From Varibaculum prostatecancerukia (GTDB lineage Bacteria > Actinomycetota > Actinomycetes > Actinomycetales > Actinomycetaceae): 64,000 bases of DNA. Both the position numbers and the translations under genes were made by a program. Below, piece by piece: positions 1 through 64,000 of the stretch. The DNA is taken from assembly GCF_943169825.2 (NCBI RefSeq), contig NZ_OW968402.1, positions 372,001 through 436,000 of the forward strand. The letters run 5' to 3'. A model generated the notes under the pieces. It searched no databases. It was not told the DNA's origin and saw only the letters and a program-made list of their open reading frames with translations. Position 1 is the first letter of the stretch; each line of letters starts with the position of its first letter.

Positions 1-481
1 AGAGTTCTAATACTCGCAGTTCATTAGGGCTAAGCAGTAAACAGTTAGGTTGGGGGGACTCTGAATTTTCATCGGCCTTGTTGCTTTGCCCCCGGTTCTT
101 TTCTCCGTGGGGTTGACAGAGCGCAGTAAGCAAGTGTGCTAGCGGCTCACATTTGAAAACTGTTTTATTGCAGCAGGGGCGCTTGGTGACTGCGGGTACC
201 AAGGCGGTTTCCTCTGATTGCAGGTAGGGCAGAACCGTAAAACCTAAGGCACATAGCCTGTCTAGGTTGTCCAGAAGTTGGGAGTCGTCAGCTAAATTAC
301 CGGCTAGGATGACCGCAATCGAGGAGTTTTCATCCGCTTTCTCTTCCGGAAAACTCTGTAAAAAACCATTTATAGTGTTGAAACTTCCCAAAAAGGTCAT
401 GGCGGTGTCCTCTAAAATCACCTCGCGAATCCCGAGGCCGATTGCGGGTTGTTCGTCCAATACCGCTACAGATTTAAGCAT
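1..481 (-). CDS. LuxR-family response regulator, partial (runs off left edge)
   Basis: Reading the reverse strand from the ATG at 481 gives an open frame of 160 codons to the window edge. The start follows a good ribosome site (AGGAGAGG). The N-terminus (AVLDEQPAIGLGIREVI) resembles a response-regulator receiver. The visible C-terminus (LSPNELRVLEL) matches the first helix of a LuxR/NarL-type helix-turn-helix (usual form LTPREREVLxL), so most of the DNA-binding domain is outside the window. The strand that should carry the phospho-accepting Asp reads SIAVILAGN, with Ala at the expected position, so the receiver may not be phosphorylated. A cysteine-containing low-similarity linker lies between the two parts. 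No partner kinase is visible. It is divergent from the nSTAND gene at 780. The family call is good; the target is unknown. Confidence 0.7.
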   Translation of the reverse strand, partial: MLKSVAVLDEQPAIGLGIREVILEDTAMTFLGSFNTINGFLQSFPEEKADENSSIAVILAGNLADDSQLLDNLDRLCALGFTVLPYLQSEETALVPAVTKRPCCNKTVFKCEPLAHLLTALCQPHGEKNRGQSNKADENSESPQPNCLLLSPNELRVLEL

Positions 482-779
482 CTTCCTCTCCTGTCTTAAA
501 AATTAGACACCCTTTATATAAGGGAGGAGTTGAATATCAGATTAGAGAAAATCACGTCTAATTTCCGGTGAATTCAGACTTAATACTTAGACAATGTACG
601 GGCAGGTAGAAGCGATTTAAGTGGTTTATTTACCCTTAGGTTCGCACACAACCGACTCTGACCGAACCTTATTGTAAACCTAGAAAAAGCAGGACTTAGT
701 GCCTATGGAAACCGCCTTATATGAGGAAGGGTAACGATTAGAATAAAAATAATCAGATTAAATCCTCACGAGTGTCACG
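482..779. promoter_or_regulatory. divergent intergenic region with an inverted repeat
   Basis: This 298-base AT-rich region separates the response regulator from the nSTAND gene. AAATTAGAC at 500-508 is repeated in inverted orientation as GTCTAATTT at 556-564, and a related TTAGAC occurs near 588. Such spaced inverted 9-mers next to a regulator gene could be its operator. This is inference. No convincing sigma-70 promoter with both boxes was identified, and no gene is seen here. Confidence 0.3.
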
Positions 780-3700
780 ATGTTAGAAATATATTCCTCT
801 CAAGAATTGGCAGCTGTTTTAAATCAGGCCCGTCAGACGAAAGTGTCGGCGGGTGAAAAGGGCTACTCTATCCGTGACCTCGCTAAACGTCTTGATCTCG
901 CACCTAGCACCCTGCAGGGGTGGCTACAGGGTGCGCATCTGCCCACCCTCGCCCTACGCGAGAAATTCTTGCAGCTGCTGGACGAGCTGGGATTATTAAC
1001 CCCCGAGGACAATGAATCTTTCTGGCAGCGCACTCTAGATACACTTTCCCGCTCTAAACAGGGATGGATCGGCTGTCCCTACCAGGGGTTACTGCCTTAT
1101 AGCGCACAGACTGAAAGCGTATTTTACGGGCGTGAACAGCTGCTGGGGGAACTGGAAAACGCGATCACCACCGCTCAAGGCAAACGTACAAAACTGGTAA
1201 TAGTGCTCGGCGCTTCCGGTGCGGGAAAAACTTCTCTGCTTTCAGCCGGTTTAGTAGGTAAATCCTGTCAACCATCTGGGCGGCTCAGCCACTACCAACC
1301 CCGGACTCTGTCGGCGGGAGAAGTGATTAAACAGCTTCCGCAGCTATTAGCGCCTGCCGATAAAACTCAGTGGGCAAAATCCTTGCTGATAATCGATCAA
1401 CTTGAAGACTTTCTGATTGCAAACCCGGATAAAGTTACTACCGCGCTGGATGCCCTCTATGAACTGGCAGAAACCCGGGTAGTAGTTTTGGGGGTGCGTT
1501 CAGATGCCCTGGATGCATTATTGCAGGATGTACGCTTTTCCCGAGCTCTTTCCAGTCCGCTGATCGTCACGGCTCCCAGCGTCGTTGAATATGGGGAAAT
1601 TATTTCCCGTCCCGCCCTGGATGCGGGGCGAAAGATCACTCCTGAACTTAAAGAGCTGCTGCTTTCTCAAATCCAGGAATCTACTGCCGAGGACGCCAGC
1701 GTACTTCCGCAGCTGTCTAACTTGCTGTTGATGGTTTGGAAGTCCACCAATAACTCGCTTTTGACCGTTAGTGATTACCTGAAAGTAGGCGGATTGGCGG
1801 GTAGCCTGGAAAAACTAGCCGACCAGTTTTACCAAAAACTCTCGGCCTCTGAGCGCGAAAAATTACGTTCTCTGCTGCTTTCGCTGGTGGAAGTGGGCGA
1901 ACATCGGGTTACGCGGCGAGTAATAGCTCTTAGCGATGTTCCTGAAGAGTATCTGGAACTACTGGAAAGTCTCAGCCGCGAACGCCTGGTGGTAATCGAT
2001 GGAAATAACACTCAGATCAGCCACGATACCTTGCTTTCTAGCTGGAGAACTTTAAAAGGGTGGATTGAAGAATCCCGGATTGATTTGGGCTTGGTTCGCC
2101 AGATTCAGATTGCCGCCCAGCTGTGGGCGGAATCGGGGAACTCCGTAGAGGCCTTGCGCCCCTCCCTATTTTATGCGTGGGAAAACCGCAAAATAACGCG
2201 GCAGGTGGCTTTCACCAAGCAGGAAGAGGAGTTTTTAGCAGCATGTGCCCGGGAGGCCAACCGCCAGGAAGAAGAACAACAAAAGCGAATCGCAGATTTG
2301 CGCCATCGGAATCGGGTAGTGACCTTGATTGCGACGGTAGCGGGGGTGCTGCTGGTAGCAACGATTGCCGGTTTCTTTCAGGCATATCACTATCAAAAGC
2401 AGGCAACTGCCTCCAAAAAGGATGCAGAATCGCGGCAGATGGCGTTGATTTCGCGGGAAGTGCGTAACTCGGACACCAACTTGGCGGCGCAGTTTGCCTT
2501 GGCCGGGTTGAATATCGCTAACACCCGCGAGGCACGTTCAGCGCTGATTGAAACTACCTCGGTTCCGATTCCCGAACGGATCCTGGGTGAGGGCGGAACG
2601 GTACGGGTGGCCGGCACCAGTGATGGCAAAGTGATTGCCCGTGCTGACTCTAAAGGGGTAGTGAGCCTGTGGCGAGGAGGCAACATCAAAGAAAAGCCGG
2701 AAACCTTCTCGCCCAGTTCCGGTCAGCTTTTTACCCTGGCGGTACGTAAAAATGCCGGTAGAATCCTTTTGGCGGTCGGGGGACAAAAGACCGCTTCTCT
2801 GTGGGATGTGACTGCTAAGCCCCGCCGGATTGGCGAATATGGGGCAAATGACGTGGCCTATTCGGTAGCTTTAACCGATCGGTATTTGGGGTTTGGGTTC
2901 CTGAATGGGAAGGCGAGTCTGTGGGAGCTGGATCAGATCGATAAACCTCGCGCGGCCTCCTCCTTCCAGCTAGATACCCCCACGGCGGTGACTGCTTTAG
3001 CTATTTCCCCTGATCAAAGCCAGGTAGCTTATGGAGGGCAGCCGGGGAAACTCTATCTTTCCGACCTTAGTGGAAATAATAAAAAGCTACTTGATTTGGG
3101 AGAAGGCTCTGCGTTAGATGTGAAGTTTTCTCCCGATGGTCAGGAGCTAGGGGCGGCGCTGACCAGCAGGGAGGTTCGTCGCTGGCAGGCGCGTGGCGAC
3201 AATGCTGCACTCTCCAGCCTTGGCGGCTTCTTTTCCTTCGTAAACACCCTGGAGTATGACCAGGATCAGATCATTGTGGGCTGCTCGGATACCACCACTA
3301 CTATTTGGGATCGCGCGGGACGCAAACTGACTTCGCTGCCGGGTCGTGAAATTATCACTGCCGCCACCAAGGTCGGAAACCGAATTATTACCGGAAGTGT
3401 CGACGGGCAGCTGCGGCATTGGCCGCAATCTGTGCTTCCTTTAGTTAATGAGGACGGGTATCTGATTGATTCCCACACTGATCGCAAGAACTGGGTGTTT
3501 GTTTCCCGGCGCCTAAAAACTCCCGCGTTGTTGAAGACTGAAAAAGATGGTTTGCACCGGATGAAAGACCCGGTGATGCCGGCGAAATTTAAGTCTGCCA
3601 CGCGCACCGAAATTGCCGAAGATGGAGAGTTCCTGGTTACCGGGACCCAAAGCGGGGAGCTAATCACCTGGCCGCTAGGTCAAAAGGGTGCAGGTAGCCC

Positions 3701-4436
3701 GATTGTTTCCAAGATTGGGGACGAGTTTCTGGGGGAAATTCGCCTCTCTAGTGACCATAAAACCGCGGCGGTAGCCAAGGCTGATGAACTGGGTGTTTAT
3801 CTGCTCAACTGGGATGGCAAGGGCTGGAAACAGTATGGGGAACTACCGGGGCAGCATTACATAATGCGGATTTTAGGGAATCGGGGACTGATGGCGACCG
3901 CCGCTGAGGATGCTTCGGTGGCGATATATACCTTGGATGCCCACCCTAAACGGGTGGGGACTATAAAAACTGAATCTTTGGCTTCTGCGCTGCACTATGA
4001 CGCTAAACGAAAATATCTATATGTGGGAGAAACCGGCGGCAGGATCACTATTAATGATGTGAAGAACCCGAAGAAGCCACGTCTGGTTGCCCAGTTGCGG
4101 GGATTGCAAGCCTCGGTCAATGAACTGGATGTTACTTTGAGCGACAAATACCTGTTCGGGATTTCGTCAGATAAGAAACTGTGGGTGTGGTCTCTGGAGC
4201 CGCTAAACCCCAACCCCTATCTATCTGTGCAAATCGACCAGATTCCTTATGCTATCGCGGACACGCCAGCGGGTTACCTGATTGGCGGGGATAAAGGAGT
4301 GGCAACCGTATATCCGCATTCGATTTTGGAAGCGCGCAAACAGGTTTGTAAAACTATCGGCGAACCAATCAGAAAGCAAGAGTGGGATGCGGTAGCCCCC
4401 GGGGTGCAGCCGGTTTCTGCTTGCAAGAATAAGTAA
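780..4436 (+). CDS. HTH-nSTAND NTPase with transmembrane segment and WD40-type propeller
   Basis: A 1218-residue multidomain protein. Residues about 28-75 resemble a helix-turn-helix (IRDLAKRLDLAPSTLQGWL). The nSTAND1 NTPase follows: the entry motif PYQGLLPYSAQTESVFYGRE at 100-119, the P-loop GASGAGKT at 144-151, and Walker B LLIIDQLED at 202-210. One membrane segment lies near 513-535 (VVTLIATVAGVLLVATIAG), followed by a coiled stretch. Residues about 600-1200 form degenerate WD40-type beta-propeller repeats. STAND ATPases act as ligand-triggered switches in signalling and in some anti-phage systems; this membrane-tethered form is widespread in actinobacteria with no settled function. No toxic effector domain is recognisable. 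The ribosome site before the ATG is weak. It is transcribed alone, away from the response regulator. Confidence 0.8.
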   Translation: MLEIYSSQELAAVLNQARQTKVSAGEKGYSIRDLAKRLDLAPSTLQGWLQGAHLPTLALREKFLQLLDELGLLTPEDNESFWQRTLDTLSRSKQGWIGCPYQGLLPYSAQTESVFYGREQLLGELENAITTAQGKRTKLVIVLGASGAGKTSLLSAGLVGKSCQPSGRLSHYQPRTLSAGEVIKQLPQLLAPADKTQWAKSLLIIDQLEDFLIANPDKVTTALDALYELAETRVVVLGVRSDALDALLQDVRFSRALSSPLIVTAPSVVEYGEIISRPALDAGRKITPELKELLLSQIQESTAEDASVLPQLSNLLLMVWKSTNNSLLTVSDYLKVGGLAGSLEKLADQFYQKLSASEREKLRSLLLSLVEVGEHRVTRRVIALSDVPEEYLELLESLSRERLVVIDGNNTQISHDTLLSSWRTLKGWIEESRIDLGLVRQIQIAAQLWAESGNSVEALRPSLFYAWENRKITRQVAFTKQEEEFLAACAREANRQEEEQQKRIADLRHRNRVVTLIATVAGVLLVATIAGFFQAYHYQKQATASKKDAESRQMALISREVRNSDTNLAAQFALAGLNIANTREARSALIETTSVPIPERILGEGGTVRVAGTSDGKVIARADSKGVVSLWRGGNIKEKPETFSPSSGQLFTLAVRKNAGRILLAVGGQKTASLWDVTAKPRRIGEYGANDVAYSVALTDRYLGFGFLNGKASLWELDQIDKPRAASSFQLDTPTAVTALAISPDQSQVAYGGQPGKLYLSDLSGNNKKLLDLGEGSALDVKFSPDGQELGAALTSREVRRWQARGDNAALSSLGGFFSFVNTLEYDQDQIIVGCSDTTTTIWDRAGRKLTSLPGREIITAATKVGNRIITGSVDGQLRHWPQSVLPLVNEDGYLIDSHTDRKNWVFVSRRLKTPALLKTEKDGLHRMKDPVMPAKFKSATRTEIAEDGEFLVTGTQSGELITWPLGQKGAGSPIVSKIGDEFLGEIRLSSDHKTAAVAKADELGVYLLNWDGKGWKQYGELPGQHYIMRILGNRGLMATAAEDASVAIYTLDAHPKRVGTIKTESLASALHYDAKRKYLYVGETGGRITINDVKNPKKPRLVAQLRGLQASVNELDVTLSDKYLFGISSDKKLWVWSLEPLNPNPYLSVQIDQIPYAIADTPAGYLIGGDKGVATVYPHSILEARKQVCKTIGEPIRKQEWDAVAPGVQPVSACKNK

Positions 4437-4522
4437 CTAGTTTTCCGGCAGTAAACAGCGAATAGCGGCTGCCCTCAGAATGCCTGACTGCCAATCACTG
4501 ATATCAATGGAATAATGAAGCC

Positions 4523-5131
4523 GTGAAGTCGCCGCAACCGCCAAAAAGTGTGCAAAGAGAGAACACCCGGAAGCAAGGGTCTGCTTTCCGGTCGGTATCG
4601 CCTTTGGTGCGCAGTGCGCGGCGTAATCGAGGACGCTCCCCGGTGGCCAAGGCAGCTAACCGGCGAGTAAAGCTAGGATCGCGGTTTTCGGTAACCGTAG
4701 GTACCATTCTGGTGGTGGCTTCCATCTTTTTGCTATTAGTAGGGGCGCCCCTATTTGACCTGGTAAGCCAGATAGAGCAACGCAATAAGGTACACGGGCA
4801 ACTGGTTGCGGCGCAGCAGGAGAATCGAGAACTGCGTCGCCAATTAGAGCTATGGAATGATTCGGACTATTTAACCCAGCAGGCACGGGAACGGCTAGGT
4901 TACGTCAAACCCGGGGAAACCCGGTATGCGCTGGTTGATCCCGGCAAAGATTATCAGGCTCGCCGGGAGGCCCGCCTAGAAAAACTTCCGGAGCGCCCCT
5001 GGTATTTAGAGGTTACCCATTCGGTGAAAATGGCTGGTCAACGCGGGCAAGGTAAAGATGCGTCCGCGCAAAGCCGCCCAAAACCAGCACCGGGAGCCAC
5101 TGCGCAAAGCGAAGAGGAAAACAAAAAGTGA
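4523..5131 (+). CDS. ftsB: FtsB/DivIC-type septum formation initiator
   Basis: 202 residues. It has a basic cytoplasmic N-terminus (about 1-55), one membrane segment (about 56-78), then a coiled coil (QIEQRNKVHGQLVAAQQENRELRRQLEL, about 83-110). The motif DYLTQQARERLGYVKPGET that follows is characteristic of the FtsB/DivIC family. FtsB bridges FtsL and FtsQ in the divisome. The start is GTG; upstream ATGs are out of frame. The stop overlaps the next start as GTGA, so translation is probably coupled to the DUF501 gene. In related actinobacteria this block usually follows enolase; here the nSTAND gene takes that place. The Gln/Pro-rich tail after about 165 looks disordered. Confidence 0.85.
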   Translation: MKSPQPPKSVQRENTRKQGSAFRSVSPLVRSARRNRGRSPVAKAANRRVKLGSRFSVTVGTILVVASIFLLLVGAPLFDLVSQIEQRNKVHGQLVAAQQENRELRRQLELWNDSDYLTQQARERLGYVKPGETRYALVDPGKDYQARREARLEKLPERPWYLEVTHSVKMAGQRGQGKDASAQSRPKPAPGATAQSEEENKK

Positions 5132-5655
5132 GTTTACAACCTAACCAGGTTACAGATGCTGATCTTCAAACCCTGTCTTTACAGCTAGGGAGGGTTCCGC
5201 GAGGAGTGGTGAGAGTAGCCGCGCGCTGCGTATGTGGCGCTCCAGCGGTAGTAACTACCGCGCCGCGCCTAGAAGACGGATCTCCTTTTCCCACCACTTT
5301 TTATTTAACCCTCCCTTCTTTGGTACGCGTCCTCTCCGGCCTGGAAGCCTCCGGTAAAATGGTTGATTACCAGCAGTTACTATCTGAAGATGAGGATTTA
5401 GCGGCAGGGTATCGGCGCGCACACTTGGAGTATATTGCAGCTCGCCAGCGCGTAGGGCAGAAGGTAGGGATGGGCGAAGTTCCCGAAATTGCGGGAGTAA
5501 GCGCTGGCGGAATGCCAGAGCGGGTTAAATGCCTGCACGCCCTGGTCGGGCACGCGCTTGCAGCCGGTAAAGGAGTTAATCCCATCGGTGATTTGGTATT
5601 AGCCGACCTAGCGGCCAGCGGACTATGGAACAGCGAACACTGCCAATGCGAATAA
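5128..5655 (+). CDS. DUF501 domain-containing protein
   Basis: 175 residues matching the actinobacterial DUF501 family: the N-terminal part RVPRGVVRVAARCVCGAPAVV, then FPTTFYLTLPSLVRVLSGLEASG, and a C-terminal HALVGHALAAGKGVNPIGD. The family has no assigned biochemical role; its constant place between the septum initiator and an exopolyphosphatase is the main clue. The GTG start overlaps the preceding stop by four bases (GTGA). Conserved His and Cys residues could bind a metal, but this is inference. Confidence 0.85.
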   Translation: MSLQPNQVTDADLQTLSLQLGRVPRGVVRVAARCVCGAPAVVTTAPRLEDGSPFPTTFYLTLPSLVRVLSGLEASGKMVDYQQLLSEDEDLAAGYRRAHLEYIAARQRVGQKVGMGEVPEIAGVSAGGMPERVKCLHALVGHALAAGKGVNPIGDLVLADLAASGLWNSEHCQCE

Positions 5656-5740
5656 GGCTGCACTTTCCTGGAACCCTTCCCGTTTAGATATATACGCCTC
5701 CTATTAGTTGCCAATCCTGATTCCGTGGAAATATAGGGGT

Positions 5741-6739
5741 ATGGCATTAGTTGCAGGTATTGATTGTGGCACCAACTCCATTCGTTTAATCATTGCGCGC
5801 CGAGAAGCCCCGGACGCGCCCTTAGAGGTACTAACCCGGCAGATGCGGATAGTGCGCCTGGGAGAAGGCATCGATAAAACAGGGGAATTTGCCCCCGCTG
5901 CCCTGGAGCGCTGCTTTGCGGCGGCCGAAGAATATGCGCAGATCATCGCGGAATATGGGGTGGATAAAATCCGTTTCGTTGCCACTTCGGCTAGCCGGGA
6001 TGCTAAGAATCGCGAAGACTTTTTCACCGGTATTAAGGAACGCCTGGGGGTAACCCCGGAAGTGATTTCGGGAGAGGAAGAAGCCACCCTATCTTTTAAG
6101 GGCGCCACTTCCTCCTTTAAAGACGAGGATGAACCGGTGTTGGTAGTCGATATCGGCGGAGGATCTACCGAGTTTGTTCTCGGGCAGCGCGGGAGGGTAA
6201 TAGACACCATTTCCACCAATATGGGGTCGGTGCGGATTTTTGAGCGCTACTTGGCTCCGGTGATTTTGGCGGCAAAGGAAGGGGATGGCTCCCTGGATCC
6301 CCGCCAGACCCCCGGCATCGCTAAAGCCCTGATAAAAGCCTCTTTTGCGATTGATGGACTGATTGATGAGGCCGATAAGAAACTGGGGTTAGATCGGGCA
6401 CGTACCTTGATTGGAGTGGCCGGAACGGTCACTACTATTACCGCTCACGCCCTCGGTTTAGAGGAGTACCAGCCCGAAAAAATTCACGGTTCGCGGATTA
6501 CGCCCGCGCAAATGCTGCGTTCTTGTAACTGGATGATGAATCAGCCGGTATCCGTGCGCGCTGCCCTGGGCTATATGCCCACCGGGCGGGCAGATGTTAT
6601 CGGAGCGGGCGCGCTAGTGTGGTCGCGGATTATTGAACGTGTCAATGGGGAAATAGAATTGGATGGCAGCGGCTTAAAAGAAATTTTGACTTCCGAAACC
6701 GATATTTTAGACGGTATTGCCCTCTCGCTTCTGCCCTAG
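5741..6739 (+). CDS. ppx: Ppx/GppA exopolyphosphatase-family phosphatase
   Basis: 332 residues from the ATG at 5741. A TTG 33 bases upstream would add a tail unlike the family. The ASKHA phosphate-1 motif VAGIDCGTNSIRLII is at the N-terminus and the phosphate-2 motif VVDIGGGSTEFVLG in the middle, followed by GVAGTVTTITA. The family removes terminal phosphate from polyphosphate or the gamma phosphate of pppGpp; the short actinobacterial form lacks the C-terminal HD extension of E. coli Ppx, so substrate preference cannot be told from sequence. It is in line with ftsB and DUF501, the usual order in this phylum. Confidence 0.9.
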   Translation: MALVAGIDCGTNSIRLIIARREAPDAPLEVLTRQMRIVRLGEGIDKTGEFAPAALERCFAAAEEYAQIIAEYGVDKIRFVATSASRDAKNREDFFTGIKERLGVTPEVISGEEEATLSFKGATSSFKDEDEPVLVVDIGGGSTEFVLGQRGRVIDTISTNMGSVRIFERYLAPVILAAKEGDGSLDPRQTPGIAKALIKASFAIDGLIDEADKKLGLDRARTLIGVAGTVTTITAHALGLEEYQPEKIHGSRITPAQMLRSCNWMMNQPVSVRAALGYMPTGRADVIGAGALVWSRIIERVNGEIELDGSGLKEILTSETDILDGIALSLLP

Positions 6740-6783
6740 CTACGTTTTCCTCCTCGCCTCCCTAATAGAAGACGAGAAGCATC

Positions 6784-8553
6784 CTAAATCCAGGAACTAA
6801 ACCACATCCGCCAACCCCAGTGAGAATAGGGAATCGGCATTCCGCTCACAACCGGATAGAAGAAAATCGCGACTAGTAAAATCACAATTACCAGGGCAAT
6901 CCCCATCGAAACCGCGATATCGGGAGTGCGTTGCGGTGGGGGAACCAGCTGATCTCGGCGAGCTAGCAACGGCTCAGGGAGGGGGAGCAGCAGCCCCAGT
7001 AAAAGCCCGATTAGATAGGTAACCGCTATGGCCAGGAAAGGGGTTAACACCACCATATAGAACATGAAAATGGTGCGGTACCAGTAAAGCATCCAGGGAG
7101 CCCAGAGCCCTAGGTAGCCGAGCAAGATTATTCCTGCACGCCAGTCACGGCGGATAAGAGTACAGTAAATAATCACTGCCAGGGCGATTACCCCCACCCA
7201 CCACAGCATCGGGTTACCCAACGAAGACATGGCTTCTACCGTGAAATCTCCGTTATCACCATGCGGTTTTTCAAAAAGCATCGAGGTGGGACGCTGATTG
7301 ATCAGCCATTGCCAAGGGTAAGACTGATAAGGATGTTTACTGGTTACCCCGGTATGGAACTTCATTACCTCACTCATATAGGTGACGTAATCAGAAATTG
7401 GGTCCAGCCAGGAGGTATGCCCGGCGGCGGTGGCGGTTTTTCCGTGACCCCAGGCGCGCGGGTGGGTAAACCAGTTCCACCAGTTCAGCAAATACACCCC
7501 GAAGGCCACCAACACCAGTTGCGCAAATGCCGGCAGTCCTCCCCGCACAATTGCTCCCAGCCAGGCGCGGCCCTGGCCTTTTACCCCGGGATATTGCTTG
7601 CTGAGGGAGCGCGGAGATATCCGCAGCGCCGAAAGCCTCAGGGTCAGATCCCGCAAGAACACAAAAATCCCGCATACTGCTAGCAGATAAAGCCCAGACC
7701 ATTTCACTGCGCAAGCACAACCTAGCCAAATCCCGGCCGCGACCAGCCACCAGCGCACCCCCGCCAGGTCATTACCCAGCTCTGCTCCCAGTAGCCGGCG
7801 AGCCAGCGTCTGGCGCACCTGCAGCTGGTCATAAACTATACAAAGTACCCCCGCCAGGCAAAACGCAGCTAAAATTCCGTCCAGCAGTCCCACTCGAGAA
7901 AGAGAAATCGCCACGCCATCGGTGGCGATAAACATGCCGGCAATCCCAGTCAGGATCCACGAGTTAAATAGCGCCCAGGCCAGGCGGCAAGTCAGGTAGA
8001 CCAAGATAATCCCGCAAATCGCGGTAGCGATCCGCCAACCGAAGGGGTTTGACCAGCCAAAAATCTTCATTCCCAGGCCGATGATCCATTTACCCAGGGG
8101 AGGATGCACTACGAATGCGGGATCCGCGGAAGCTAGCGCAAAATCACCCACCGCGAACTTAGAGTCGGCACTCTTAGGCCAGTTAGTTTCGTAACCAAAA
8201 CGCCACAGGGAATAGGCATCCTTCACATAGTAGGTTTCATCGAAAATTAGCTTGCGGGTAGCTCCCAGTCGTACCAGGCGGGCGATCGCCGCAATCACGC
8301 AGACGATAACGGTAACTATCCAGGCGCGGCGGTTTTCGATTGCCTCCCTTTCCCGCTGCCCGCGCCATCCATGCAGGTAGAGACGAGATAGCGGGGTAAC
8401 GGAGGTCCACAGAGGCGCGTGCGGACGGGGGCGACGGCGTGTAGTTTTCCGCCTATCGCCTTTCGTCAAAGTTTGCCGTGCCGCTGCCGGCGGGGGCGGA
8501 GCGGGACGTCCAGGCATTGCTTGCATATACTCGATATTAACCGGATAGGGCAT
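6784..8553 (-). CDS. pmt: dolichyl-phosphate-mannose-protein mannosyltransferase (GT39)
   Basis: An integral membrane O-mannosyltransferase that moves mannose from a polyprenyl-phosphate donor to secreted proteins. From the ATG at 8553 it has 589 residues: a Pro/Arg-rich cytoplasmic N-terminus, then about ten or more membrane segments. The catalytic Asp-Glu (FDETYYVKDAYS, D105-E106) lies in the first external loop, and VVHPPLGKWIIGLGMKIFGW is typical of family GT39. The start could also be an ATG at 8526 or 8517; the open frame extends upstream into rsmI but that part lacks family similarity. It is divergent from rsmI, as in Mycobacterium (Rv1002c/Rv1003). Its likely substrates include secreted Pro/Ser/Thr-rich proteins. 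Confidence 0.9.
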   Translation of the reverse strand: MPYPVNIEYMQAMPGRPAPPPPAAARQTLTKGDRRKTTRRRPRPHAPLWTSVTPLSRLYLHGWRGQREREAIENRRAWIVTVIVCVIAAIARLVRLGATRKLIFDETYYVKDAYSLWRFGYETNWPKSADSKFAVGDFALASADPAFVVHPPLGKWIIGLGMKIFGWSNPFGWRIATAICGIILVYLTCRLAWALFNSWILTGIAGMFIATDGVAISLSRVGLLDGILAAFCLAGVLCIVYDQLQVRQTLARRLLGAELGNDLAGVRWWLVAAGIWLGCACAVKWSGLYLLAVCGIFVFLRDLTLRLSALRISPRSLSKQYPGVKGQGRAWLGAIVRGGLPAFAQLVLVAFGVYLLNWWNWFTHPRAWGHGKTATAAGHTSWLDPISDYVTYMSEVMKFHTGVTSKHPYQSYPWQWLINQRPTSMLFEKPHGDNGDFTVEAMSSLGNPMLWWVGVIALAVIIYCTLIRRDWRAGIILLGYLGLWAPWMLYWYRTIFMFYMVVLTPFLAIAVTYLIGLLLGLLLPLPEPLLARRDQLVPPPQRTPDIAVSMGIALVIVILLVAIFFYPVVSGMPIPYSHWGWRMWFSSWI

Positions 8554-8557
8554 AATT

Positions 8558-9412
8558 GTGAGAGTGGAACAGTTTTCCTGGGATACCGGCACCATCGCTT
8601 TAGCAGCTACCCCGATTGGTAATCTTGCTGATGCTACCCCCCGCCTAGTTAGCGCCTTCGAACAGGCAGATTTGATTGCAGCTGAAGATACCCGCCGCAC
8701 CGGGTTGCTGCGCGAACGCCTCGGGGTAGGTAGGCGTGCCCCTTTAGTTTCGTGTCACGAACATAACGAGGCCGATAAAGCCGAACAAATAGTTTCTTGC
8801 GCGGCGGACGGTCAGCGAGTTCTGCTGGTATCTGACGCGGGTATGCCCACGGTCTCTGACCCGGGGTATGTGATTGTGCAGGCAGCGATTAAACGGGGGA
8901 TCCCGCTGACAGTCCTGCCCGGCCCCTCGGCGCCCTTGCTCGCCCTCGCCCTCTCCGGACTTCCTACAGATCGTTTCTGCTTTGAAGGATTCTTGCCCCG
9001 CAAACAAGCGGCCCTCATGCGGCGTCTAGAGGAGCTTTCCGGCGAGGAGCGCACCATGATTTTCTTGGAATCTCCCCGCCGTCTAGCAGCCAGCTTGGGG
9101 GCACTCGCCCAGGTTTTTGGGCCTTCTCGCCCTGCTGCGGTCTGCCGGGAACTCACCAAGATGCACGAGGAAGTGTGGCGGGGAACCCTCGGTGAGCTTA
9201 AAGAAAAAGCTAAAGACGTACGCGGAGAAATCGTGATTGTAGTTGCCGGAGCCTCGCCGCAGGCTCCCCTGGAGGAATCGGAAGCGGTAAAGCTCGTCCT
9301 CAGCCGGGTGGAAAGCGGGGAAAGACTAAAGGATGCCGCCAAAGTGGTGGCAGCCAAAAATGGACTTAGCGCCAAGACGCTTTATAACCGGATACTCGCT
9401 GAGCGAAAATAA
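8558..9412 (+). CDS. rsmI: 16S rRNA (cytidine-1402-2'-O)-methyltransferase
   Basis: 284 residues. The SAM-binding tetrapyrrole-methylase fold begins with IALAATPIGNLADATPRLV and continues with DLIAAEDTRRT, LVSDAGMPTVSDPGY and FEGFLPRK, all diagnostic of RsmI, which methylates C1402 in the ribosomal P site. The C-terminal helix-turn-helix-like tail (LKDAAKVVAAKNGLSAKTLYNRIL) is also typical. The start is GTG at 8558 with GGATAGGG 7 bases upstream. This start lies only a few bases from the divergent pmt start, so the two genes share a very compact control region. Confidence 0.93.
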   Translation: MRVEQFSWDTGTIALAATPIGNLADATPRLVSAFEQADLIAAEDTRRTGLLRERLGVGRRAPLVSCHEHNEADKAEQIVSCAADGQRVLLVSDAGMPTVSDPGYVIVQAAIKRGIPLTVLPGPSAPLLALALSGLPTDRFCFEGFLPRKQAALMRRLEELSGEERTMIFLESPRRLAASLGALAQVFGPSRPAAVCRELTKMHEEVWRGTLGELKEKAKDVRGEIVIVVAGASPQAPLEESEAVKLVLSRVESGERLKDAAKVVAAKNGLSAKTLYNRILAERK

Positions 9413-9464
9413 CCGGGTCTTTAGGTATATTTTGCTCCCGGCAGCGGGGCATTAGGATAAAGGT

Positions 9465-11267
9465 ATGACTCATGTTCTATCTGCTGTTGCTTGGCCCTAC
9501 GCCAACGGCCCGCGCCATATTGGGCACGTAGCCGGTTTTGGCGTCCCCTCCGATGTTTTCAGCCGCTATATGCGGATGGCAGGCTACGAGGTGCTGATGG
9601 TTTCGGGAACCGATGAGCACGGCACCCCGATTTTGGTGCAGGCCGAAGCAGAGGGGATCTCTCCCCAAGAACTCGCTGATCGCAATAACCGGCTCATCGT
9701 CGAAGATTTGGTGAACCTGGGACTGTCCTACGACCTGTTCACCCGGACCACCACCGGCAATCACATTGCGGTCACTAAAGCCATGTTTGCGCAGGTGCGC
9801 GAGAACGGATACCTGATTGAAAAGCGGGCAATGGCCGCGATTAGCCCCTCTAGCGGCCGGGCGCTACCTGACCGCTATATCGAAGGTACCTGTCCGCTGT
9901 GCGGAGCCAGCGGCGCACGCGGGGATCAATGTGACAACTGCGGCAAGCAGCTAGACCCCATTGATTTGATTGACCCGGTTTCGAAGATCAATGGCGAAAC
10001 CCCTAAATTTGAGGAAACCTCTCACTATTTCCTAGATTTGCCGGCTCTTGCCGATGCCTTAGCCAAGTGGCTAGATGAACGTGAGGCCTCTGGAACTTGG
10101 CGGCCCAATGTGATCCGTTTTTCCAAGAACATTTTGGCGGAAATCAAACCCCGCGCTATGACCCGCGATATTGACTGGGGGATTCCGGTTCCCGGGTGGG
10201 AAGATCAACCAAGCAAACGCCTCTACGTGTGGTTCGACGCAGTAGTGGGATACCTATCTGCCAGTATCGAATGGGCGCGGCGTATCGGCCAGCCGGAACG
10301 CTGGCGGGAATGGTGGAATGATCCTCAGGCTCGTTCCTACTACTTTATGGGCAAGGACAATATCGTTTTCCACTCCCAGGTTTGGCCGGCCGAGTTGCTT
10401 GGCTATAACGGTGAGGGCGACAAGGGTGGTGAGCCCGGAGACATGGGGCGGCTCAACCTGCCCACCGAAGTGGTTTCTTCGGAATTCCTAACCATGGAAG
10501 GTAAGAAGTTCTCTACCTCTAAATCCGTGGTGATTTATGTACGGGATATGCTTTCGCGCTACCAGGCCGACGCCTTGCGCTATTTTATTTCCGCAGCTGG
10601 CCCCGAAAATCAAGATGCCGATTTCACCTGGGCAGAGTTTGTACGCCGTACTAATGATGAACTGGTAGCCGCCTGGGGGAACCTGGTAAACCGGGTGGCC
10701 TCCATGATTCATAAGCGGGTCGGTTCCATTCCTCAGCCAGGGCAGTTACACCCCGAAGACCAACAGCTATTAGACCAGGTAGAAGTAGGTTTTGCTGAAG
10801 TTGGGGAACTGATTGAAACTCATCGGCAAAAGGCGGCGCTGCAGCAGGTTATGCACCTGGTGTCACTCGCTAATCAATATGTGGCTACTACCGAGCCTTT
10901 CAAGTTGAAAACTCCGGAAACCCAGGAGCGTCTCCACACTATTTTGTGGGTGTTAGCGCAGGTAATCGCGGATCTGAATCTAATGTTTTCGCCTTTCTTA
11001 CCGTCTTCGTCGAATGCGGTTGACCGTGTGTTCGGGGGAGCGGGGGAGATTGCCCCTATGCCTCGTATTGAAGAAGTTACCGATTTAGACCAAACTAGAG
11101 AAGATGGTTCAGATTTCACCTATCCCATCATCACGGGTGATTACACCCAGGTTCCGCGGTGGGGAAGGCACGAAATTGAAATCGGAAGATCGGTTTCTAA
11201 ACCTAAACCCGTGTTTATTAAGCTAGATTCTGAGATTATAGAAGAGGAATTAGCCAGGCTCGCATAG
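9465..11267 (+). CDS. metG: methionyl-tRNA synthetase
   Basis: 600 residues. The class I signature is [17 protein letters not shown] near the N-terminus (HIGH motif), and the KMSKS-equivalent is KKFSTSKS. A zinc-binding knuckle (CPLCGAS...[10 protein letters not shown], about residues 144-166) sits in the connective peptide, and the anticodon-binding helical domain follows. It charges tRNA-Met with methionine. The ATG has a clear ribosome site (AAAGG). It follows rsmI by 52 bases on the same strand; this neighbourhood is conserved in actinobacteria. The C-terminus lacks the EMAP dimerisation domain seen in some bacteria. Confidence 0.95.
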
Positions 11268-11292
11268 AGCTGAGGCATAAAGGAGAAGGTAC

Positions 11293-12822
11293 GTGGCTGG
11301 GTTTTGGCAACGCTTGAAAAGACTCTTTCGGGGGTCTTCAGCTCGTGATGACGAGCGCGACTCCCGCCTGCCTTTAGCATTGGAAAGCGCTGATAAAGAA
11401 GCAGACAAAACCGAGGGTGAACGTAAAGTTTACGAATCCTCCGGGGTGGTGATTTTAGAAGGCGGCGCGGTCGAGGACTCGCCAAGCGAAGAAAAGCCTG
11501 CCGCTTCTCCCGCGCCTAATCCGCCGGAAGAAAAAACAGCTTCAGAGGTAGAAGAAAAGGTTAAAGATAGCGAAGCTAGCAATAAAGAGCAGATGCAGAC
11601 TGCTCCGCCAGCAGTCCAAAGTCCTGAATCTGCTCAGCAAGAACCCGGGAAAGATGACTCCGCTTCCGAAGATGAAAGCTCTCAACCTCCAGCTGAACCG
11701 GTGGTGGAGCCCGACCGGAAACTTCCGGTACACGGGGTGAAAACTGCTGATATTTGTGCAGCTAGTGGCAATGAGATCTATGCTTCACCCGCCATTGACC
11801 GCACCCCGGGACGCAAACTGATTTTAGCTTTCGAAAAACGCACTCCCCAGGGGCGTTGCCAAGTGTGGTACACCCGCAGCAGCGACCACGGCATCAGCTG
11901 GGAAGAACCGCGCGTCCTCTTTGACCCGGAAACCTACACTGATTCTGGCGAATGTTTTACCTCCCCACAGATTATTATTTCCCAGGTGACTGGCCGGGTG
12001 TTCATCGCAGTCACTACCCGTACCGCTGGCGATGACTCCAAGAATCGGATCGCGGTGGCTTTCACCGATGATGAGGGCGACTCTTGGGGTTACCGGGATT
12101 TGACCAGCCTAGTAGACGGGGACCAGAACTGGGTGTCACGGCGCACCGCCCATGGACACGGGGTGCAGATGCGTCACGGAATTTGGACCGGTCGGCTGGC
12201 CTACGTGGCGGTAGCTACCGACAAAGAAGGCCGGCGCGGCGCAGTAGCGGTTTGTTCCGACGACCAGGGTATCTCCTGGTGGGCAGGTAAACTCACAGGT
12301 GAAAGGGTACTGCAAGCCACTATCACCGAGCTCACCAACGGTGAACTGGTTTTGGGCTGCGTTGAGGAAACCGACGAGGGGCTAACTTTTAACGCCTATG
12401 CCTCCGCTGACGGGGGACGCAGTTTCACCCGATCCTTAGAAAAGAAAGCTTTCGGGAAAGCCTTACCAGTAGCGGTCGAACGCGCTTTTTATTCCGCACC
12501 TGAGCATACTGAACAGTCTCGGGTGATGCTGGCGGTGGCACGCGATCAAAATGGGCAAGGAACTGTGCGCTCCATGTTCGATTTCGCCTCTGAGCTCTTA
12601 GGAATCGTACCGTTCACCTCCCATCCGGTGAATTCCCTTGACGTGGTGTCTTTGGAAGATATACGGATTGTATGCGTGGCCTATGAAACGGATTCCGGTA
12701 TTTCAGTGGCAGTGTTCTGCATTGATTCTTTGTCTTTGAAATATCTAGCGGTCGGCTGGAACGCAACCGAGGCGGAACAGAACCAAGTCTTGCGTCGTGC
12801 CGGTCTGCTTTCTAGAAAATAA
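11293..12822 (+). CDS. sialidase-fold (BNR/Asp-box) protein without signal peptide
   Basis: 509 residues. A short basic amphipathic start (FWQRLKRLFRGSS) is followed by about 120 residues of acidic, Pro/Glu-rich low-complexity linker, then a six-bladed-propeller-type domain from about 155. Four Asp-box motifs are visible: SSDHGISW near 196, TDDEGDSW near 258, SDDQGISW near 322 and SADGGRSF near 372. GHGVQMRHGIWTGRLAYVAV matches the GH33 sialidase core. The canonical N-terminal Arg-Ile-Pro is replaced by IYASPAID, and there is no signal peptide, so secretion and sialidase activity are both doubtful. The GTG start has a good AGGAG. It lies between metG and pcrA, 25 bases after metG. Confidence 0.75.
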   Translation: MAGFWQRLKRLFRGSSARDDERDSRLPLALESADKEADKTEGERKVYESSGVVILEGGAVEDSPSEEKPAASPAPNPPEEKTASEVEEKVKDSEASNKEQMQTAPPAVQSPESAQQEPGKDDSASEDESSQPPAEPVVEPDRKLPVHGVKTADICAASGNEIYASPAIDRTPGRKLILAFEKRTPQGRCQVWYTRSSDHGISWEEPRVLFDPETYTDSGECFTSPQIIISQVTGRVFIAVTTRTAGDDSKNRIAVAFTDDEGDSWGYRDLTSLVDGDQNWVSRRTAHGHGVQMRHGIWTGRLAYVAVATDKEGRRGAVAVCSDDQGISWWAGKLTGERVLQATITELTNGELVLGCVEETDEGLTFNAYASADGGRSFTRSLEKKAFGKALPVAVERAFYSAPEHTEQSRVMLAVARDQNGQGTVRSMFDFASELLGIVPFTSHPVNSLDVVSLEDIRIVCVAYETDSGISVAVFCIDSLSLKYLAVGWNATEAEQNQVLRRAGLLSRK

Positions 12823-12841
12823 TCTTCGATAACCAGGTTTA

Positions 12842-15475
12842 ATGATCGATTTTAACGCTCTTTTTGCTGGCGATACCCCTGCGCCCCAAACCATGCTTCC
12901 CGGGGGAGTTTTTACCTCTCCTGACCCCACCTATGCAGATGCGCCCACAAACCCTGAAGAGATAGTTTCCGGGTTAAATGACCCGCAACGACAAGCAGTC
13001 GAACATCAAGGTAGCCCGCTGCTGGTAATGGCTGGCGCGGGATCCGGTAAGACCCGCGTCCTCACCCGCCGGATTGCCTATTTATTGGCCACCGGGAGGG
13101 CACGTCCTCAAGAAATCCTGGCGATTACTTTTACCAATAAAGCTGCCGCGGAAATGCGGGAACGAGTCAGCGCCCTAGTAGGGGCACAAGCTGGGCAAAT
13201 GCTGGTCTCAACTTTTCACTCTGCCTGCGTGCGGATCTTGCGTCGCTATGCCGAGGCTGCCAATCTAAAATCCTCTTTCACTATTTATGACCAGAACGAC
13301 GCCACTCGTTTGGTGTCGATGATTCTCAAAGAAGCCCAGCTTGACCCTAAGCGCTTTGCCGCGAAGAAAATCCAAAATCGGATCTCGGATTTAAAAAATT
13401 CCCTGATTGATCCCGATACTTTTGTCAGTTCTGCAGGGCCGGGTCCGGATGAGGAAGTACTGGCCAAGGTTTACCCGATTTACCAACGCCGCCTAATCGC
13501 CGCCAACGCCCTGGATTTTGATGACTTGATTATGCGCACGGTGCAGCTGTTCCGCAACAACCCCCTGGTGCAAGCCAGTTTCTGCCACCGTTTCCGCCAC
13601 GTTCTGGTAGACGAGTATCAAGATACCAACCATGCCCAGTATGTGCTGGTAAAACTGCTGTCGGGAGTCGCAGGCGCGGCAGTTAATCACCCGGAGCAAG
13701 TATCGGGGGAATCGGTCACTCCGGCGGAACTTACGGTAGTTGGAGACTCTGACCAGTCTATCTATGCTTTCCGCGGTGCCACTGTGCGCAATATTGAAGA
13801 GTTCGAGAAAGATTTTCCCGGGGCGCGCACTATTTACCTAGAGCAGAACTATCGTTCCAGTGGAAATATTCTCGCGGCCGCTAACGCAGTGATTTCGCAT
13901 AACCAGAGTCGGCATAAGAAAAGGTTATGGACTGATTCTGGCGAGGGCGAGAAAGTGGGGCTGCGGGTATCTTCGGCTGACCGCGACGAGGCGTTAGCGG
14001 TAGTGGAAGAAATAAACAAGCTAGTAGCCGGGGGATACACCTATGGCGATATTGCGGTTTTTTACCGGATAAACGCCCATTCGCGTCTCTTGGAAGAAAC
14101 TTTGACACATGCGGGGATTCCCTACCGGATTATCGGCGGCACCAAGTTCTATGAGCGCAAGGAAATCAAAGACGCGATTGCCTATCTGCAGTTGGTGGTT
14201 AATCCCGATGACACCGTGTCTTTCACCCGAGTGATAAATACTCCCAAACGTTCTCTGGGAAACAAGTCGCAAGAGGCGCTGCAGGCCGCAGCCAACACCT
14301 ATGATATTTCTCCAGGGCGGGCGGCTGCGTTGGTGTGGAAACAAGAGCTAGGGGAGGAACGCTCTTGCGCCGCCGCCGACCCCAATCTTTCAGGAATCAG
14401 CGAGGCAACTGCAGATTCCGCGCAGGTGCCAGGATTACCACCGCGGGCGCGTACCAATATCGCCAAATTCTGGGATTGTTTAGTTTCCGCACGTCAAGCC
14501 TATATCGAGGGTGCGCCGTTAAAAGATATTTTACAGACGGTACTGACCGAATCGGGATATTTGAAGTCTTTGGAGGGCTCTAAAGATCCCCAAGATGGGG
14601 TGCGCTTGGATAACCTTTCCGAGTTCTATAACGTGGCTTCTCAGTTCAGCGAAGATGAACCAGAAGGTACTTTGGTGGATTTCCTAGAGCGGGTCGCCCT
14701 GGTGGCAGACGCGGATCAACTTCCAGGTGACCAGCGCGGACAAGTTACTTTGATGACCGTACATATGGCTAAAGGGCTAGAGTTTCCGGTAGTTTTTGTT
14801 ACCGGCCTGGAAGAAGGAACCTTCCCCCATTCGCGAGCTTTGGGTGAGGCTGGGGAAATGGCGGAGGAACGCCGTCTGGCCTATGTGGCGATTACACGCG
14901 CGAAGAAAAAAGTATATTTGACCGCCGCGCATAACCGACAGATGTGGGGGGAAACTCGCTGGCAGCCGCTGTCACCCTTCCTGCTAGATGTTCCTACTGA
15001 ACTTTTGGATGAGCCTGAGCAATTGAGTAAGGACAGTGGGCAGTTGGATTTTTCCTCCGATACTTCCTCTTGGAGTTACGGAGGCAGTTGGGGAAGCAGT
15101 TCCCGCGGGCACACTGGCAGTTCCGGGTATCGCAGCCGCGGCCAGGGCTACGGACAGCGCCGCTCTGGCAGCTATCGGGATGAGGACGTCTCGGGTCCTG
15201 CTTTCGGAGCAGGCGGTACTGGGAAGGTGTCGCGGCGAGAGACCGGGAAAGTAAAACGTCTGGGTACCGAGCTGAACGCGCGCACCGATGCCAATGCTTC
15301 CATTGGTAAAGCCGCCGGGGTAGGAACCGGGGATCGGGTACGCCACGACAAGTTTGGTGAGGGCAGGGTGATTGCGATCGAGGGTCGCGGTCGTTCCCAG
15401 AGTGCCAAAGTGGAATTTGCTGGGGGAGTCACCAAACGCTTACTGCTGCGTCTAGCACCGATGGAAAAAATCTAG
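12842..15475 (+). CDS. pcrA: ATP-dependent DNA helicase PcrA/UvrD
   Basis: 877 residues, superfamily 1A helicase. Motif Q/I: NDPQRQAVEHQGSPLLVMAGAGSGKTRVLTRR. Motif Ia: AITFTNKAAAEMR. Motif II: VLVDEYQDTN. Motif III: VVGDSDQSIYAFRGA. Motif V/VI: TVHMAKGLEFPVVFVTGLEEG and ERRLAYVAITRAKK. It unwinds DNA in repair and removes stalled complexes. After about residue 730 there is a Gly/Ser/Arg-rich tail and a C-terminal Tudor-like domain (DRVRHDKFGEGRVIAIEG) that in PcrA contacts RNA polymerase. A strong bidirectional terminator follows the stop. Confidence 0.95.
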   Translation: MIDFNALFAGDTPAPQTMLPGGVFTSPDPTYADAPTNPEEIVSGLNDPQRQAVEHQGSPLLVMAGAGSGKTRVLTRRIAYLLATGRARPQEILAITFTNKAAAEMRERVSALVGAQAGQMLVSTFHSACVRILRRYAEAANLKSSFTIYDQNDATRLVSMILKEAQLDPKRFAAKKIQNRISDLKNSLIDPDTFVSSAGPGPDEEVLAKVYPIYQRRLIAANALDFDDLIMRTVQLFRNNPLVQASFCHRFRHVLVDEYQDTNHAQYVLVKLLSGVAGAAVNHPEQVSGESVTPAELTVVGDSDQSIYAFRGATVRNIEEFEKDFPGARTIYLEQNYRSSGNILAAANAVISHNQSRHKKRLWTDSGEGEKVGLRVSSADRDEALAVVEEINKLVAGGYTYGDIAVFYRINAHSRLLEETLTHAGIPYRIIGGTKFYERKEIKDAIAYLQLVVNPDDTVSFTRVINTPKRSLGNKSQEALQAAANTYDISPGRAAALVWKQELGEERSCAAADPNLSGISEATADSAQVPGLPPRARTNIAKFWDCLVSARQAYIEGAPLKDILQTVLTESGYLKSLEGSKDPQDGVRLDNLSEFYNVASQFSEDEPEGTLVDFLERVALVADADQLPGDQRGQVTLMTVHMAKGLEFPVVFVTGLEEGTFPHSRALGEAGEMAEERRLAYVAITRAKKKVYLTAAHNRQMWGETRWQPLSPFLLDVPTELLDEPEQLSKDSGQLDFSSDTSSWSYGGSWGSSSRGHTGSSGYRSRGQGYGQRRSGSYRDEDVSGPAFGAGGTGKVSRRETGKVKRLGTELNARTDANASIGKAAGVGTGDRVRHDKFGEGRVIAIEGRGRSQSAKVEFAGGVTKRLLLRLAPMEKI

Positions 15476-15522
15476 CGCACTTGCATTAGCTGCTAAATGA
15501 TTATCTTGATTAGTTCTACTTA

Positions 15523-15568
15523 AAAATATTGGGGGGTTGGGCAAGAATGCCCAACCCCCCAATATTTT
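15523..15568. terminator. bidirectional terminator between pcrA and mdh
   Basis: A 20-bp perfect inverted repeat (15523-15542 and 15549-15568) with a six-base loop. The inner stem is GGGGGGTTGGGC pairing with GCCCAACCCCCC, and the outer stem AAAATATT/AATATTTT supplies a U-rich run on either strand. It separates the convergent pcrA and mdh genes. Confidence 0.9.
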
Positions 15569-15608
15569 GTTCTCCCGTCCCCGCAGGGCGGGAAAACCGA
15601 AAAGGAGT

Positions 15609-16634
<1,026 letters not shown>

Positions 16635-16859
16635 TTACCGACCGCGCGCGGCCGGCCAAGCCAACTAGACTTATGCTTTAACCCTAGCGCTTTAAGGTGG
16701 CATCTGCCACTACTAATTTTTATTTACAGCAATAAAACTGCAGATAACATGGTGCGTCTCGATATCGAGAAATAATTTAGACCTTCGTTTATTCGGGCTG
16801 GTTGGATTTATCGTTCCTAAATTTTTCCCGAGGACGCGCAGGGGTATCCGCGCGTACGA

Positions 16860-17300
16860 CTATTGCTTGACTCCGGTAAAAATAGTGTGTTCGTAGAGGA
16901 AAAAACGCAGAATAGTACCCAATACCAGCCCAATCACATTAGCGGATATATTATCAGCCAGCAGCGAGGTGAATCCCAATAAGTAGTGGCTGATCCCTAA
17001 ACAGATAACTGCAGGTAGCATCCCCAGTACATTAACTACCGCGAATCCCAGGAATTCTTGCATCCGCCGGTTAGTTCGTTTATTGCGGAATGTCCAATAG
17101 CGATTAACCACCCAAGAAAAAATGGTAGCTACTGCCGCGGCCAACACTTTTGAAGTTAGCGGATGAGAAGATAAAATCCCGGTTCTTAATAGGTTGAATG
17201 CTGATACGTCTACTAGGTAGTTCATCCCGCCCACCAGGCAAAACTTAACTATTCGGCTGATGCGTCCCGGGGAGCGTAGATAGGCGTAAAGTTTTCCCAC
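16860..17300 (-). CDS. GtrA-like membrane protein
   Basis: 146 residues with four predicted membrane helices, matching GtrA family motifs: RIVKFCLVGGMNYLVDVSAFNLL at the start and KVLAAAVATIFSWVVNRYWTFRN in the middle. GtrA-like proteins are thought to help flip polyprenyl-linked sugars for cell-envelope glycans. The GTG start is nine bases after the stop of the RCC1-repeat gene, so the two are very likely one transcript. No dedicated glycosyltransferase lies next to it, although galE is about 1.7 kb away on the other strand. Confidence 0.85.
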   Translation of the reverse strand: MGKLYAYLRSPGRISRIVKFCLVGGMNYLVDVSAFNLLRTGILSSHPLTSKVLAAAVATIFSWVVNRYWTFRNKRTNRRMQEFLGFAVVNVLGMLPAVICLGISHYLLGFTSLLADNISANVIGLVLGTILRFFLYEHTIFTGVKQ

Positions 17301-17309
17301 AGCTTAAGA

Positions 17310-18824
17310 TTACAGGCGGGAATATACCGGAGTTAGTTGCGCGGTACGAGCATTTGAAAGCCGGTCGCTGCGCCGCCCATCTGCGAGCTGGCCTTGCGCC
17401 CAATTGCCCAGGCAATACATGCTGTTCTGTTTATCGAGCATACAGGTGAAGGTATTACCCATAAACAGAGTGGAACGGGCATTCGCCCCCAGGCGAGCAT
17501 CTAAACCGCTGAGGGCGGGAGCAGCTCCAATAGCCGTTGAGCCATTGGCTGCAACCCGCTTGGTGAGACCGATACTGGGACCGAGTTGTCCAAAGTCATT
17601 GCGCCCCCAGCAGTAGGTGGCGCCGCCAGTGGTAACTGCGCATCCGCCATAAAATCCCAGGTAAACTTGCCCTACTTCCGGCAGCGAGCTGACCAGTTCC
17701 GGTTGGAGGATCCCCAGATTATTGGACATATTTCCGGGTTTTCCTGCCTGGCCGTCGCTGTTGATCCCCCAACAGTAAAGCCGTTTATTTTCGGCGATCG
17801 CGCAGCTGTAATCACCGGCTGCCCGCAAGGACACAAACTTCATATCGGATACTGCCGTCGGGCGAAGTTGGTAATCTACCACTAGCTCGTTATTCCAAGA
17901 ATCTAGGCGAGACTTAACTCCCCAGCAATACACGGTGCCATCTTGTTTGAGGGCGCAGGTGTGGTCATTGCCCGCGGCGACCTCTTTCACATCGGTCATT
18001 ACCGCTACTGGTTTCAGTTGATTTCCGATATTGGTACTGTTGCCCACTTGTGCCATTTCATTAGCGCCCCAGCAGGTAAGTACCCCGGAGTTTGAAAGGG
18101 CGCAGGCGTGACGTCCTCCAGCAGCAATCTGCACGGTATCTGCCGGTAGCGCCGTAACCCGCAACGGATTAAAAGAGCCGGAGAGCTGATTACGAGGGCG
18201 CGCCTGCCCCAACTGCCCATAGGCGTTATCGCCCCAACAGTAAACAAAGCTGTCGGTACCCAGGGCGCAGGTATATTCGCGTCCAGTGGAGATTTGGGTA
18301 AACTTCACTGGCTGGTTAGCGATAGTTTGGGGGGTAATCGCCGGTTGCCTGGTGATAGGAACCCCCAACTGGCCGGACTTGTTAACCCCCCAGCAGCGGG
18401 CAGTGCCATCGGTGCGCAGACCACAAGCGAAAGAACCAGATGCTGAGGCGCGCCGCAAATCCTGGGCGACCCCTACCGGTTGCACCGTTTCCGAGGGTGC
18501 AGGAGTTTGATTGAAGGTAGGAACCGGAGAAGGGCCAGGTTGTACTGGGCGCAGTGACAAGATGATGCGCGGCCCGTTAAAAGTAGGAGTCGGAGAAGGC
18601 CCGGGTAGCACCGGATCGTAATCAGAATCAGAACTAGGAGAAGCGGATGTAGGCTGAGGATTCACCGGGGTCAGAGTAATTTCATAGGTAGGTTTGGTAT
18701 CTCCCGCAATCGAAAAAGTAGGGGAAATAACTAGAGCTCCCAAGGCCACTAGCAGCGCTAATACTGCCAGGGTTACTTGCAGACCAATGCGCCGTTTCGA
18801 CGCTGCGTCACGCACCCCGCTCAC
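17310..18824 (-). CDS. membrane-anchored RCC1-repeat (seven-blade) extracytoplasmic protein
   Basis: 504 residues: a basic N-terminus, one signal-anchor helix (about 13-35), a Pro/Ser/Thr-rich spacer with repeated PGPSPTPTFN-type units (about 55-110), then seven RCC1-type repeats. Each repeat carries two cysteines in the pattern C-x-L-x(4-6)-x-CWG-x-N-x-x-GQLG; one example is FACGLRTDGTARCWGVNKSG. Fourteen cysteines in matched pairs suggest one disulphide per blade in an oxidising location. RCC1 propellers usually bind proteins or lipids; the role here is unknown. The Thr/Pro-rich spacer may be a target of the O-mannosyltransferase in this window (inference). It is in an operon with the GtrA gene. 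Start GTG at 18824. Confidence 0.8.
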   Translation of the reverse strand: MSGVRDAASKRRIGLQVTLAVLALLVALGALVISPTFSIAGDTKPTYEITLTPVNPQPTSASPSSDSDYDPVLPGPSPTPTFNGPRIILSLRPVQPGPSPVPTFNQTPAPSETVQPVGVAQDLRRASASGSFACGLRTDGTARCWGVNKSGQLGVPITRQPAITPQTIANQPVKFTQISTGREYTCALGTDSFVYCWGDNAYGQLGQARPRNQLSGSFNPLRVTALPADTVQIAAGGRHACALSNSGVLTCWGANEMAQVGNSTNIGNQLKPVAVMTDVKEVAAGNDHTCALKQDGTVYCWGVKSRLDSWNNELVVDYQLRPTAVSDMKFVSLRAAGDYSCAIAENKRLYCWGINSDGQAGKPGNMSNNLGILQPELVSSLPEVGQVYLGFYGGCAVTTGGATYCWGRNDFGQLGPSIGLTKRVAANGSTAIGAAPALSGLDARLGANARSTLFMGNTFTCMLDKQNSMYCLGNWAQGQLADGRRSDRLSNARTAQLTPVYSRL

Positions 18825-18980
18825 CTCCCGTCCTACCTCGGGAATCCTACAATCCTTCTGAGTACATTCTAACCTATTTTTAACAAACTTTGAAGTTAAA
18901 AATAGGGGAAATCCAGGCTAAATTCTACTTCGAGGGTCGTTAACGATAGCAGGACTTACGCACTAGGGTAACCTGTCTAT

Positions 18981-19970
18981 ATGAGCATTTTAGTAGTAGG
19001 TGGCGCCGGTTATATTGGCGCGCACGTGGTTCGGCTCCTAGCTGAGCGCGGGGAAAAAGTAGTTGTTATCGACGATTTGTCTTATGGCACTCCAGATCGG
19101 ATTGGTGACGCCAAACTGGTGCAACTAGACGTGGCCTCTTCCGGAGCGCGGAAGAAGATTTTCCAAACCCTGATTGATGAGGACGTAACGGCGGTTATTC
19201 ACTTTGCGGCGCGCAAACAGGTCGGCGAATCCGTAGAAAAGCCGATGTGGTACTACCAACAGAACGTGGGAGGCCTAGCGAACGTGATGTCCGCTATGCG
19301 TGATGCCGGTACCCGGCAGATGATTTTCTCCTCTTCGGCAGCGGTTTATGGCCAGCCCGATGTGCCGGTGGTTCCCGAAGAATTAGCTGGTAAACCCATT
19401 AACCCCTACGGGGAAACCAAGCTGATTGGCGAATGGATGATGGCGGACTGTGAACGTGCCTGGGGTCTGCGCTGGATTGGTTTGCGTTACTTCAATGTAG
19501 CGGGTTCCGGTTGGGACGATCTGGGTGATCCCGCCCGGCTCAACCTGATTCCCATGGTGTTGGAGCGCCTATCCAAGGGGCAAAACCCCAAGATCTTCGG
19601 CACTGATTATGAGACTGCTGACGGTACCTGTGTCCGGGATTATATACACGTTCGCGACCTCGCCGATGCCCATCTGCATGCCCTCGACTATGTGGCGTCC
19701 GGCCAAGAAATGGAAAACCATGTTTTCAACGTGGGAACTGGGCAGGGAACTTCGGTACGGGAAATCGTTGAGGGAATCCATGAAGTTACCGGCATTGATT
19801 TTAAGATTGATGAGGAAGCGCGTCGAGCCGGAGACCCGGCGCAGCTAATCGGGGATACCACCCGGATTCGGGTAGAACTCGATTGGAAAGCGGAAAACGG
19901 GATTAAAGAAATCCTGGAGTCCGCCTGGAGTGCCTGGCAGGACGGCCCCGATAAAATCCCGGGAGTATAG
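18981..19970 (+). CDS. galE: UDP-glucose 4-epimerase
   Basis: 329 residues, extended short-chain dehydrogenase. The NAD-binding GGAGYIGAH is at 7-14, the catalytic Ser in SSSAAVYG (118-124) and the YxxxK pair at Y143/K147 in PYGETK. RYFNVAGS and the C-terminal FNVGTGQGTSVREIV are typical of GalE. It interconverts UDP-glucose and UDP-galactose for envelope glycans and galactose use. It starts at an ATG about 155 bases from the divergent RCC1 gene and ends before a hairpin at 19996. Confidence 0.9.
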   Translation: MSILVVGGAGYIGAHVVRLLAERGEKVVVIDDLSYGTPDRIGDAKLVQLDVASSGARKKIFQTLIDEDVTAVIHFAARKQVGESVEKPMWYYQQNVGGLANVMSAMRDAGTRQMIFSSSAAVYGQPDVPVVPEELAGKPINPYGETKLIGEWMMADCERAWGLRWIGLRYFNVAGSGWDDLGDPARLNLIPMVLERLSKGQNPKIFGTDYETADGTCVRDYIHVRDLADAHLHALDYVASGQEMENHVFNVGTGQGTSVREIVEGIHEVTGIDFKIDEEARRAGDPAQLIGDTTRIRVELDWKAENGIKEILESAWSAWQDGPDKIPGV

Positions 19971-19995
19971 GGCGGCTTTAGGAAAAACACTTTCT

Positions 19996-20028
19996 GTACC
20001 CTGGTAAAAGGTGGCTTTTGCAGGGTAC
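19996..20028 (-). terminator. hairpin between galE and the LCP operon
   Basis: GTACCCTG at 19996-20003 pairs with CAGGGTAC at 20021-20028, and the inner AAAAG/CTTTT extends the stem. On the minus strand it is followed by a short U-rich run (GTGTTTTT), so it best serves the LCP genes. On the plus strand there is no U-tract after galE. Confidence 0.45.
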
Positions 20029-20105
20029 GGGAGGGGAGGCAATTCTCCTTACCCGAAATATGCGAGGGATTCTTGAGCTGCTTGCCGCATGCCGCTTCCC
20101 TGTAG

Positions 20106-21503
20106 CTACTGAAACTGGTGATATTGACTAGGTTGCAGCGTACCCTTTTGGAAGGCAGACCAGAAACTCGGGGTCTTCTGTTTATCGAGGAGCACCATTG
20201 CCCCGTGCGCACCATCATAGTAGGCCATATTGGCGATCGGAGGTGCCCCAGTGAGTCTATTCTTAGCGGCGCTGCGGTAGGTGAGTAACAGTTTTCCGAG
20301 CGCCCAGGCACCTGAATCAGTATCGCAAGTAAGGTTTTGGGCGCCTGCGATTGCCAGGTCGCGCTGCTTAAAAGGATTCAAAAAGGTAGAGGGGGTAATC
20401 AGAGTATCTGCCAGTTTGGAAACTACCTGCCGCTGTCGCTCCGCCCTACCAATATCACCTTTAGGGTCTTGCTGGCGCATCCGGGAGAACGCTAGCGCGG
20501 TCGCCCCGTCTGCCTGATGGCAACCGCTTTGCCACTTCAAAGCAGAATCGGGGTCATCAACGTCATAGTCAAGGCAGAGTTCAATTCCTCCCACGACGTC
20601 TACTAGCTGAGTCACCGATCCCATAGTGACTTCCACATAGTGATCAACTTTTACTCCGCTTATCCCTTCGACCGTTTTTACCAGTAGTCTTGGTCCCCCG
20701 AAAGAGTAGGCGGCATTGAGTTTATTTTGGCCATATCCGGGGATAACTACTGCAGTGTCCCGGGGGAGGGATACGATTGCTGACATTGAATTTACTTTGC
20801 GTACCAGCATAATCGAGTCTGAGCGGGCTCCTATATCCGCTCCAGAAACGCCGCCATCGCTACCATCGGAACGTTTATCGGAGCCGGCAATCAGCCAAGT
20901 TTCGCCCTCGCCAGCCGGCAGAGTCGAAAGGGCCTCAACTCGGTTTAACTGTGAATTCGCCAGATGGCAAAGATAGAGTGGCCAGGCAATAACAAAAATA
21001 AGGGTCAGAGTCAGAACTGCTGCGAAAATGCGGCGGAATTTAAAATTGGGGCGAGAAATCCGACGTTCTTTAGTAGACGGAATTGGCTCTAAACGGCTAG
21101 GAGTTTTCGGGCTTTCCTGATCTACCCGTGATTTCTCTGCTCTTTCTTGGGGCAATACCCGGGTGCGCGAGGGGGCTGGACGTCTGGAAAATCGCGAACC
21201 AGTGCGTGATTGCACCGGAATTTCTTGGGCGTTAGCCAAGTGCGTTTCTTCTCGCCGCGTCGGAGTGCTTTCTAGCTTTCTTGAGATTGCAGGGCGAGCA
21301 GCATGCCCACCAGGGGTATGGGAGTGGTGACCTGCTTCCTGAATATTGCCAGGAGAGGAGGATGTTTGTTGATTAGTTTTGTTTGAGCCCCCTGGGCGGA
21401 TTCTTCGTTCCTTAGGGGAATAGGAAGGAGGATTTTCCTGCCTGCGCTGGGGGCGAGGTCGTTTAGGCGGGGTGAATGACTCTGGCAGATCCTGCTGACT
21501 CAA
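20106..21503 (-). CDS. LCP (LytR-CpsA-Psr) family cell-wall ligase
   Basis: 465 residues. A long basic, Pro/Ser-rich cytoplasmic region (about 1-155) precedes one membrane helix (about 158-178). The LCP domain then has WLIAGSDKRSD, the Asp/Arg cluster ARSDSIMLV, SLPRDTAVVIPG and the C-terminal DIGRAERQRQVV. LCP enzymes transfer glycopolymers from polyprenyl carriers to peptidoglycan outside the membrane. The start is TTG at 21503 with AGGGAG nine bases upstream. It lies 36 bases downstream of a second LCP gene, probably in the same transcript. Some family members lack activity; the key Arg residues are present here. Confidence 0.9.
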   Translation of the reverse strand: MSQQDLPESFTPPKRPRPQRRQENPPSYSPKERRIRPGGSNKTNQQTSSSPGNIQEAGHHSHTPGGHAARPAISRKLESTPTRREETHLANAQEIPVQSRTGSRFSRRPAPSRTRVLPQERAEKSRVDQESPKTPSRLEPIPSTKERRISRPNFKFRRIFAAVLTLTLIFVIAWPLYLCHLANSQLNRVEALSTLPAGEGETWLIAGSDKRSDGSDGGVSGADIGARSDSIMLVRKVNSMSAIVSLPRDTAVVIPGYGQNKLNAAYSFGGPRLLVKTVEGISGVKVDHYVEVTMGSVTQLVDVVGGIELCLDYDVDDPDSALKWQSGCHQADGATALAFSRMRQQDPKGDIGRAERQRQVVSKLADTLITPSTFLNPFKQRDLAIAGAQNLTCDTDSGAWALGKLLLTYRSAAKNRLTGAPPIANMAYYDGAHGAMVLLDKQKTPSFWSAFQKGTLQPSQYHQFQ

Positions 21504-21539
21504 GTTGCTTACTCCCTGATTAAAACTTGGGTATCTGAC

Positions 21540-22844
21540 CTATTTTTTCGCTTCGCACTTCCTTTGCAGTTCGACTAGGTCATCGTTTGGTTTCTGAGAA
21601 CTGGTGGCATCCCCGTTATTTTGGGAGCTCGAAGAACTGGTGGTAGGTTCAGGGCTCTTGGTGGCGCTTTCACCGCTGGAGCTGGTTGAGGGGGAAGTTG
21701 AGGTTTCCGCTTCAATAGTGTAAACCTTGCCATTAGCGTCACGAACTTCGATTCCTGCTGGTAGCGGGGTGTCATTGATAAAAGTATCCCAGATAGGTCT
21801 TATTTCATTCGCGTTTACAATCACCCGATTGGGGTCATTTGGTGCAGGATATACCGGCAGGGTAACGAAACGGAGATTCTCTGGCTTTAAGGATTGCAAT
21901 GACCAGCCTAAACCAGCCATTTCGGACACGGAAGATATCCCGTCAGAAATGCTTAATGAGCTCAAGCCGCTACCGATAAAATCGTAAAGCTGATTGAGAG
22001 AGGTTAACATATTTTTTTGCAGGGCGGTGCGCATCATAATCCCCATGACCGCCTGTTGCCGTTCAATCCGTTGCAGGTCAGAACCGTCCGATCCTTGCAC
22101 TCCGTGTCGGACGCGGGCATAACCTAATGCTTGCTTACCATCGAAATGGACGCATCCGGGTTCTAATTCTAGGCCAGAATTCCGCTGGTCATGAATCTCG
22201 GTGGGAATATAGACATTAATCCCTCCCAGGGCATCGATCATGGAAGCAAATCCGCTGAAATCGACCACTACTGATTCGTCAATCCGCATCCCAGAAAGCT
22301 TTTCTACGGTTTTCCAAGTGCAAAGAACCGCTGAAGTCCGGTCACCGTCTTCACCGCCAATGGAGTATGCCCAGTTAAACTGAACTCGTTGCGGTCGCGA
22401 TTGTGTTCCGTCTTTATGTTCACAAGCGGGAACATCAACAATTAAATCCCGGGGTATCGAAACTACGTTTACATGGGAACGATCCTTGGAAATATGCATA
22501 ACCATGGCAGTATCGGATCGCTCTCCCTCGCTGCCATCGTTGATTAGAGCCTGATTGTCTTCCCCGGTGCGAGAATCAGAACCAATAATCAAAATGTTGA
22601 TAGGACGCCCACTATAAGAATCAGGCGGAGTACGTCCTAACTTCTTGGCAGTGCTGATATTGTTCACACGACTAGATAGGTCGTGGTAAACCAAGAAAGC
22701 CCCGGTGAGAGAGAAGGATAGGGCGAACACTAAGGCACTGATTACCCCCCGCAGCAGCCTACGCGGGTAGGGCGGATTAACAGCGTGACGGATGCGCCCT
22801 AGGTAGGTTTTTGCGCTTTTCTTGTGCGAACTCACGTGTGCCAC
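21540..22844 (-). CDS. LCP (LytR-CpsA-Psr) family cell-wall ligase
   Basis: 434 residues. The short basic N-terminus and one membrane helix (about 33-53) are followed by the LCP domain: ILIIGSDSRTGEDNQ, RSDTAMVMHI, VVSIPRDLIVDVPAC, FNWAYSIGGEDG and DLQRIERQQAVMG. These carry the conserved Asp and Arg residues that bind the polyprenyl pyrophosphate head group. The C-terminal 60 residues are Ser/Thr/Pro-rich and probably disordered outside the cell. It is transcribed ahead of the TTG-started LCP gene, giving a tandem pair. The upstream neighbour is ung on the same strand. Confidence 0.9.
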   Translation of the reverse strand: MAHVSSHKKSAKTYLGRIRHAVNPPYPRRLLRGVISALVFALSFSLTGAFLVYHDLSSRVNNISTAKKLGRTPPDSYSGRPINILIIGSDSRTGEDNQALINDGSEGERSDTAMVMHISKDRSHVNVVSIPRDLIVDVPACEHKDGTQSRPQRVQFNWAYSIGGEDGDRTSAVLCTWKTVEKLSGMRIDESVVVDFSGFASMIDALGGINVYIPTEIHDQRNSGLELEPGCVHFDGKQALGYARVRHGVQGSDGSDLQRIERQQAVMGIMMRTALQKNMLTSLNQLYDFIGSGLSSLSISDGISSVSEMAGLGWSLQSLKPENLRFVTLPVYPAPNDPNRVIVNANEIRPIWDTFINDTPLPAGIEVRDANGKVYTIEAETSTSPSTSSSGESATKSPEPTTSSSSSQNNGDATSSQKPNDDLVELQRKCEAKK

Positions 22845-22886
22845 TCTATACTGTCTTGACTAAATTGTAACGATTTGGATAACGAA

Positions 22887-23549
22887 TTATGGAAGTTGCC
22901 AGTTAATGGGGCTTGTTCCCAGCTGTTGCAGCAAAGAATTAGTGCGCGAAAAAGGACGGGATCCGAAGAATCCGCGAGAGGCCGATAGGGGCGAGGGATG
23001 CGCTGACTGAACAATCGGAGTATTTCCAAGGGCGGGAGCTAGGGATTGAGCTTGTTTGCCCCAGAGAATAGCCACCAGCGGACGATCTCGCGCTACTAAA
23101 GTGGAAATGGCGCGGTCGGTTACCTCCTCCCATCCGCGTCCGCGGTGAGAGCCAGCTTCGTTAGGGGTAACCGTAAGAACCCTGTTTAGTAGCATTACCC
23201 CCTGCTCTGCCCAGGGGCGAAGATCTCCGCTGGTGGGGACGGAGCACCCTAAATCGTCATGGAGTTCCTTAAAAATATTGTTTAAAGATTTCGGGATAGC
23301 CACTCCCGGTTTTACCGAGAAGGATAGCCCCATCGCGTTCCCGGGAGTCGGATAGGGATCCTGCCCCACGATTAGCACTTTTACTTGATCAAAGGGGTAG
23401 GTGAAAGCGCGAAAAATATCCCCACCGGAGGGAAGGTAGTTGTTGCCTTCATGGCGCAGCATCTCGCCCATTTCGGAGATCTTCGGGGCGGCAGGATTCA
23501 TTACCTCTGCCCAGGAAGGGTGCATGATCTTTTCCAGGTTGGTGCTCAT
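22887..23549 (-). CDS. ung: uracil-DNA glycosylase
   Basis: 220 residues, family 1 UDG. The catalytic water-activating motif [19 protein letters not shown] has the catalytic Asp at 64, and the Leu-loop motif [18 protein letters not shown] carries the catalytic His. [22 protein letters not shown] is also conserved. It removes uracil from DNA to start base-excision repair. It is divergent from the LytR_C gene at 23654, with about 100 bases between the starts. Confidence 0.95.
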
Positions 23550-23653
23550 AGTTTCATTTTAACCTGTTCGCCTAGCTAAGCTAACGCGGGTAAATACTGA
23601 TTCTCGGCGTGGCAGTCGCCCCTTGACTGGTCGAATACGGTTAATCTGTCTTT

Positions 23654-24253
23654 GTGAGTAAACAAGAGTTTCCGGAAGATGAGTTCGATGCACTGGCCGA
23701 AGAAGGCCCTTCAGGTGCTCATCGCCGCCCTGTAAGGCGCTGGCAGGCGTTGCTACCTATTCTAGTGGTGCTGGTGCTAGGACCGGCTTTGGCCTGGGGT
23801 GGGGTGGCGCTGATGAAAGGTACCGGGCATACGCAAACTCCTGCTGCCACTAAAACTGCAACCACAACTACTGCAGCGACTCCTACTACTAGCCCTAAAA
23901 AAATTGCTAAACCCAGTGAGTCTTCCAAAAAGGAAACTGCCACCAGCCCCACTGCCAGTGCTTCGGCTACGAATAAGGCGGAGGCGCGAGTGCGGGTGTT
24001 GAATGCTTCTAATCGTTCTGGCTGGGCAAAAGAGGTCGCGGATAAACTGGCGGCTGACGGTTTCACCAACCCGAATGCCAGTAATTCTCAAGCTCGCGGA
24101 TTAAAGGATTCCACGGTGCTTTATCGCGGTTCCCAGTTTGAAGCTGCTGCTAAAGAGGCCGCTAAGGTTGCAGGCATCAGCAATGTGCAGGACGCCGATA
24201 GCGGCGGATATCAAATCGGGGAAACCGATATTGCCATTTATCTAGTTCGCTGA
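23654..24253 (+). CDS. LytR C-terminal domain membrane protein
   Basis: 199 residues. An acidic N-terminus is followed by one membrane helix (about 33-54, ALLPILVVLVLGPALAWGG), a Thr/Ala/Ser-rich spacer (about 60-112) and a C-terminal LytR_C domain (RVRVLNASNRSGWAKEVADKL to GETDIAIYLVR). LytR_C domains are often attached to LCP ligases. Here the domain stands alone, across ung from two LCP proteins that lack it, which suggests a partner role (inference). Start GTG. Confidence 0.8.
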   Translation: MSKQEFPEDEFDALAEEGPSGAHRRPVRRWQALLPILVVLVLGPALAWGGVALMKGTGHTQTPAATKTATTTTAATPTTSPKKIAKPSESSKKETATSPTASASATNKAEARVRVLNASNRSGWAKEVADKLAADGFTNPNASNSQARGLKDSTVLYRGSQFEAAAKEAAKVAGISNVQDADSGGYQIGETDIAIYLVR

Positions 24254-24401
24254 CGGTTGCTACTCTCGGATAGGAGTCAGGGCTGTTACTGCGGAAACCA
24301 GCTGCTTCAGCTAGCTTGATTCACTTTCATTCCCGATAACCTATTGCAAAATCTAGAAGTTTCACTCAGAGGGTATTTTCTATTCTGTTTTCGCCTGAAA
24401 G

Positions 24402-24428
24402 TTTGCACTTGCCTTAGGAGAGTGCCAA
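24402..24428 (+). promoter_or_regulatory. second, degenerate CIRCE operator
   Basis: TTTGCACTT, nine bases, then GAGTGCCAA: three departures from the CIRCE consensus TTAGCACTC-N9-GAGTGCTAA, with exact spacing. It lies nine bases upstream of the better CIRCE. A tentative promoter (TTGCCT at 24409, CATATT at 24432, 17-base spacer) overlaps it. Confidence 0.65.
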
Positions 24429-24436
24429 AATCATAT

Positions 24437-24463
24437 TTAGCACTCGAACCTAGAGAGTGATAA
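24437..24463 (+). promoter_or_regulatory. CIRCE operator (HrcA site) of groEL
   Basis: TTAGCACTC, nine bases, then GAGTGATAA: one mismatch from the CIRCE consensus. HrcA bound here represses groEL until heat shock. It lies in the 346-base stretch 24254-24599 that separates the LytR_C gene and groEL. Downstream of it, about 110 bases of GC-rich untranslated leader precede the groEL ribosome site. No gene is seen in the stretch, and no HspR-type HAIR repeat was noticed. Confidence 0.95.
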
Positions 24464-24557
24464 AAACCGAGTCCTTGGTGAGGGGGCGACGTTCCGAGAC
24501 AGGATCGGCGCGGAGTCCTCGTCCGTCGCGGGCATCAGGGCTGGGTCAAAGATCTAA

Positions 24558-26231
<1,674 letters not shown>

Positions 26232-26278
26232 ACCGGGTGTAGGCTGAGCGGTCTAGCCGCTATAAAGCTGATACCAAG

Positions 26279-26312
26279 AAGTGGGGGCGAACCGAAAGGT
26301 TCGCCCCCACTT
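26279..26312 (+). terminator. groEL terminator
   Basis: A perfect 15-bp stem (26279-26293 with 26298-26312) closed by a GAAA tetraloop, GC-rich (GTGGGGGCGAACC/GGTTCGCCCCCAC). It closes the groEL transcription unit, and the minus-strand tpi-like gene converges toward it. Confidence 0.9.
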
Positions 26313-26392
26313 TGTCTGCCATTTTGATTAACCCCGAAAGTAGGTTACGGCTATTTTTGATAGTTGTTGCCTGGTGTTTTGTTTGGGTTGGT

Positions 26393-27133
26393 TTATTTTC
26401 GGGTTGTGGTTTCTTTGGCTACTTCTAGGAAGGCTTTGGGTTCGTGTGCGAAGCGTCCTAGGAATAGTCCGTCGATGGTGTTGTCGAGTTTGGTTATTAG
26501 TCCTGGTCCTGCTGAGCCGCCGTAGAGAATGGTTAGTGAGGCTAGTTCGGGTAGGCCTTCTCGGATGTTTTGGCATATCTCAGAGACGTATTTTGGGCTT
26601 GCTGGCTGCGCGGCGCCGATAGCCCAGTAGGGTTCATATCCCAGCCATATTTCTGTGGGTGTGGCGTATCTTAATGCGGAGCGTACTTGTTGGATGCATA
26701 GTTTTGCTGCTTGTTTGGGGCTGGTTTTTTCGGGTTCGCCTATGCATAGCAAGGGAGTTATGTTGTTGCGTTTAGCTGCTGCAACTTTTTTGGCGATCAT
26801 GTCGTCGTCTTCACGGAAAATGGTTCTACGTTCCGCGTGACCAATTTCTGCTACTTTGACACCGAAATTTGCTAGATCTGCTCCTGAAACTTCACCGGTA
26901 AAGGCTCCTCGGTCTTCATAGGCTAGATCTTGGGCACCTAGGATAATGTTAGTGTCTTTTAGAATTTCCGCCGCTTGGGGGATGGCTAAAAAGTCCGGCA
27001 GGATCGCCAGGCGTACATTATCGATTAAACCCTCTTCGCTGGCAATTAAACTTTTTAATTCACGACAATATTGTAAAGTACGCGATTGCGAAAAATACAT
27101 TTTTAGGCTTACAGCAGCCACTGGTTTATTCAT
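26393..27133 (-). CDS. triosephosphate-isomerase-like sugar-phosphate isomerase (LerI/EryH-type candidate)
   Basis: 246 residues with a TPI fold and catalytic residues kept: K11 (SLKM instead of NWKM), H99 (EIGHAERR instead of GHSERR) and E167 (GYEPYWAIG). The departures at otherwise near-invariant positions, and its place directly after an RpiB-like gene, argue for a tetrulose-phosphate isomerase rather than the glycolytic enzyme. TPI homologues LerI and EryH convert L-erythrulose-1-phosphate to D-erythrulose-4-phosphate (known from Mycobacterium and Brucella). The 3-prime half of the gene and its downstream flank show strong G+T bias on the plus strand, unlike the rest. A glycolytic role cannot be excluded. 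Confidence 0.75.
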   Translation of the reverse strand: MNKPVAAVSLKMYFSQSRTLQYCRELKSLIASEEGLIDNVRLAILPDFLAIPQAAEILKDTNIILGAQDLAYEDRGAFTGEVSGADLANFGVKVAEIGHAERRTIFREDDDMIAKKVAAAKRNNITPLLCIGEPEKTSPKQAAKLCIQQVRSALRYATPTEIWLGYEPYWAIGAAQPASPKYVSEICQNIREGLPELASLTILYGGSAGPGLITKLDNTIDGLFLGRFAHEPKAFLEVAKETTTRK

Positions 27134-27166
27134 TTAATTCTCCCGAATAGGTGAATAGATAGCTAG

Positions 27167-27601
27167 TTATTCTGCTTCGTATTCACAGATTCGGGCAACC
27201 TTATCTTTGCTGCGCGAATTAGGATCGAAATCGTTTTTAAGATATTCCTCTAAAAACACTTCTGCAGATTTAATACCTACTACCTGGGAACCAATAGCAA
27301 TCATGTTTGCATTATTGCTAAGGGTGGCTCGCTGTGCCTGGTACACATCAGCGATGCAAGCGCAATAAGCTCCTTTTACCTTGTTTGCCGCTATTGAAAC
27401 CCCGATACCGGTACCACAAACCACTACGCCGCGATCATATTCACCAGCTGCCACGGCCTCGGCTACCGCTACCGCAACATTAGCGTAAATAGGATCATCG
27501 GAACCAAAATCTTTAACCTCATGCCCCAAATCCTCAGCCTTAGCCATAAGAGCCTGCTTAAGATCCGTAGCGTTTGGATCACAACCAAAAGCGAGTTTCA
27601 T
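27167..27601 (-). CDS. RpiB/LacAB-family isomerase (DerI/EryI-type candidate)
   Basis: 144 residues. RpiB-family signature: the catalytic Cys in GVVVCGTGIGVSIAANK, then RATLSNNANMIAIGSQVVG. The N-terminal phosphate-binding segment reads GCDPNATDLK, without the His of ribose-5-phosphate isomerase B (SDHAG), pointing to a different substrate. DerI/EryI members of this family convert D-erythrulose-4-phosphate to D-erythrose-4-phosphate. It is transcribed just before the TPI-like gene (33-base gap), which gives a two-step isomerase pair. The promoter lies in the 182-base gap shared with the aldo/keto reductase gene. Confidence 0.75.
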   Translation of the reverse strand: MKLAFGCDPNATDLKQALMAKAEDLGHEVKDFGSDDPIYANVAVAVAEAVAAGEYDRGVVVCGTGIGVSIAANKVKGAYCACIADVYQAQRATLSNNANMIAIGSQVVGIKSAEVFLEEYLKNDFDPNSRSKDKVARICEYEAE

Positions 27602-27783
27602 TATTCACCTAACCTTATTAAAAATAAATACTTACATTCTAGGTTACCTTATCTATAAGAAATTCATACCTTTTAGGTGTTATTTCTTCCTATTTAGGAG
27701 TAATAAAGACATCTATAGAGCACATTCGAGATACTTTAAGATTATGCTGGTTTGTGGTTCACAACTCGTCTAATATGGATGGT

Positions 27784-28737
27784 ATGAAATATAGGCGGTT
27801 AGGTAATTCTGGTCTTCGCGTTTCTGTTTTGGGATATGGCGCAAATAATTTGGGTCGAAAGGGATCGGCTTCTGAAAATATCGCAGGTGCGAAGAAAGTT
27901 GTGGATGCGGCGTTGGATGTAGGCGTGACCTATTTTGACACCGCAAATGTTTACGGGCATGAACCGGGACTATCAGAGACCTTGCTGGGACAGGCACTAG
28001 GTAAGCGGCGTGGCGATGTCGTGATTGCAACGAAATTTGGGTTACCCATGGCAGGAGAGCCTAGGGAATTAGCGCGTGGATCGCGTAGATACATTATGAA
28101 GCAATGCGAAGCATCTTTGTCTCGACTAGGTACTGATTGGATTGATCTTTATTACTATCATTCCCCTGACACCCTCACCCCAATCGATGAAACCATCGAT
28201 GCGTTGGACACTTTGGTAGATCAAGGAAAGATTCGTTACTACGGAGTGTCGAATACTACTGGATGGCAATTGGCGGATGCGTGGCATCATTCACGTCGAG
28301 GGCGACTTGTTGCGACGCAAAATCATTACAATCTTCTCGATCGCCGAGCCGAGCAGGAGATTGTTCCGGCAGCGCAAAATTTTCACTTAGGCCTCGTTCC
28401 GTATTATCCATTGGCGGCAGGTATATTGACAGGAAAATACACTCAGGGAGTGCCCAAAGACGCCCGATTGAAGCCGGGAGATCCAAAACTTGCTGCAGCC
28501 AATATTGAGGTCTTGCGTGAATACCAGGACTTTTGCTCTCAACGCGATATGCAACAGGCATCAGTAGCAATTGCGTGGCTTGCTTCGCAGTCTCCCGTGG
28601 CATCTATTATTGCAGGTGCTACCCGTCCTGAGCAGATTTGTGCAAACGCCCAAGCTGTTGAGCTTGAGTTGAGTGGGGATGATTTAGCTGCGCTAGACAG
28701 GATTTTCCCCCGTCCCGAAAAGGTAGCGTTGTTCTAA
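27784..28737 (+). CDS. aldo/keto reductase
   Basis: 317 residues from the ATG at 27784; a GTG at 27754 would add ten residues and cannot be ruled out. The family start MKYRRLGNSGLRVSVLGYG is clear. Catalytic tetrad: D52 and Y57 in FDTANVYGHE, K84 in ATKFG and the His in YYYHSPDTL. The NADPH-binding loop near IIAGATRPEQI is present. It probably reduces or oxidises a sugar or sugar-phosphate carbonyl. It overlaps the DeoR gene by one base (TAATG), so the two are co-translated, and it sits in the accessory sugar island. Confidence 0.85.
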   Translation: MKYRRLGNSGLRVSVLGYGANNLGRKGSASENIAGAKKVVDAALDVGVTYFDTANVYGHEPGLSETLLGQALGKRRGDVVIATKFGLPMAGEPRELARGSRRYIMKQCEASLSRLGTDWIDLYYYHSPDTLTPIDETIDALDTLVDQGKIRYYGVSNTTGWQLADAWHHSRRGRLVATQNHYNLLDRRAEQEIVPAAQNFHLGLVPYYPLAAGILTGKYTQGVPKDARLKPGDPKLAAANIEVLREYQDFCSQRDMQQASVAIAWLASQSPVASIIAGATRPEQICANAQAVELELSGDDLAALDRIFPRPEKVALF

Positions 28738-29564
28738 TGGATGATGAGATTGAGGCAAAACTTGCTGTTCCACCAACAAAACAAGATTTGAGACGGGACG
28801 CTATTACTGAGCGCGTTCTTGAGATTGGATCTGTCCGCATCGATACGCTGGTTGATGAACTTGGCGTATCGAGGATGACGATTCACCGCGATCTGGATGC
28901 CTTGGAAGCAAGAGGCGTGCTGCGAAAATCTCGGGGTGTCGTAACTGCGGTCGCTTCGAGCCTATTTGAAGCGTCAACTGATTATCGTTTGCGGCAGCAG
29001 TCCGTTGAGAAACGTGCGATTGCCAAACTCGCCTTTGAGTTGATTGAACCCGGGGAAGCGATTGTGCTAGACGACTCGACGACAGGCTTAAATTTAGCCG
29101 AATTGTTGCCCCAGAAAGAACCTTTGACAGTTATTACTAATTTTGGGCGCGTACTCGACATGCTTGGTAGCAAGAGAGGCATCTCCCTTGTCTCTACGGG
29201 GGGAGAATATTACCAGCTGTGCGATGCCTATAAAGGTAACCTGTCGCTTTCGGCTTTGAGTCAATTGAGCGCAGACACCTATTTCATGTCGACACCTGCT
29301 ATCAGTAATGGTGTGTGTTTTCATCAACAGCCTGAGTTAATCCAAGTTAAGCGCGCCATGTTCAAATGCGCGAAGAAGCGTGTGCTAATCGCTGACCATA
29401 CGAAATTTTCTAAGCGAGCGTTGTATTCGATGATGCCAATCAGTGAATTTGACTTTGTAATTTCCGATGCAGCGTTAAGTCGCGAACATGTTACTGAACT
29501 TCGGCGAAGTGGTGTGCAACTAATTATTGCGAAGACGCGCTCGGGAAAAACTGAGATTAGTTAG
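28737..29564 (+). CDS. DeoR/GlpR-family transcriptional regulator
   Basis: 275 residues. The N-terminal winged helix-turn-helix is RIDTLVDELGVSRMTIHRDLDALEARGVLRKSRG. The C-terminal DeoRC sugar-phosphate-sensing domain keeps VLDDSTTGLNLAELL, TVITNFGRVL and LIADHTKFSKRALY. DeoR-type repressors respond to phosphorylated sugars made by the pathway they control. Its translation is coupled to the aldo/keto reductase, so it is the likely local regulator of this island. Which operators it binds is not known from sequence. Confidence 0.88.
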   Translation: MDDEIEAKLAVPPTKQDLRRDAITERVLEIGSVRIDTLVDELGVSRMTIHRDLDALEARGVLRKSRGVVTAVASSLFEASTDYRLRQQSVEKRAIAKLAFELIEPGEAIVLDDSTTGLNLAELLPQKEPLTVITNFGRVLDMLGSKRGISLVSTGGEYYQLCDAYKGNLSLSALSQLSADTYFMSTPAISNGVCFHQQPELIQVKRAMFKCAKKRVLIADHTKFSKRALYSMMPISEFDFVISDAALSREHVTELRRSGVQLIIAKTRSGKTEIS

Positions 29565-29577
29565 TCCCGAACGCGTC
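29534..29577. terminator. weak hairpin between convergent deoR-type and Tm-1-like genes
   Basis: GACGCGCTCGGGA (29534-29546) pairs with TCCCGAACGCGTC (29565-29577) with one mismatch. The loop contains the deoR-type stop codon. There is no U-tract, so termination is uncertain. Confidence 0.35.
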
Positions 29578-29602
29578 TGCACTGGATTCGATGGCGTTCC
29601 TA

Positions 29603-30997
29603 TTACAGTGTAGTCAGCTTATTGTTGAGAATTTTGTCGGAGAAATTATTATATTTTCCGATTTCCCATTCACCATTAATCATGTCCCACACTATGGTGT
29701 TCAACAGGTCAGCGAATTCTTCGTCAAGAATATGGTGATCTGTCCAGATGAGATCTACCACATTTGTATCGACCTTCGACCACATCCGCTTCAGCATGGC
29801 AGTTGCCCGGCGCGACCACTGTGGATGCTTCTCATCGGGTTCCCAAACCGGCCCGTCGCCATTCCCTTCTGCCCAGCCGCGCTCACGCGTACACAGGGCA
29901 GCTTCTTGGTCATAAGCGGACCAGCCGCGCATAGGAATTACGAATGCGCAGGGCCCCTTAGAACCATTCAAGGTATCGGCGAGAAAATCAGAGAGTTCGA
30001 TAACTTCTGGAATGGTAGGAACCATCTCAGTGACGTTCTCATTGTGAATGTAAGGCTTACCTGTATCGCGGAAGCCTTTACGCTTGCCGGTGCGGAAGTC
30101 CTCTACATATTCTTCCTTCATGGTTTCAAACGCGCCATAGGCGCATTGATCCAAACCTCCAGGTACAACTACATTGGGGATACCCATATCCGGCGCAGCA
30201 GTCATACGTTCTCCCTGCCAAGTTTTCGGTGTTCCATAGACGGAGTCGTACATATTATTGGTTAATTCACCGGGCGTCATATCTACAACAGCAGTGATAT
30301 CACCGGAGCGAATCAAATCTTCCATCGTGGCGCCAACTCCCACAGCGTGGAAAGTCGAGCAGTCCCATCCATGATCGTTGAAGAACTTAGTAATTCGCAT
30401 CTGGGTAGGTGTCGTCGTTCCATAGCTAGTAACAGCGGCAAGCGGACGTCCAATCGGCGGGTCGTCAACCTTGGCCATGGCAACAATACCGGCGCAAGCT
30501 TGCGTGACAATCTTTGAGGTCACTGCAGTGATACCTTGTTCAGCGGTTGGCGAGACAATGAAAATATCTTTATTACCCAGCCATCCTGACACGTCAGATG
30601 ATGCCATATCGGTCATCAGAATCTTGGGAACCCCAAATGGTAGCGCCCTCATCGCAATCGAAACGGTGGTGGATCCTACTGAACCCGCCCAACTAATGAT
30701 ACCGTCGCATCGTCCTTCATCATGTAGCTTGAGAGCCATTTGCGCGCCGGCTTCCCCAATTTTTTTAATCGCGTCAGCTCGCGGACCAGCAAAGACTTCA
30801 TCCATGTCCAAAGAAGCCAACTCGCCAACCTCCTGGTTGGAAATGTCAGCAAAATCTACACTGCCACCAAGCGAAAGATCCATAATCAACGGTTCACCAC
30901 CGTTGGCACGTACCTGTTCGGCAACGAATTGGATTTCCGTACCTTTTGTGTTGCACATCCCCGTACACAAGATGACGGGTTTATCTTTTTTATTCAT
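29603..30997 (-). CDS. UPF0261 / Tm-1-like ATP-binding domain protein
   Basis: 464 residues of the UPF0261 family. It starts KPVILCTGMCNTKGTEIQFVAEQV and has ISWAGSVGSTTVSIAMRALPFGVPKILMTDMAS and VVPGGLDQCAYGAF. The plant homologue is the N-terminal half of tomato Tm-1, where this domain binds ATP; the bacterial function is unassigned. RBS AAGGAG precedes the ATG. It is the last gene of a four-gene minus-strand operon, right after the TIM-barrel protein that corresponds to the C-terminal half of Tm-1. Because no classical kinase is present, it is a candidate ATP-using step in the pathway (inference). Confidence 0.85.
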   Translation of the reverse strand: MNKKDKPVILCTGMCNTKGTEIQFVAEQVRANGGEPLIMDLSLGGSVDFADISNQEVGELASLDMDEVFAGPRADAIKKIGEAGAQMALKLHDEGRCDGIISWAGSVGSTTVSIAMRALPFGVPKILMTDMASSDVSGWLGNKDIFIVSPTAEQGITAVTSKIVTQACAGIVAMAKVDDPPIGRPLAAVTSYGTTTPTQMRITKFFNDHGWDCSTFHAVGVGATMEDLIRSGDITAVVDMTPGELTNNMYDSVYGTPKTWQGERMTAAPDMGIPNVVVPGGLDQCAYGAFETMKEEYVEDFRTGKRKGFRDTGKPYIHNENVTEMVPTIPEVIELSDFLADTLNGSKGPCAFVIPMRGWSAYDQEAALCTRERGWAEGNGDGPVWEPDEKHPQWSRRATAMLKRMWSKVDTNVVDLIWTDHHILDEEFADLLNTIVWDMINGEWEIGKYNNFSDKILNNKLTTL

Positions 30998-31024
30998 CTG
31001 TTACTCCTTTGTCACAGGTGACTA

Positions 31025-31855
31025 CTAGTCATTGAGTATGTTTTTGTATTCACGAGTAATTGCCAAAATTGCTTTTTCAATTGGCATGCGCTCCGCAGCA
31101 GAACCGCCGATGAAACCATGCGCAGAAGTATTTTTAATTACGTGCGCTGCTTCGGCGGGACCTTCGATGGGGCCGCCGTGTGCGAATAGGATGACATCCG
31201 GATTCTCTTGGAGAGCCGCGTCGAACATTTCTTGGCTGCGTTCGGTGGCTTCTTCGAGTGTCATATCAGATGCGGCGCCTTTGAGCCCACCGACTGTAGA
31301 ACCAAAGTGAGTGGCGATGGAATGGGCACCGACGCTGGCCATCACTTTTGCCTCTTCGGGCGTAAAGGCATAAGCGAGGGTAAACATATCCATCTTTACA
31401 GCTGTTTCAATGAATTCGACTTCGCGCTTCCAGCCAATGCCGATCTTGTCCATCTGCGCTACCGTTTCATCTCCGTAAATCTTGATCATGAACGGGTTAA
31501 TTCCGCTCACGCCGGCATCCCGCAGCCGCTCCAGATGCTCTTTATGCGGCAACAGCGGATTAAAGGCTCCAGATAGGGTCATGACCGGCGCTTCAGAAAC
31601 ATTGGCGACGATTTCGGGAAGTAAATCAAAAAGGACCTGGTTGATATCACTGTTCGGCATGAGTGCAGAGAGAGATCCTTGCCCCTTCATCCGCCAGTAG
31701 CTCGTCCCGGAGGCGATAATTAAATCAGCCCCGCCCATTTCCTGTAGTTTTGCAGATAGTCCGAATCCACAGTTCGGTGCGAATAACGGCCTGCCCGCGT
31801 CAATCTCTGCGCGTAAACGGGAGGTAACTTCTTTTGCCGTGTAGAGTTTTGCCAT
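31025..31855 (-). CDS. TIM-barrel protein of the PEP-hydrolase-like family (Tm-1 C-terminal half)
   Basis: 276 residues from the ATG at 31855, chosen for the AAAGGAG just upstream; an ATG 33 bases earlier lacks one. The N-terminus GRPLFAPNCGFGLSAKLQEMGGADLIIASGTSYWRMKG and VMTLSGAFNPLLP, ATHFGSTVGGLKG and ILFAHGGPIEGPAEA match the phosphoenolpyruvate hydrolase-like TIM-barrel family (also called TIM-barrel signal transduction protein). In plants and fungi this domain is fused behind UPF0261. Here the two are separate neighbours, 27 bases apart. Activity on phosphoenolpyruvate is a family label only; an aldolase or lyase role is equally possible. Confidence 0.85.
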   Translation of the reverse strand: MAKLYTAKEVTSRLRAEIDAGRPLFAPNCGFGLSAKLQEMGGADLIIASGTSYWRMKGQGSLSALMPNSDINQVLFDLLPEIVANVSEAPVMTLSGAFNPLLPHKEHLERLRDAGVSGINPFMIKIYGDETVAQMDKIGIGWKREVEFIETAVKMDMFTLAYAFTPEEAKVMASVGAHSIATHFGSTVGGLKGAASDMTLEEATERSQEMFDAALQENPDVILFAHGGPIEGPAEAAHVIKNTSAHGFIGGSAAERMPIEKAILAITREYKNILND

Positions 31856-31898
31856 TGCATTCTCCTTTGAATAATCGGGACCGGTCATTAGGTTCCGG

Positions 31899-32768
31899 TC
31901 AGAGTTGGTAGCGATTCAAAAATGCAGACGAATTGACGTCACGAATTGCGACGACGTCGTCTGTTGAAATCACAGGATCGGGGGTCTCCTGCAACTCCGC
32001 AATAAGCAAGTCGAGGTTACCCAGTGTTTTTTCGTAACTATAGAGGGGCATATCAGATCCGAATAGAATTCGATCAACCGCCCCCGCCCACGTCTTGACC
32101 ATCGTAATGAGATGGCGCAAGGGGTGGGTCTGGAAGTTTGGATCGCGTCCAATTACTGAGCTGATATCTACGTATACATTGGAGTGTTTCCGCAGTAATC
32201 CCGCCGTTCGAGAAAAGTCGATACGCCCCGCATGCCCCAGGATGGCTGGCATTTGCGGAAAATCGCAAAATACTGAGTCAAAGCGATTGACGCTCGTATA
32301 CTGATCATTGAGCGGAAGGACGCCGATATCACCCGAGTGAAAAAGGACGGGTTTCTGTGCTTCTTCCAGAACTTTATAAATTGGCCACAGCTGCGGATCA
32401 TCTACACCCATATTTTGAAATGCGCCGTGGAATTTTAAACCTTTATGGCCGTTCGCGAGTGCTTCCGCCACAATTTTCTCCGCATGTGGGCTGCGCGGAT
32501 TCACACAACAAAACGGAATCAAACGCTCAGGATATTTGTTACATTCGCGTAAAACGAAATCATTGATGCGTCTAATATGTGCATCAGATAAATCTGGTTC
32601 ATATGCAAGGGCGACCGCAATCGACAAATTAATGCCGTTTTTATCCATAGCAGCGATTAAAGCATCGGCATCGCAGGAAAGTGAACGGCTGGAGTCGTAG
32701 CCGCTAATCTGAGGTGGAATATCCGATTCTTCCCAAATATGGGAGTGGACGTCGACGCGTTTGCTCAT
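31899..32768 (-). CDS. amidohydrolase-family (Amidohydrolase_2) hydrolase
   Basis: 289 residues, metal-dependent TIM barrel. Metal ligands are visible: VHSHIW (H8, H10), VLFHSGD (H144), ILGHAGR (H179) and LFGSDMP (D239). The family includes sugar-lactone hydrolases and decarboxylases. A lactonase that opens an aldonolactone would fit a carbohydrate-acid pathway, but this is inference. Its ATG overlaps the stop of the RuBisCO-like gene as ATGA, which implies coupled translation and shared function. Confidence 0.85.
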   Translation of the reverse strand: MSKRVDVHSHIWEESDIPPQISGYDSSRSLSCDADALIAAMDKNGINLSIAVALAYEPDLSDAHIRRINDFVLRECNKYPERLIPFCCVNPRSPHAEKIVAEALANGHKGLKFHGAFQNMGVDDPQLWPIYKVLEEAQKPVLFHSGDIGVLPLNDQYTSVNRFDSVFCDFPQMPAILGHAGRIDFSRTAGLLRKHSNVYVDISSVIGRDPNFQTHPLRHLITMVKTWAGAVDRILFGSDMPLYSYEKTLGNLDLLIAELQETPDPVISTDDVVAIRDVNSSAFLNRYQL

Positions 32769-34015
32769 TTGACTACTCCAAATACATCTAAAGCGGTTGC
32801 TAATTCGCTATGTTCGCGAGCTGCTTCTTCCAATGTCACACCATCCATGTAGGCGTCAATTGCTTGGCGCATCGCCCTAACGCCTGCCGCAGGTCCTTGG
32901 GGGTGTCCTTGAATGGCTCCACCTGATGCCAGAACGATATCTGTGCCTAAGTCCTCTAAATATCTGTATACGACCCCGGGCTTAACTCCCCCCCCAACGA
33001 CCGGGAACGACGGCTGAAGGTTGCTCATTGGCGTGAGCATTTTGCGCGCGGTAGCTAGATATGCCGCTTTCCGCATGGGATAACCACTGTAGGGAGTGTT
33101 AATAACCGCCATGTCGGCACCCACGAGCCTTGGGAAAAACCCGAGCGCTAAGGCAGCTGACATGCCGGAGGAAGCGTTTTCGTAATAGGTATTAGCCGAG
33201 GCATAGTGGCCGAGAATTGGCACATCAAACTTTTCTCGCAATTCGACGACGCTGCCGTACCCGACCGCGGCATAGCACACCATGAGTGCGCGCGCTCCGG
33301 CATTGATAGCGCGCTTGGCATTTTCGAATAAAGCCGTGCCTTGCGCAGTGATATTAGGTACGTAGATGGTACGGTGGCCAGTTTCTTCAAAAGCTTGCTG
33401 TGCAGCTTTGTTATAAGCGGTAACACGCTGATCAATAGGAGAGAATTCGGGGTCTCCCATGAGTTCATCATCTTTGATTAGATCAGGGCCGCCTAATGCT
33501 GTCTCGCGGAAGATTTCACTTCCCTGAGCTGGGGTAAGACCAGTGCATGGTTTGATCATGTTGAGTAGAAGCGGGCGCGAAGGGATGCCGAGAAGCTTTC
33601 TGATCCCAGCCACACCATGCTTTGGACCTGGAAGCTTGCTTGTCATCGACGCAGGGAGCTGAACGTCAACGAGTTTTGCCGCCATGGAAGTCGAGGCGTC
33701 ATTGCCCAGCAGCGAGGTAAAAAGCCTCGGTATGTCAGCTCCTATGCTCACCGCCGGCAAGGAAAGAGTTGCGGTGTACGTTGTGGTATTTCCGCCTTCG
33801 GTTACCAGATCGCTGGGATCCAGGGTTTTAATGTCGACGACTTCACCTTGGTAGTTGTCAACCATTTCTTGTGTTAGACCGGGAACATCAACCCAGGTTC
33901 CAATAGTTTGACCGATTGCGAAAGCGCGAACTTTTTCTAGGGGGTCAACATCGGCAGGGATGGAAAAGGTATATGTCGCAAGAACCGCGTCATTCTTGTT
34001 GGAAGCCTGTGGCAT
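32765..34015 (-). CDS. RuBisCO-like protein (form IV)
   Basis: 416 residues from the ATG at 34015; AAGGAG lies just upstream inside a longer open frame. It aligns along the whole RuBisCO large chain. LNMIKPCTGL holds K155 (equivalent of K175). GGPDLIKDDELM holds K181, D183 and E184, the carbamylated Lys and two Mg ligands. ILGHYASA holds H270. ASGGAIQGHPQGPAAGVRA is the C-terminal phosphate-binding loop. The loop-6 region reads NTPYSGYPM with no Lys matching K334, and the usual S379 position is Gly (VVGGGVKPG), so carboxylation of RuBP is not expected. Known relatives include OiaX, which decarboxylates 3-oxo-isoapionate-4-phosphate to L-erythrulose-1-phosphate. It is the first gene of the operon. 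Confidence 0.9.
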   Translation of the reverse strand: MPQASNKNDAVLATYTFSIPADVDPLEKVRAFAIGQTIGTWVDVPGLTQEMVDNYQGEVVDIKTLDPSDLVTEGGNTTTYTATLSLPAVSIGADIPRLFTSLLGNDASTSMAAKLVDVQLPASMTSKLPGPKHGVAGIRKLLGIPSRPLLLNMIKPCTGLTPAQGSEIFRETALGGPDLIKDDELMGDPEFSPIDQRVTAYNKAAQQAFEETGHRTIYVPNITAQGTALFENAKRAINAGARALMVCYAAVGYGSVVELREKFDVPILGHYASANTYYENASSGMSAALALGFFPRLVGADMAVINTPYSGYPMRKAAYLATARKMLTPMSNLQPSFPVVGGGVKPGVVYRYLEDLGTDIVLASGGAIQGHPQGPAAGVRAMRQAIDAYMDGVTLEEAAREHSELATALDVFGVVK

Positions 34016-34042
34016 GTTGCTCCTTCGCATTGCTTAAAATGT

Positions 34043-34061
34043 TACATGTACATGATATATG
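34043..34061. promoter_or_regulatory. palindromic candidate operator between RLP operon and MBL gene
   Basis: Overlapping palindromes TACATGTA (34043-34050) and ATGTACAT (34046-34053), followed by CATGATATATG, lie in the 126-base divergent gap. They sit where an operator could control both directions. The binding regulator is not known. Confidence 0.35.
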
Positions 34062-34075
34062 AACCAATGCGGATG

Positions 34076-34104
34076 TTGCAAGTATGTATAAAAAATGTGA
34101 TATT
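34076..34104 (+). promoter_or_regulatory. candidate promoter of the MBL-fold gene
   Basis: TTGCAA (34076-34081), a 17-base spacer, then GATATT (34099-34104), about 38 bases before the ATG at 34142. The match is plausible but modest for a sigma-70-type promoter, and it lies just downstream of the palindrome. Confidence 0.35.
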
Positions 34105-34141
34105 TTGGTATAGAGCCCATTTATTTTTAAGGATTAGAGCT

Positions 34142-35209
34142 ATGCAAAAGGTTGACGCACGTATTATTCTTCTCGGTACAGCAGGTGGCGCAGTGACTTG
34201 GGGAAGTGCGGATTCGTCAGCTATGTGCCGCTACGGGACTTCAACGGCTCTAGTTATTGGTGGAAAGATTTACGTCGTCGATTTCGGTATGGGTGTTGCG
34301 CGGCAGTTAACTAGAGCGAACCCCCTAGGGCGTCCGGAATCACAAATATTCGAAGACTTGCAAACGTTGTTTATCACGCATATGCATTCTGATCACACAT
34401 TAGATCTGTCAAACCTGTTGTTGTGCGGATATAACCAGGGGTGGCCGTCGCATCGAGTGGAAGTGTATGGTCCTTGGGACAGAGTTCTTAGCCCTAGTTT
34501 TTACTCGGATTTGCCAGAGTCGGATGTATGGACGCCAGGTGCTGAAAAATTCGTCAATGATCTACTGGTCGCATTTGAGGCCGAAACTTTAGACAGAGTC
34601 TATGGCGCAAAAAAACGCTCTCCGCAGGACATGATTGTCGGCGTTAATGTCCAACGTCCTGGGGTAATAGACCGCGACACTCATGGGAAGTTTTGCCAAT
34701 CTGGGGAAGCTGACCCTGAGGTAAAACTTAACCACAATGAAGCGCCTGTGGATCCGTTCTTCGTTTACGAAGATGATCGCGTGTATGTGACCGCCACACT
34801 GGCGGAACATGGAACTATGTATCCTGCATTTGCCTACCGTTTTGACACGGATGAGGGATCCGTAGTCTTCTCTGGAGATACTGGTCCTTCTGAGAACCTA
34901 GTACGACTTGCTGCGGACGCAAATGTGCTGATTCATGAAGTAATTGATCCAAACTATGCGCGTTGGCAATTTGGGAATCCTCCATATACCCCCAAGCAGC
35001 AGCAAGCACTAGATGTCGTATTTAAGAAACACTGTTCGGTCGAAGTTGTGGGGACGATTGCCCAACGCTGCTCAGTGCAAACATTGGTGCTTAACCATTT
35101 TGTTCCGGGTAACCTGCCACAAGGATTATGGGCTTCGAAAGTGAAGGGATTCGATGGGCGCATTATCGAAGGTCGCGACCTGGACACCGTGTATCTTGCT
35201 AACGTTTAG
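34142..35209 (+). CDS. metallo-beta-lactamase-fold hydrolase (AtsA/RNase Z-like)
   Basis: 355 residues from the ATG at 34142, which has AAGGA eight bases upstream; an in-frame ATG 96 bases earlier gives a tail unlike the family. The metal motif is ITHMHSDHT (H80, H82, D84, H85). VVFSGDTGPSENLVRLAADANVLIHE supplies the bridging Asp region and LNHFVPG the last His. It begins IILLGTAGGAVTW, like arylsulfatase/RNase Z-type members. The likely activity is hydrolysis of an ester, lactone or phosphodiester bond. It is divergent from the RuBisCO-like operon and shares its control region, so it probably belongs to the same pathway. Confidence 0.85.
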   Translation: MQKVDARIILLGTAGGAVTWGSADSSAMCRYGTSTALVIGGKIYVVDFGMGVARQLTRANPLGRPESQIFEDLQTLFITHMHSDHTLDLSNLLLCGYNQGWPSHRVEVYGPWDRVLSPSFYSDLPESDVWTPGAEKFVNDLLVAFEAETLDRVYGAKKRSPQDMIVGVNVQRPGVIDRDTHGKFCQSGEADPEVKLNHNEAPVDPFFVYEDDRVYVTATLAEHGTMYPAFAYRFDTDEGSVVFSGDTGPSENLVRLAADANVLIHEVIDPNYARWQFGNPPYTPKQQQALDVVFKKHCSVEVVGTIAQRCSVQTLVLNHFVPGNLPQGLWASKVKGFDGRIIEGRDLDTVYLANV

Positions 35210-35620
35210 CGGAACTACTGTGCGATCTAACCGTGTGCAGGTGTTTGGATACTAGAAGGCATTCTCTAACAGCAGAGAGCCTCAGTAACTAAGCAATATA
35301 AAATTTTAAAGATTGACCGTGCGTTGCTGAACTGCAAAATAGAGCTAGCTATTTCTGTAAGAGAGCAGATGAGGGCGATTACCCTCTACAAATAGTGACT
35401 TTGCGCAACCCAATTTTTTCGTAGCCACCCGCAAAGAATTTGAAATAAAAGAAGCCTAATAACTGGGCTGATATCCACTTTTGTTTTTATTTCACTATTC
35501 TTACGGGTGGCTACAGATAATTTGTGGTTTTTTAGCTTTTGGATAACTCACGCATATCCATAGCTGGTTCTGTCAGCAGGCAAACACTAAGGAGAGGAAA
35601 AGTAAGTTTCGACCAGGGTA
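35210..35620. other. 411-base intergenic region at the right end of the metabolic island
   Basis: No gene is seen. After the MBL-fold stop there is a small hairpin (near 35257-35282, AGGC...TCTCT paired with AGAGAGCCT) that could end transcription, although it lacks a U-tract. A second short hairpin (GAGGG/CCCTC) lies near 35370. The prominent element is the long inverted repeat at 35421-35514. Confidence 0.5.
35421..35514. repeat. 94-bp element with 30-base inverted repeats
   Basis: Arms at 35421-35450 and 35485-35514 match in inverted orientation with a few differences: both ends read GTAGCCACCCG and both inner ends read GAAATAAAA. The spacer is 34 bases. No U-tract follows on either strand in the position expected for a terminator. 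It could be a miniature transposable element or a long regulatory hairpin. No target-site duplication was recognised. Confidence 0.6.
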
Positions 35621-35911
35621 TTAACCAGCAAACATGGCGGCCGCGCCACTTTCGGCATCTTCATAACTGACGGAAGCAGCCTGCAAGGCTTGGCCGATGG
35701 AATCGAGTGCGGCTTCCATCTGAGCTTGGGCAGCGCGCCAACGGGTTGCACAATCGGCGAAGGAACTGGCGGCTGCCCCGGTCCAGGATCCTTGCAGGGA
35801 CTGTACTTGTGCCATCATGGCTGCGGCGTCGGTGCGCAGTTGCCCGGCAATAGCGGCCGCCTGAGCTCCTGCTGCGGACACCTGACTAGAATCTACATTG
35901 AACTGTGCCAT
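35621..35911 (-). CDS. WXG100-family (ESAT-6-like) type VII secretion substrate, orphan
   Basis: 96 residues, helical and Ala/Gln-rich. The WxG turn is SWTGAAASSF (W43, G45). A type VII export signal of the form YxxxD/E is present at Y83-E87 (YEDAE). WXG100 proteins form helical hairpin dimers exported by ESX/T7SS machines. No EccC, EccB, EccD, EccE or partner WXG100 gene lies in the window, so the secretion machine must be elsewhere or absent. A good RBS (AGGAGA) precedes the ATG. Confidence 0.92.
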   Translation of the reverse strand: MAQFNVDSSQVSAAGAQAAAIAGQLRTDAAAMMAQVQSLQGSWTGAAASSFADCATRWRAAQAQMEAALDSIGQALQAASVSYEDAESGAAAMFAG

Positions 35912-36087
35912 ATTGCTTTCTCCTAAAAGTAGTTGATTGATTGGCTATCGCCCTCAATCTAGAAGCGAAGCAATAAAGACAGAATAGTTCCTATAACTTC
36001 TCCAGGAAATGACAGCATTAAGTGCTGCTGGGTACAAATCTACAAATCTAACTAGCACCAACAGGTTTATATCTGGCAGCGCCGTAT

Positions 36088-37218
36088 CTAGATCTCGGTA
36101 AGCGAATCTTCATCGTCGGCCGAAGAATACATAGTTTCCTCTACTTCTTCTTCCTCTGGCTGCGGAAGGGATTCTTCATCTTCGGTTTCATCCATACTTT
36201 GAGCAGCACGGCGTTCAATTTTTGATAAATCGATCTTTCGCATGGTCAAGGTGGAGAACTGGTCAGCTACATTCTCCATTGAAGACAGCCCATTTTCGGT
36301 GGCGCTAGCAGCATTTTCTGCTTGAAGCTGCGCAGCGCGTTCTTCTAAGGCTTTTCTTTCGGTGGCCGACAGTTTCACTACCGGAATCTTGGTGGAAGTA
36401 GTTTTATCTTCCGGTGTCAAGATGGATTGGCGCGACACTGTGCGGTTAGGGGCAGCTTTAATCACCACAATTTCTGAGGTGTCGGCATCGGAATTTTTCG
36501 GTTTATTCTTAGTACGCGATGCAGTTTTTTCTTTCCCGGTGGGTTCTCCGGGAATCAGCGCCGAAAGTTTCGCGTATTCGCCCTCCAGATTCTGTCGTGC
36601 CGCACTCTCGTTTCCGCTGCCTAAGGGGGAATGGAAAATAGTGTCGCGCGCCAGTAGCTTCGAGATTAACGAGCGACGCAGCCGGGCGTAACGGAGTTGA
36701 TCCATAGCAGCCATCTCCGCCCTCATTAGCTGGCAGTAACTGCGATAATCCTGAGGGGAGGCACCCAAATATGAAATAGCGGCATCTACAAAAACACAGG
36801 CGTCTAAATCGTCAGTAGGAGGCTGTCGCCCCTCCAACATCAAAATCAGTTCACCGACCCGAATCGTATTTTCTTTTTGCGCCCCCAGGTGCAAGAGACG
36901 ATCCAGCGCAAAATCGGAAGAAGCAGGATAGTTTTCGTAGTTAGTGGTATTTTTAGCTCTCGTCTGTGACTGGGTAATTACCCCGTGATACCAGGCGGCG
37001 ACGGTTAAAACTGCAGGTCGCTGCGATGTGTTAGTGAAGTGATCCAAACAGGTTAGTAAGCGAATCAAATGGGAAGTGGTGTGAAATTCGCGTCCGGACG
37101 ACTGCCACATTTGTAGGAGTTTATCTGCTTCTTTTCGCAATAAGGCATCGTCGGTGACCCCTAGCTCCCGCATGGCTTTGACGAATCCCGTCTGCAGCCA
37201 AGATGGTGCACCTGGCAT
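36088..37218 (-). CDS. COG4339-like HD-superfamily protein with altered metal motif
   Basis: 376 residues. The first 215 resemble the predicted HD-type phosphohydrolases of COG4339: FHTTSHLIRLLTCL (H46, H50), VAAWYHGVI, NYENYPASSDFALDRLL, FVDAAISYLGASPQDYRSY and a final HSPLGSGNESAARQNLEGEY. The HD dyad reads H78-G79 and the usual DADL reads DAAI, so two metal-binding acids are missing and catalysis is doubtful. Residues about 230-376 are charged, low-complexity and end in a strongly acidic tail. It is upstream of the WXG100 gene on the same strand, 176 bases away. Confidence 0.65.
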   Translation of the reverse strand: MPGAPSWLQTGFVKAMRELGVTDDALLRKEADKLLQMWQSSGREFHTTSHLIRLLTCLDHFTNTSQRPAVLTVAAWYHGVITQSQTRAKNTTNYENYPASSDFALDRLLHLGAQKENTIRVGELILMLEGRQPPTDDLDACVFVDAAISYLGASPQDYRSYCQLMRAEMAAMDQLRYARLRRSLISKLLARDTIFHSPLGSGNESAARQNLEGEYAKLSALIPGEPTGKEKTASRTKNKPKNSDADTSEIVVIKAAPNRTVSRQSILTPEDKTTSTKIPVVKLSATERKALEERAAQLQAENAASATENGLSSMENVADQFSTLTMRKIDLSKIERRAAQSMDETEDEESLPQPEEEEVEETMYSSADDEDSLTEI

Positions 37219-37331
37219 AGCCTCTGTACCCCCGACTAATGAATGTTGCAGTGGTTATCCTACGGCTAAAAGCTCAGGAGAGAAAATAAAACATAAAAAT
37301 ACTGCTCAAACTAGATAATATTAAAGCAGGT

Positions 37332-38957
37332 CTAGGCAAAATCTTTGCCCGGAATCTTTGGGGAGGGCTTATCTGCACCCTTCTTGAAGACCTTCCCCGT
37401 CTTTTTTCCCGCTTTTTTCTCGGAGCGCAAAGGGTCGATTGCGGGGAAAGATACCCGAATGGTAAGTCCGCCCCCCGCAGTTGCTAGCGCCCGGGCGGTT
37501 CCGCCGTGCACCGCGGCAATAGCTGCCACAATCGAGAGGCCAAGGCCGGTGCCACCGGTTTCTCGCGAACGGGAACCGTCCCGGCGATAGAAGCGCCCAA
37601 AAATCTCATCGAGTTGATCCTCGGGTACCCCCTCACCATGGTCACGCACCTCTAAAATGGCCTCCCCGGCGCTAATCCCCGCCAAGATTTCAACCGGGAC
37701 TTGCGCGGAAGTATATCGTTCCACATTGCCAATTAGATTGGTCATCACCTGGGTTAGCTGATCGCGATCGGCTAGCACCAGTGCGCTTTCTCCCCGGTCT
37801 AACTCTAGGTTGGAACCGTTTAGGTGCAGGAGACTGATATCTCGCTCCGGCGAAAGTGCAGTTAAATCCAGGGCTCCCGCCGCGGCAATTCGATACAAAT
37901 CGACTGCCTCCATTTTTATCTGTCGCCCCTCGTCCAAGCGCGCAAGTTTCAGCAGATCCTCTACCAGCAGCCCCATCCGGGTGGCTTCGGACTCGATGCG
38001 CCCCATTACCTCGTCAACCCGTTCCGGGGGTACCCCGCCCATTTTGTAAAGTTCCCCGTAACCGCGAATAGCAGCCAGGGGGGTGCGCAACTCATGAGAG
38101 GCATCAGATACGAATTGACGCACTTTTTGTTCACTGCGCTGCTGGGTGACAATAGTTTCCTCAATTCGAGAAAGCATAAAGTTTAGCGCTGACGCCAGGG
38201 ATAGAACCTCGCCGGCGCGTACCTGGGATAAATCAATACGTTCATGCAGGTCACCGGAGGAAATCTTTCCGGCGACCTCCTCCATTTGCCGCAGTGGACG
38301 TAGGGAGACTTGCACCAACACGTAGGCTAAAACCCCGCCTATCAAAATAATGATGACGGAAGTACCCAAAACGTTAATTCCGGTGGCAGTAACTGTTTGG
38401 GTAACGGTTTGCAGCGGCAGTGCCACGATTAAAGTTCCGGTGATTTTAGCGTCTTGAGCGCTGCGAACCGGCAACATAATCGCACGCCAAGCCGAGGACG
38501 ATTCGCCTGCAATTGTGAAAGGCTTTTCCCAAGAGATATCTCGCGATTTTTCTGCGAGTTCCAAGGCCTTAGGATCCGGGCGCCCCATATCTGCAGTTGC
38601 ACTAGAGGAAGTAGCTTCCGCGACCTGCCCGGCGTAGTTGACCCTCACGAAATAGTTAGTGGGTTGATTGCCTTGGAAAGTGCCTTTATCCAGCAGATCC
38701 ACCAGATCATTAGTTTTTATCCGCGAGGCGGTAGCTTTTAAATTGGAATCAATCTGCGCCGCCAAGTGGGAATGTAAAATCCCTAGCATCGCGGTTCCGG
38801 TTCCTCCCAACCCTCCAGCAAGGAGCGCCATAATAATTAACACTAAACGCCAGGTGAGTGGGATTCTTTGCCAGTAGGTGCGGTGCTGTTTACTTTCTTT
38901 AGGTGCCAGATTTTCCGCAGATTTTCCTGCTGCTTCACCGGCTTTCGGCAAGGTCAT
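37332..38957 (-). CDS. sensor histidine kinase (HAMP-HisKA-HATPase)
   Basis: 541 residues from the ATG at 38957, which overlaps the regulator stop (TAATG). There are two membrane helices (about 37-60 and 197-217) with an extracytoplasmic sensor between them, then HAMP (SLRPLRQMEEVAGKISSGD). The phospho-accepting His is in FVSDASHELRTPLAAIRGY (H288). The HATPase domain has NLIGNVERYT (N box), VRDHGEGVP and RETGGTGLGLSIV. The Lys-rich C-terminal tail is unusual. The domain layout resembles mycobacterial TcrY/PrrB-type kinases. The signal is unknown. Confidence 0.92.
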   Translation of the reverse strand: MTLPKAGEAAGKSAENLAPKESKQHRTYWQRIPLTWRLVLIIMALLAGGLGGTGTAMLGILHSHLAAQIDSNLKATASRIKTNDLVDLLDKGTFQGNQPTNYFVRVNYAGQVAEATSSSATADMGRPDPKALELAEKSRDISWEKPFTIAGESSSAWRAIMLPVRSAQDAKITGTLIVALPLQTVTQTVTATGINVLGTSVIIILIGGVLAYVLVQVSLRPLRQMEEVAGKISSGDLHERIDLSQVRAGEVLSLASALNFMLSRIEETIVTQQRSEQKVRQFVSDASHELRTPLAAIRGYGELYKMGGVPPERVDEVMGRIESEATRMGLLVEDLLKLARLDEGRQIKMEAVDLYRIAAAGALDLTALSPERDISLLHLNGSNLELDRGESALVLADRDQLTQVMTNLIGNVERYTSAQVPVEILAGISAGEAILEVRDHGEGVPEDQLDEIFGRFYRRDGSRSRETGGTGLGLSIVAAIAAVHGGTARALATAGGGLTIRVSFPAIDPLRSEKKAGKKTGKVFKKGADKPSPKIPGKDFA

Positions 38958-39661
38958 TAGCGCTTTCCAGAACGAATCATATAGCCGATACCGCGGCGGG
39001 TAGTAATAATATCCCCGCAAGATCCGGGCACATCTAGTTTGCGTCGCAGGTAGGAAATATAGGATTCCACGATGGCGGCCTCGCCGTTCCAGTCATATTC
39101 CCAAACGTGGTCAAGGATTTGAGCTTTAGAAACTACCCGCCCTTCGTTAATCATCAGGTAGCGCAGCAGCTTGAACTCGGTGGGAGAGAGATCTATTACT
39201 TGCCCGGCGCGGCGTACCTCGTGCGCGTCCTCGTCTAAAGCAATATCGGCCACCCGGATGACCGCATCTTCCCCGGCAATTCCCCGGGTGCGCCGCAAAA
39301 TCGCGTTGATGCGTGCAACTACTTCTTCTAACCCGAAAGGTTTAGTTACGTAGTCGTCTCCACCTACGGTTAAGCCCTGGACTTTATCGCTCATATCGTC
39401 TTTTGCGGTCAGGAAGAGGATGGGGGTGGTGAAACCATTTTCGCGGAGGCGGCGGGTGACAGTGAAGCCGTCTACATCTGGAAGCATTACATCCAATACG
39501 ATTAGATCCGGGTTGGCGGATTCGGCCTGTTTAATAGCTTCGGAGCCATTGGAGGCAGTGAAAACCTCGAATCCGGTATAGCGTAAAGAAGATGCGAGAA
39601 GATCACGGATATTAGGTTCATCGTCTACCACCAGCAGGCGGGCAGCGTCTTTAGTAGTCAT
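38957..39661 (-). CDS. OmpR-family response regulator
   Basis: 234 residues from the ATG at 39661; the upstream open frame is unlike the family. Receiver: LLVVDDEPNIRD with acidic pair D13-D14, phospho-acceptor D57 in LIVLDVMLPD, and the Lys in DDYVTKPFGLEEV. The winged-helix output domain has LSPTEFKLLRYLMINEGRVVSKAQILDHVWEYDW and a C-terminal TTRRGIGYMI. It is the partner of the downstream kinase with overlapping stop and start. It resembles TcrX/PrrA-type regulators; targets are not evident. Confidence 0.93.
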   Translation of the reverse strand: MTTKDAARLLVVDDEPNIRDLLASSLRYTGFEVFTASNGSEAIKQAESANPDLIVLDVMLPDVDGFTVTRRLRENGFTTPILFLTAKDDMSDKVQGLTVGGDDYVTKPFGLEEVVARINAILRRTRGIAGEDAVIRVADIALDEDAHEVRRAGQVIDLSPTEFKLLRYLMINEGRVVSKAQILDHVWEYDWNGEAAIVESYISYLRRKLDVPGSCGDIITTRRGIGYMIRSGKR

Positions 39662-39808
39662 GCGGTAATTATCCCTAAGAAACCTGAATGGTAGCTGAAT
39701 GGGCTCTGGAAGGCGAGTGGGTAAAGTGTTAGAGAGTTCGGGTGTTAATCCTGCCCGCTCGCGGGTAGAATCAAGCCAGCAAGGAAAAGATAACTTGAGG
39801 GAAATAGC

Positions 39809-40660
39809 GTGAATAATCTGAAAGAACCGCTGGTAGTACATGACCGTCAGACCTTGGCGCGGGCAGAAAAAAACGCCGGAACCGTGGGGCTGATTGTTAC
39901 CCGCGGTAACTGGCATTCTGGACATCAGGCTGCTTTTACTGAGGCTAGCGGGCGGGTAGATACCCTGGTGGCTTCGGTTTATACCGATCCGGTAGGGCCG
40001 GCCTTTGAAACTACTTCCGATATGATTAGTTCCGCCGATTTGCAGCTAGCGGCACGTAGTGGGGTAGATATTATTTTTGCGCCCTCAACCGAGGCTTTCT
40101 ATCCTTTCGGGGCGGCGCAAACCGTGCTTGATCCGGGACAGATTATCCGGCAATACGAGGCTGCTCATCATCCGCAGCAGGCGCTGGATCGGCTAACCCA
40201 ATTGGTGAAAATGTTGGGGATCGTCCGTCCTCATAAGGTGTTTATTGGACAGTGTGACGCCCAGTTATTAGCGGCAGTGCGCCTGGTGGTGCGGGATCTG
40301 GATATTCCGGTGACGGTAGAATCGGTTCCTACTTTCCGGGATTTAGATGGGCTTACAGTTTCCCAAACTACCCGGGCGCTTTCCCCTGCGCAGCGCGAGG
40401 ATGCTGCTGTTTTTGCGAAAGCTCTCTTTGCGGGGGTGCGCCAGGCGGCGGCCACCGGATCTGGGGAGGCAGTAATTGCTGCTACCCGGGAAGCGCTCAA
40501 TGATAGTGATGCCGAAATTGAGTACCTGGATTTGGTAGATCCGATTTCCTTTGAGCCCTGGCAGGCAGCTGCTCCTAGTACCGCCTGCCTAATCGCCGCG
40601 GTTAAGTTGGGCGAAGTGCGGCTGAGCGATAACCAGTTAGTGGTACTTTCCCGCCCCTAA
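39809..40660 (+). CDS. pantothenate-synthetase (PanC)-like protein with altered active site
   Basis: 283 residues, PanC-like nucleotidyltransferase fold. NWHSGHQAAF matches the HxGH motif. VFIGQCDAQLLAAVRLVVRDL aligns with FGEKDxQQLxxIRRMVRDL, and VPTFRDLDGLTVSQTTRALSPAQR with TxREPDGLAxSSRNxYLSPEQR. The key Lys is Cys149 and the SSRN adenylate-binding motif reads SQTT, so classical pantoate-beta-alanine ligation is doubtful. panB and panD are not adjacent. The start is GTG with GAGGG upstream, and the gene is divergent from the two-component pair. Confidence 0.7.
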   Translation: MNNLKEPLVVHDRQTLARAEKNAGTVGLIVTRGNWHSGHQAAFTEASGRVDTLVASVYTDPVGPAFETTSDMISSADLQLAARSGVDIIFAPSTEAFYPFGAAQTVLDPGQIIRQYEAAHHPQQALDRLTQLVKMLGIVRPHKVFIGQCDAQLLAAVRLVVRDLDIPVTVESVPTFRDLDGLTVSQTTRALSPAQREDAAVFAKALFAGVRQAAATGSGEAVIAATREALNDSDAEIEYLDLVDPISFEPWQAAAPSTACLIAAVKLGEVRLSDNQLVVLSRP

Positions 40661-40695
40661 ACCAGGTCAAATCCCAGGGCGTAATAGCTTTAAAG

Positions 40696-40739
40696 CGGTT
40701 TGCGGGTCTTCCTGTAGTTTTAGGAAGACCCGCAAACCG
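40696..40739. terminator. bidirectional terminator
   Basis: An 18-bp perfect stem (40696-40713 with 40722-40739), loop of eight bases, followed on the plus strand by GTTTTATTTG. It separates the PanC-like gene from the convergent surface-protein gene. Confidence 0.9.
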
Positions 40740-40764
40740 GTTTTATTTGTTTATTTTCTAGCTG

Positions 40765-42945
40765 CTAGTTAGGGCGGCGGCGCAGTAGCGCGAATCCCAC
40801 CAAGAACAGCACACTCGCCCCGAATCCCAAGATGGTGGTATCCACGGCTCCGGTTTTGACCAGGGAGTCGGGAATCGGAACTATCTCTGCCGTACCCGTT
40901 CCAGGTTTTCCTCCTCCCGGCTGAGTGCCCGGCTGGGTTCCCGGCCGCTGACCACCTGGCACGGCACCAGGATTACCGCAGGGTTTACAGGGTTTGCAGG
41001 GAGTATCCGGCTTTTCTGACCGTTCCTTGTAATCCAAAATCACAGTGAACTTAACGGTTCCGTCTTCCTGGAGTTCACAAAGCGTATCAGCCGGGCATTT
41101 CATCTTGGAAAAATTCTTTTTACCCTTTTCGGTAAGGGGAACCACTACTTCCGCTTTCTTCCCCCTACTTACCGGATCTTTGGGATTGAAAGGTTGTCCC
41201 GCATGGTTTAGATATTTTACATTGGCGAGATCATAGCTAAACATCCCCGCCAGCGGGTTCGGATTTCCCTCATCATCAGGGTCATAGGCAGGCATTACTA
41301 GCTCTTGCCAATTGCCTTCCTTGACCTGGTCATAATCTTGCGCGGTGGGAGTTTCCGGAGTAGCAATCGGCTCTACCGATACGGGAGCAATCGCGATGCG
41401 CTGCTTGATTCCCGCTTCATTAGAGCCGACTTTGGATTTCGCCTTAGTATCGGCGGGGAAAGCGGCATTAGCGTAAGACAGAGTAACCGGAATTTCCGCT
41501 CTATCGCCTTTCCTGGCATCTTTGTGCGGGGTTACGGTCAGTTCTCCGGTGGTGGCATCAATTGCCACCTTCCAGATTTTTCCGTTAACTTCTACCGTTT
41601 CTGGTGCGCTATAGGTGGCCGTGGTGGCGTTAGCAGCGTCCTTAGTGTAAGTAGTAGTTTTCACCGGGGATTTAACTTCCTTGCCGGGTTCGGTTTTTAC
41701 TTCCTCGTATTTGGGAGGCAGCATCGATAGACGCCAGGCGTCTACCTTCTTTCCGGCTTCGTCAGCCACCCCCGGGTTCACTGCGCTTCCGGCGACTGGC
41801 AGGTAAACCCCGTACCCATCCGCAAAGTTGATGCCGCCGGTAGCTCTCAGCGAAGAACCAGTACTACCGAAGCCGATAACATCACCTGGTCCGGAGAAAT
41901 TGGCGCTTCCGGACGCGGCAATAGCGCTTCCTTTTGGAGTGGTAATGGTGGTGTCTTTGGCGGTAGAAAAGTTGGCATTTGTCCTAGGCATAATACCAAT
42001 CGGCGTCGATTCTTTCGATGTTGCGTTAATGGTTAGCTGCGACTTTTCGGTTACATTGACATTTTGGGCGCTATAAATTCCGATAGTGCCGGCCTTGCCA
42101 GGCCCTTTAAGATCGATATTTACCTGCGAGTTCCCCGCAATAGTGGTATCAGTTTTAGCGGGTGAAAACATGCCGATGACATTGGAGCCTTTAGATGCGG
42201 GATTCGGATTACTGTTGATATTCAACTTAACATCCCCGGAAATATTTAGCTTCCCGCCATCTTCGGACGGCTTGGGTCTGAAATCAATCCCGAAAATCTG
42301 TACAAACTTTCCGGAGCCGTTGTACCCAGGATTAACATTGACAGTGCCTTTACCTCCGATATTGAGCTGGGAAGCAAAACAGCGCAGTCCAGTTATCGTA
42401 TTGGGGTTTTTACTGTCGGCAACGCCAGCATCTAGAGTCAGGGTTGAATCCGGTGTTTCCCCTTCTAGATTAAATGTGAGTGGGTCTCCTGCTTCGAGAG
42501 CTAATGCCAAACCGTCATCTAAGTTACTCTCGCCACCCTCGATGTGTTTAATCAGGTTATTTCCCTTGAATTTGACCGTAACCTTGTCAGTTCCTGGCTT
42601 ATCAACATCGAATTTTATAAAAATGAGGCCAGCGGTTGAATGGGATTTAAAGTTGGTATCCACGAGCTCAAAGTTGTCGAAGGTGAAAACTTTGTTTTCG
42701 TTGTCCCAGTACCACCAGCCCTTTTGGCCTTTCCCCTTAATGTTGTCGGTCAAGCAGTAATGACTGTTCCCCATATACATATGGGGATTTTCGCCACATG
42801 CGCCGGTGTTTGTCCTGCCCACATCGGTCGCATCCTCGTATCCTGACGGGGGATCGGCTTGGGCTACCGGGGATAGTAGCACCCCGGTCAGGATCACAAA
42901 TGCCGCGGCCAAGGCGGAGATTACTAGGCGTACAGTTTTCTTCAT
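40765..42945 (-). CDS. LPXTG-type cell-wall-anchored surface protein
   Basis: 726 residues. Signal peptide about 1-31 (LVISALAAAFVILTGVLLSPVAQA). Residues about 40-400 look like a beta-rich repetitive (possibly beta-helix) region with many Asn/Gly/Ser. Residues about 410-650 contain Rib/alpha-like beta-sandwich modules (TVTPHKDARKGDRAEIPVTLSYANAAFP). A short CKPCKPCG segment and a Gly/Pro/Thr-rich stalk precede the sorting signal: LVKTG, a hydrophobic stretch and RRRPN. LVKTG is a variant of LPXTG recognised by class-E-like sortases in actinobacteria (family knowledge). Function is probably adhesion. No sortase gene is nearby. Confidence 0.85.
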   Translation of the reverse strand: MKKTVRLVISALAAAFVILTGVLLSPVAQADPPSGYEDATDVGRTNTGACGENPHMYMGNSHYCLTDNIKGKGQKGWWYWDNENKVFTFDNFELVDTNFKSHSTAGLIFIKFDVDKPGTDKVTVKFKGNNLIKHIEGGESNLDDGLALALEAGDPLTFNLEGETPDSTLTLDAGVADSKNPNTITGLRCFASQLNIGGKGTVNVNPGYNGSGKFVQIFGIDFRPKPSEDGGKLNISGDVKLNINSNPNPASKGSNVIGMFSPAKTDTTIAGNSQVNIDLKGPGKAGTIGIYSAQNVNVTEKSQLTINATSKESTPIGIMPRTNANFSTAKDTTITTPKGSAIAASGSANFSGPGDVIGFGSTGSSLRATGGINFADGYGVYLPVAGSAVNPGVADEAGKKVDAWRLSMLPPKYEEVKTEPGKEVKSPVKTTTYTKDAANATTATYSAPETVEVNGKIWKVAIDATTGELTVTPHKDARKGDRAEIPVTLSYANAAFPADTKAKSKVGSNEAGIKQRIAIAPVSVEPIATPETPTAQDYDQVKEGNWQELVMPAYDPDDEGNPNPLAGMFSYDLANVKYLNHAGQPFNPKDPVSRGKKAEVVVPLTEKGKKNFSKMKCPADTLCELQEDGTVKFTVILDYKERSEKPDTPCKPCKPCGNPGAVPGGQRPGTQPGTQPGGGKPGTGTAEIVPIPDSLVKTGAVDTTILGFGASVLFLVGFALLRRRPN

Positions 42946-43153
42946 GTTTACCTTCTCTTAGTCGCGCGAAGAACTCTCAACTATCTATTGTTAGCACATA
43001 AAACATGGCTTTGACAAGGGAAAATAGGATAAAAAAGTCTGATGAAGTGTAAATCATAGGTTTCTCGGAATAGGGATCTTATAGAATGGTGATCGCGGCG
43101 AGGATTCTGAAGTAAAGCCGCTAACTTTCGCCCCTCGCCCTCGGCTAGCTAAC

Positions 43154-44695
43154 ATGGAGGGCGTGAGTGAAGCTAATAACCAGAGTGTGCCTGAACAGAT
43201 TCGTATCCGCGCTGAGAAACGTCAGCGGCTGATTGACGCTGGACGCAACCCCTATCCCATTGCGGTTCCCATTACCCATACCCTGCGCCAGGTGCGGGAA
43301 AAATATCCAAACCTAGCTGCCGGGGAAGAAACTGAGGACTTTGTAGGGGTCGCCGGGCGGGTAGTGTTTTCCCGTAATACCGGCAAGCTCTGTTTCGTAA
43401 CTTTGCAGCAAGGCGATGGTACTCGCCTGCAAGCTATGCTTTCTGCCGCCCAGGTAGGTAAAGAATCCCTAAGTGACTACAAGACCGATGTTGACCTGGG
43501 AGATCACCTCTTTGTCTATGGGCGGGTAATCGCCTCCAAACGCGGGGAACTGTCAGTAATGGCGCAGCCGGGCGCGGACGGTCAACCCGCCTGGCAACTC
43601 ACCTCAAAATCTTTGCGTCCTCTGCCGAAAACTTTCAAAACCGAAGACGGACAGGAAGTTTCCCTCTCTGAAGACCAGCGGGTACGTCACCGGGAAGTTG
43701 ACATGATTACCCGGGCAGCTGCTCGAGAAATGGTGCGCACCCGCGCGCAAGTGGTAGCTTCTCTGCGCGCTACCCTGAGTGGGGAAGACTTCATTGAGGT
43801 AGAAACCCCGATGCTGCAGACCCTGCACGGCGGGGCAGCCGCGCGCCCCTTCGTTACCCATATGAACGCCTATGACACTGACCTTTACCTGCGGATCGCT
43901 CCCGAGCTGTTCTTGAAGCGTTGCTTGGTGGGCGGGATTGACCGGGTTTTCGAAATCAACCGCAATTTCCGTAACGAGGGTGCAGACTCCTCCCATTCCC
44001 CCGAGTTCACCATGTTGGAGGCCTACCAGGCCTACGGGAATTATCGGCAGATCGCGGAACTGACCCGCCAGCTGGTGCAAAACGCGGCGCAGGCGGCCCT
44101 GGGAACCACCGTTGCTACTTTGCCGAACGGGGAATCCTATGATCTGGGGGGAGAGTGGGAATGGATTGACCTTTATGGGTCGCTGTCAAAGGCCTTGAAC
44201 CAAGAAATCTCCCCGCGCACCCCGCGAGAGGAACTGGTGAAACTAGCGCAGGCGCGCGAGATTGAAGTGGAGAAGTTCTATACTCCTGGCAAGCTCGTGG
44301 AGCTGCTGTGGGAAGCGGAAGTAGGGGACGACCTCTACGCCCCCACTTTCGTAGCGGACTTCCCCGAAGACACCTCTCCGCTGGTGAAATCGCACCCCGA
44401 AAAACCGGGTCAGGTGCAAAAGTGGGATTTGTATGTGCGCGGATTTGAGCTGGCGACTGGCTATTCAGAGCTCAACGATCCGGTGATTCAGCGGGAACGT
44501 TTCGAAGCGCAATCCCTAGATGCCGCCAACGGCGATCCCGAAGCCATGCAAGTTGATGAAGAGTTCTTGCAGGCAATCGAAGCGGGAATGCCACCAGCCG
44601 GAGGTATGGGAATGGGCCTTGACCGCCTGCTAATGGCGATCACCGGTCTGGGAATTCGTGAAACTATTACATTCCCGCTGGTAAAGCGAATTTAA
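43154..44695 (+). CDS. lysS: lysyl-tRNA synthetase, class II
   Basis: 513 residues. The N-terminal OB-fold anticodon domain has VGVAGRVVFSRNTGKLCFVTLQ. Catalytic motif 2 is FEINRNFRNEGADSSHSPEFTMLEAYQAYGNY, and motif 3 is GMGLDRLLMAITGLGIRETITFPLVK. It charges tRNA-Lys. The start may be the ATG at 43154 or a GTG nine bases later; GGAGG lies between them. A possible -10 (TAGAAT at 43082) is upstream without a good -35. Confidence 0.95.
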   Translation: MEGVSEANNQSVPEQIRIRAEKRQRLIDAGRNPYPIAVPITHTLRQVREKYPNLAAGEETEDFVGVAGRVVFSRNTGKLCFVTLQQGDGTRLQAMLSAAQVGKESLSDYKTDVDLGDHLFVYGRVIASKRGELSVMAQPGADGQPAWQLTSKSLRPLPKTFKTEDGQEVSLSEDQRVRHREVDMITRAAAREMVRTRAQVVASLRATLSGEDFIEVETPMLQTLHGGAAARPFVTHMNAYDTDLYLRIAPELFLKRCLVGGIDRVFEINRNFRNEGADSSHSPEFTMLEAYQAYGNYRQIAELTRQLVQNAAQAALGTTVATLPNGESYDLGGEWEWIDLYGSLSKALNQEISPRTPREELVKLAQAREIEVEKFYTPGKLVELLWEAEVGDDLYAPTFVADFPEDTSPLVKSHPEKPGQVQKWDLYVRGFELATGYSELNDPVIQRERFEAQSLDAANGDPEAMQVDEEFLQAIEAGMPPAGGMGMGLDRLLMAITGLGIRETITFPLVKRI

Positions 44696-44768
44696 GTAAC
44701 CTGGTCGCGCCGGAAAACCTAGCGCGTCCTCCAAAAGTTTTATTTCAGTAATTAGGAAGGGAAAAATA

Positions 44769-45956
44769 ATGCCCGTAAAAACTACCCATGTGGGTTCCTT
44801 ACCGCGAACTCCGGAACTGCTAGAAGCCAATAACCTGCTGTCCGCCGGGAAAATCAGCCCGGACCAGTTCGAGGAAATCATCGAACGTGCCGCGGCCGAA
44901 GTGGTGGCTAAGCAACGTGAAATCGGGATCGATATCGTCAACGAGGGCGAGTACGGACATATAACCTCGGGGGCAGTCGACTATGGCGCCTGGTGGAACT
45001 ATTCCTTCTCCCGCCTTGGGGGGCTTACCCAAACCGATGAAGATCGCTGGGCCAAAACCGAGGTCATTCGCTCCGAACCCGGCAAAATTCGCCTCACCAC
45101 CTTCACTGACCGGCGCGACCGCAACCTATTCCGCGAAGCCTATGAGGATCCGGATTCGGGAGTGCTTGGTAACCGCAACTCGGTAGGCAACCCGGTGATT
45201 ACTGGCCCACTCAGCTATATTGGGGCTGACGCTGCCAGGCGAGATGTGAATCTATTGCTCAAAGGGCTGCAAGCTAATGGTCTAGATGCTTCCTCCGGTT
45301 TTATTGCTGCCCTGTCACCCGGATCTTGTGCGCGGGTAGATAACCGTTATTACCGCACCGATGAGGAAGTGGTTTGGGCGTGCGCGGATGCGATGCGCCA
45401 AGAATACAAGATCATCACCGATGCCGGGCTCACGGTGCAGATTGACGACCCTTCCATCGCGGAATCCTGGGATCAAATCAATCCGGAACCCTCCCTGGAG
45501 GACTACAAAAAGTTCATCGGGGTGCGCATTGAGGCTCTGAACTGGGCGTTAAAAGATATTCCCACCGAACTTACTCGATTCCACGTGTGTTGGGGTTCGT
45601 GGCACGGTCCGCACACCACCGATATTCCTTTCGCCGATATTGTGGAGGACGTGCTGCGGGTAGATGCCAAAGGCTACACTTTCGAAGCCTCTTCCCCGCG
45701 CCATGCCCACGAATGGCGCATCTGGCACGAATATCAATTGCCGGCGGACAAGGTGCTAATCCCGGGGGTGGTTTGCCATTCCACGAATATCGTGGAACAT
45801 CCCCAGCTGGTAGCCGATAGGTTGTCGCGTTTCGTGGCGGCAGTTGGCCCCGAGCGGGTAATCGGTTCAACTGACTGCGGCTTGGGCGGGCGTCTGCATT
45901 CCTCAATCGCCTGGGCAAAACTGCAGTCCCTGGTGGACGGCGCACGGCTAGTTTAG
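44769..45956 (+). CDS. cobalamin-independent methionine synthase-like (MetE C-terminal domain) protein
   Basis: 395 residues, a stand-alone MetE-type TIM barrel. It starts TTHVGSLPRTPELL. Zinc ligands are visible: FHVCWGSWHGPH (His, Cys), the Glu in FEASSPRHAHEW and the Cys in IGSTDCGLGGR. It lacks the N-terminal half of MetE, like the YxjG/YxjH group and related methyltransferases that use other methyl donors. RBS AGGAAGG. It is likely cotranscribed with manA 19 bases downstream. No S-box or similar riboswitch is visible in the 73-base gap before it. Confidence 0.85.
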   Translation: MPVKTTHVGSLPRTPELLEANNLLSAGKISPDQFEEIIERAAAEVVAKQREIGIDIVNEGEYGHITSGAVDYGAWWNYSFSRLGGLTQTDEDRWAKTEVIRSEPGKIRLTTFTDRRDRNLFREAYEDPDSGVLGNRNSVGNPVITGPLSYIGADAARRDVNLLLKGLQANGLDASSGFIAALSPGSCARVDNRYYRTDEEVVWACADAMRQEYKIITDAGLTVQIDDPSIAESWDQINPEPSLEDYKKFIGVRIEALNWALKDIPTELTRFHVCWGSWHGPHTTDIPFADIVEDVLRVDAKGYTFEASSPRHAHEWRIWHEYQLPADKVLIPGVVCHSTNIVEHPQLVADRLSRFVAAVGPERVIGSTDCGLGGRLHSSIAWAKLQSLVDGARLV

Positions 45957-45975
45957 GGCAGGGAAGGTTCGTAAA

Positions 45976-47160
45976 GTGCTGAGGCTTTCCGGGGCGGTCA
46001 AAGATTACGCTTGGGGATCAACCAGCGCTATCAGTGACTTTACCGGGATTGATTTTGGGGGCCGGCGGGTGGCCGAACTTTGGTTCGGTGCCCATAACGG
46101 AACCCAGGCCTTAGCGGGAGGACGTCCCCTTGCGGAAGTTATTGCCGCAGATCCAATCGGGATTTTAGGGGAGGACGTTTCGGCGCGTTTTGACGGGCAA
46201 CTGCCGTTCCTACTGAAACTAATCGCTCCCGAACAACCACTATCCTTGCAGGTACATCCCGGTAAGGAACTGGCGGAGTCCGGTTTTCAGGCGGAAGAAG
46301 AAGCCGGGATTCCTCTGGATAGTCCCCGGCGAAACTATCGGGATCGTAACCATAAGCCGGAGATGATTTTCGCGCTTACCTGCTTCGAGGCTTTCGCCGG
46401 TTTTCGCGCACCTCGTCGGGCTATCGAGGTGTTAGAGAACCTAAATGCACCTTTAGCACGGGAAATGCGGGAAATCTTGCGGGCAAATCCCGGATATCGC
46501 GGTTTGCGGGCAGTGGCACGCAAACTTTTAGCGCCTTTGGATGAGGAACGTCAAACCCAAATAGAGGCAGTAATCACCGCCTGCCAAGATCGTCTGGATC
46601 GGGGAACTTCCCCCTCGCTTAGGGTTGATCGCCAAGCGGTCGCCCTCGCCCGCACCTATCCGTCCGATCCCGGAGCGGTGTTATCTTTGCTGCTTAACCC
46701 GGTTACATTGCGCCCCGGGGAGGCTTTATTTATCCCTACCGGTGCCGTTCATGCCTACGTTTCCGGTCTCGGTATTGAAGTGATGTCTTCCTCCGATAAC
46801 GTGTTGCGTGCCGGGCTAACTCCCAAGCACATCGATGCCGGAGAAGCCCTGCGCTGTATGGATTTCCACGGCGCACCCCCGGTACGGATTGCCCCAGAGA
46901 TGAACGGTCGCGGAACTGGGATCTACTATGCACCGGTGGATGATTTCGAACTTTCCGTATCTGAGATTACCGGCGAGGAATGGATTCCGATTCCCGGGCG
47001 CGGACCGCGAATCCTACTGGGAATCTCCGGGGATTTAGAAGTGGGGATTGGGGGCTCCATAGAAACTATCCGCACCGGTGAAGCCGTTTTTATTGCTGCT
47101 GCCGAGGGTGCAGTCCGCTCGCGCGGAAACGGAAAACTAGCACAGGCGGGAGTGCCCTAA
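45976..47160 (+). CDS. manA: mannose-6-phosphate isomerase, class I
   Basis: 394 residues, type I phosphomannose isomerase (cupin). Zinc ligands: Gln and His in PLSLQVHPGKELAE, Glu in NHKPEMIFAL and His in IPTGAVHAYVSG. GLEIEVMSSSDNVLRAGLTPKHID-type sequence is present as GIEVMSSSDNVLRAGLT. It interconverts fructose-6-P and mannose-6-P and feeds GDP-mannose and polyprenyl-mannose, the donor for the Pmt in this window. The GTG start lies 19 bases after the MetE-like gene, and its stop overlaps the next start by one base (TAATG). Confidence 0.93.
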   Translation: MLRLSGAVKDYAWGSTSAISDFTGIDFGGRRVAELWFGAHNGTQALAGGRPLAEVIAADPIGILGEDVSARFDGQLPFLLKLIAPEQPLSLQVHPGKELAESGFQAEEEAGIPLDSPRRNYRDRNHKPEMIFALTCFEAFAGFRAPRRAIEVLENLNAPLAREMREILRANPGYRGLRAVARKLLAPLDEERQTQIEAVITACQDRLDRGTSPSLRVDRQAVALARTYPSDPGAVLSLLLNPVTLRPGEALFIPTGAVHAYVSGLGIEVMSSSDNVLRAGLTPKHIDAGEALRCMDFHGAPPVRIAPEMNGRGTGIYYAPVDDFELSVSEITGEEWIPIPGRGPRILLGISGDLEVGIGGSIETIRTGEAVFIAAAEGAVRSRGNGKLAQAGVP

Positions 47161-47927
47161 TGGAAACCAAATATTCCTGGGATAACCACTGGGTGAGCGC
47201 GCTTGCCGGGATCCCTTCCCCCCGCCTTACCTGGTATGGAGAACAACGCATAGAGCTATCTGGCCAGGTAGTTAGTAACTGGGTAATTAAAACCCAAAAT
47301 CTTTTGGCCGGTGACCTAGCTGCCGAGCCCGGCGGAGTCTTGGCTCTAGAATTAGGGCTTTCTTGGCGAGATCTGCTCTGGCGAACCGCAGGCTGGGGAC
47401 TGGGACTGACCGTTAAAAACCTGACAGATTCGGTGGCTGCTAACCAGGAGTTAGTCGCTAATCCGAATTTAGTTGCTTGCGCAGTTACGAGCCCAGAAAC
47501 CGGTTCCTGTTTTCTGGATGCCGGAATCGAAACCTATCTGGTTAGCCTGTCCCCGCTAGCCTGGCGCTACCCTGGCTCCCTCCCGGCAGGATTCCTCGAT
47601 GGCAACCGGGAAGTACTTTCCCAAGCTGACCAACTGCTGTATCCCTTACCTGGGGAAAATCTTGCGCTGGCGGATGCCGATTTCAAGGTACATGCAAACG
47701 GAAAAGCAATAGCTGATTTTCCTTGCTGGTGCGAACAAAACTGTCCGGGCGGCCGAATCCTAATCAAAGTAACCGCGGATTCGAATCCGCAAGCTTTAGC
47801 CCTAGTCATCGGGCAGATTTGGCGTTATCAGGGCGCCGCGGTAGTTCTGGAGCCAAATTGTGGTGAAATCGAGAAAATTTCTTCTCTAGAACATATTACT
47901 AAAATTATTGAACTAAACCGCAGGTAG
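47160..47927 (+). CDS. TIGR03089-family protein
   Basis: 255 residues matching the actinobacterial TIGR03089 family: PRLTWYGEQRIELSGQVVSNWVIKTQNLL near the start, then a hydrophobic LSWRDLLWRTAGWGLGL. The fold resembles the N-terminal part of AMP-binding (acyl-CoA synthetase-like) enzymes but lacks their catalytic loops, so the function is unknown. It overlaps the manA stop by one base and is therefore translationally coupled. Similar placement near manA and whiB genes occurs in other actinobacteria. Confidence 0.8.
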   Translation: METKYSWDNHWVSALAGIPSPRLTWYGEQRIELSGQVVSNWVIKTQNLLAGDLAAEPGGVLALELGLSWRDLLWRTAGWGLGLTVKNLTDSVAANQELVANPNLVACAVTSPETGSCFLDAGIETYLVSLSPLAWRYPGSLPAGFLDGNREVLSQADQLLYPLPGENLALADADFKVHANGKAIADFPCWCEQNCPGGRILIKVTADSNPQALALVIGQIWRYQGAAVVLEPNCGEIEKISSLEHITKIIELNRR

Positions 47928-48018
47928 ATAGGCTTTTCTAGCCTTTAATAGGGGTAGAAACCATAAAAAATACATACCATTTTTTTAGCTGACTTCCCCG
48001 AATGACACGCATGTAGTT

Positions 48019-48024
48019 TATACT
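48019..48024 (+). promoter_or_regulatory. candidate -10 box of whiB
   Basis: TATACT lies 34 bases before the whiB ATG, with no clear -35 at standard spacing. This pattern suits an activator-dependent promoter or an alternative sigma factor. GAGGAG at 48046-48051 is a strong ribosome site. Confidence 0.35.
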
Positions 48025-48057
48025 CGTAGAGAAACCTATTTTTGCGAGGAGAAAAGT

Positions 48058-48351
48058 ATGTGGAACATATTCGGCGAGGGTCCCATCTCGTCTAATCCGC
48101 AGTCCTGGCAAATTGGGCAGGATGACCAAGGCCCCCTCTCCTGGCAGGAACAAGCACTATGTGCCCAAACCGACCCCGAAGCGTTCTTTCCTGAAAAAGG
48201 CGGTTCCACTCGGGAAGCAAAAGCGGTTTGTGAGCTCTGTGAAGTTCGCGATGAATGCCTCAGTTATGCCTTAGAAAATGATGAACGCTTTGGAATCTGG
48301 GGGGGCCTCTCAGAGCGGGAACGGCGCAGACTGCGGCGCAATGTAGGTTAG
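48058..48351 (+). CDS. whiB2: WhiB-family iron-sulphur transcription factor (WhiB2/WhmD-like)
   Basis: 97 residues. Four cysteines hold the 4Fe-4S cluster: ALCAQTDPEAFFPEKGG, then AVCELCEVRDECLSYALE. The WhiB signature turn FGIWGGLSERERRRLRR follows, with a basic C-terminal tail. WhiB proteins bind the primary sigma factor and control transcription; WhiB2/WhmD controls septation. The subgroup is judged from length and the conserved neighbourhood (glycosyltransferase, DUF5719, DUF3499 downstream). It precedes the glycosyltransferase by four bases. Confidence 0.9.
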   Translation: MWNIFGEGPISSNPQSWQIGQDDQGPLSWQEQALCAQTDPEAFFPEKGGSTREAKAVCELCEVRDECLSYALENDERFGIWGGLSERERRRLRRNVG

Positions 48352-48355
48352 CGCA

Positions 48356-51300
48356 GTGGCTTCCGCCTCGGAAACTTCCGCTCCCTACCGGCACCCCAGC
48401 GTGCAGGTTTTTGTAGCCACGCGGGGACACACTCCCTATCTTGAGCAAACTTTAAAAGCGCTCCGCTCCAGCCGTTACTCGATAACTTCCCTGGTAATAG
48501 TGGATTCTGATCCCGCGAGTGACCTCACCCCTGATGACCTCCGTCCCTATGCACCCTTGCATTATTCGCAGGTAAAAGCCGCTAACCTGGGGCAAGCAGT
48601 AAGCGCTGCCCGCGCCGACAATTTGGAGGCAGTGGATTACCTGTGGCTCCTTCACGATGACTCTGCCCCCGATGCCTCTTGCCTGGGCGAACTTATCCAG
48701 GCTTTTGAAAACTCCACCACTTTAGGGGTCGCTGGCCCCAAAGCACTGGATTGGGATAAACCCGAAACTCTCGCCTCGGTAGGTATTCACGCCACACGCG
48801 GTGGCGAGCGCCTCGCCCCCTTCGATCCGGGCGAAGTTGATCAGGGGCAATATGACGGGATTAGCGATGTACTGGCCGTAGGTACCGCGGGACTGTTAAT
48901 AAAAGCCCAGCTTTGGGATCGCTTGCGTGGAACCAATCCTCTGCTTGGTCCCTTTACCGAAGGCTTGGAACTTGGGCGCCGCGTACGCATGGCGGGCTAC
49001 CGGGTTTGCCTGGTGCCGGCGGCACGGATTTACCACGCCCAAGCCGGCCTCTACCATCTGCGGAAATATCTGCAGAATCAAAACTCCGCTGCTGACGACA
49101 AAAAAGATACCGGAATTAAGGCGAAGCCGGGCGGGGAACAGCCCCTCGAGCCTAGTCCGCAGACGGATGAACAAGGAGAGCCGGCTTCGGACTCAGAAGA
49201 AATCCCGCAGGTAGAGGGGTTGTCCTCGCCCCCAGGGGTAGCCAGCGACCCCGAATATGCCGTATCTCAAGAGGATGCTTTACTAGCAGAGGAAAAAGAC
49301 GCAGCGGAAACTGGTGACCAGGAGGAAACCGCGGGGGATTATCAGCCGGAAGATCCGGACGCTCCCGTTCCTCACCAGCCGGTTTACGTTTATGATCCGG
49401 TTCCGGTTACTCCGGTGGCTGCTCAGGCACTCCGGGAGAAAGAAAAATCCTGGGCGGCGCGACGCGCAGACAGCTATATTTATCGCGCCCTAACTATCAA
49501 CTCCCTGCTGCTGCCGCTGTGGGTGCTATTTCTGCCTCTAAAATCGGTGCTGCTAGCCCTGTACTGGGGGCTGCGTTCACAAGGGCAGCGGGCAACGGTA
49601 GAGATAAACGCCGCTAACCGGGTGTGGGGATCATTAGGGAAGATACTTTCGGCGCGCCGGATTCAGCGGCGTCAATCCCAGATTTCCCGGCGGGAACTTT
49701 CCCGCTTGGAAGTACCCGCCAGTCAACTACGGAAAAACCGCCGCCTGATCCGGCGGGTAAATCGGGAACGCGGGCAGGCCGTCCTCAAACTAGGGGCGGT
49801 AGCAAAAACTCAACTCGAAAACATTACTTGGCGCGCTCAAATAATTACTTGGTCACTCGCCCTATTCTTCCTGGTAATCAGCCTTTTGGGGATGCGAGCA
49901 TTCCTAGGCGGAATGCACGGCGGATTCTGGAGTGTCTTGCCCGGTAACTGGCACGACTTTTGGCTTTTGGCCACCAACTCTTGGCGTACCTTGTCTACCG
50001 GAGTAAGTGGTCCGGCTGATCCGATTGCCTATCCGTTGCTAGTTATCACCGCTCCCTTCGCTATCTTAGGGATAGCCCCCACCGCGGTTTTACGGTGGCT
50101 ACTGATTTTGTCCCCACTGGGGGCAGCCATTAGCGCCTGGGTGGCATCAGCGGCACTCACCCGCGTGAACCCGCTGCGCGCCCTGATCGCGCTGAGTTGG
50201 GGAGCGGCGTTACCACTATTGCTTTCGATGCAGGCCGGTAATGTTTCCGCTGCCCTTAGCCACGTGTTTTTACCCCTGGCAGTTTGGGGTGTGCTTTCCT
50301 ATTACGATTTGCGCCGCCCCTACTTTTTGGCGGGAGTTTTGGGTACCGAGGAGTACCTGCCTAACTATTCGCGCAGGTCTGCGGCAGGGATCGGGGCGCT
50401 CGCCCTAATAGTTGTAAGCGCCGGCGCCCCTTGGCTCTGGCTAGTGGCGTTAGCTTTGGTTTTAGTCTGTGCCCTCAGGGCGGCAATAAAGAACCATTTG
50501 CCTTGGCGGCGTAGCTGTTCGCAGCTAGGGGGCGGGATAGCGGTGCTGATACCCGCCCTGGTTACGCTCTTACCGTCTTTTATTTGGGCGCTGCGTACCC
50601 ACAGTTTGCGGGCTTACCTATTCCTCACGCCCTCCTCGTTTACCCCGCTGTCAATGCGCTCGCAACTGCAGGTTATGGGGCAAGTATTATCGGGGGCGCC
50701 CCTATTTTTGGGGATAGGGGCCTTCGCCTGCGTACTTTTGGCTGCTGCCGGTGCCTTATTTACCGGACGGGAACTACTAGCTACTCGCGTGGCCTGGTTG
50801 TTTGCCCTTTTAGGCGTCTTAATAGGGGTGTTTTCTGCGGCGCAGATGGTGGCGCCCGGACAACGACCGTGGCCACTGCCGGCGTTTTCGCTGTTGCTGA
50901 TAGGTTTATCGGGTGCGACGGCGCTGGGATGGAGTACAGTGCAACCAGCCAAACCGCTGCGCTATCTGCTAGGAAGCTTGCTGGCGGTGGCACTGATATT
51001 GCCACTGGCTACTGCAGCAACCTGGGCAGTTCCTGGCCCTAATACGCCGTTAAAGGCGGGTGCCGACCGCGCTCCGGTAGCTTTCTCGATATTATCCGCC
51101 TCAGAAAAAAGAACCCGGATGCTGCTAATAGATCGGCAAGGTCGCAGCTACCAGGTAGCGATGCGCCGAGACGCCGGACCCGGAATGCTGGCCACCAACT
51201 GGGTGATCAGGGCAAAATCACCCGGTCAGATTGCCGCTCCTGAAAGCCGGATTCTAGCGGCGCTAGTGGCCGGAAACGACCGGCAGGGCGCAACCCTCTG

Positions 51301-51799
51301 TGCCGATTTAGCGGTAGAGCAATTGTTGATCACCAAACAGGCGGCGGCTGATGGGCTAAATGCCAAACTAGCTGCCTCCAGTTATTTCCATCCGGTGTCC
51401 ACCAATGCCGATTTCAGCGTGTGGCGCCTAGACACCTCCAAGTTTTCTCCGCCGCGTTCGGATGCGCGGGTGCGAATCGCCGCCGGCAAGCACCAGGAAA
51501 CCGTACCGGCTGGGGTATTAAGTGCCGAAAAAAATATTTCCTCCTCCTCCGATCAGCGCAAACTGTTGCTGGCAGAATCTTTCTCTCCGGCTTGGAAAGC
51601 TCGGGTAGACGGGCGCGCTCTGCAATCTCGATCCGAGGGAGGACTGCAAGCCTTCACGATCCCAGCTGGGGTTTCAGGAAAACTTGAAGTGTATCTCGCG
51701 AATCCGGGGCGCTACCTGATGATAGGGCTGATCCTGCTGGTCTATCTGGGTGCTGTAGCCGCCTGTCTGCCGCTGGGAGAAAGGAGTGAGCGCAAATGA
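48356..51799 (+). CDS. very large family-2 glycosyltransferase with polytopic membrane C-terminus
   Basis: 1147 residues. Residues about 15-230 are a GT-A domain: QVFVATRGHTPYLEQTLKAL, VDSDPASD, LLHDDSAPD (DxD-like) and EGLELGRRVRMAGYRVCLVPAARIYH. Residues about 235-355 are an acidic, Glu/Pro/Asp-rich linker. A membrane segment near 380-400 is followed by a strongly basic coil (RRIQRRQSQISRRELSRLE...RLIRRVNRERG), then about ten or more membrane helices to about 870, and an extracytoplasmic domain ending in a last helix near 1120. It probably builds or extends a lipid-linked cell-envelope glycan. GTG start. The stop overlaps the DUF5719 start (ATGA). Confidence 0.85.
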   Translation: MASASETSAPYRHPSVQVFVATRGHTPYLEQTLKALRSSRYSITSLVIVDSDPASDLTPDDLRPYAPLHYSQVKAANLGQAVSAARADNLEAVDYLWLLHDDSAPDASCLGELIQAFENSTTLGVAGPKALDWDKPETLASVGIHATRGGERLAPFDPGEVDQGQYDGISDVLAVGTAGLLIKAQLWDRLRGTNPLLGPFTEGLELGRRVRMAGYRVCLVPAARIYHAQAGLYHLRKYLQNQNSAADDKKDTGIKAKPGGEQPLEPSPQTDEQGEPASDSEEIPQVEGLSSPPGVASDPEYAVSQEDALLAEEKDAAETGDQEETAGDYQPEDPDAPVPHQPVYVYDPVPVTPVAAQALREKEKSWAARRADSYIYRALTINSLLLPLWVLFLPLKSVLLALYWGLRSQGQRATVEINAANRVWGSLGKILSARRIQRRQSQISRRELSRLEVPASQLRKNRRLIRRVNRERGQAVLKLGAVAKTQLENITWRAQIITWSLALFFLVISLLGMRAFLGGMHGGFWSVLPGNWHDFWLLATNSWRTLSTGVSGPADPIAYPLLVITAPFAILGIAPTAVLRWLLILSPLGAAISAWVASAALTRVNPLRALIALSWGAALPLLLSMQAGNVSAALSHVFLPLAVWGVLSYYDLRRPYFLAGVLGTEEYLPNYSRRSAAGIGALALIVVSAGAPWLWLVALALVLVCALRAAIKNHLPWRRSCSQLGGGIAVLIPALVTLLPSFIWALRTHSLRAYLFLTPSSFTPLSMRSQLQVMGQVLSGAPLFLGIGAFACVLLAAAGALFTGRELLATRVAWLFALLGVLIGVFSAAQMVAPGQRPWPLPAFSLLLIGLSGATALGWSTVQPAKPLRYLLGSLLAVALILPLATAATWAVPGPNTPLKAGADRAPVAFSILSASEKRTRMLLIDRQGRSYQVAMRRDAGPGMLATNWVIRAKSPGQIAAPESRILAALVAGNDRQGATLCADLAVEQLLITKQAAADGLNAKLAASSYFHPVSTNADFSVWRLDTSKFSPPRSDARVRIAAGKHQETVPAGVLSAEKNISSSSDQRKLLLAESFSPAWKARVDGRALQSRSEGGLQAFTIPAGVSGKLEVYLANPGRYLMIGLILLVYLGAVAACLPLGERSERK

Positions 51800-53124
51800 A
51801 GAAACCGGCTGCTAACTCCTTGATTTCGTTGTTAACCGCGTTAGTTATCCTCCTGGCTGCCGGGGGGCTCTCTGTGGTGCTAGTAAAGAATTTACCCGTC
51901 GCCTCCAGCTCAAAGAGCAGTGGGAGCGAGGTGGCGGTACCAGCAGCCATCCAGCAAATAGTGTGCCCGGGTTTGCCAGGTGAGAACGCTAAGGCTTGGG
52001 TGCAAGGGATCTCGGCAGCAGGATCCGCGCCAGCAACCGACACTTCCGGTAAAGCGTTGGGGGAGGGCAGCGCACAATCAGTGGGCAAATCCGGGTTGAA
52101 ACTGCAGCTAAAACCGGTAGCAGGAAAAAATGCGGTCGCCGTGGGGTACGTCAGTGGCAGCGGGAAAGAGGGCGAAAATGGGTTCTTCGCAGACCATTGT
52201 GCTGCGCCTTCTAATCGTGAATATTTCCTTACCCCTGGAAGCACTACCGGGAATGCCTCTACTTTGCACCTGGTGAACCCGGCAGGAGCGCCGGTAACTG
52301 CCCGGATTCAAATCTGGACTGAGCAGGGGCCACTGGGAGCCAAAGTCACGCAAAAAGTTCCCGGGAAAGGCCACGCCTCCCTGGTGCTGGACGGCCAAGC
52401 CCCCGGTTTTACCCGCCTAGGAGTTTTAGTCGAGGCCGGTGGAGCCGGGTTGAACTCTTGGGTGGACTCCACTTTGGCTACCGGAGCTCAAAAAGCGGGA
52501 GCCGCGCATATGCCTTCCCTGGCTTCACCCGCCACTCAGGTGCTGATTCCCGCAGCTAAAATTACTGGTAAATCCAGTTTGCGGGTACTTAACCCCAGTT
52601 CCGCGGTGGCGACCCTCCAGGTGTCACTACTGGATACGAAGGGTGAAACCTCGGTGCCAACTTCAAAAAAGTTGCAGGTAGCTAGGGGAGCGATTTTTGA
52701 TATCCCGCTGGGGGGAGTTAAAGACGGGGTAGTGGCAGTTAAACTTAAATCCAATCAGCCGGTGGTGGCCGCGGTTTTCGCGGAGGAAACCTTCGCCGAT
52801 AAAGGAACTTTGGCGGTTTATCCCTCAGCCAAGCCAACTACTGCAGGGGCAGTGCTGGTTAACGAGCAAGCAGCCAACCTGGCATTTACAGGTGGTAGAC
52901 CCCAAAAAATCGTTTTGATTTCCGGAGAGAAAACGCAAGAGATTACTGTCAAACCGGGAGTGTTATCGCAGGTGAAGTTGGGGAGCGGGGTTTGGCAGTG
53001 GCAAAGCGAAACCGAGAGCTACGCCGGGCAGTTAGTGGGGGATCCCTCCGGCACTTTCCGCACCATCGGAATCGGGAAGGCGGCTCGGGAAGTAGCCGCG
53101 ATTCCGGTGAAAGTTAATCCCTAG
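51796..53124 (+). CDS. DUF5719 family membrane-anchored protein
   Basis: 442 residues. One N-terminal membrane helix (about 9-30) is followed by an extracytoplasmic beta-rich part with repeated modules such as LHLVNPAGAPVTARIQIWTEQGPLG and LRVLNPSSAVATLQVSLLD. This is the DUF5719 family, regularly paired with the large glycosyltransferase in actinobacteria. No catalytic residues are recognisable; a helper role in envelope glycan assembly is inferred from the overlap with that gene (ATGA). It is the last gene of the whiB run. Confidence 0.85.
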   Translation: MKKPAANSLISLLTALVILLAAGGLSVVLVKNLPVASSSKSSGSEVAVPAAIQQIVCPGLPGENAKAWVQGISAAGSAPATDTSGKALGEGSAQSVGKSGLKLQLKPVAGKNAVAVGYVSGSGKEGENGFFADHCAAPSNREYFLTPGSTTGNASTLHLVNPAGAPVTARIQIWTEQGPLGAKVTQKVPGKGHASLVLDGQAPGFTRLGVLVEAGGAGLNSWVDSTLATGAQKAGAAHMPSLASPATQVLIPAAKITGKSSLRVLNPSSAVATLQVSLLDTKGETSVPTSKKLQVARGAIFDIPLGGVKDGVVAVKLKSNQPVVAAVFAEETFADKGTLAVYPSAKPTTAGAVLVNEQAANLAFTGGRPQKIVLISGEKTQEITVKPGVLSQVKLGSGVWQWQSETESYAGQLVGDPSGTFRTIGIGKAAREVAAIPVKVNP

Positions 53125-53216
53125 CTCTGCATACCCGCATAAATAGGGTTGACGGCGTGCTGTAACAACTTGCCAAAGGACTATCCGAGAAAAAGTTTTT
53201 CGCCAGCCTAAAAATA

Positions 53217-53633
53217 TTAACAGGCGGGAAACACATCTTCGGGTAAACAGCTAATTTCGCTGCTTAAATGCTCTGCGAGCACTGCTTTTACTGCCTGTTC
53301 TGTTTCTGCCAAGGTGTGGCAACGCCATTGGATTGGCAGCCGATAAACCACTATCCGGGTAGCGAGTTTCCCACTCTTATCTGCAGGAAATAGTCTGCCG
53401 AGCACTGCCCGCGTAGATTCCCATTCTGCCGGATCCGAGGGAGGAATATCCTCAACCCCGAATTCGATACGGTTAACCTCCGGGTGTTTGCGGGCAGCTA
53501 GGGTCGCCAGATCAACCACCAGTTGATCGAATTTTTCCCGTCGCGTCCTCCAGGACGGAACTGTCGGTAAAAAAGTAACTCCCCGCGCGCCTCGTCCGTG
53601 GCGATCTCGCCGGTTCCGTGTCAAACCCCTCAC
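53217..53633 (-). CDS. metallopeptidase-family (DUF1025/zincin-like) protein
   Basis: 138 residues from the GTG at 53633 with AAGG upstream; the open frame extends to a TTG at 53693 but that part is not conserved. It starts RNRRDRHGRGARG, then REKFDQLVVDLATLAARKHPEVNRIEFGVEDIPPSDP and RIVVYRLPIQWR, matching the actinobacterial family. The HExxH zinc motif of zincins is not seen in the C-terminal part (TEQAVKAVLAEHLSS), so activity is doubtful. It is divergent from the DUF3499 gene, an arrangement seen in many actinobacteria. Confidence 0.8.
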   Translation of the reverse strand: MRGLTRNRRDRHGRGARGVTFLPTVPSWRTRREKFDQLVVDLATLAARKHPEVNRIEFGVEDIPPSDPAEWESTRAVLGRLFPADKSGKLATRIVVYRLPIQWRCHTLAETEQAVKAVLAEHLSSEISCLPEDVFPAC

Positions 53634-53695
53634 GAGAACGCACCTTACCGCGAGTTTGGTTTGGGTTTTATTTCCCGCGCCGCTAACGTGCAATT

Positions 53696-54172
53696 GTGCG
53701 GGTAACTAGGAAGTGTTCGAAAACGGGCTGTAACCAGGTGGCGGCAGCTACTTTGACCTACGTATATAAAGATTCCACAGCTGTTCTCGGTCCCTTGGCT
53801 ACCCAGGCAGAACCCCACGCCTATGACCTTTGCGCTGAGCATGCCAATACTCTGACTGCTCCTAGAGGGTGGCAGGTAGTGCGGCTAGCTAGCGAGTTCA
53901 GTCCGGCGGAGCCCAGCGATGACGATTTAGAAGCCTTGGCGAATGTAGTGAGAGAAGCCTCCAAACGTCGACATCTTTCCACCTCCAAGGTAAATAAGAA
54001 TTGGGACGGGCGGCTTAGCCCGGAAGCTACCAGCGGCGGAAGCGGACATCCAGGACACGAATATGACGTTAAGGCTAAGCAGGGAGTGCGCCCGGAATCT
54101 CGGCCAGCCCCGGAGCAGCGCCGCGGCCATCTGCGGCTGTTACCGGGGGGATTACCTGACCAGGCAGAGTAG
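53696..54172 (+). CDS. DUF3499 family protein
   Basis: 158 residues. VTRKCSKTGCNQVAAATLTYVYKDSTAVLGPLA and HAYDLCAEHANTLTAPRGWQVVRL match DUF3499. Four invariant-looking cysteines/histidines (CSKTGC, CAEH) suggest a small zinc ribbon. Function is unknown. The C-terminal half is low-complexity and basic. It starts at a GTG and lies upstream of mtrA in the usual actinobacterial order. Confidence 0.87.
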   Translation: MRVTRKCSKTGCNQVAAATLTYVYKDSTAVLGPLATQAEPHAYDLCAEHANTLTAPRGWQVVRLASEFSPAEPSDDDLEALANVVREASKRRHLSTSKVNKNWDGRLSPEATSGGSGHPGHEYDVKAKQGVRPESRPAPEQRRGHLRLLPGGLPDQAE

Positions 54173-54265
54173 ACGAAGCTGAAATAGACTTTCCAGATTC
54201 CGATTAATGCGAGTAAGGGCGGCCAATGCCGCTAAAAACCGCTTGGGCATGGCAGAATAGAACCT

Positions 54266-54949
54266 ATGACCGTGAAAATTTTGGTAGTGGACGACGATGA
54301 GGCGCTCGCGGAAATGGTGGGCATCGTAATGTCAACCGAAGGCTATAAATCTGTTTTCTGTCACCACGGTGACCAGGCGTTTGACGTTTTTCAGGAAAGC
54401 CAGCCAGATTTGGTGCTGCTCGACGTGATGTTGCCCGGCAAAGACGGGGTAGAAATCTGCCGGCAGATTCGGGGGGTGTCTGACTTGCCAATCATCATGT
54501 TGACTGCCAAGTCAGATACCGCTGATGTGGTGGCAGGTTTAGAAGCGGGAGCCGATGACTACATTCCTAAGCCTTTCAAACCTAAAGAACTGGTAGCCAG
54601 GATTAAGGCACGGTTGCGGGGGCGTACTAGCGAAGGGGAAGGCGAGGACGTTGACCTGGGTGATCTGCATATTGACGTTGCTGCCCATGAAGTTTTTCGG
54701 AGCGGGGAGCGCATTGATCTAACTCCTCTAGAGTTTGATCTCCTGTTAACCTTGGCGCGCTCACCTTGGAAAGCTTTTAGTCGCGAAGAATTGTTGGAAG
54801 AAATTTGGGGTTATCGTCATGCCAACACCGATACCCGCCTAGTTAATGTGCATGTGCAGCGGCTACGCGCCAAGATCGAAGAAGACCCCGAACATCCTAA
54901 GATTGTGCGTACCGTGCGCGGAGTTGGATACCGCGCCGGAGGCAACTAG
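54266..54949 (+). CDS. mtrA: response regulator MtrA
   Basis: 227 residues, OmpR family. Receiver: KILVVDDDEALAEMVGIVMSTEGY, phospho-acceptor D53 in LVLLDVMLPGKDG, K102 in YIPKPFKPKEL. The DNA-binding domain has LTPLEFDLLLTLARSPWKAFSREELLEEIWGYRHANTDTRLVNVHVQRLRAKIE and ends RTVRGVGYRAG, all close to mycobacterial MtrA. It controls cell-division and cell-wall genes. It is first in the mtrA-mtrB-lpqB operon, seven bases from mtrB. Confidence 0.95.
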   Translation: MTVKILVVDDDEALAEMVGIVMSTEGYKSVFCHHGDQAFDVFQESQPDLVLLDVMLPGKDGVEICRQIRGVSDLPIIMLTAKSDTADVVAGLEAGADDYIPKPFKPKELVARIKARLRGRTSEGEGEDVDLGDLHIDVAAHEVFRSGERIDLTPLEFDLLLTLARSPWKAFSREELLEEIWGYRHANTDTRLVNVHVQRLRAKIEEDPEHPKIVRTVRGVGYRAGGN

Positions 54950-54955
54950 GCGTAG

Positions 54956-56929
54956 ATGGATACGCAAACCCCAACCCAGCCAGTAGCGCGCATAGAGGCG
55001 CCGAGTAGTTTTTGGGGATTGCTACGGCAAAAGCAGTGGCGACAGAGTCTGCAGCTTCTGGGTACTAAAACTGCTCAGTTGCCGGTCATCCGCTTCTTTC
55101 TTTCCTCGATTACTGCTCGGTTAACTGCTCTAATGGCGCTGGCTACCGCGATCATGATGGTGATTCTGATTGGTTCAGTGACCGCCCATGTTTCAAACGG
55201 TATTTTCCAAAAACGCCTCAATATTGTTTTGCAAGACGCCTCCTTGCGCACGCAAAGTTTGCAAACTTCTTTTGATTCCTTGGTAGTGGATTCGGTGGGG
55301 GGAGTCCAAGACGCGGCCTATACCCTGATTTCGGATCAGCGCGACGCTTCGGCAGGTGCCGGCGGAGTGGGGGCGATGCTGCTAAAAGACCCGCACGAAA
55401 ACCGCGCCCTGGCGATTAACGAAATTATTGACCCGGAACAGCGATCCCTGATTACCAAGAATTTACGAAAAGCAGTACAGCAGGAGGGTGGCATTCACTG
55501 GCAGTCGGTTTCCCTAAGAAATTCGCAGGGAGATAAGGTGCCTGGAATTGTGGTCGGTACGCGAGTGGTGCTGCCGTTAGTAGGTAATTACGAAACCTAT
55601 CTGGTCTATTCTTTAGACTACGAACAGCAAACTATTTATTTAGTTAATCAAGTGTTGTTCCTGGGGACTGCGGTACTGCTCGGGGTGTTGACAGTACTGA
55701 TGGCGGCGGTTTCTTACTCTATTTTGACGCCGGCACGGCGGGCAGCGAAAGCAGCTCGGAAAGTTTCTGCCGGAGATTTTCAAATCAAGTTGCCGGTTCG
55801 GGGCACGGATGAGTTGGCTCAACTATCCCAAGCTCTGAACAATATGACCACCTATCTGCGGGAACAGATCAGTGACTATGAAGAGCTTTCTACTTTGCAG
55901 CAGCGATTTGTATCCGATGTTTCCCACGAACTGCGCACCCCTCTAGCTACCATCCGGATGGCGGCAGATTTAATCTACGATGAACGTGACCAGCTTTCGG
56001 AAACTAATGCCCGTTCCGCTACGATTTTGCATCGCCAAGTTGATCGCTTTGACAAGATGCTGGCGGATCTCATCGAAATTTCTCGGATAGATGCCTCCGT
56101 TGCGCAACTTTCGCTGTCGGAAGTCGATATCGCCTCACTGGTAGCAGGGGTGGTGGAATCAAATAAGGCACTGGCAGAAAGCCTGGGGGTGGAAGTTAAA
56201 TTGGAAACTTTTGGCGACACCGTAGCGGAAGTTGATTCCACCCGCATTACCCGGATTGCCCAAAACCTAGTGGTAAACGCGATTGAGTTCGCCGAAAGTA
56301 AGCCGGTACAGATTAGCGTGGCCGGTTCAGCCACGGCAGTGGCCTTCCAAGTGCGCGATTACGGCCCAGGAATGACGGATATGGTAGCCCAACACGTTTT
56401 CGACCGGTTTTACCGCGCGGATCCCTCCCGCAAACGCACTACCGGGGGTACGGGATTGGGATTGGCAATATCTGCCGAGGATGCAGCGCTGCACTCCGGG
56501 TTGCTCACGGTTTTGTCCTGCCCCCACCAGGGATCCGCCTTTACCTTGCTATTGCCCCGCCACCAGGGAGAGGAAATCGATGACATCCCGGTGCAGGTAG
56601 AAAATCAGGATCTGGTCGCTGCCCGCCAGCTGTGGGCGAATGAGCATCCCGAGGATATTATTTTATCGGAGAACTTAGAGGAATCATCTTTGCAGGTGCA
56701 TCAAGTTCGCACCGATGTTCCCTTAGGGGACGAGCCAATAATTGGGGATGAAGTGTTGCCGCGAATGCCAGCTGATTTACCTCCAGATATTTTAGAGGCG
56801 ACCCCGGCGCATCCCTTGCCACGCCTGCCCGAAAATGACAGCGTTATTGACATCCAAGGACGAATTAAGAATCTGGAGTCTCCCGGAACAGAAATACCAG
56901 ATAACGACGCTCAAGGAGAAACCTCATGA
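54956..56929 (+). CDS. mtrB: sensor histidine kinase MtrB
   Basis: 657 residues. Two membrane helices (about 55-80 and 225-250) flank a large extracytoplasmic domain. HAMP follows (LTPARRAAKAARKVSAGDFQIKLPV). The phospho-accepting His is in FVSDVSHELRTPLATIRMAADL (about H324). The ATPase domain has NLVVNAIEFAE, VRDYGPGM and RTTGGTGLGLAIS. It is the partner of MtrA. An acidic disordered extension of about 110 residues follows the kinase core. The stop overlaps the lpqB start (ATGA). Confidence 0.94.
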   Translation: MDTQTPTQPVARIEAPSSFWGLLRQKQWRQSLQLLGTKTAQLPVIRFFLSSITARLTALMALATAIMMVILIGSVTAHVSNGIFQKRLNIVLQDASLRTQSLQTSFDSLVVDSVGGVQDAAYTLISDQRDASAGAGGVGAMLLKDPHENRALAINEIIDPEQRSLITKNLRKAVQQEGGIHWQSVSLRNSQGDKVPGIVVGTRVVLPLVGNYETYLVYSLDYEQQTIYLVNQVLFLGTAVLLGVLTVLMAAVSYSILTPARRAAKAARKVSAGDFQIKLPVRGTDELAQLSQALNNMTTYLREQISDYEELSTLQQRFVSDVSHELRTPLATIRMAADLIYDERDQLSETNARSATILHRQVDRFDKMLADLIEISRIDASVAQLSLSEVDIASLVAGVVESNKALAESLGVEVKLETFGDTVAEVDSTRITRIAQNLVVNAIEFAESKPVQISVAGSATAVAFQVRDYGPGMTDMVAQHVFDRFYRADPSRKRTTGGTGLGLAISAEDAALHSGLLTVLSCPHQGSAFTLLLPRHQGEEIDDIPVQVENQDLVAARQLWANEHPEDIILSENLEESSLQVHQVRTDVPLGDEPIIGDEVLPRMPADLPPDILEATPAHPLPRLPENDSVIDIQGRIKNLESPGTEIPDNDAQGETS

Positions 56930-58695
56930 GCTGGATAGCTGGCCAGTTCAATAAACTGGAGATAGGAAAGGCAAGGGCGGAGAAAAATCAGTTAAATGCG
57001 CCCTCCGGACAGTTAGAATCTCCCGCCAGAACCAAAAAGATTAATCCTGTAAAGCGTATTTTTCTGGGAATATTGGCATTTTTTACCGCCTCTGTGCTCG
57101 CGGCTTGTGCAGCGCTACCTGATTCCGGGCCGGTTCATAAAGGTGAGGTAAACGTTGATTCTCGAAACCCATTGTCGCAGTTAGCCAGTGGCCCAGTGGA
57201 TGGTTCCACTCCCGAAAAATTGCTGGCGGATTTTCAACAAGCCTGCGCTGCCGGTACCTACGATGAATATGGGATTGCCCGCCAATTTTTAACTACCTCG
57301 CAGCGGAGGCACTGGAAGCCTCAGGAGGAAGTTACGGTGCTTAACCCCAAGACGGAACTGAAGATAGGTTTTGACTCGGAAACAAATAGGGCTACCGGGA
57401 CTGGTCAGCCAAGTTTGCGTCTTAATAAAGCAGGAATCAGTCAAAAATTCCGTACGGAAGAAACCGTCAGATATTCCTTAGCCAAGGAAAATGGGCAGTG
57501 GCGGATTAGCTCCCTTCCGGATGGGGTAGTGCTGACCAACTCGGCTTTTAAGAATGCTTTTGCAAAACGCAATGTGTATTTCTGGTCTAGTGATCATCGC
57601 TTTTTGGTTCCTGACCCCCGGTGGGTTCCCCGTAAAAATGGTGCTCAGAATCTTCTGGAATCTCTATTTTTCGGCCCTAGCGATGATCTTTCCCCAGCGG
57701 TTAGCTCTCCGGCAATAATGAAGAAAATTCCTTCTAGCCTGGTCGTTTTACAAAATAAAAAGGCGAGAGTAGAGCTGCCGGACACCGTCCATTTACGTTC
57801 TCAGCTGGAAGTGGATCAACTTTATCAACAGTTGCGTGCCACTTTGCTGGATGTGTCGGGTATTGATGAAGTGGTGCTCTCGCAAAATGGTTCATCGCTC
57901 GCAGGTTCTAATGAGCAGTCGGCGGCTTCGCCTAAACCTGTCATGCTCGGGGTGAAAAATGGTGAGGTAGTTGAGGAATCGGAGTCACGCAACGGCGTAT
58001 TTACTGCGCAGACAAATGGAGATTACGATATCACCTGGCCGACTCCCAGCAATCCCACTACTGATTTCCACGTCGCAATCCGTGGTGGAAATGAGCTGGT
58101 GCGCCTGCAGCGAGGGAAAGCACCGGTGGTGCTGTATCGGGGAAATAATTTGCGTGCCCCGCAGGTAGATGCCTGGGGCTGGGCTTTCACCGGCGATTCA
58201 ACTCAAGAAGGGGCTTTGGTAGCGGTTAACGCTCGAGGGGCAACTGTAGAATTAAAACTCCCTACTGATTCCAATTGGAAAATCCCGTTTTTCGCTTTGA
58301 GTTCCCCCGGGGTGCGCGGACTAGTGGTGTGGCAGGTAGGTTACAGTTTCCAGGCACAATTGGTGACGCTAGTACGCGGGGAAGATGGTACTCCTCGGCA
58401 GATTATCCCTGCTCAAGATAAAACCGAGGTTATGCGGGATGTGATTTCGGCTGCTTGGGTAAATCCAGGACAGGTGGCGGTTTTGCAAGGAGGCAGTTCC
58501 CCGAAGGTTCAGGTTTTCGGGGTTAATTCCTACGACGAATCTTTTGATGCTCCCGTAAATGCCGAATATCTGGTGCCGAATCCTCCTGATGGCAATGTAG
58601 AAGTAGTCAGTGATCGCGGTTCGCGTTTGGGGCATATCGAGCAGTCTTGGCGGGTACTCGGCTCTGATATTTTCTATCCCGCTTATTCTTCCTAA
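56926..58695 (+). CDS. lpqB: lipoprotein LpqB
   Basis: 589 residues. A lipobox (SVLAAC, lipidated Cys61) follows a hydrophobic stretch (IFLGILAFFTASVLA). The N-terminal part before it is unusually long for a lipoprotein (about 43 residues), but no better start was found. A GerMN domain (about 230-340) and a C-terminal beta-propeller-like part follow. LpqB works with MtrB outside the membrane in mycobacteria and streptomycetes. Its ATG overlaps the mtrB stop. Confidence 0.92.
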   Translation: MSWIAGQFNKLEIGKARAEKNQLNAPSGQLESPARTKKINPVKRIFLGILAFFTASVLAACAALPDSGPVHKGEVNVDSRNPLSQLASGPVDGSTPEKLLADFQQACAAGTYDEYGIARQFLTTSQRRHWKPQEEVTVLNPKTELKIGFDSETNRATGTGQPSLRLNKAGISQKFRTEETVRYSLAKENGQWRISSLPDGVVLTNSAFKNAFAKRNVYFWSSDHRFLVPDPRWVPRKNGAQNLLESLFFGPSDDLSPAVSSPAIMKKIPSSLVVLQNKKARVELPDTVHLRSQLEVDQLYQQLRATLLDVSGIDEVVLSQNGSSLAGSNEQSAASPKPVMLGVKNGEVVEESESRNGVFTAQTNGDYDITWPTPSNPTTDFHVAIRGGNELVRLQRGKAPVVLYRGNNLRAPQVDAWGWAFTGDSTQEGALVAVNARGATVELKLPTDSNWKIPFFALSSPGVRGLVVWQVGYSFQAQLVTLVRGEDGTPRQIIPAQDKTEVMRDVISAAWVNPGQVAVLQGGSSPKVQVFGVNSYDESFDAPVNAEYLVPNPPDGNVEVVSDRGSRLGHIEQSWRVLGSDIFYPAYSS

Positions 58696-58806
58696 TAATT
58701 AGGTATTTGGAGTCGCTGGGGGTTACATCGATTAAGCTTTGTACCCAAAGATAAATATTTAAACTTTTCCCCCGGTAATTATTTTTTAGGACGTAGATGG
58801 AGGTTT

Positions 58807-59568
58807 TTGGGACAAACTCTAGCTATGGGTGCCCACGCTTTATCCTCAAACTCCTCGGTATTTTCGGCGTTAGTCAGTGCCCCCGTGGCTAAATCTCTCC
58901 GAGCCTTCTCCACCATGCTTTTTCCTGAAACTTGCCCCGGCTGTGGGCAGTTAGACACCAGGCTCTGTGACCGCTGTCGAGGAGTGTTTTTACGTCCTCC
59001 TACCAGCGTTAATGCCGCTATGTCTGTGGACGTAAACCAAGTGTGGACACTGAGCCTCTACCAGGGGCAAGCGCGCAGAGTAGTGTTGGCGATGAAACAT
59101 TCTCGATCCTACTACTACCAGCAACTTCCCTTCTTTTTTGGAGCGGTCGCCGGCAAGGCACTCGCTAGTTATCTTTCCCGCGCCCTCCTAGTATGTCCCG
59201 CGCCCTCTACCTTCCGGATAGGTAAAACTCCCATATCCTCTACCGCCGGCAAGCTGGCCGCCGGAATAGCAGCAGGGCTGATATCTCAGGGGCTGGATGT
59301 GCGTCTTTCCGGATTACTACAGTTAAAACCCGGCACCAAGAAGCAAGCAGGACGTAGCTTCCAGGAGCGGCTACGAGGTCGCGCCGGCAGTATGCAGCTA
59401 GGAACGGCAAAAGATTTGGATTTTAGTGGAGAAGTGCTGCTGGTTGATGACGTTATCACTACCGGTGCCACCATCCGGGAAGCAGTTCGGGTAATAAATG
59501 AGGCACAAGCACAGGTAAAGGCGGTGTTCTCGCTCAGCATAGCCGAACGCAACCTCAAAAGGGGTTAA
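58807..59568 (+). CDS. ComF-family phosphoribosyltransferase-like protein
   Basis: 253 residues. A zinc-finger-like CPGCGQLDTRLCDRCRGVFL near 45-65 is followed by a type I phosphoribosyltransferase fold with the PRPP loop VLLVDDVITTGATIREAVRV. The family is linked to DNA uptake (ComFC) and sits beside hpf in many Gram-positive genomes. The start is uncertain: TTG at 58807 lies three bases after GGAGG, and an ATG at 58825 is the alternative. It follows lpqB by 111 bases. Confidence 0.87.
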   Translation: MGQTLAMGAHALSSNSSVFSALVSAPVAKSLRAFSTMLFPETCPGCGQLDTRLCDRCRGVFLRPPTSVNAAMSVDVNQVWTLSLYQGQARRVVLAMKHSRSYYYQQLPFFFGAVAGKALASYLSRALLVCPAPSTFRIGKTPISSTAGKLAAGIAAGLISQGLDVRLSGLLQLKPGTKKQAGRSFQERLRGRAGSMQLGTAKDLDFSGEVLLVDDVITTGATIREAVRVINEAQAQVKAVFSLSIAERNLKRG

Positions 59569-59586
59569 TGATAGGGCATTTTGAGG

Positions 59587-59592
59587 TAGAAT
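59587..59592 (+). promoter_or_regulatory. candidate -10 box before the hpf leader
   Basis: TAGAAT, five of six matches to the -10 consensus, with no good -35 at 17 bases. Initiation about seven bases downstream would start an RNA just before the series of hairpins that precedes hpf. Confidence 0.4.
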
Positions 59593-59598
59593 TTTTGT

Positions 59599-59700
59599 TA
59601 CTTGAAAAGCCCAAAGGTGGGCGAGAGGGGGTGGTAGCTGCAATCACCGCGACCGGAATGAGCCGGTACGCATAAACCTGGGATCTTTGATCCCCATACC
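59599..59700 (+). ncRNA. structured leader between comF and hpf (candidate raiA-motif RNA)
   Basis: Short stems follow one another: GCCC/GGGC (59609-59612 with 59619-59622), a possible GGTG/TCACC pairing near 59630-59648, ACCGG/CCGGT (59652-59656 with 59663-59667), and a perfect GGGATC-TTT-GATCCC hairpin (59680-59694). A TAGAAT -10 lies just upstream. A conserved structured RNA called the raiA motif is known between comF and raiA/hpf genes of Firmicutes and actinobacteria. The position matches, but membership was not tested. Confidence 0.5.
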
Positions 59701-59718
59701 GTGCCCTGGAGGACACTA

Positions 59719-60387
59719 ATGGAAATTATCGTTGAAGCACGAAACGCCGAAATCCACCCCAATTTCCGCCAATATGCCGAGGAGAAAGTCGCTAAGGTTG
59801 AACAGTTTTATCCGCGAGTTCAGCGGGTAAATGTGGAGCTCACTCACGAACCGAACCAGCGGCAAGCAGACACCTCCGAGAAAGTGGAACTGACAGTTTT
59901 CGGTAAGGGACCGATTATTCGCGCCGAGGCCAGTTCCTCTGACCGTTACGCCTCAGTAGATATTGCTTGTGGAAAGCTCTATGAGCGTCTGCGTCGCGCC
60001 CGGGATCGAGCCAAAGATCACCGCCGGCACCGAGATTCACACCGCCACGAAGAGCCTTTAAAAATCGAGGAACTTAATTTGAGGGATGCCGCGAAGGCAG
60101 TTACTCCCGAAGATGACGAGTATTCTCCTGATATTCCTCGGGAACGAAAAATCGGGATAGCGGATGAAAGCCAGTTGGGAGACTCCCCGGTGATTGTGCG
60201 GCAAAAGCTGCATGAGGCATCGGTGATGACCGTTAGCGAGGCGCTATACCAAATGGAATTGGTGGGCCATCCGTTCTTTGTGTTTATCGATTCCGAAACC
60301 ATGCAACCTTGCGCGGTGTATCACCGCCGCGGCTGGACATACGGGGTGATTCGCCTAGATGCTACGGCAACTCCCCGGGAAAGCTAA
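59719..60387 (+). CDS. hpf: long-form ribosome hibernation-promoting factor
   Basis: 222 residues from the ATG at 59719, which follows GGAGGA; the frame extends upstream to a GTG but that part is not conserved. The N-terminal S30AE domain (MEIIVEARNAEIHPNFRQYAEEKVAKVE) binds the decoding site. After a linker, the C-terminal dimerisation domain (LHEASVMTVSEALYQMELVGHPFFVFIDSET to GVIRLD) joins two ribosomes into 100S particles in stationary phase. It has its own structured leader and a terminator at 60424. Confidence 0.94.
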   Translation: MEIIVEARNAEIHPNFRQYAEEKVAKVEQFYPRVQRVNVELTHEPNQRQADTSEKVELTVFGKGPIIRAEASSSDRYASVDIACGKLYERLRRARDRAKDHRRHRDSHRHEEPLKIEELNLRDAAKAVTPEDDEYSPDIPRERKIGIADESQLGDSPVIVRQKLHEASVMTVSEALYQMELVGHPFFVFIDSETMQPCAVYHRRGWTYGVIRLDATATPRES

Positions 60388-60423
60388 ACACCAAAAGAGG
60401 GATTAAAACCTGAAAATATGTGG

Positions 60424-60461
60424 AGGGGGGAGCCTTAGATGAAAGTCAAAGGCTCCCCCCT
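60424..60461. terminator. terminator between hpf and the ThrE-like gene
   Basis: AGGGGGGAGCCTT (60424-60436) pairs perfectly with AAGGCTCCCCCCT (60449-60461), 12-base loop, followed by TT. It separates convergent genes. Confidence 0.88.
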
Positions 60462-60465
60462 TTAG

Positions 60466-61932
60466 CTAACGCATTTGGAAATCGTGTTGTTCATCGTTCC
60501 AGCCGGTTTTTTCCAATAGACCTGGCTGGGCGGTGTCCCGGTCGATTCTCCAACCCGGATCGGTAATCATCCGAGAAATCGCCAAGCCTACGCCGATAGA
60601 AAGAATCACAAAGAATACCTGGACTAAAGCGGCAGTAGCTTGCGGAATTTCACCGTTCGAAAGATGGGTAATCGCCGCATAGAGGGGAACTCCGGGAATC
60701 ATGATGACTACGGCCGGAACCGTCAGAGAAGTGCGTGAGAAACGGAAATCGCTGAGCCGAGAAATAAAATGCGCCACGATCCCGATAGTAAGTGCCGCCA
60801 GACCTACTGCTGCCTGCGGCAGCATTCCTTGGGCTACTAGGAAAAGCCGTCCCACATTGACGCAGCCTGCAACTAGAGCAGCGCATAGCGCCACTTGGGG
60901 GCGAATAGAAAATAGTACCGCGAAGCCGAATGAAGCCACCAGTGAACAAATAAATTGCAGCAGGTAGAGACCAGCTCCGCTAACTGGGAACTCCGTGGGC
61001 GGGTCAATATGCCATTGAAATAAAGTGGCGATCATCCACACCGAAATCCCTGCCGATATAACCAGCATCACGACGTAGGTCATGCGAGACATCCCGGCTA
61101 AGAAATCCATTCTTACCAGGTCTAATATCGCGGTTACCAGCGGGAATCCCGGCACTAAGAACAGTACAGCGGAAATGATTCCCTGGGGGTGACCGACGGT
61201 TACCAATCCCGCGAGCAACAGAGCTTGGGTGATTCCCATATAGAGCAGAGAAGCTAAAAGTCCACAGAGCATCCACACCCCAAAATGATTGGCTTTGCGT
61301 TTTAACAAAAAGCGGCGCAAAATCTGTCCGCACAGCGCGGCAATCCCTACTACGCTGCATTCGACCACCCCGCCCCGGTTCAAAAAGCAGAATCCCGCGC
61401 AGGCAATACCGGATGCCAGGCAGTTGATTACCGCCGGATAGGGCGGTTTGCGGGCGATAATTTCATCGAGACTGCGCTCGGCGTCCTCAACCAGTAAACC
61501 TGGTTTTAGAGAGCGTACAAAGACCCGTAAATCATCTAGACGGGCCGCATTAGTACCAAAGGCGCGCTGCTCATGAGACTCGGTACGAAAAGTTCCATGC
61601 GCATAAACCGAGGTAACTATCTCGGAAAACGTAACTTGGGAATGCTGAGCCTCGATCCCGATGGCGTTAGCCAGTCTGGCCATCGAAAATTTGACCATAT
61701 AGGCGCTGGCACCTGCAGCCAGCAGGGTGCGTCCCAGGCGAGTTACCACCCCAGATTGCGCCGCTAGGCGGTCACGTAAAACGCGTAGCTGTTCGTGTTC
61801 GCTACCGTGCGGATTAAGGATGTCGCCCTTAGATTGTCCGTCACTTAGCGAAGGTGGCACATAATCAGAGTCAGAGCTGCTGGCGAAAAAACTATCATCG
61901 GTAGGTGAAGGTGTCATAAAAGAATTATCCAC
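60466..61932 (-). CDS. thrE: ThrE-type threonine/serine exporter
   Basis: 488 residues. The N-terminal cytoplasmic domain (about 50-165, including GRTLLAAGASAYMVKFSMARLANAIGI and SYEIVTS-like TFSEIVTSVYAHG) is followed by about ten membrane helices with MIPGVPLYAAITHLSNGE near the end, the layout of actinobacterial ThrE (DUF1212 plus DUF3815). It exports threonine and serine. The start may be GTG 61932 or ATG 61917, five codons later. No regulator is next to it. Confidence 0.87.
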   Translation of the reverse strand: MDNSFMTPSPTDDSFFASSSDSDYVPPSLSDGQSKGDILNPHGSEHEQLRVLRDRLAAQSGVVTRLGRTLLAAGASAYMVKFSMARLANAIGIEAQHSQVTFSEIVTSVYAHGTFRTESHEQRAFGTNAARLDDLRVFVRSLKPGLLVEDAERSLDEIIARKPPYPAVINCLASGIACAGFCFLNRGGVVECSVVGIAALCGQILRRFLLKRKANHFGVWMLCGLLASLLYMGITQALLLAGLVTVGHPQGIISAVLFLVPGFPLVTAILDLVRMDFLAGMSRMTYVVMLVISAGISVWMIATLFQWHIDPPTEFPVSGAGLYLLQFICSLVASFGFAVLFSIRPQVALCAALVAGCVNVGRLFLVAQGMLPQAAVGLAALTIGIVAHFISRLSDFRFSRTSLTVPAVVIMIPGVPLYAAITHLSNGEIPQATAALVQVFFVILSIGVGLAISRMITDPGWRIDRDTAQPGLLEKTGWNDEQHDFQMR

Positions 61933-62037
61933 CCTATTGGTGACCTTGCCCAGGACGAAGGGGTAAAACGGCCGCGATTTTTATTACACTGCGTCACCTA
62001 TTTAAGGGGAACAAAGCCTTCTATCCCGCCTGCAGAA

Positions 62038-63636
62038 TTACAGACCCCCGAGGATTTGTGCGATTAGGATTTTTCCGACCATCGCTAAGGGGTAGACGAG
62101 GGAATATCCCAACGCTACTCGGGGATCAAAGTTGGTGCGGTTATTGGCATAGGCGAGGACGGCCGGCTGGGTTTGGGCACCCGCCAGCAGACCAGACAGG
62201 CGGGTTCCACCCATCTTGAAGCCGTAGCGCATCACGAAATACAGTCCCAAACCAACGGTGAGAGTCACCGCCATTCCCACCAGTAAAATCCCTAGCCAGG
62301 CACCGGAAGTAAACGCTTTTTCGATCTGGCTGCCGGCGTTGTATCCCGCCTGTGCCAAGAAGATTAATAGACCTAGTTCCGAAAGTACCTGGCAAGCGGT
62401 GTAAGGCAGAGTCGTGGGGAACGGGCCAATGCGTCCAACCTTTCCGAAGATTAGTCCTACCAGCAAGGTGCCGGCTGCCGAACCAATCGTGAAGTATTCC
62501 CCAGTGGGTGTGAGGATGGGGAACTCACCAATCAAAAGACCGAGGACCATACCAACCCCGAGAGCTACGGGGTTAATCGAGGTTAAACCGGTGGAGGAGT
62601 CACCAAAGTATTTCGAAAGTTCCTTCAAGTGCTTGGTGGGGGCAACTACCCGCACCCGGTCTCCCAGCTGTAACACCAGGTCGGGGCGTCCTAGCATGTC
62701 GGTGTCGCCGCGGCGTACCCGAGAAACGGTAGCCTGGTAACGTTCCTCCAAGCCGAGCTCGCCCAGGGTGCGACCAGAAAGTTTGGGGTCAGAAATAGTG
62801 ATTCGGCGATAGTCCCAATCGGTGCGATCGGCAGAAAGCGAAATAGAGGAGCCATGCCCCAGTTCGGAAACTACCTCTACCACTAGGTTTTGCGGGCCAA
62901 CCACGGTGACTAGGGAACCTTTATCCAGTTTGGTGTCGGCAGTAGGACGCACGATTGGTCCGTCCTCGGTCTTGCGGAGCCGGGAAAAACGGACGTTTCC
63001 GTCTACGTGGGCGCGAATATCGCGCACCGAGGGCAGGTCATCGCGTTCCACCCGCACCGTGCGGGAAACTAGTGCAACCGGGCGGTCTTTATCGTTCTTG
63101 CCGTAGTTGAGCGCTAGGGTAGCCACGATTAGCATCCCGAAAACCCCAAAGAGGTAGGAGATCGAGTAGGCGACAGTTGCCGCTTGTTCATTACCCGCGG
63201 CTGCTCCCGCTGCTGCCAGGGCGGGAGTGTTAGTGATGGCGCCGGCGAAAGTGCCGCCGATAGTGGCTATATCCATCCCGGCAAGCTTGCCGAGTACGTA
63301 GGCGACTACACCCCCTCCGGCAAGAACCGCAAAGGTCGCCGCCATAATCCCCAGAGATTTCTTTAGGGAGGCGAAGAAAGAGTTTCCGGAGTTTATCCCG
63401 ATAGCGAAGGCGAAGAGGGCGAGCCCCAGTTTGCCGAAAGCGTGCGGGAAATCTGCGACCATGTCTACGCCCGTGGAAGTACCCCAGGCGGAGATGCCAA
63501 TAGCTAGGAAGAGTACGGCGGCTGCCCCCAGACCGATTCCCTTAATACGGAAATGTCCCAGGTACATGCCGATGCCGATCAATCCGAAAAGTACGAGTAC
63601 AGGTTGTGCTGCCAGATATTGGAAGACTGTCTGCAC
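62038..63636 (-). CDS. AspT/YidE-family transporter with two TrkA_C domains
   Basis: 532 residues. Two membrane blocks (about 1-185 and 375-532) flank two regulatory RCK/TrkA_C domains (for example RFSRLRKTEDGPIVRPTADTKLDKGSLVTVVG and RISGRTLGELGLEERYQATVSRVRRGD-like sequence). This is the aspartate:alanine exchanger family. The substrate cannot be set from sequence. Start GTG with AAGGAGG upstream. It is divergent from the branched-chain leader at the right edge. Confidence 0.88.
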   Translation of the reverse strand: MQTVFQYLAAQPVLVLFGLIGIGMYLGHFRIKGIGLGAAAVLFLAIGISAWGTSTGVDMVADFPHAFGKLGLALFAFAIGINSGNSFFASLKKSLGIMAATFAVLAGGGVVAYVLGKLAGMDIATIGGTFAGAITNTPALAAAGAAAGNEQAATVAYSISYLFGVFGMLIVATLALNYGKNDKDRPVALVSRTVRVERDDLPSVRDIRAHVDGNVRFSRLRKTEDGPIVRPTADTKLDKGSLVTVVGPQNLVVEVVSELGHGSSISLSADRTDWDYRRITISDPKLSGRTLGELGLEERYQATVSRVRRGDTDMLGRPDLVLQLGDRVRVVAPTKHLKELSKYFGDSSTGLTSINPVALGVGMVLGLLIGEFPILTPTGEYFTIGSAAGTLLVGLIFGKVGRIGPFPTTLPYTACQVLSELGLLIFLAQAGYNAGSQIEKAFTSGAWLGILLVGMAVTLTVGLGLYFVMRYGFKMGGTRLSGLLAGAQTQPAVLAYANNRTNFDPRVALGYSLVYPLAMVGKILIAQILGGL

Positions 63637-63852
63637 GGTGCCTCCTTAAAAAAGCCTCAAGACTAACTCCATACTGTCACACTGCTTATTGGCACTCTCA
63701 GACCAAAGTCCATTTAGCGGTGAAAATAGCGAGGAATTTGTCACCATTTCATTCCGGTTCGGTTTTCCTAGCCGAAACTAAAGCAGAGCAAAATATCAGT
63801 ATCTGAGATGGGTCTGCCCGAAATGGCGATGCCGCGTAGCGTGAAGCTTGTT
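63637..63852. other. divergent region between AspT-type gene and ilv-type leader
   Basis: 216 bases that must hold the promoters of both directions. TTGTCA occurs at about 63738 on the plus strand but no matching -10 is clear, and a short TTCGG/CCGAA repeat lies near 63754. No gene is seen. Confidence 0.35.
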
Positions 63853-63921
63853 ATGACGAAACGAATTATTGAGCTAGTCGCCCTAGTACTGCTGGTACCG
63901 GGGAGGGCTAAACGCGTCTAA
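63853..63921 (+). CDS. branched-chain amino acid leader peptide (ilv-type)
   Basis: A 22-codon frame, ATG 63853 to TAA 63919-63921. It encodes MTKRIIELVALVLLVPGRAK followed by Arg-Val. Ten of 22 residues are Ile, Leu or Val, and most are packed at positions 5-15. A weak ribosome site (GAAG) precedes it. Ribosome stalling at these codons when branched-chain aminoacyl-tRNA is scarce would control the hairpins that follow. Such leaders are known before ilvB, ilvD or leuA in actinobacteria. The controlled gene is beyond the window. Confidence 0.85.
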   Translation: MTKRIIELVALVLLVPGRAKRV

Positions 63922-63947
63922 AATCGTTTCGAGACGTAGCAAGCCCT
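63904..63947 (+). promoter_or_regulatory. antiterminator pairing of the ilv-type attenuator
   Basis: AGGGCT at 63904-63909 can pair with AGCCCT at 63942-63947, which would block the left arm of the terminator. An alternative hairpin (GCTA and CGTCT near 63907-63919 with AGACG and TAGC at 63932-63940) covers the leader stop codon and leaves the terminator free. A ribosome stalled at codons 5-15 leaves AGGGCT open; one that reaches the stop masks it. Confidence 0.65.
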
Positions 63948-63972
63948 AGGTAAACACACCTGGGGCTTTTTT
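63941..63972 (+). terminator. attenuator terminator
   Basis: AAGCCCTAGG (63941-63950) pairs with CCTGGGGCTT (63959-63968, one G-U pair), loop of eight, followed by six T to 63972. It lies 19 bases after the leader peptide stop. The left arm is shared with the antiterminator. Confidence 0.88.
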
Positions 63973-64000
63973 ATTTATGAAAATCGAGGAAACATCTACC

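Follow-up and report, generated by a model that had tools for sequence, protein, structure and literature searches.

A RuBisCO-like protein gene island of Varibaculum with a UPF0261 candidate kinase and a predicted route to erythrose-4-phosphate

Gene content and boundaries of the island

Within the window, i.e. the whole stretch of 64,000 nucleotides of Varibaculum prostatecancerukia DNA that was analysed, a set of nine genes lies around a gene for a RuBisCO-like protein (RLP), and Pfam matches returned for all nine the coordinates and families of the original prediction (Table 1). The minus-strand operon is as tightly packed as described there, with an overlap of 4 nt between the RLP and amidohydrolase genes followed by gaps of 10 and 27 nt, and the genes of the aldo/keto reductase (AKR) and the DeoR-family protein overlap by 1 nt. 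No transporter family is present among the island's Pfam matches, and DUF1537 kinases have no match across the whole genome (G000), nor in G004 or G460, both absences being in line with what had been claimed.

Table 1. Genes and control region of the island, with positions in the window
Feature	Positions	Strand	Pfam match
TIM2 (TIM)	26393-27133	-	PF00121, 189.7 bits
RpiB2 (LacAB_rpiB)	27167-27601	-	PF02502, 140.2 bits
Aldo/keto reductase (Aldo_ket_red)	27754-28737	+	PF00248, 239.6 bits
DeoR-family regulator (probable)	28737-29564	+	PF00455, 142.9 bits; PF08220, 42.5 bits
UPF0261 N+C, long form (Tm-1 N-terminal half)	29603-30997	-	PF06792, 119 bits; PF23189, 145.2 bits
PF09370 TIM-barrel protein, 'PEP hydrolase-like' (Tm-1 C-terminal half)	31025-31888	-	PF09370, 250.1 bits
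Amidohydrolase (Amidohydro_2)	31899-32768	-	PF04909, 95.3 bits
RLP (RuBisCO_large)	32765-34030	-	PF00016, 146.2 bits
Divergent control region shared by the RLP operon and the MBL gene (predicted bounds)	34031-34141	.	
MBL-fold hydrolase (Lactamase_B_2)	34046-35209	+	PF12706, 39.5 bits

As predicted, the MBL and RLP genes diverge, and the MBL start in the open reading frame list leaves 15 bp between them. We think that the true start is the ATG at 34142, which follows AAGGA, resulting in a shared control region of ~111 bp. The MBL protein contains an HxHxDH motif and is proposed as a lactonase or cyclic phosphodiesterase. For the amidohydrolase, residues H8, H10, H144, H179 and D239 are invariant in all seven proteins compared, and a structural model (pLDDT 82.4) finds 2f6k as best fold (Z 25.2), candidate roles being lactonase or decarboxylase. 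The DeoR-family protein is the probable regulator of the island, and the AKR is 88-90% identical across two related islands.

The RLP of the island is present in two of six congeners. A chaperonin gene and a WXG100-like gene flank the island, and in three of the four congeners lacking the RLP (G002, G003 and G005) they stand only ~110-195 bp apart, leaving an empty site. Since the flanking genes are near-adjacent in these three, positions 26393 and 35209 mark the limits of a genuine insertion. The GC content of the island genes (0.457-0.525), set beside that of three genes to the left (0.538-0.564) and four to the right (0.501-0.614), makes composition a weak sign of insertion.

The original expectation that the neighbours co-occur in distant genomes was borne out. 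The operon order RLP-amidohydrolase-PF09370-UPF0261 is found in A. urinimassiliense (L073) and in the Bacillota Diplocloster agilis/modestus (L088, L090) and Anaerobium acetethylicum (L102), likewise in Faecalicatena contorta (L081) with one extra gene in between, while L128, L059 and L060 hold the four genes in a different order; these loci, together with L057 and with L201 of A. urinimassiliense, carry the whole island gene set or a large part of it. As in the island, RpiB and TIM are present in L088, L090 and L102 and an MBL gene in L081, L088 and L090, there from a different cluster; unlike in the island, no relative of its AKR was found beside these Bacillota operons, and L088 has other flanking genes, e.g. 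for an SLC13-type transporter and an arylsulfotransferase. Among more distant or unnamed RLP regions, 23 of 35 match no island protein other than the RLP.

The RuBisCO-like protein and the isomerase pair

The RLP is of form IV: it has the RuBisCO_large domain, retains the first catalytic lysine and the Lys/Asp/Glu metal triad (K160, K186, D188 and E189) and lacks the second catalytic lysine, Cys162 standing in the place of Lys177 (RuBisCO residue numbering). Its clade, which many genomes of Bacillota, Actinomycetota and other groups encode, is separate from both OiaX and MtnW, and a literature search of incomplete coverage found no reported reaction for it. Six Actinomycetota RLPs group with those of the islands, four of them adjoining an FGGY kinase (L076, L077, L082, L086). 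The original prediction of an OiaX-like conversion ending in erythrose-4-phosphate is partly supported, by relatives for the isomerase tail but not for the RLP, which reaches 198.1 bits against a cut-off of 700 for the OiaX model NF042437 and has the active-site loops HYASA and GGGVKP in place of HRNGW and SGQWGG, as read from two annotated OiaX proteins. As the OiaX model failed and these loops differ, an OiaX-like reaction of the RLP is an analogy, and we propose it as a putative decarboxylase that would yield a tetrulose phosphate.

TIM2 and RpiB2 are both second copies, canonical TPI (318.5 bits) and canonical RpiB being encoded elsewhere (G000:C1:1096175 and G000:C1:1052172). A second TIM occurs, among six congeners, only in the two with an RLP, and across the 13 genomes searched with TIM2 the nine with an RLP have at least two TIMs and the four congeners without it have one. 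TIM2 scores below the curated TPI cut-off, and in the TIM tree 29 rows, among them TIM2, the TIMs of two OiaX clusters and the full set of 21 named RLP-linked TIMs, are split from four TPI-side rows (100/98). TIM2 lies outside the clade of OiaX-cluster TIMs, its nearest non-island relative being an Arthrobacter TIM (L220; 98/93) from a pathway of the DhaK-type kinase, TIM and RpiB kind; this pathway and that of Listeria (L225) share the isomerase pair with the island and differ from it in having no RLP in the stretches viewed. RpiB2 passes the RpiB subfamily model PRK05571 (143.9 bits, cut-off 135), stays below the cut-off of the DerI model NF051858 (124.8 against 240 bits) and, in a tree with a very long canonical branch, clusters (99) with Cryobacterium and with four rows from Bacillota, the RpiBs of OiaX clusters lying elsewhere. 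Of 80 named RLP loci, 25 have an RpiB gene nearby and 21 a TIM gene. The TIM2 and RpiB2 genes of A. urinimassiliense are located on the same contig as the RLP operon, ~165 kb from it, beside a GntP permease, which has no relative in G000 or G004, and an SDR. TIM2 is probably an erythrulose-phosphate isomerase of the LerI/EryH kind and RpiB2 probably a D-erythrulose-4-phosphate isomerase of the DerI/EryI kind; a predicted tail from tetrulose phosphate to erythrose-4-phosphate is supported by the gene content of relatives, the second copies and the TIM tree.

The linkage of an RLP to TIM and RpiB is a trait of the OiaX-type pathway that the island has. On two Rhizobium plasmids (L221, L222), as in the island with its candidate kinase, the RLP has a small-molecule kinase and a TIM/RpiB pair for neighbours, and the TIMs are related. 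One alternative is that RLPs of the island's clade arrived convergently at 3-oxo-isoapionate-4-phosphate decarboxylation and that the island simply serves D-apionate catabolism. These two OiaX clusters are ordered RLP, DUF1537 kinase, TIM, RpiB (the other two of the four annotated loci viewed, L171 and L173, lack that layout), and their TIMs cluster with 17 of the 21 named RLP-linked TIMs (98/95). We nevertheless regard this alternative as on balance unlikely, given the differing loops, the galactitol-type PTS or FGGY front ends of some RLP loci, which suggest other substrates, and the lack in the island of the phosphogluconate-dehydrogenase-type gene annotated in these OiaX clusters, presumably the D-apionate oxidoisomerase. 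In further contrast to the OiaX route, the island RLP belongs to another clade, no DUF1537 kinase is encoded in the genome, and PF09370, amidohydrolase and MBL genes are added, with no transporter family inside.

UPF0261, PF09370 and the kinase position

The original prediction considered a kinase as missing from the set; we think instead that this position is probably filled by the UPF0261 protein. Both family domains score far above their gathering score of 27 bits (Table 1), and the AF2 model (pLDDT 88.5) aligns with Tm-1 (3wrw; Z 37.3, 385 residues, rmsd 4.2) and, at Z 28.7 (390 residues, rmsd 7.5, 25% identical), with 9mpy, the UPF0261 protein Saro_1862 of Novosphingobium aromaticivorans with bound acetovanillone. 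According to PMC13101465, acetovanillone catabolism in this organism starts with the single-component kinase MarK, and we infer that MarK is probably Saro_1862. Saro_1862 shares the UPF0261 fold with the island protein and differs in acting, as far as its ligand and the citing paper indicate, on a phenolic and as a single-component enzyme. Among 82 RLP loci, UPF0261 is present in 33, an FGGY kinase or PTS in 28, both in one and neither in 20. Pooling the loci at 65% RLP identity leaves this exclusion non-significant (p 0.25), as does accounting for phylogeny, where the 12 independent pairs (on average 3.6 of them opposite and 0.1 the same; median p 0.25) are underpowered for it. GlpA/GlpB occur in none of 34 RLP loci with UPF0261 and in 13 of 48 without it, and MBL genes in 21 of 34 and none of 48, respectively; the whole front end, perhaps including the substrate, therefore changes between UPF0261 and FGGY/PTS loci. 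From replacement and the studied family member we infer that the UPF0261 protein is probably the ATP-dependent kinase of the pathway. It has no profile similarity to the DUF1537 kinase (hhalign probability 0.2), and its near-invariant Asp at position 16 is Asn in Arcanobacterium proteins. The PF09370 protein, a relative of 2p10 (E 1.3e-47), is proposed as its partner; PF09370 adjoins UPF0261 in 11 of 12 family genomes viewed that lack the island. Both are homologous to the halves of plant Tm-1, which are fused in plants and separate genes in the island, the tomato protein being a virus-resistance factor.

UPF0261 might instead serve the PF09370 enzyme as scaffold or regulator, with another kinase of the genome supplying the phosphate, and a DUF1537 kinase is indeed encoded elsewhere, in one to three copies, in six of nine searched genomes with RLP and UPF0261. 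The NCBI family name 'Tm-1-like ATP-binding' speaks against this reading, as do the alternation of UPF0261 with kinases in RLP loci and the evidence on 9mpy and MarK. According to PMC5028733, Tm-1 works by binding viral replication proteins and its PF09370 domain is suggested to have a role in signal recognition, which fits a scaffold; overall we hold this role to be rather unlikely.

Decidedly improbable, in our judgement, is that UPF0261, PF09370 and amidohydrolase process an aromatic, i.e. a phenolic, with RLP, TIM and RpiB forming a separate sugar route, for example on an apiosylated phenolic glycoside split into halves. The ligand of 9mpy would fit, as would UPF0261-PF09370 pairs without an RLP and the resemblance of the amidohydrolase to 5-carboxyvanillate decarboxylase (E 8e-7, residues 36-145) and to hydroxybenzoate-type decarboxylase folds (Z ~24). 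However, the RLP and amidohydrolase genes overlap in one operon, no ring-cleavage family is present among the island's Pfam matches, and UPF0261 also adjoins RLP and sugar ABC transporters at loci that have neither amidohydrolase nor PF09370, e.g. L095, L100 and L104. A methionine-salvage variant with the RLP as MtnW-like enolase or isomerase on a thiomethyl sugar phosphate is very improbable indeed, because, although the MtnW (DK-MTP-1-P enolase) models are its best NCBIfam matches (306.7 and 275 bits) and MtnW structures top its PDB profile list, both scores lie below the cut-offs (409 and 513.6), the clade has Asn110 at the position of the Lys that follows Gly in the MtnW row, the Pfam matches of the island include no further methionine-salvage family, and the erythrulose-type isomerases would be left without a role.

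Proposed pathway and implications

Our data are consistent with a model, which we judge a little more probable than not as a whole, according to which the island is an acquired module with a UPF0261 kinase, an RLP forming a tetrulose phosphate and TIM2/RpiB2 leading to D-erythrose-4-phosphate; the module would probably be a horizontally acquired catabolic one for a small carbohydrate acid or lactone. The substrate, imported by a transporter encoded elsewhere in the genome, would be opened or trimmed by the MBL-fold hydrolase and/or the PF04909 amidohydrolase and then phosphorylated with ATP by UPF0261 and its PF09370 partner, replacing DUF1537, FGGY or PTS of relatives. In the weakest step of the model, the RLP would convert a phosphorylated beta-oxo acid to a tetrulose phosphate, most simply by an OiaX-like decarboxylation. 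TIM2 and RpiB2 would interconvert L-erythrulose-1-phosphate, D-erythrulose-4-phosphate and D-erythrose-4-phosphate, the latter entering the pentose phosphate pathway, with family-level support that is stronger for TIM2 than for RpiB2. The DeoR-family protein would regulate the island and the AKR may act on an aldehyde or ketone intermediate.

The combination of an RLP, a kinase and two isomerases is known; new here are the different RLP clade and the different candidate kinase. More tentatively, and with a belief somewhat short of even, UPF0261 with PF09370 or class II aldolase partners may form general ATP-dependent small-molecule kinase modules, with carbohydrate acids among their targets, here displacing FGGY, PTS or DUF1537 before a tetrulose-phosphate-making RLP. 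As a summary, the 'missing kinase' is replaced by a named candidate, UPF0261, and a testable role is provided for this RLP clade and for the two families of uncertain function that make up plant Tm-1, UPF0261 and PF09370. If the general reading of UPF0261 kinase modules is true, the ancestral job of plant Tm-1 would be metabolite phosphorylation and cleavage.

Insertion, layout and distribution of the island

The genome of the window (G000, 2.21 Mb, a single contig, Actinomycetota; the window spans C1:372001-436000) carries a nine-gene island for which a Pfam search returned the families expected beforehand, i.e. the TPI-like isomerase TIM2, the RpiB-like isomerase RpiB2, an aldo/keto reductase (AKR), a DeoR regulator, UPF0261, a PF09370 TIM barrel, a PF04909 amidohydrolase, a RuBisCO-like protein (RLP) and an MBL-fold hydrolase. 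The predicted tight minus-strand operon is borne out as well, the RLP, amidohydrolase, PF09370 and UPF0261 genes following each other with an overlap of 4 nt and gaps of 10 and 27 nt. The AKR and DeoR genes overlap by 1 nt and the RpiB and TIM genes lie 33 nt apart.

The nine-gene set is an inserted island, since its flanking chaperonin and WXG100-like genes are ~110-195 bp apart in the congeners G002, G003 and G005, an empty-site comparison covering three of the four RLP-less congeners (G001 was left out, its right-hand gene lying at a contig end), and the congener G004 carries the entire island between the same two genes. RLP is present in the window's genome and in one of five other congeners (G004, 98%). 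Queried by tblastn with a neighbouring frame, the WXG100-like stretch reaches 76% in G004 but 54-60% at the empty sites. Arcanobacterium urinimassiliense harbours the closest named RLP relative among the matches listed (88% identity); here, seven island genes stand together as an island in a different genomic setting (L201), and TIM2 and RpiB2 are located ~165 kb from it on the same contig, neighboured by a GntP permease, an SDR and a GntR-like regulator. No GntP was found in the window's genome. A comparison of the control regions for common operator motifs gave just one 9-mer, A+T-rich; promoter and terminator scans gave fewer sites than shuffles, the Rfam search gave no match and the tRNA scan found none.

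Coordinates of the island and of further features observed
Feature	Position	Strand	Remark
Nine-gene island	window 26393-35209
nSTAND1 NTPase	window 780-4436	+	HTH and WD40-type repeats; possible defence or signalling protein
LytR-CpsA-Psr genes	window 20106-22844	-	tandem pair
WXG100-like ORF	window 35621-35911	-	96 aa, at the island's right border; named by eye
DUF1537 kinase, A. urinimassiliense (L209)	G450:C2:600722-606447		near several GntP-like sequence pieces, possibly copies that are broken or duplicated

Linkage of the island genes to RuBisCO-like proteins in other genomes

We surveyed RLP loci in named genomes, the best 80 of at least 536 relatives, each bounded at 10 kb or the contig end. 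The window's order of RLP, amidohydrolase, PF09370 and UPF0261 recurs among these in A. urinimassiliense (L073), Diplocloster agilis and D. modestus (L088, L090) and Anaerobium acetethylicum (L102), and with one extra gene in Faecalicatena contorta (L081); L128 has all four in a different order. Of the 80 loci, 25 have an RpiB gene and 21 have a TIM gene, as counted from greedy gene calls, which missed RLP itself at some loci, and from blastp clusters with one member each compared with Pfam. Among 35 further RLP regions, L053 is the G004 island, L057 encodes relatives of RLP, PF09370, UPF0261, amidohydrolase, TIM and MBL, the first four of which have relatives in L059 and L060 as well; L060 and L128 have an identical RLP in the RLP tree. 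In 23 of these 35 regions, some of them short, RLP is the sole island protein matched. The expectation that the island genes travel together thus holds for some RLP lineages, to which we limit the linkage.

Other RLP neighbourhoods were observed alongside. Ten Bacillota loci (L074, L078-L080, L087, L089, L092-L094, L111) combine RLP and RpiB, mostly also TIM, with adjoining galactitol-type PTS genes, perhaps a sign that an unrecognised polyol or acid is handled by a PTS route. In three Bacillota MAGs, two labelled Syntrophomonas (L116, L119, L122, about 10-15.2 kb), RLP is followed by PF09370, a ComB-type gene, a long UPF0261 and a second PF09370, and neither RpiB nor TIM was found near RLP; the ComB-type gene, also carried by L128, encodes a 2-phosphosulpholactate phosphatase (PF04029, one member compared). 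A Proteobacteria MAG (L125) and a Deltaproteobacteria MAG (L127) have two PF09370 genes, a ThDP-dependent enzyme and a TRAP solute-binding protein beside RLP.

The RuBisCO-like protein, the isomerase pair and the hydrolases

Of the RuBisCO active-site residues, RLP keeps the metal acids, the carbamate lysine and the first of the two catalytic lysines, whereas the second is replaced by Cys. It scores 198 bits for OiaX (cut-off 700) and 307 and 275 bits for MtnW (cut-offs 409 and 514). A quick tree of 120 RLPs, with long branches, unsure deep forks and an outgroup split over more than one clade, places it in a nine-row Actinomycetota set (100) within a 46-row clade (100), distant from the two OiaX rows. 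We therefore assign RLP to neither reaction, rejecting a plain OiaX on score, residue alignment and tree position and MtnW on scores and residue alignment. For RLPs, decarboxylation and transcarboxylation/hydrolysis of 3-oxo-isoapionate-4-phosphate are described in PMC6302742. A literature search for UPF0261 together with 'RuBisCO-like protein' gave no match.

TPI (318.5 bits) and RpiB (160.6 bits) are each encoded elsewhere in the window's genome, ruling out that TIM2 and RpiB2 are the housekeeping copies, for TIM2 also by the TIM tree. Searching 13 genomes with TIM2 gave at least two TIM matches in all nine RLP bearers, several of which have larger genomes in which the second TIM is possibly unlinked to RLP, and one in each of the four RLP-less congeners. 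The TIM tree of 33 sequences separates 29 rows (TIM2 and two close relatives, 21 RLP-linked TIMs from named genomes, DhaK-linked TIMs from plasmids of Arthrobacter and Listeria, one TIM from Shinella and those of two annotated OiaX clusters) from a TPI side of only four rows, of which three are TPIs and one is a Cryobacterium TIM (100/98). TIM2 clusters with the DhaK-linked Arthrobacter TIM (98/93), and 17 of the 21 RLP-linked TIMs with those of the OiaX clusters (98/95). OiaX reportedly yields L-erythrulose-1-P, which LerI and DerI then convert to erythrose-4-P. OiaX, a four-carbon acid sugar kinase, TIM and RpiB stand together in two of four annotated OiaX loci viewed, namely the Rhizobium plasmid loci L221 and L222, both found via the TIM query, whereas L171 and L173 lack the latter three beside OiaX. 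The predicted ending at erythrose-4-phosphate is supported at the family level by the second isomerase copies and the TIM tree. The RpiB tree, whose canonical branch is very long, speaks neither for nor against it, joining RpiB2 to four Bacillota rows and a Cryobacterium RpiB and not to the OiaX-cluster RpiBs.

The amidohydrolase model (pLDDT 82.4) matches PF04909-type folds. Its top match is 2f6k (Z 25.2), from which hydroxybenzoate-type decarboxylases and ACMSD are at most about 2 Z units away, so that a decarboxylase and a lactonase both remain plausible assignments. The MBL protein has the HxHxDH motif, and its RNase Z, GntH and cyclic phosphodiesterase model matches all fall below cut-off.

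UPF0261 as candidate kinase of a proposed sugar-acid module

Among 82 RLP loci (the window, G004 and the 80 named loci, the best 80 of at least 536), 33 have UPF0261 without FGGY or PTS genes, 28 FGGY or PTS genes without UPF0261, one both (L139) and 20 neither (Fisher p 6.5e-8, uncorrected), the PTS label including the unannotated clusters 23 and 26 and the FGGY label cluster 41. To explain the pattern, the tree calls for no fewer than 10 changes. This repeated alternation is striking, its independence from ancestry being unproven because p rises from 5e-6 to 0.0097 and 0.25 on pooling at 90%, 75% and 65% RLP identity, and 12 phylogenetically independent pairs average 3.6 opposite against 0.1 same, at a median p of 0.25. 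MBL genes accompany UPF0261, with 7.4 same and 0 opposite among independent pairs (median p 0.016). The MBL label comprises three clusters, so that the gene in L073, among others, goes uncounted, and was set by hand for the window and G004. GlpA/GlpB occur in 0 of 34 loci with UPF0261 versus 13 of 48 without.

The UPF0261 model (pLDDT 88.5) superimposes in the VIA list on plant Tm-1, whose two halves are UPF0261 and PF09370 (Z 37.3, 385 residues, rmsd 4.2), and on 9mpy (Z 28.7, 390 residues, rmsd 7.5), followed by another Tm-1 entry (Z 23.8) and then Z 12. No kinase family exceeds background in this list below the Tm-1 and 9mpy rows, with which a kinase function is still compatible. By its entry title, 9mpy is the UPF0261 domain protein Saro_1862 of Novosphingobium aromaticivorans with acetovanillone bound, and PMC13101465 ascribes the first step of acetovanillone catabolism in this organism to the single-component kinase MarK; we infer that MarK is Saro_1862. 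HpeHI was rejected as a model for UPF0261/PF09370, being RPH-like (PMC12167813); it and its homologue AcvAB (PMC9618137) are of a two-component kind, unlike UPF0261. Homology of UPF0261 to DUF1537 kinases was dismissed (hhalign probability 0.2, one kinase compared).

A DUF1537 gene was found neither in the window's genome nor in G004. The original prediction regarded the kinase as missing; the alternation and the 9mpy/MarK evidence argue instead for UPF0261 as its candidate, so that the pathway probably does not lack one. DUF1537 occurs elsewhere in the genome, in one to three copies, in six of nine genomes with RLP and UPF0261, which is why UPF0261 does not everywhere substitute for it.

PF09370 accompanies UPF0261 in 12 of the 32 named UPF0261 loci (among the best 80 of at least 536 RLP loci), a class II aldolase in 14, both in none and neither in six. 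UPF0261 occurs in 22 of 151 sampled family genomes, three of them island bearers; of the 12 viewed among the 19 island-less ones, 11 have PF09370 adjoining UPF0261, and one has a class II aldolase there. Some of these island-less pairs (L195-L207 except L201) have a second PF09370 close by; ten genes compared in L198 and L207 revealed no common theme among the neighbours, and the papers listed for either family include none on enzyme function. Alternatively, UPF0261 would be a non-kinase scaffold or regulator of the PF09370 enzyme, phosphate coming from another kinase. We consider this unlikely, although it gains strength, and the kinase model loses some, from three observations: other bearers hold DUF1537 copies, the RpiB tree is equivocal, and just two of four loci show the OiaX layout. 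We nevertheless lean towards the kinase model, according to which the island would encode a sugar-acid module with UPF0261 as kinase, RLP forming a tetrulose phosphate and TIM2/RpiB2 leading to erythrose-4-phosphate.
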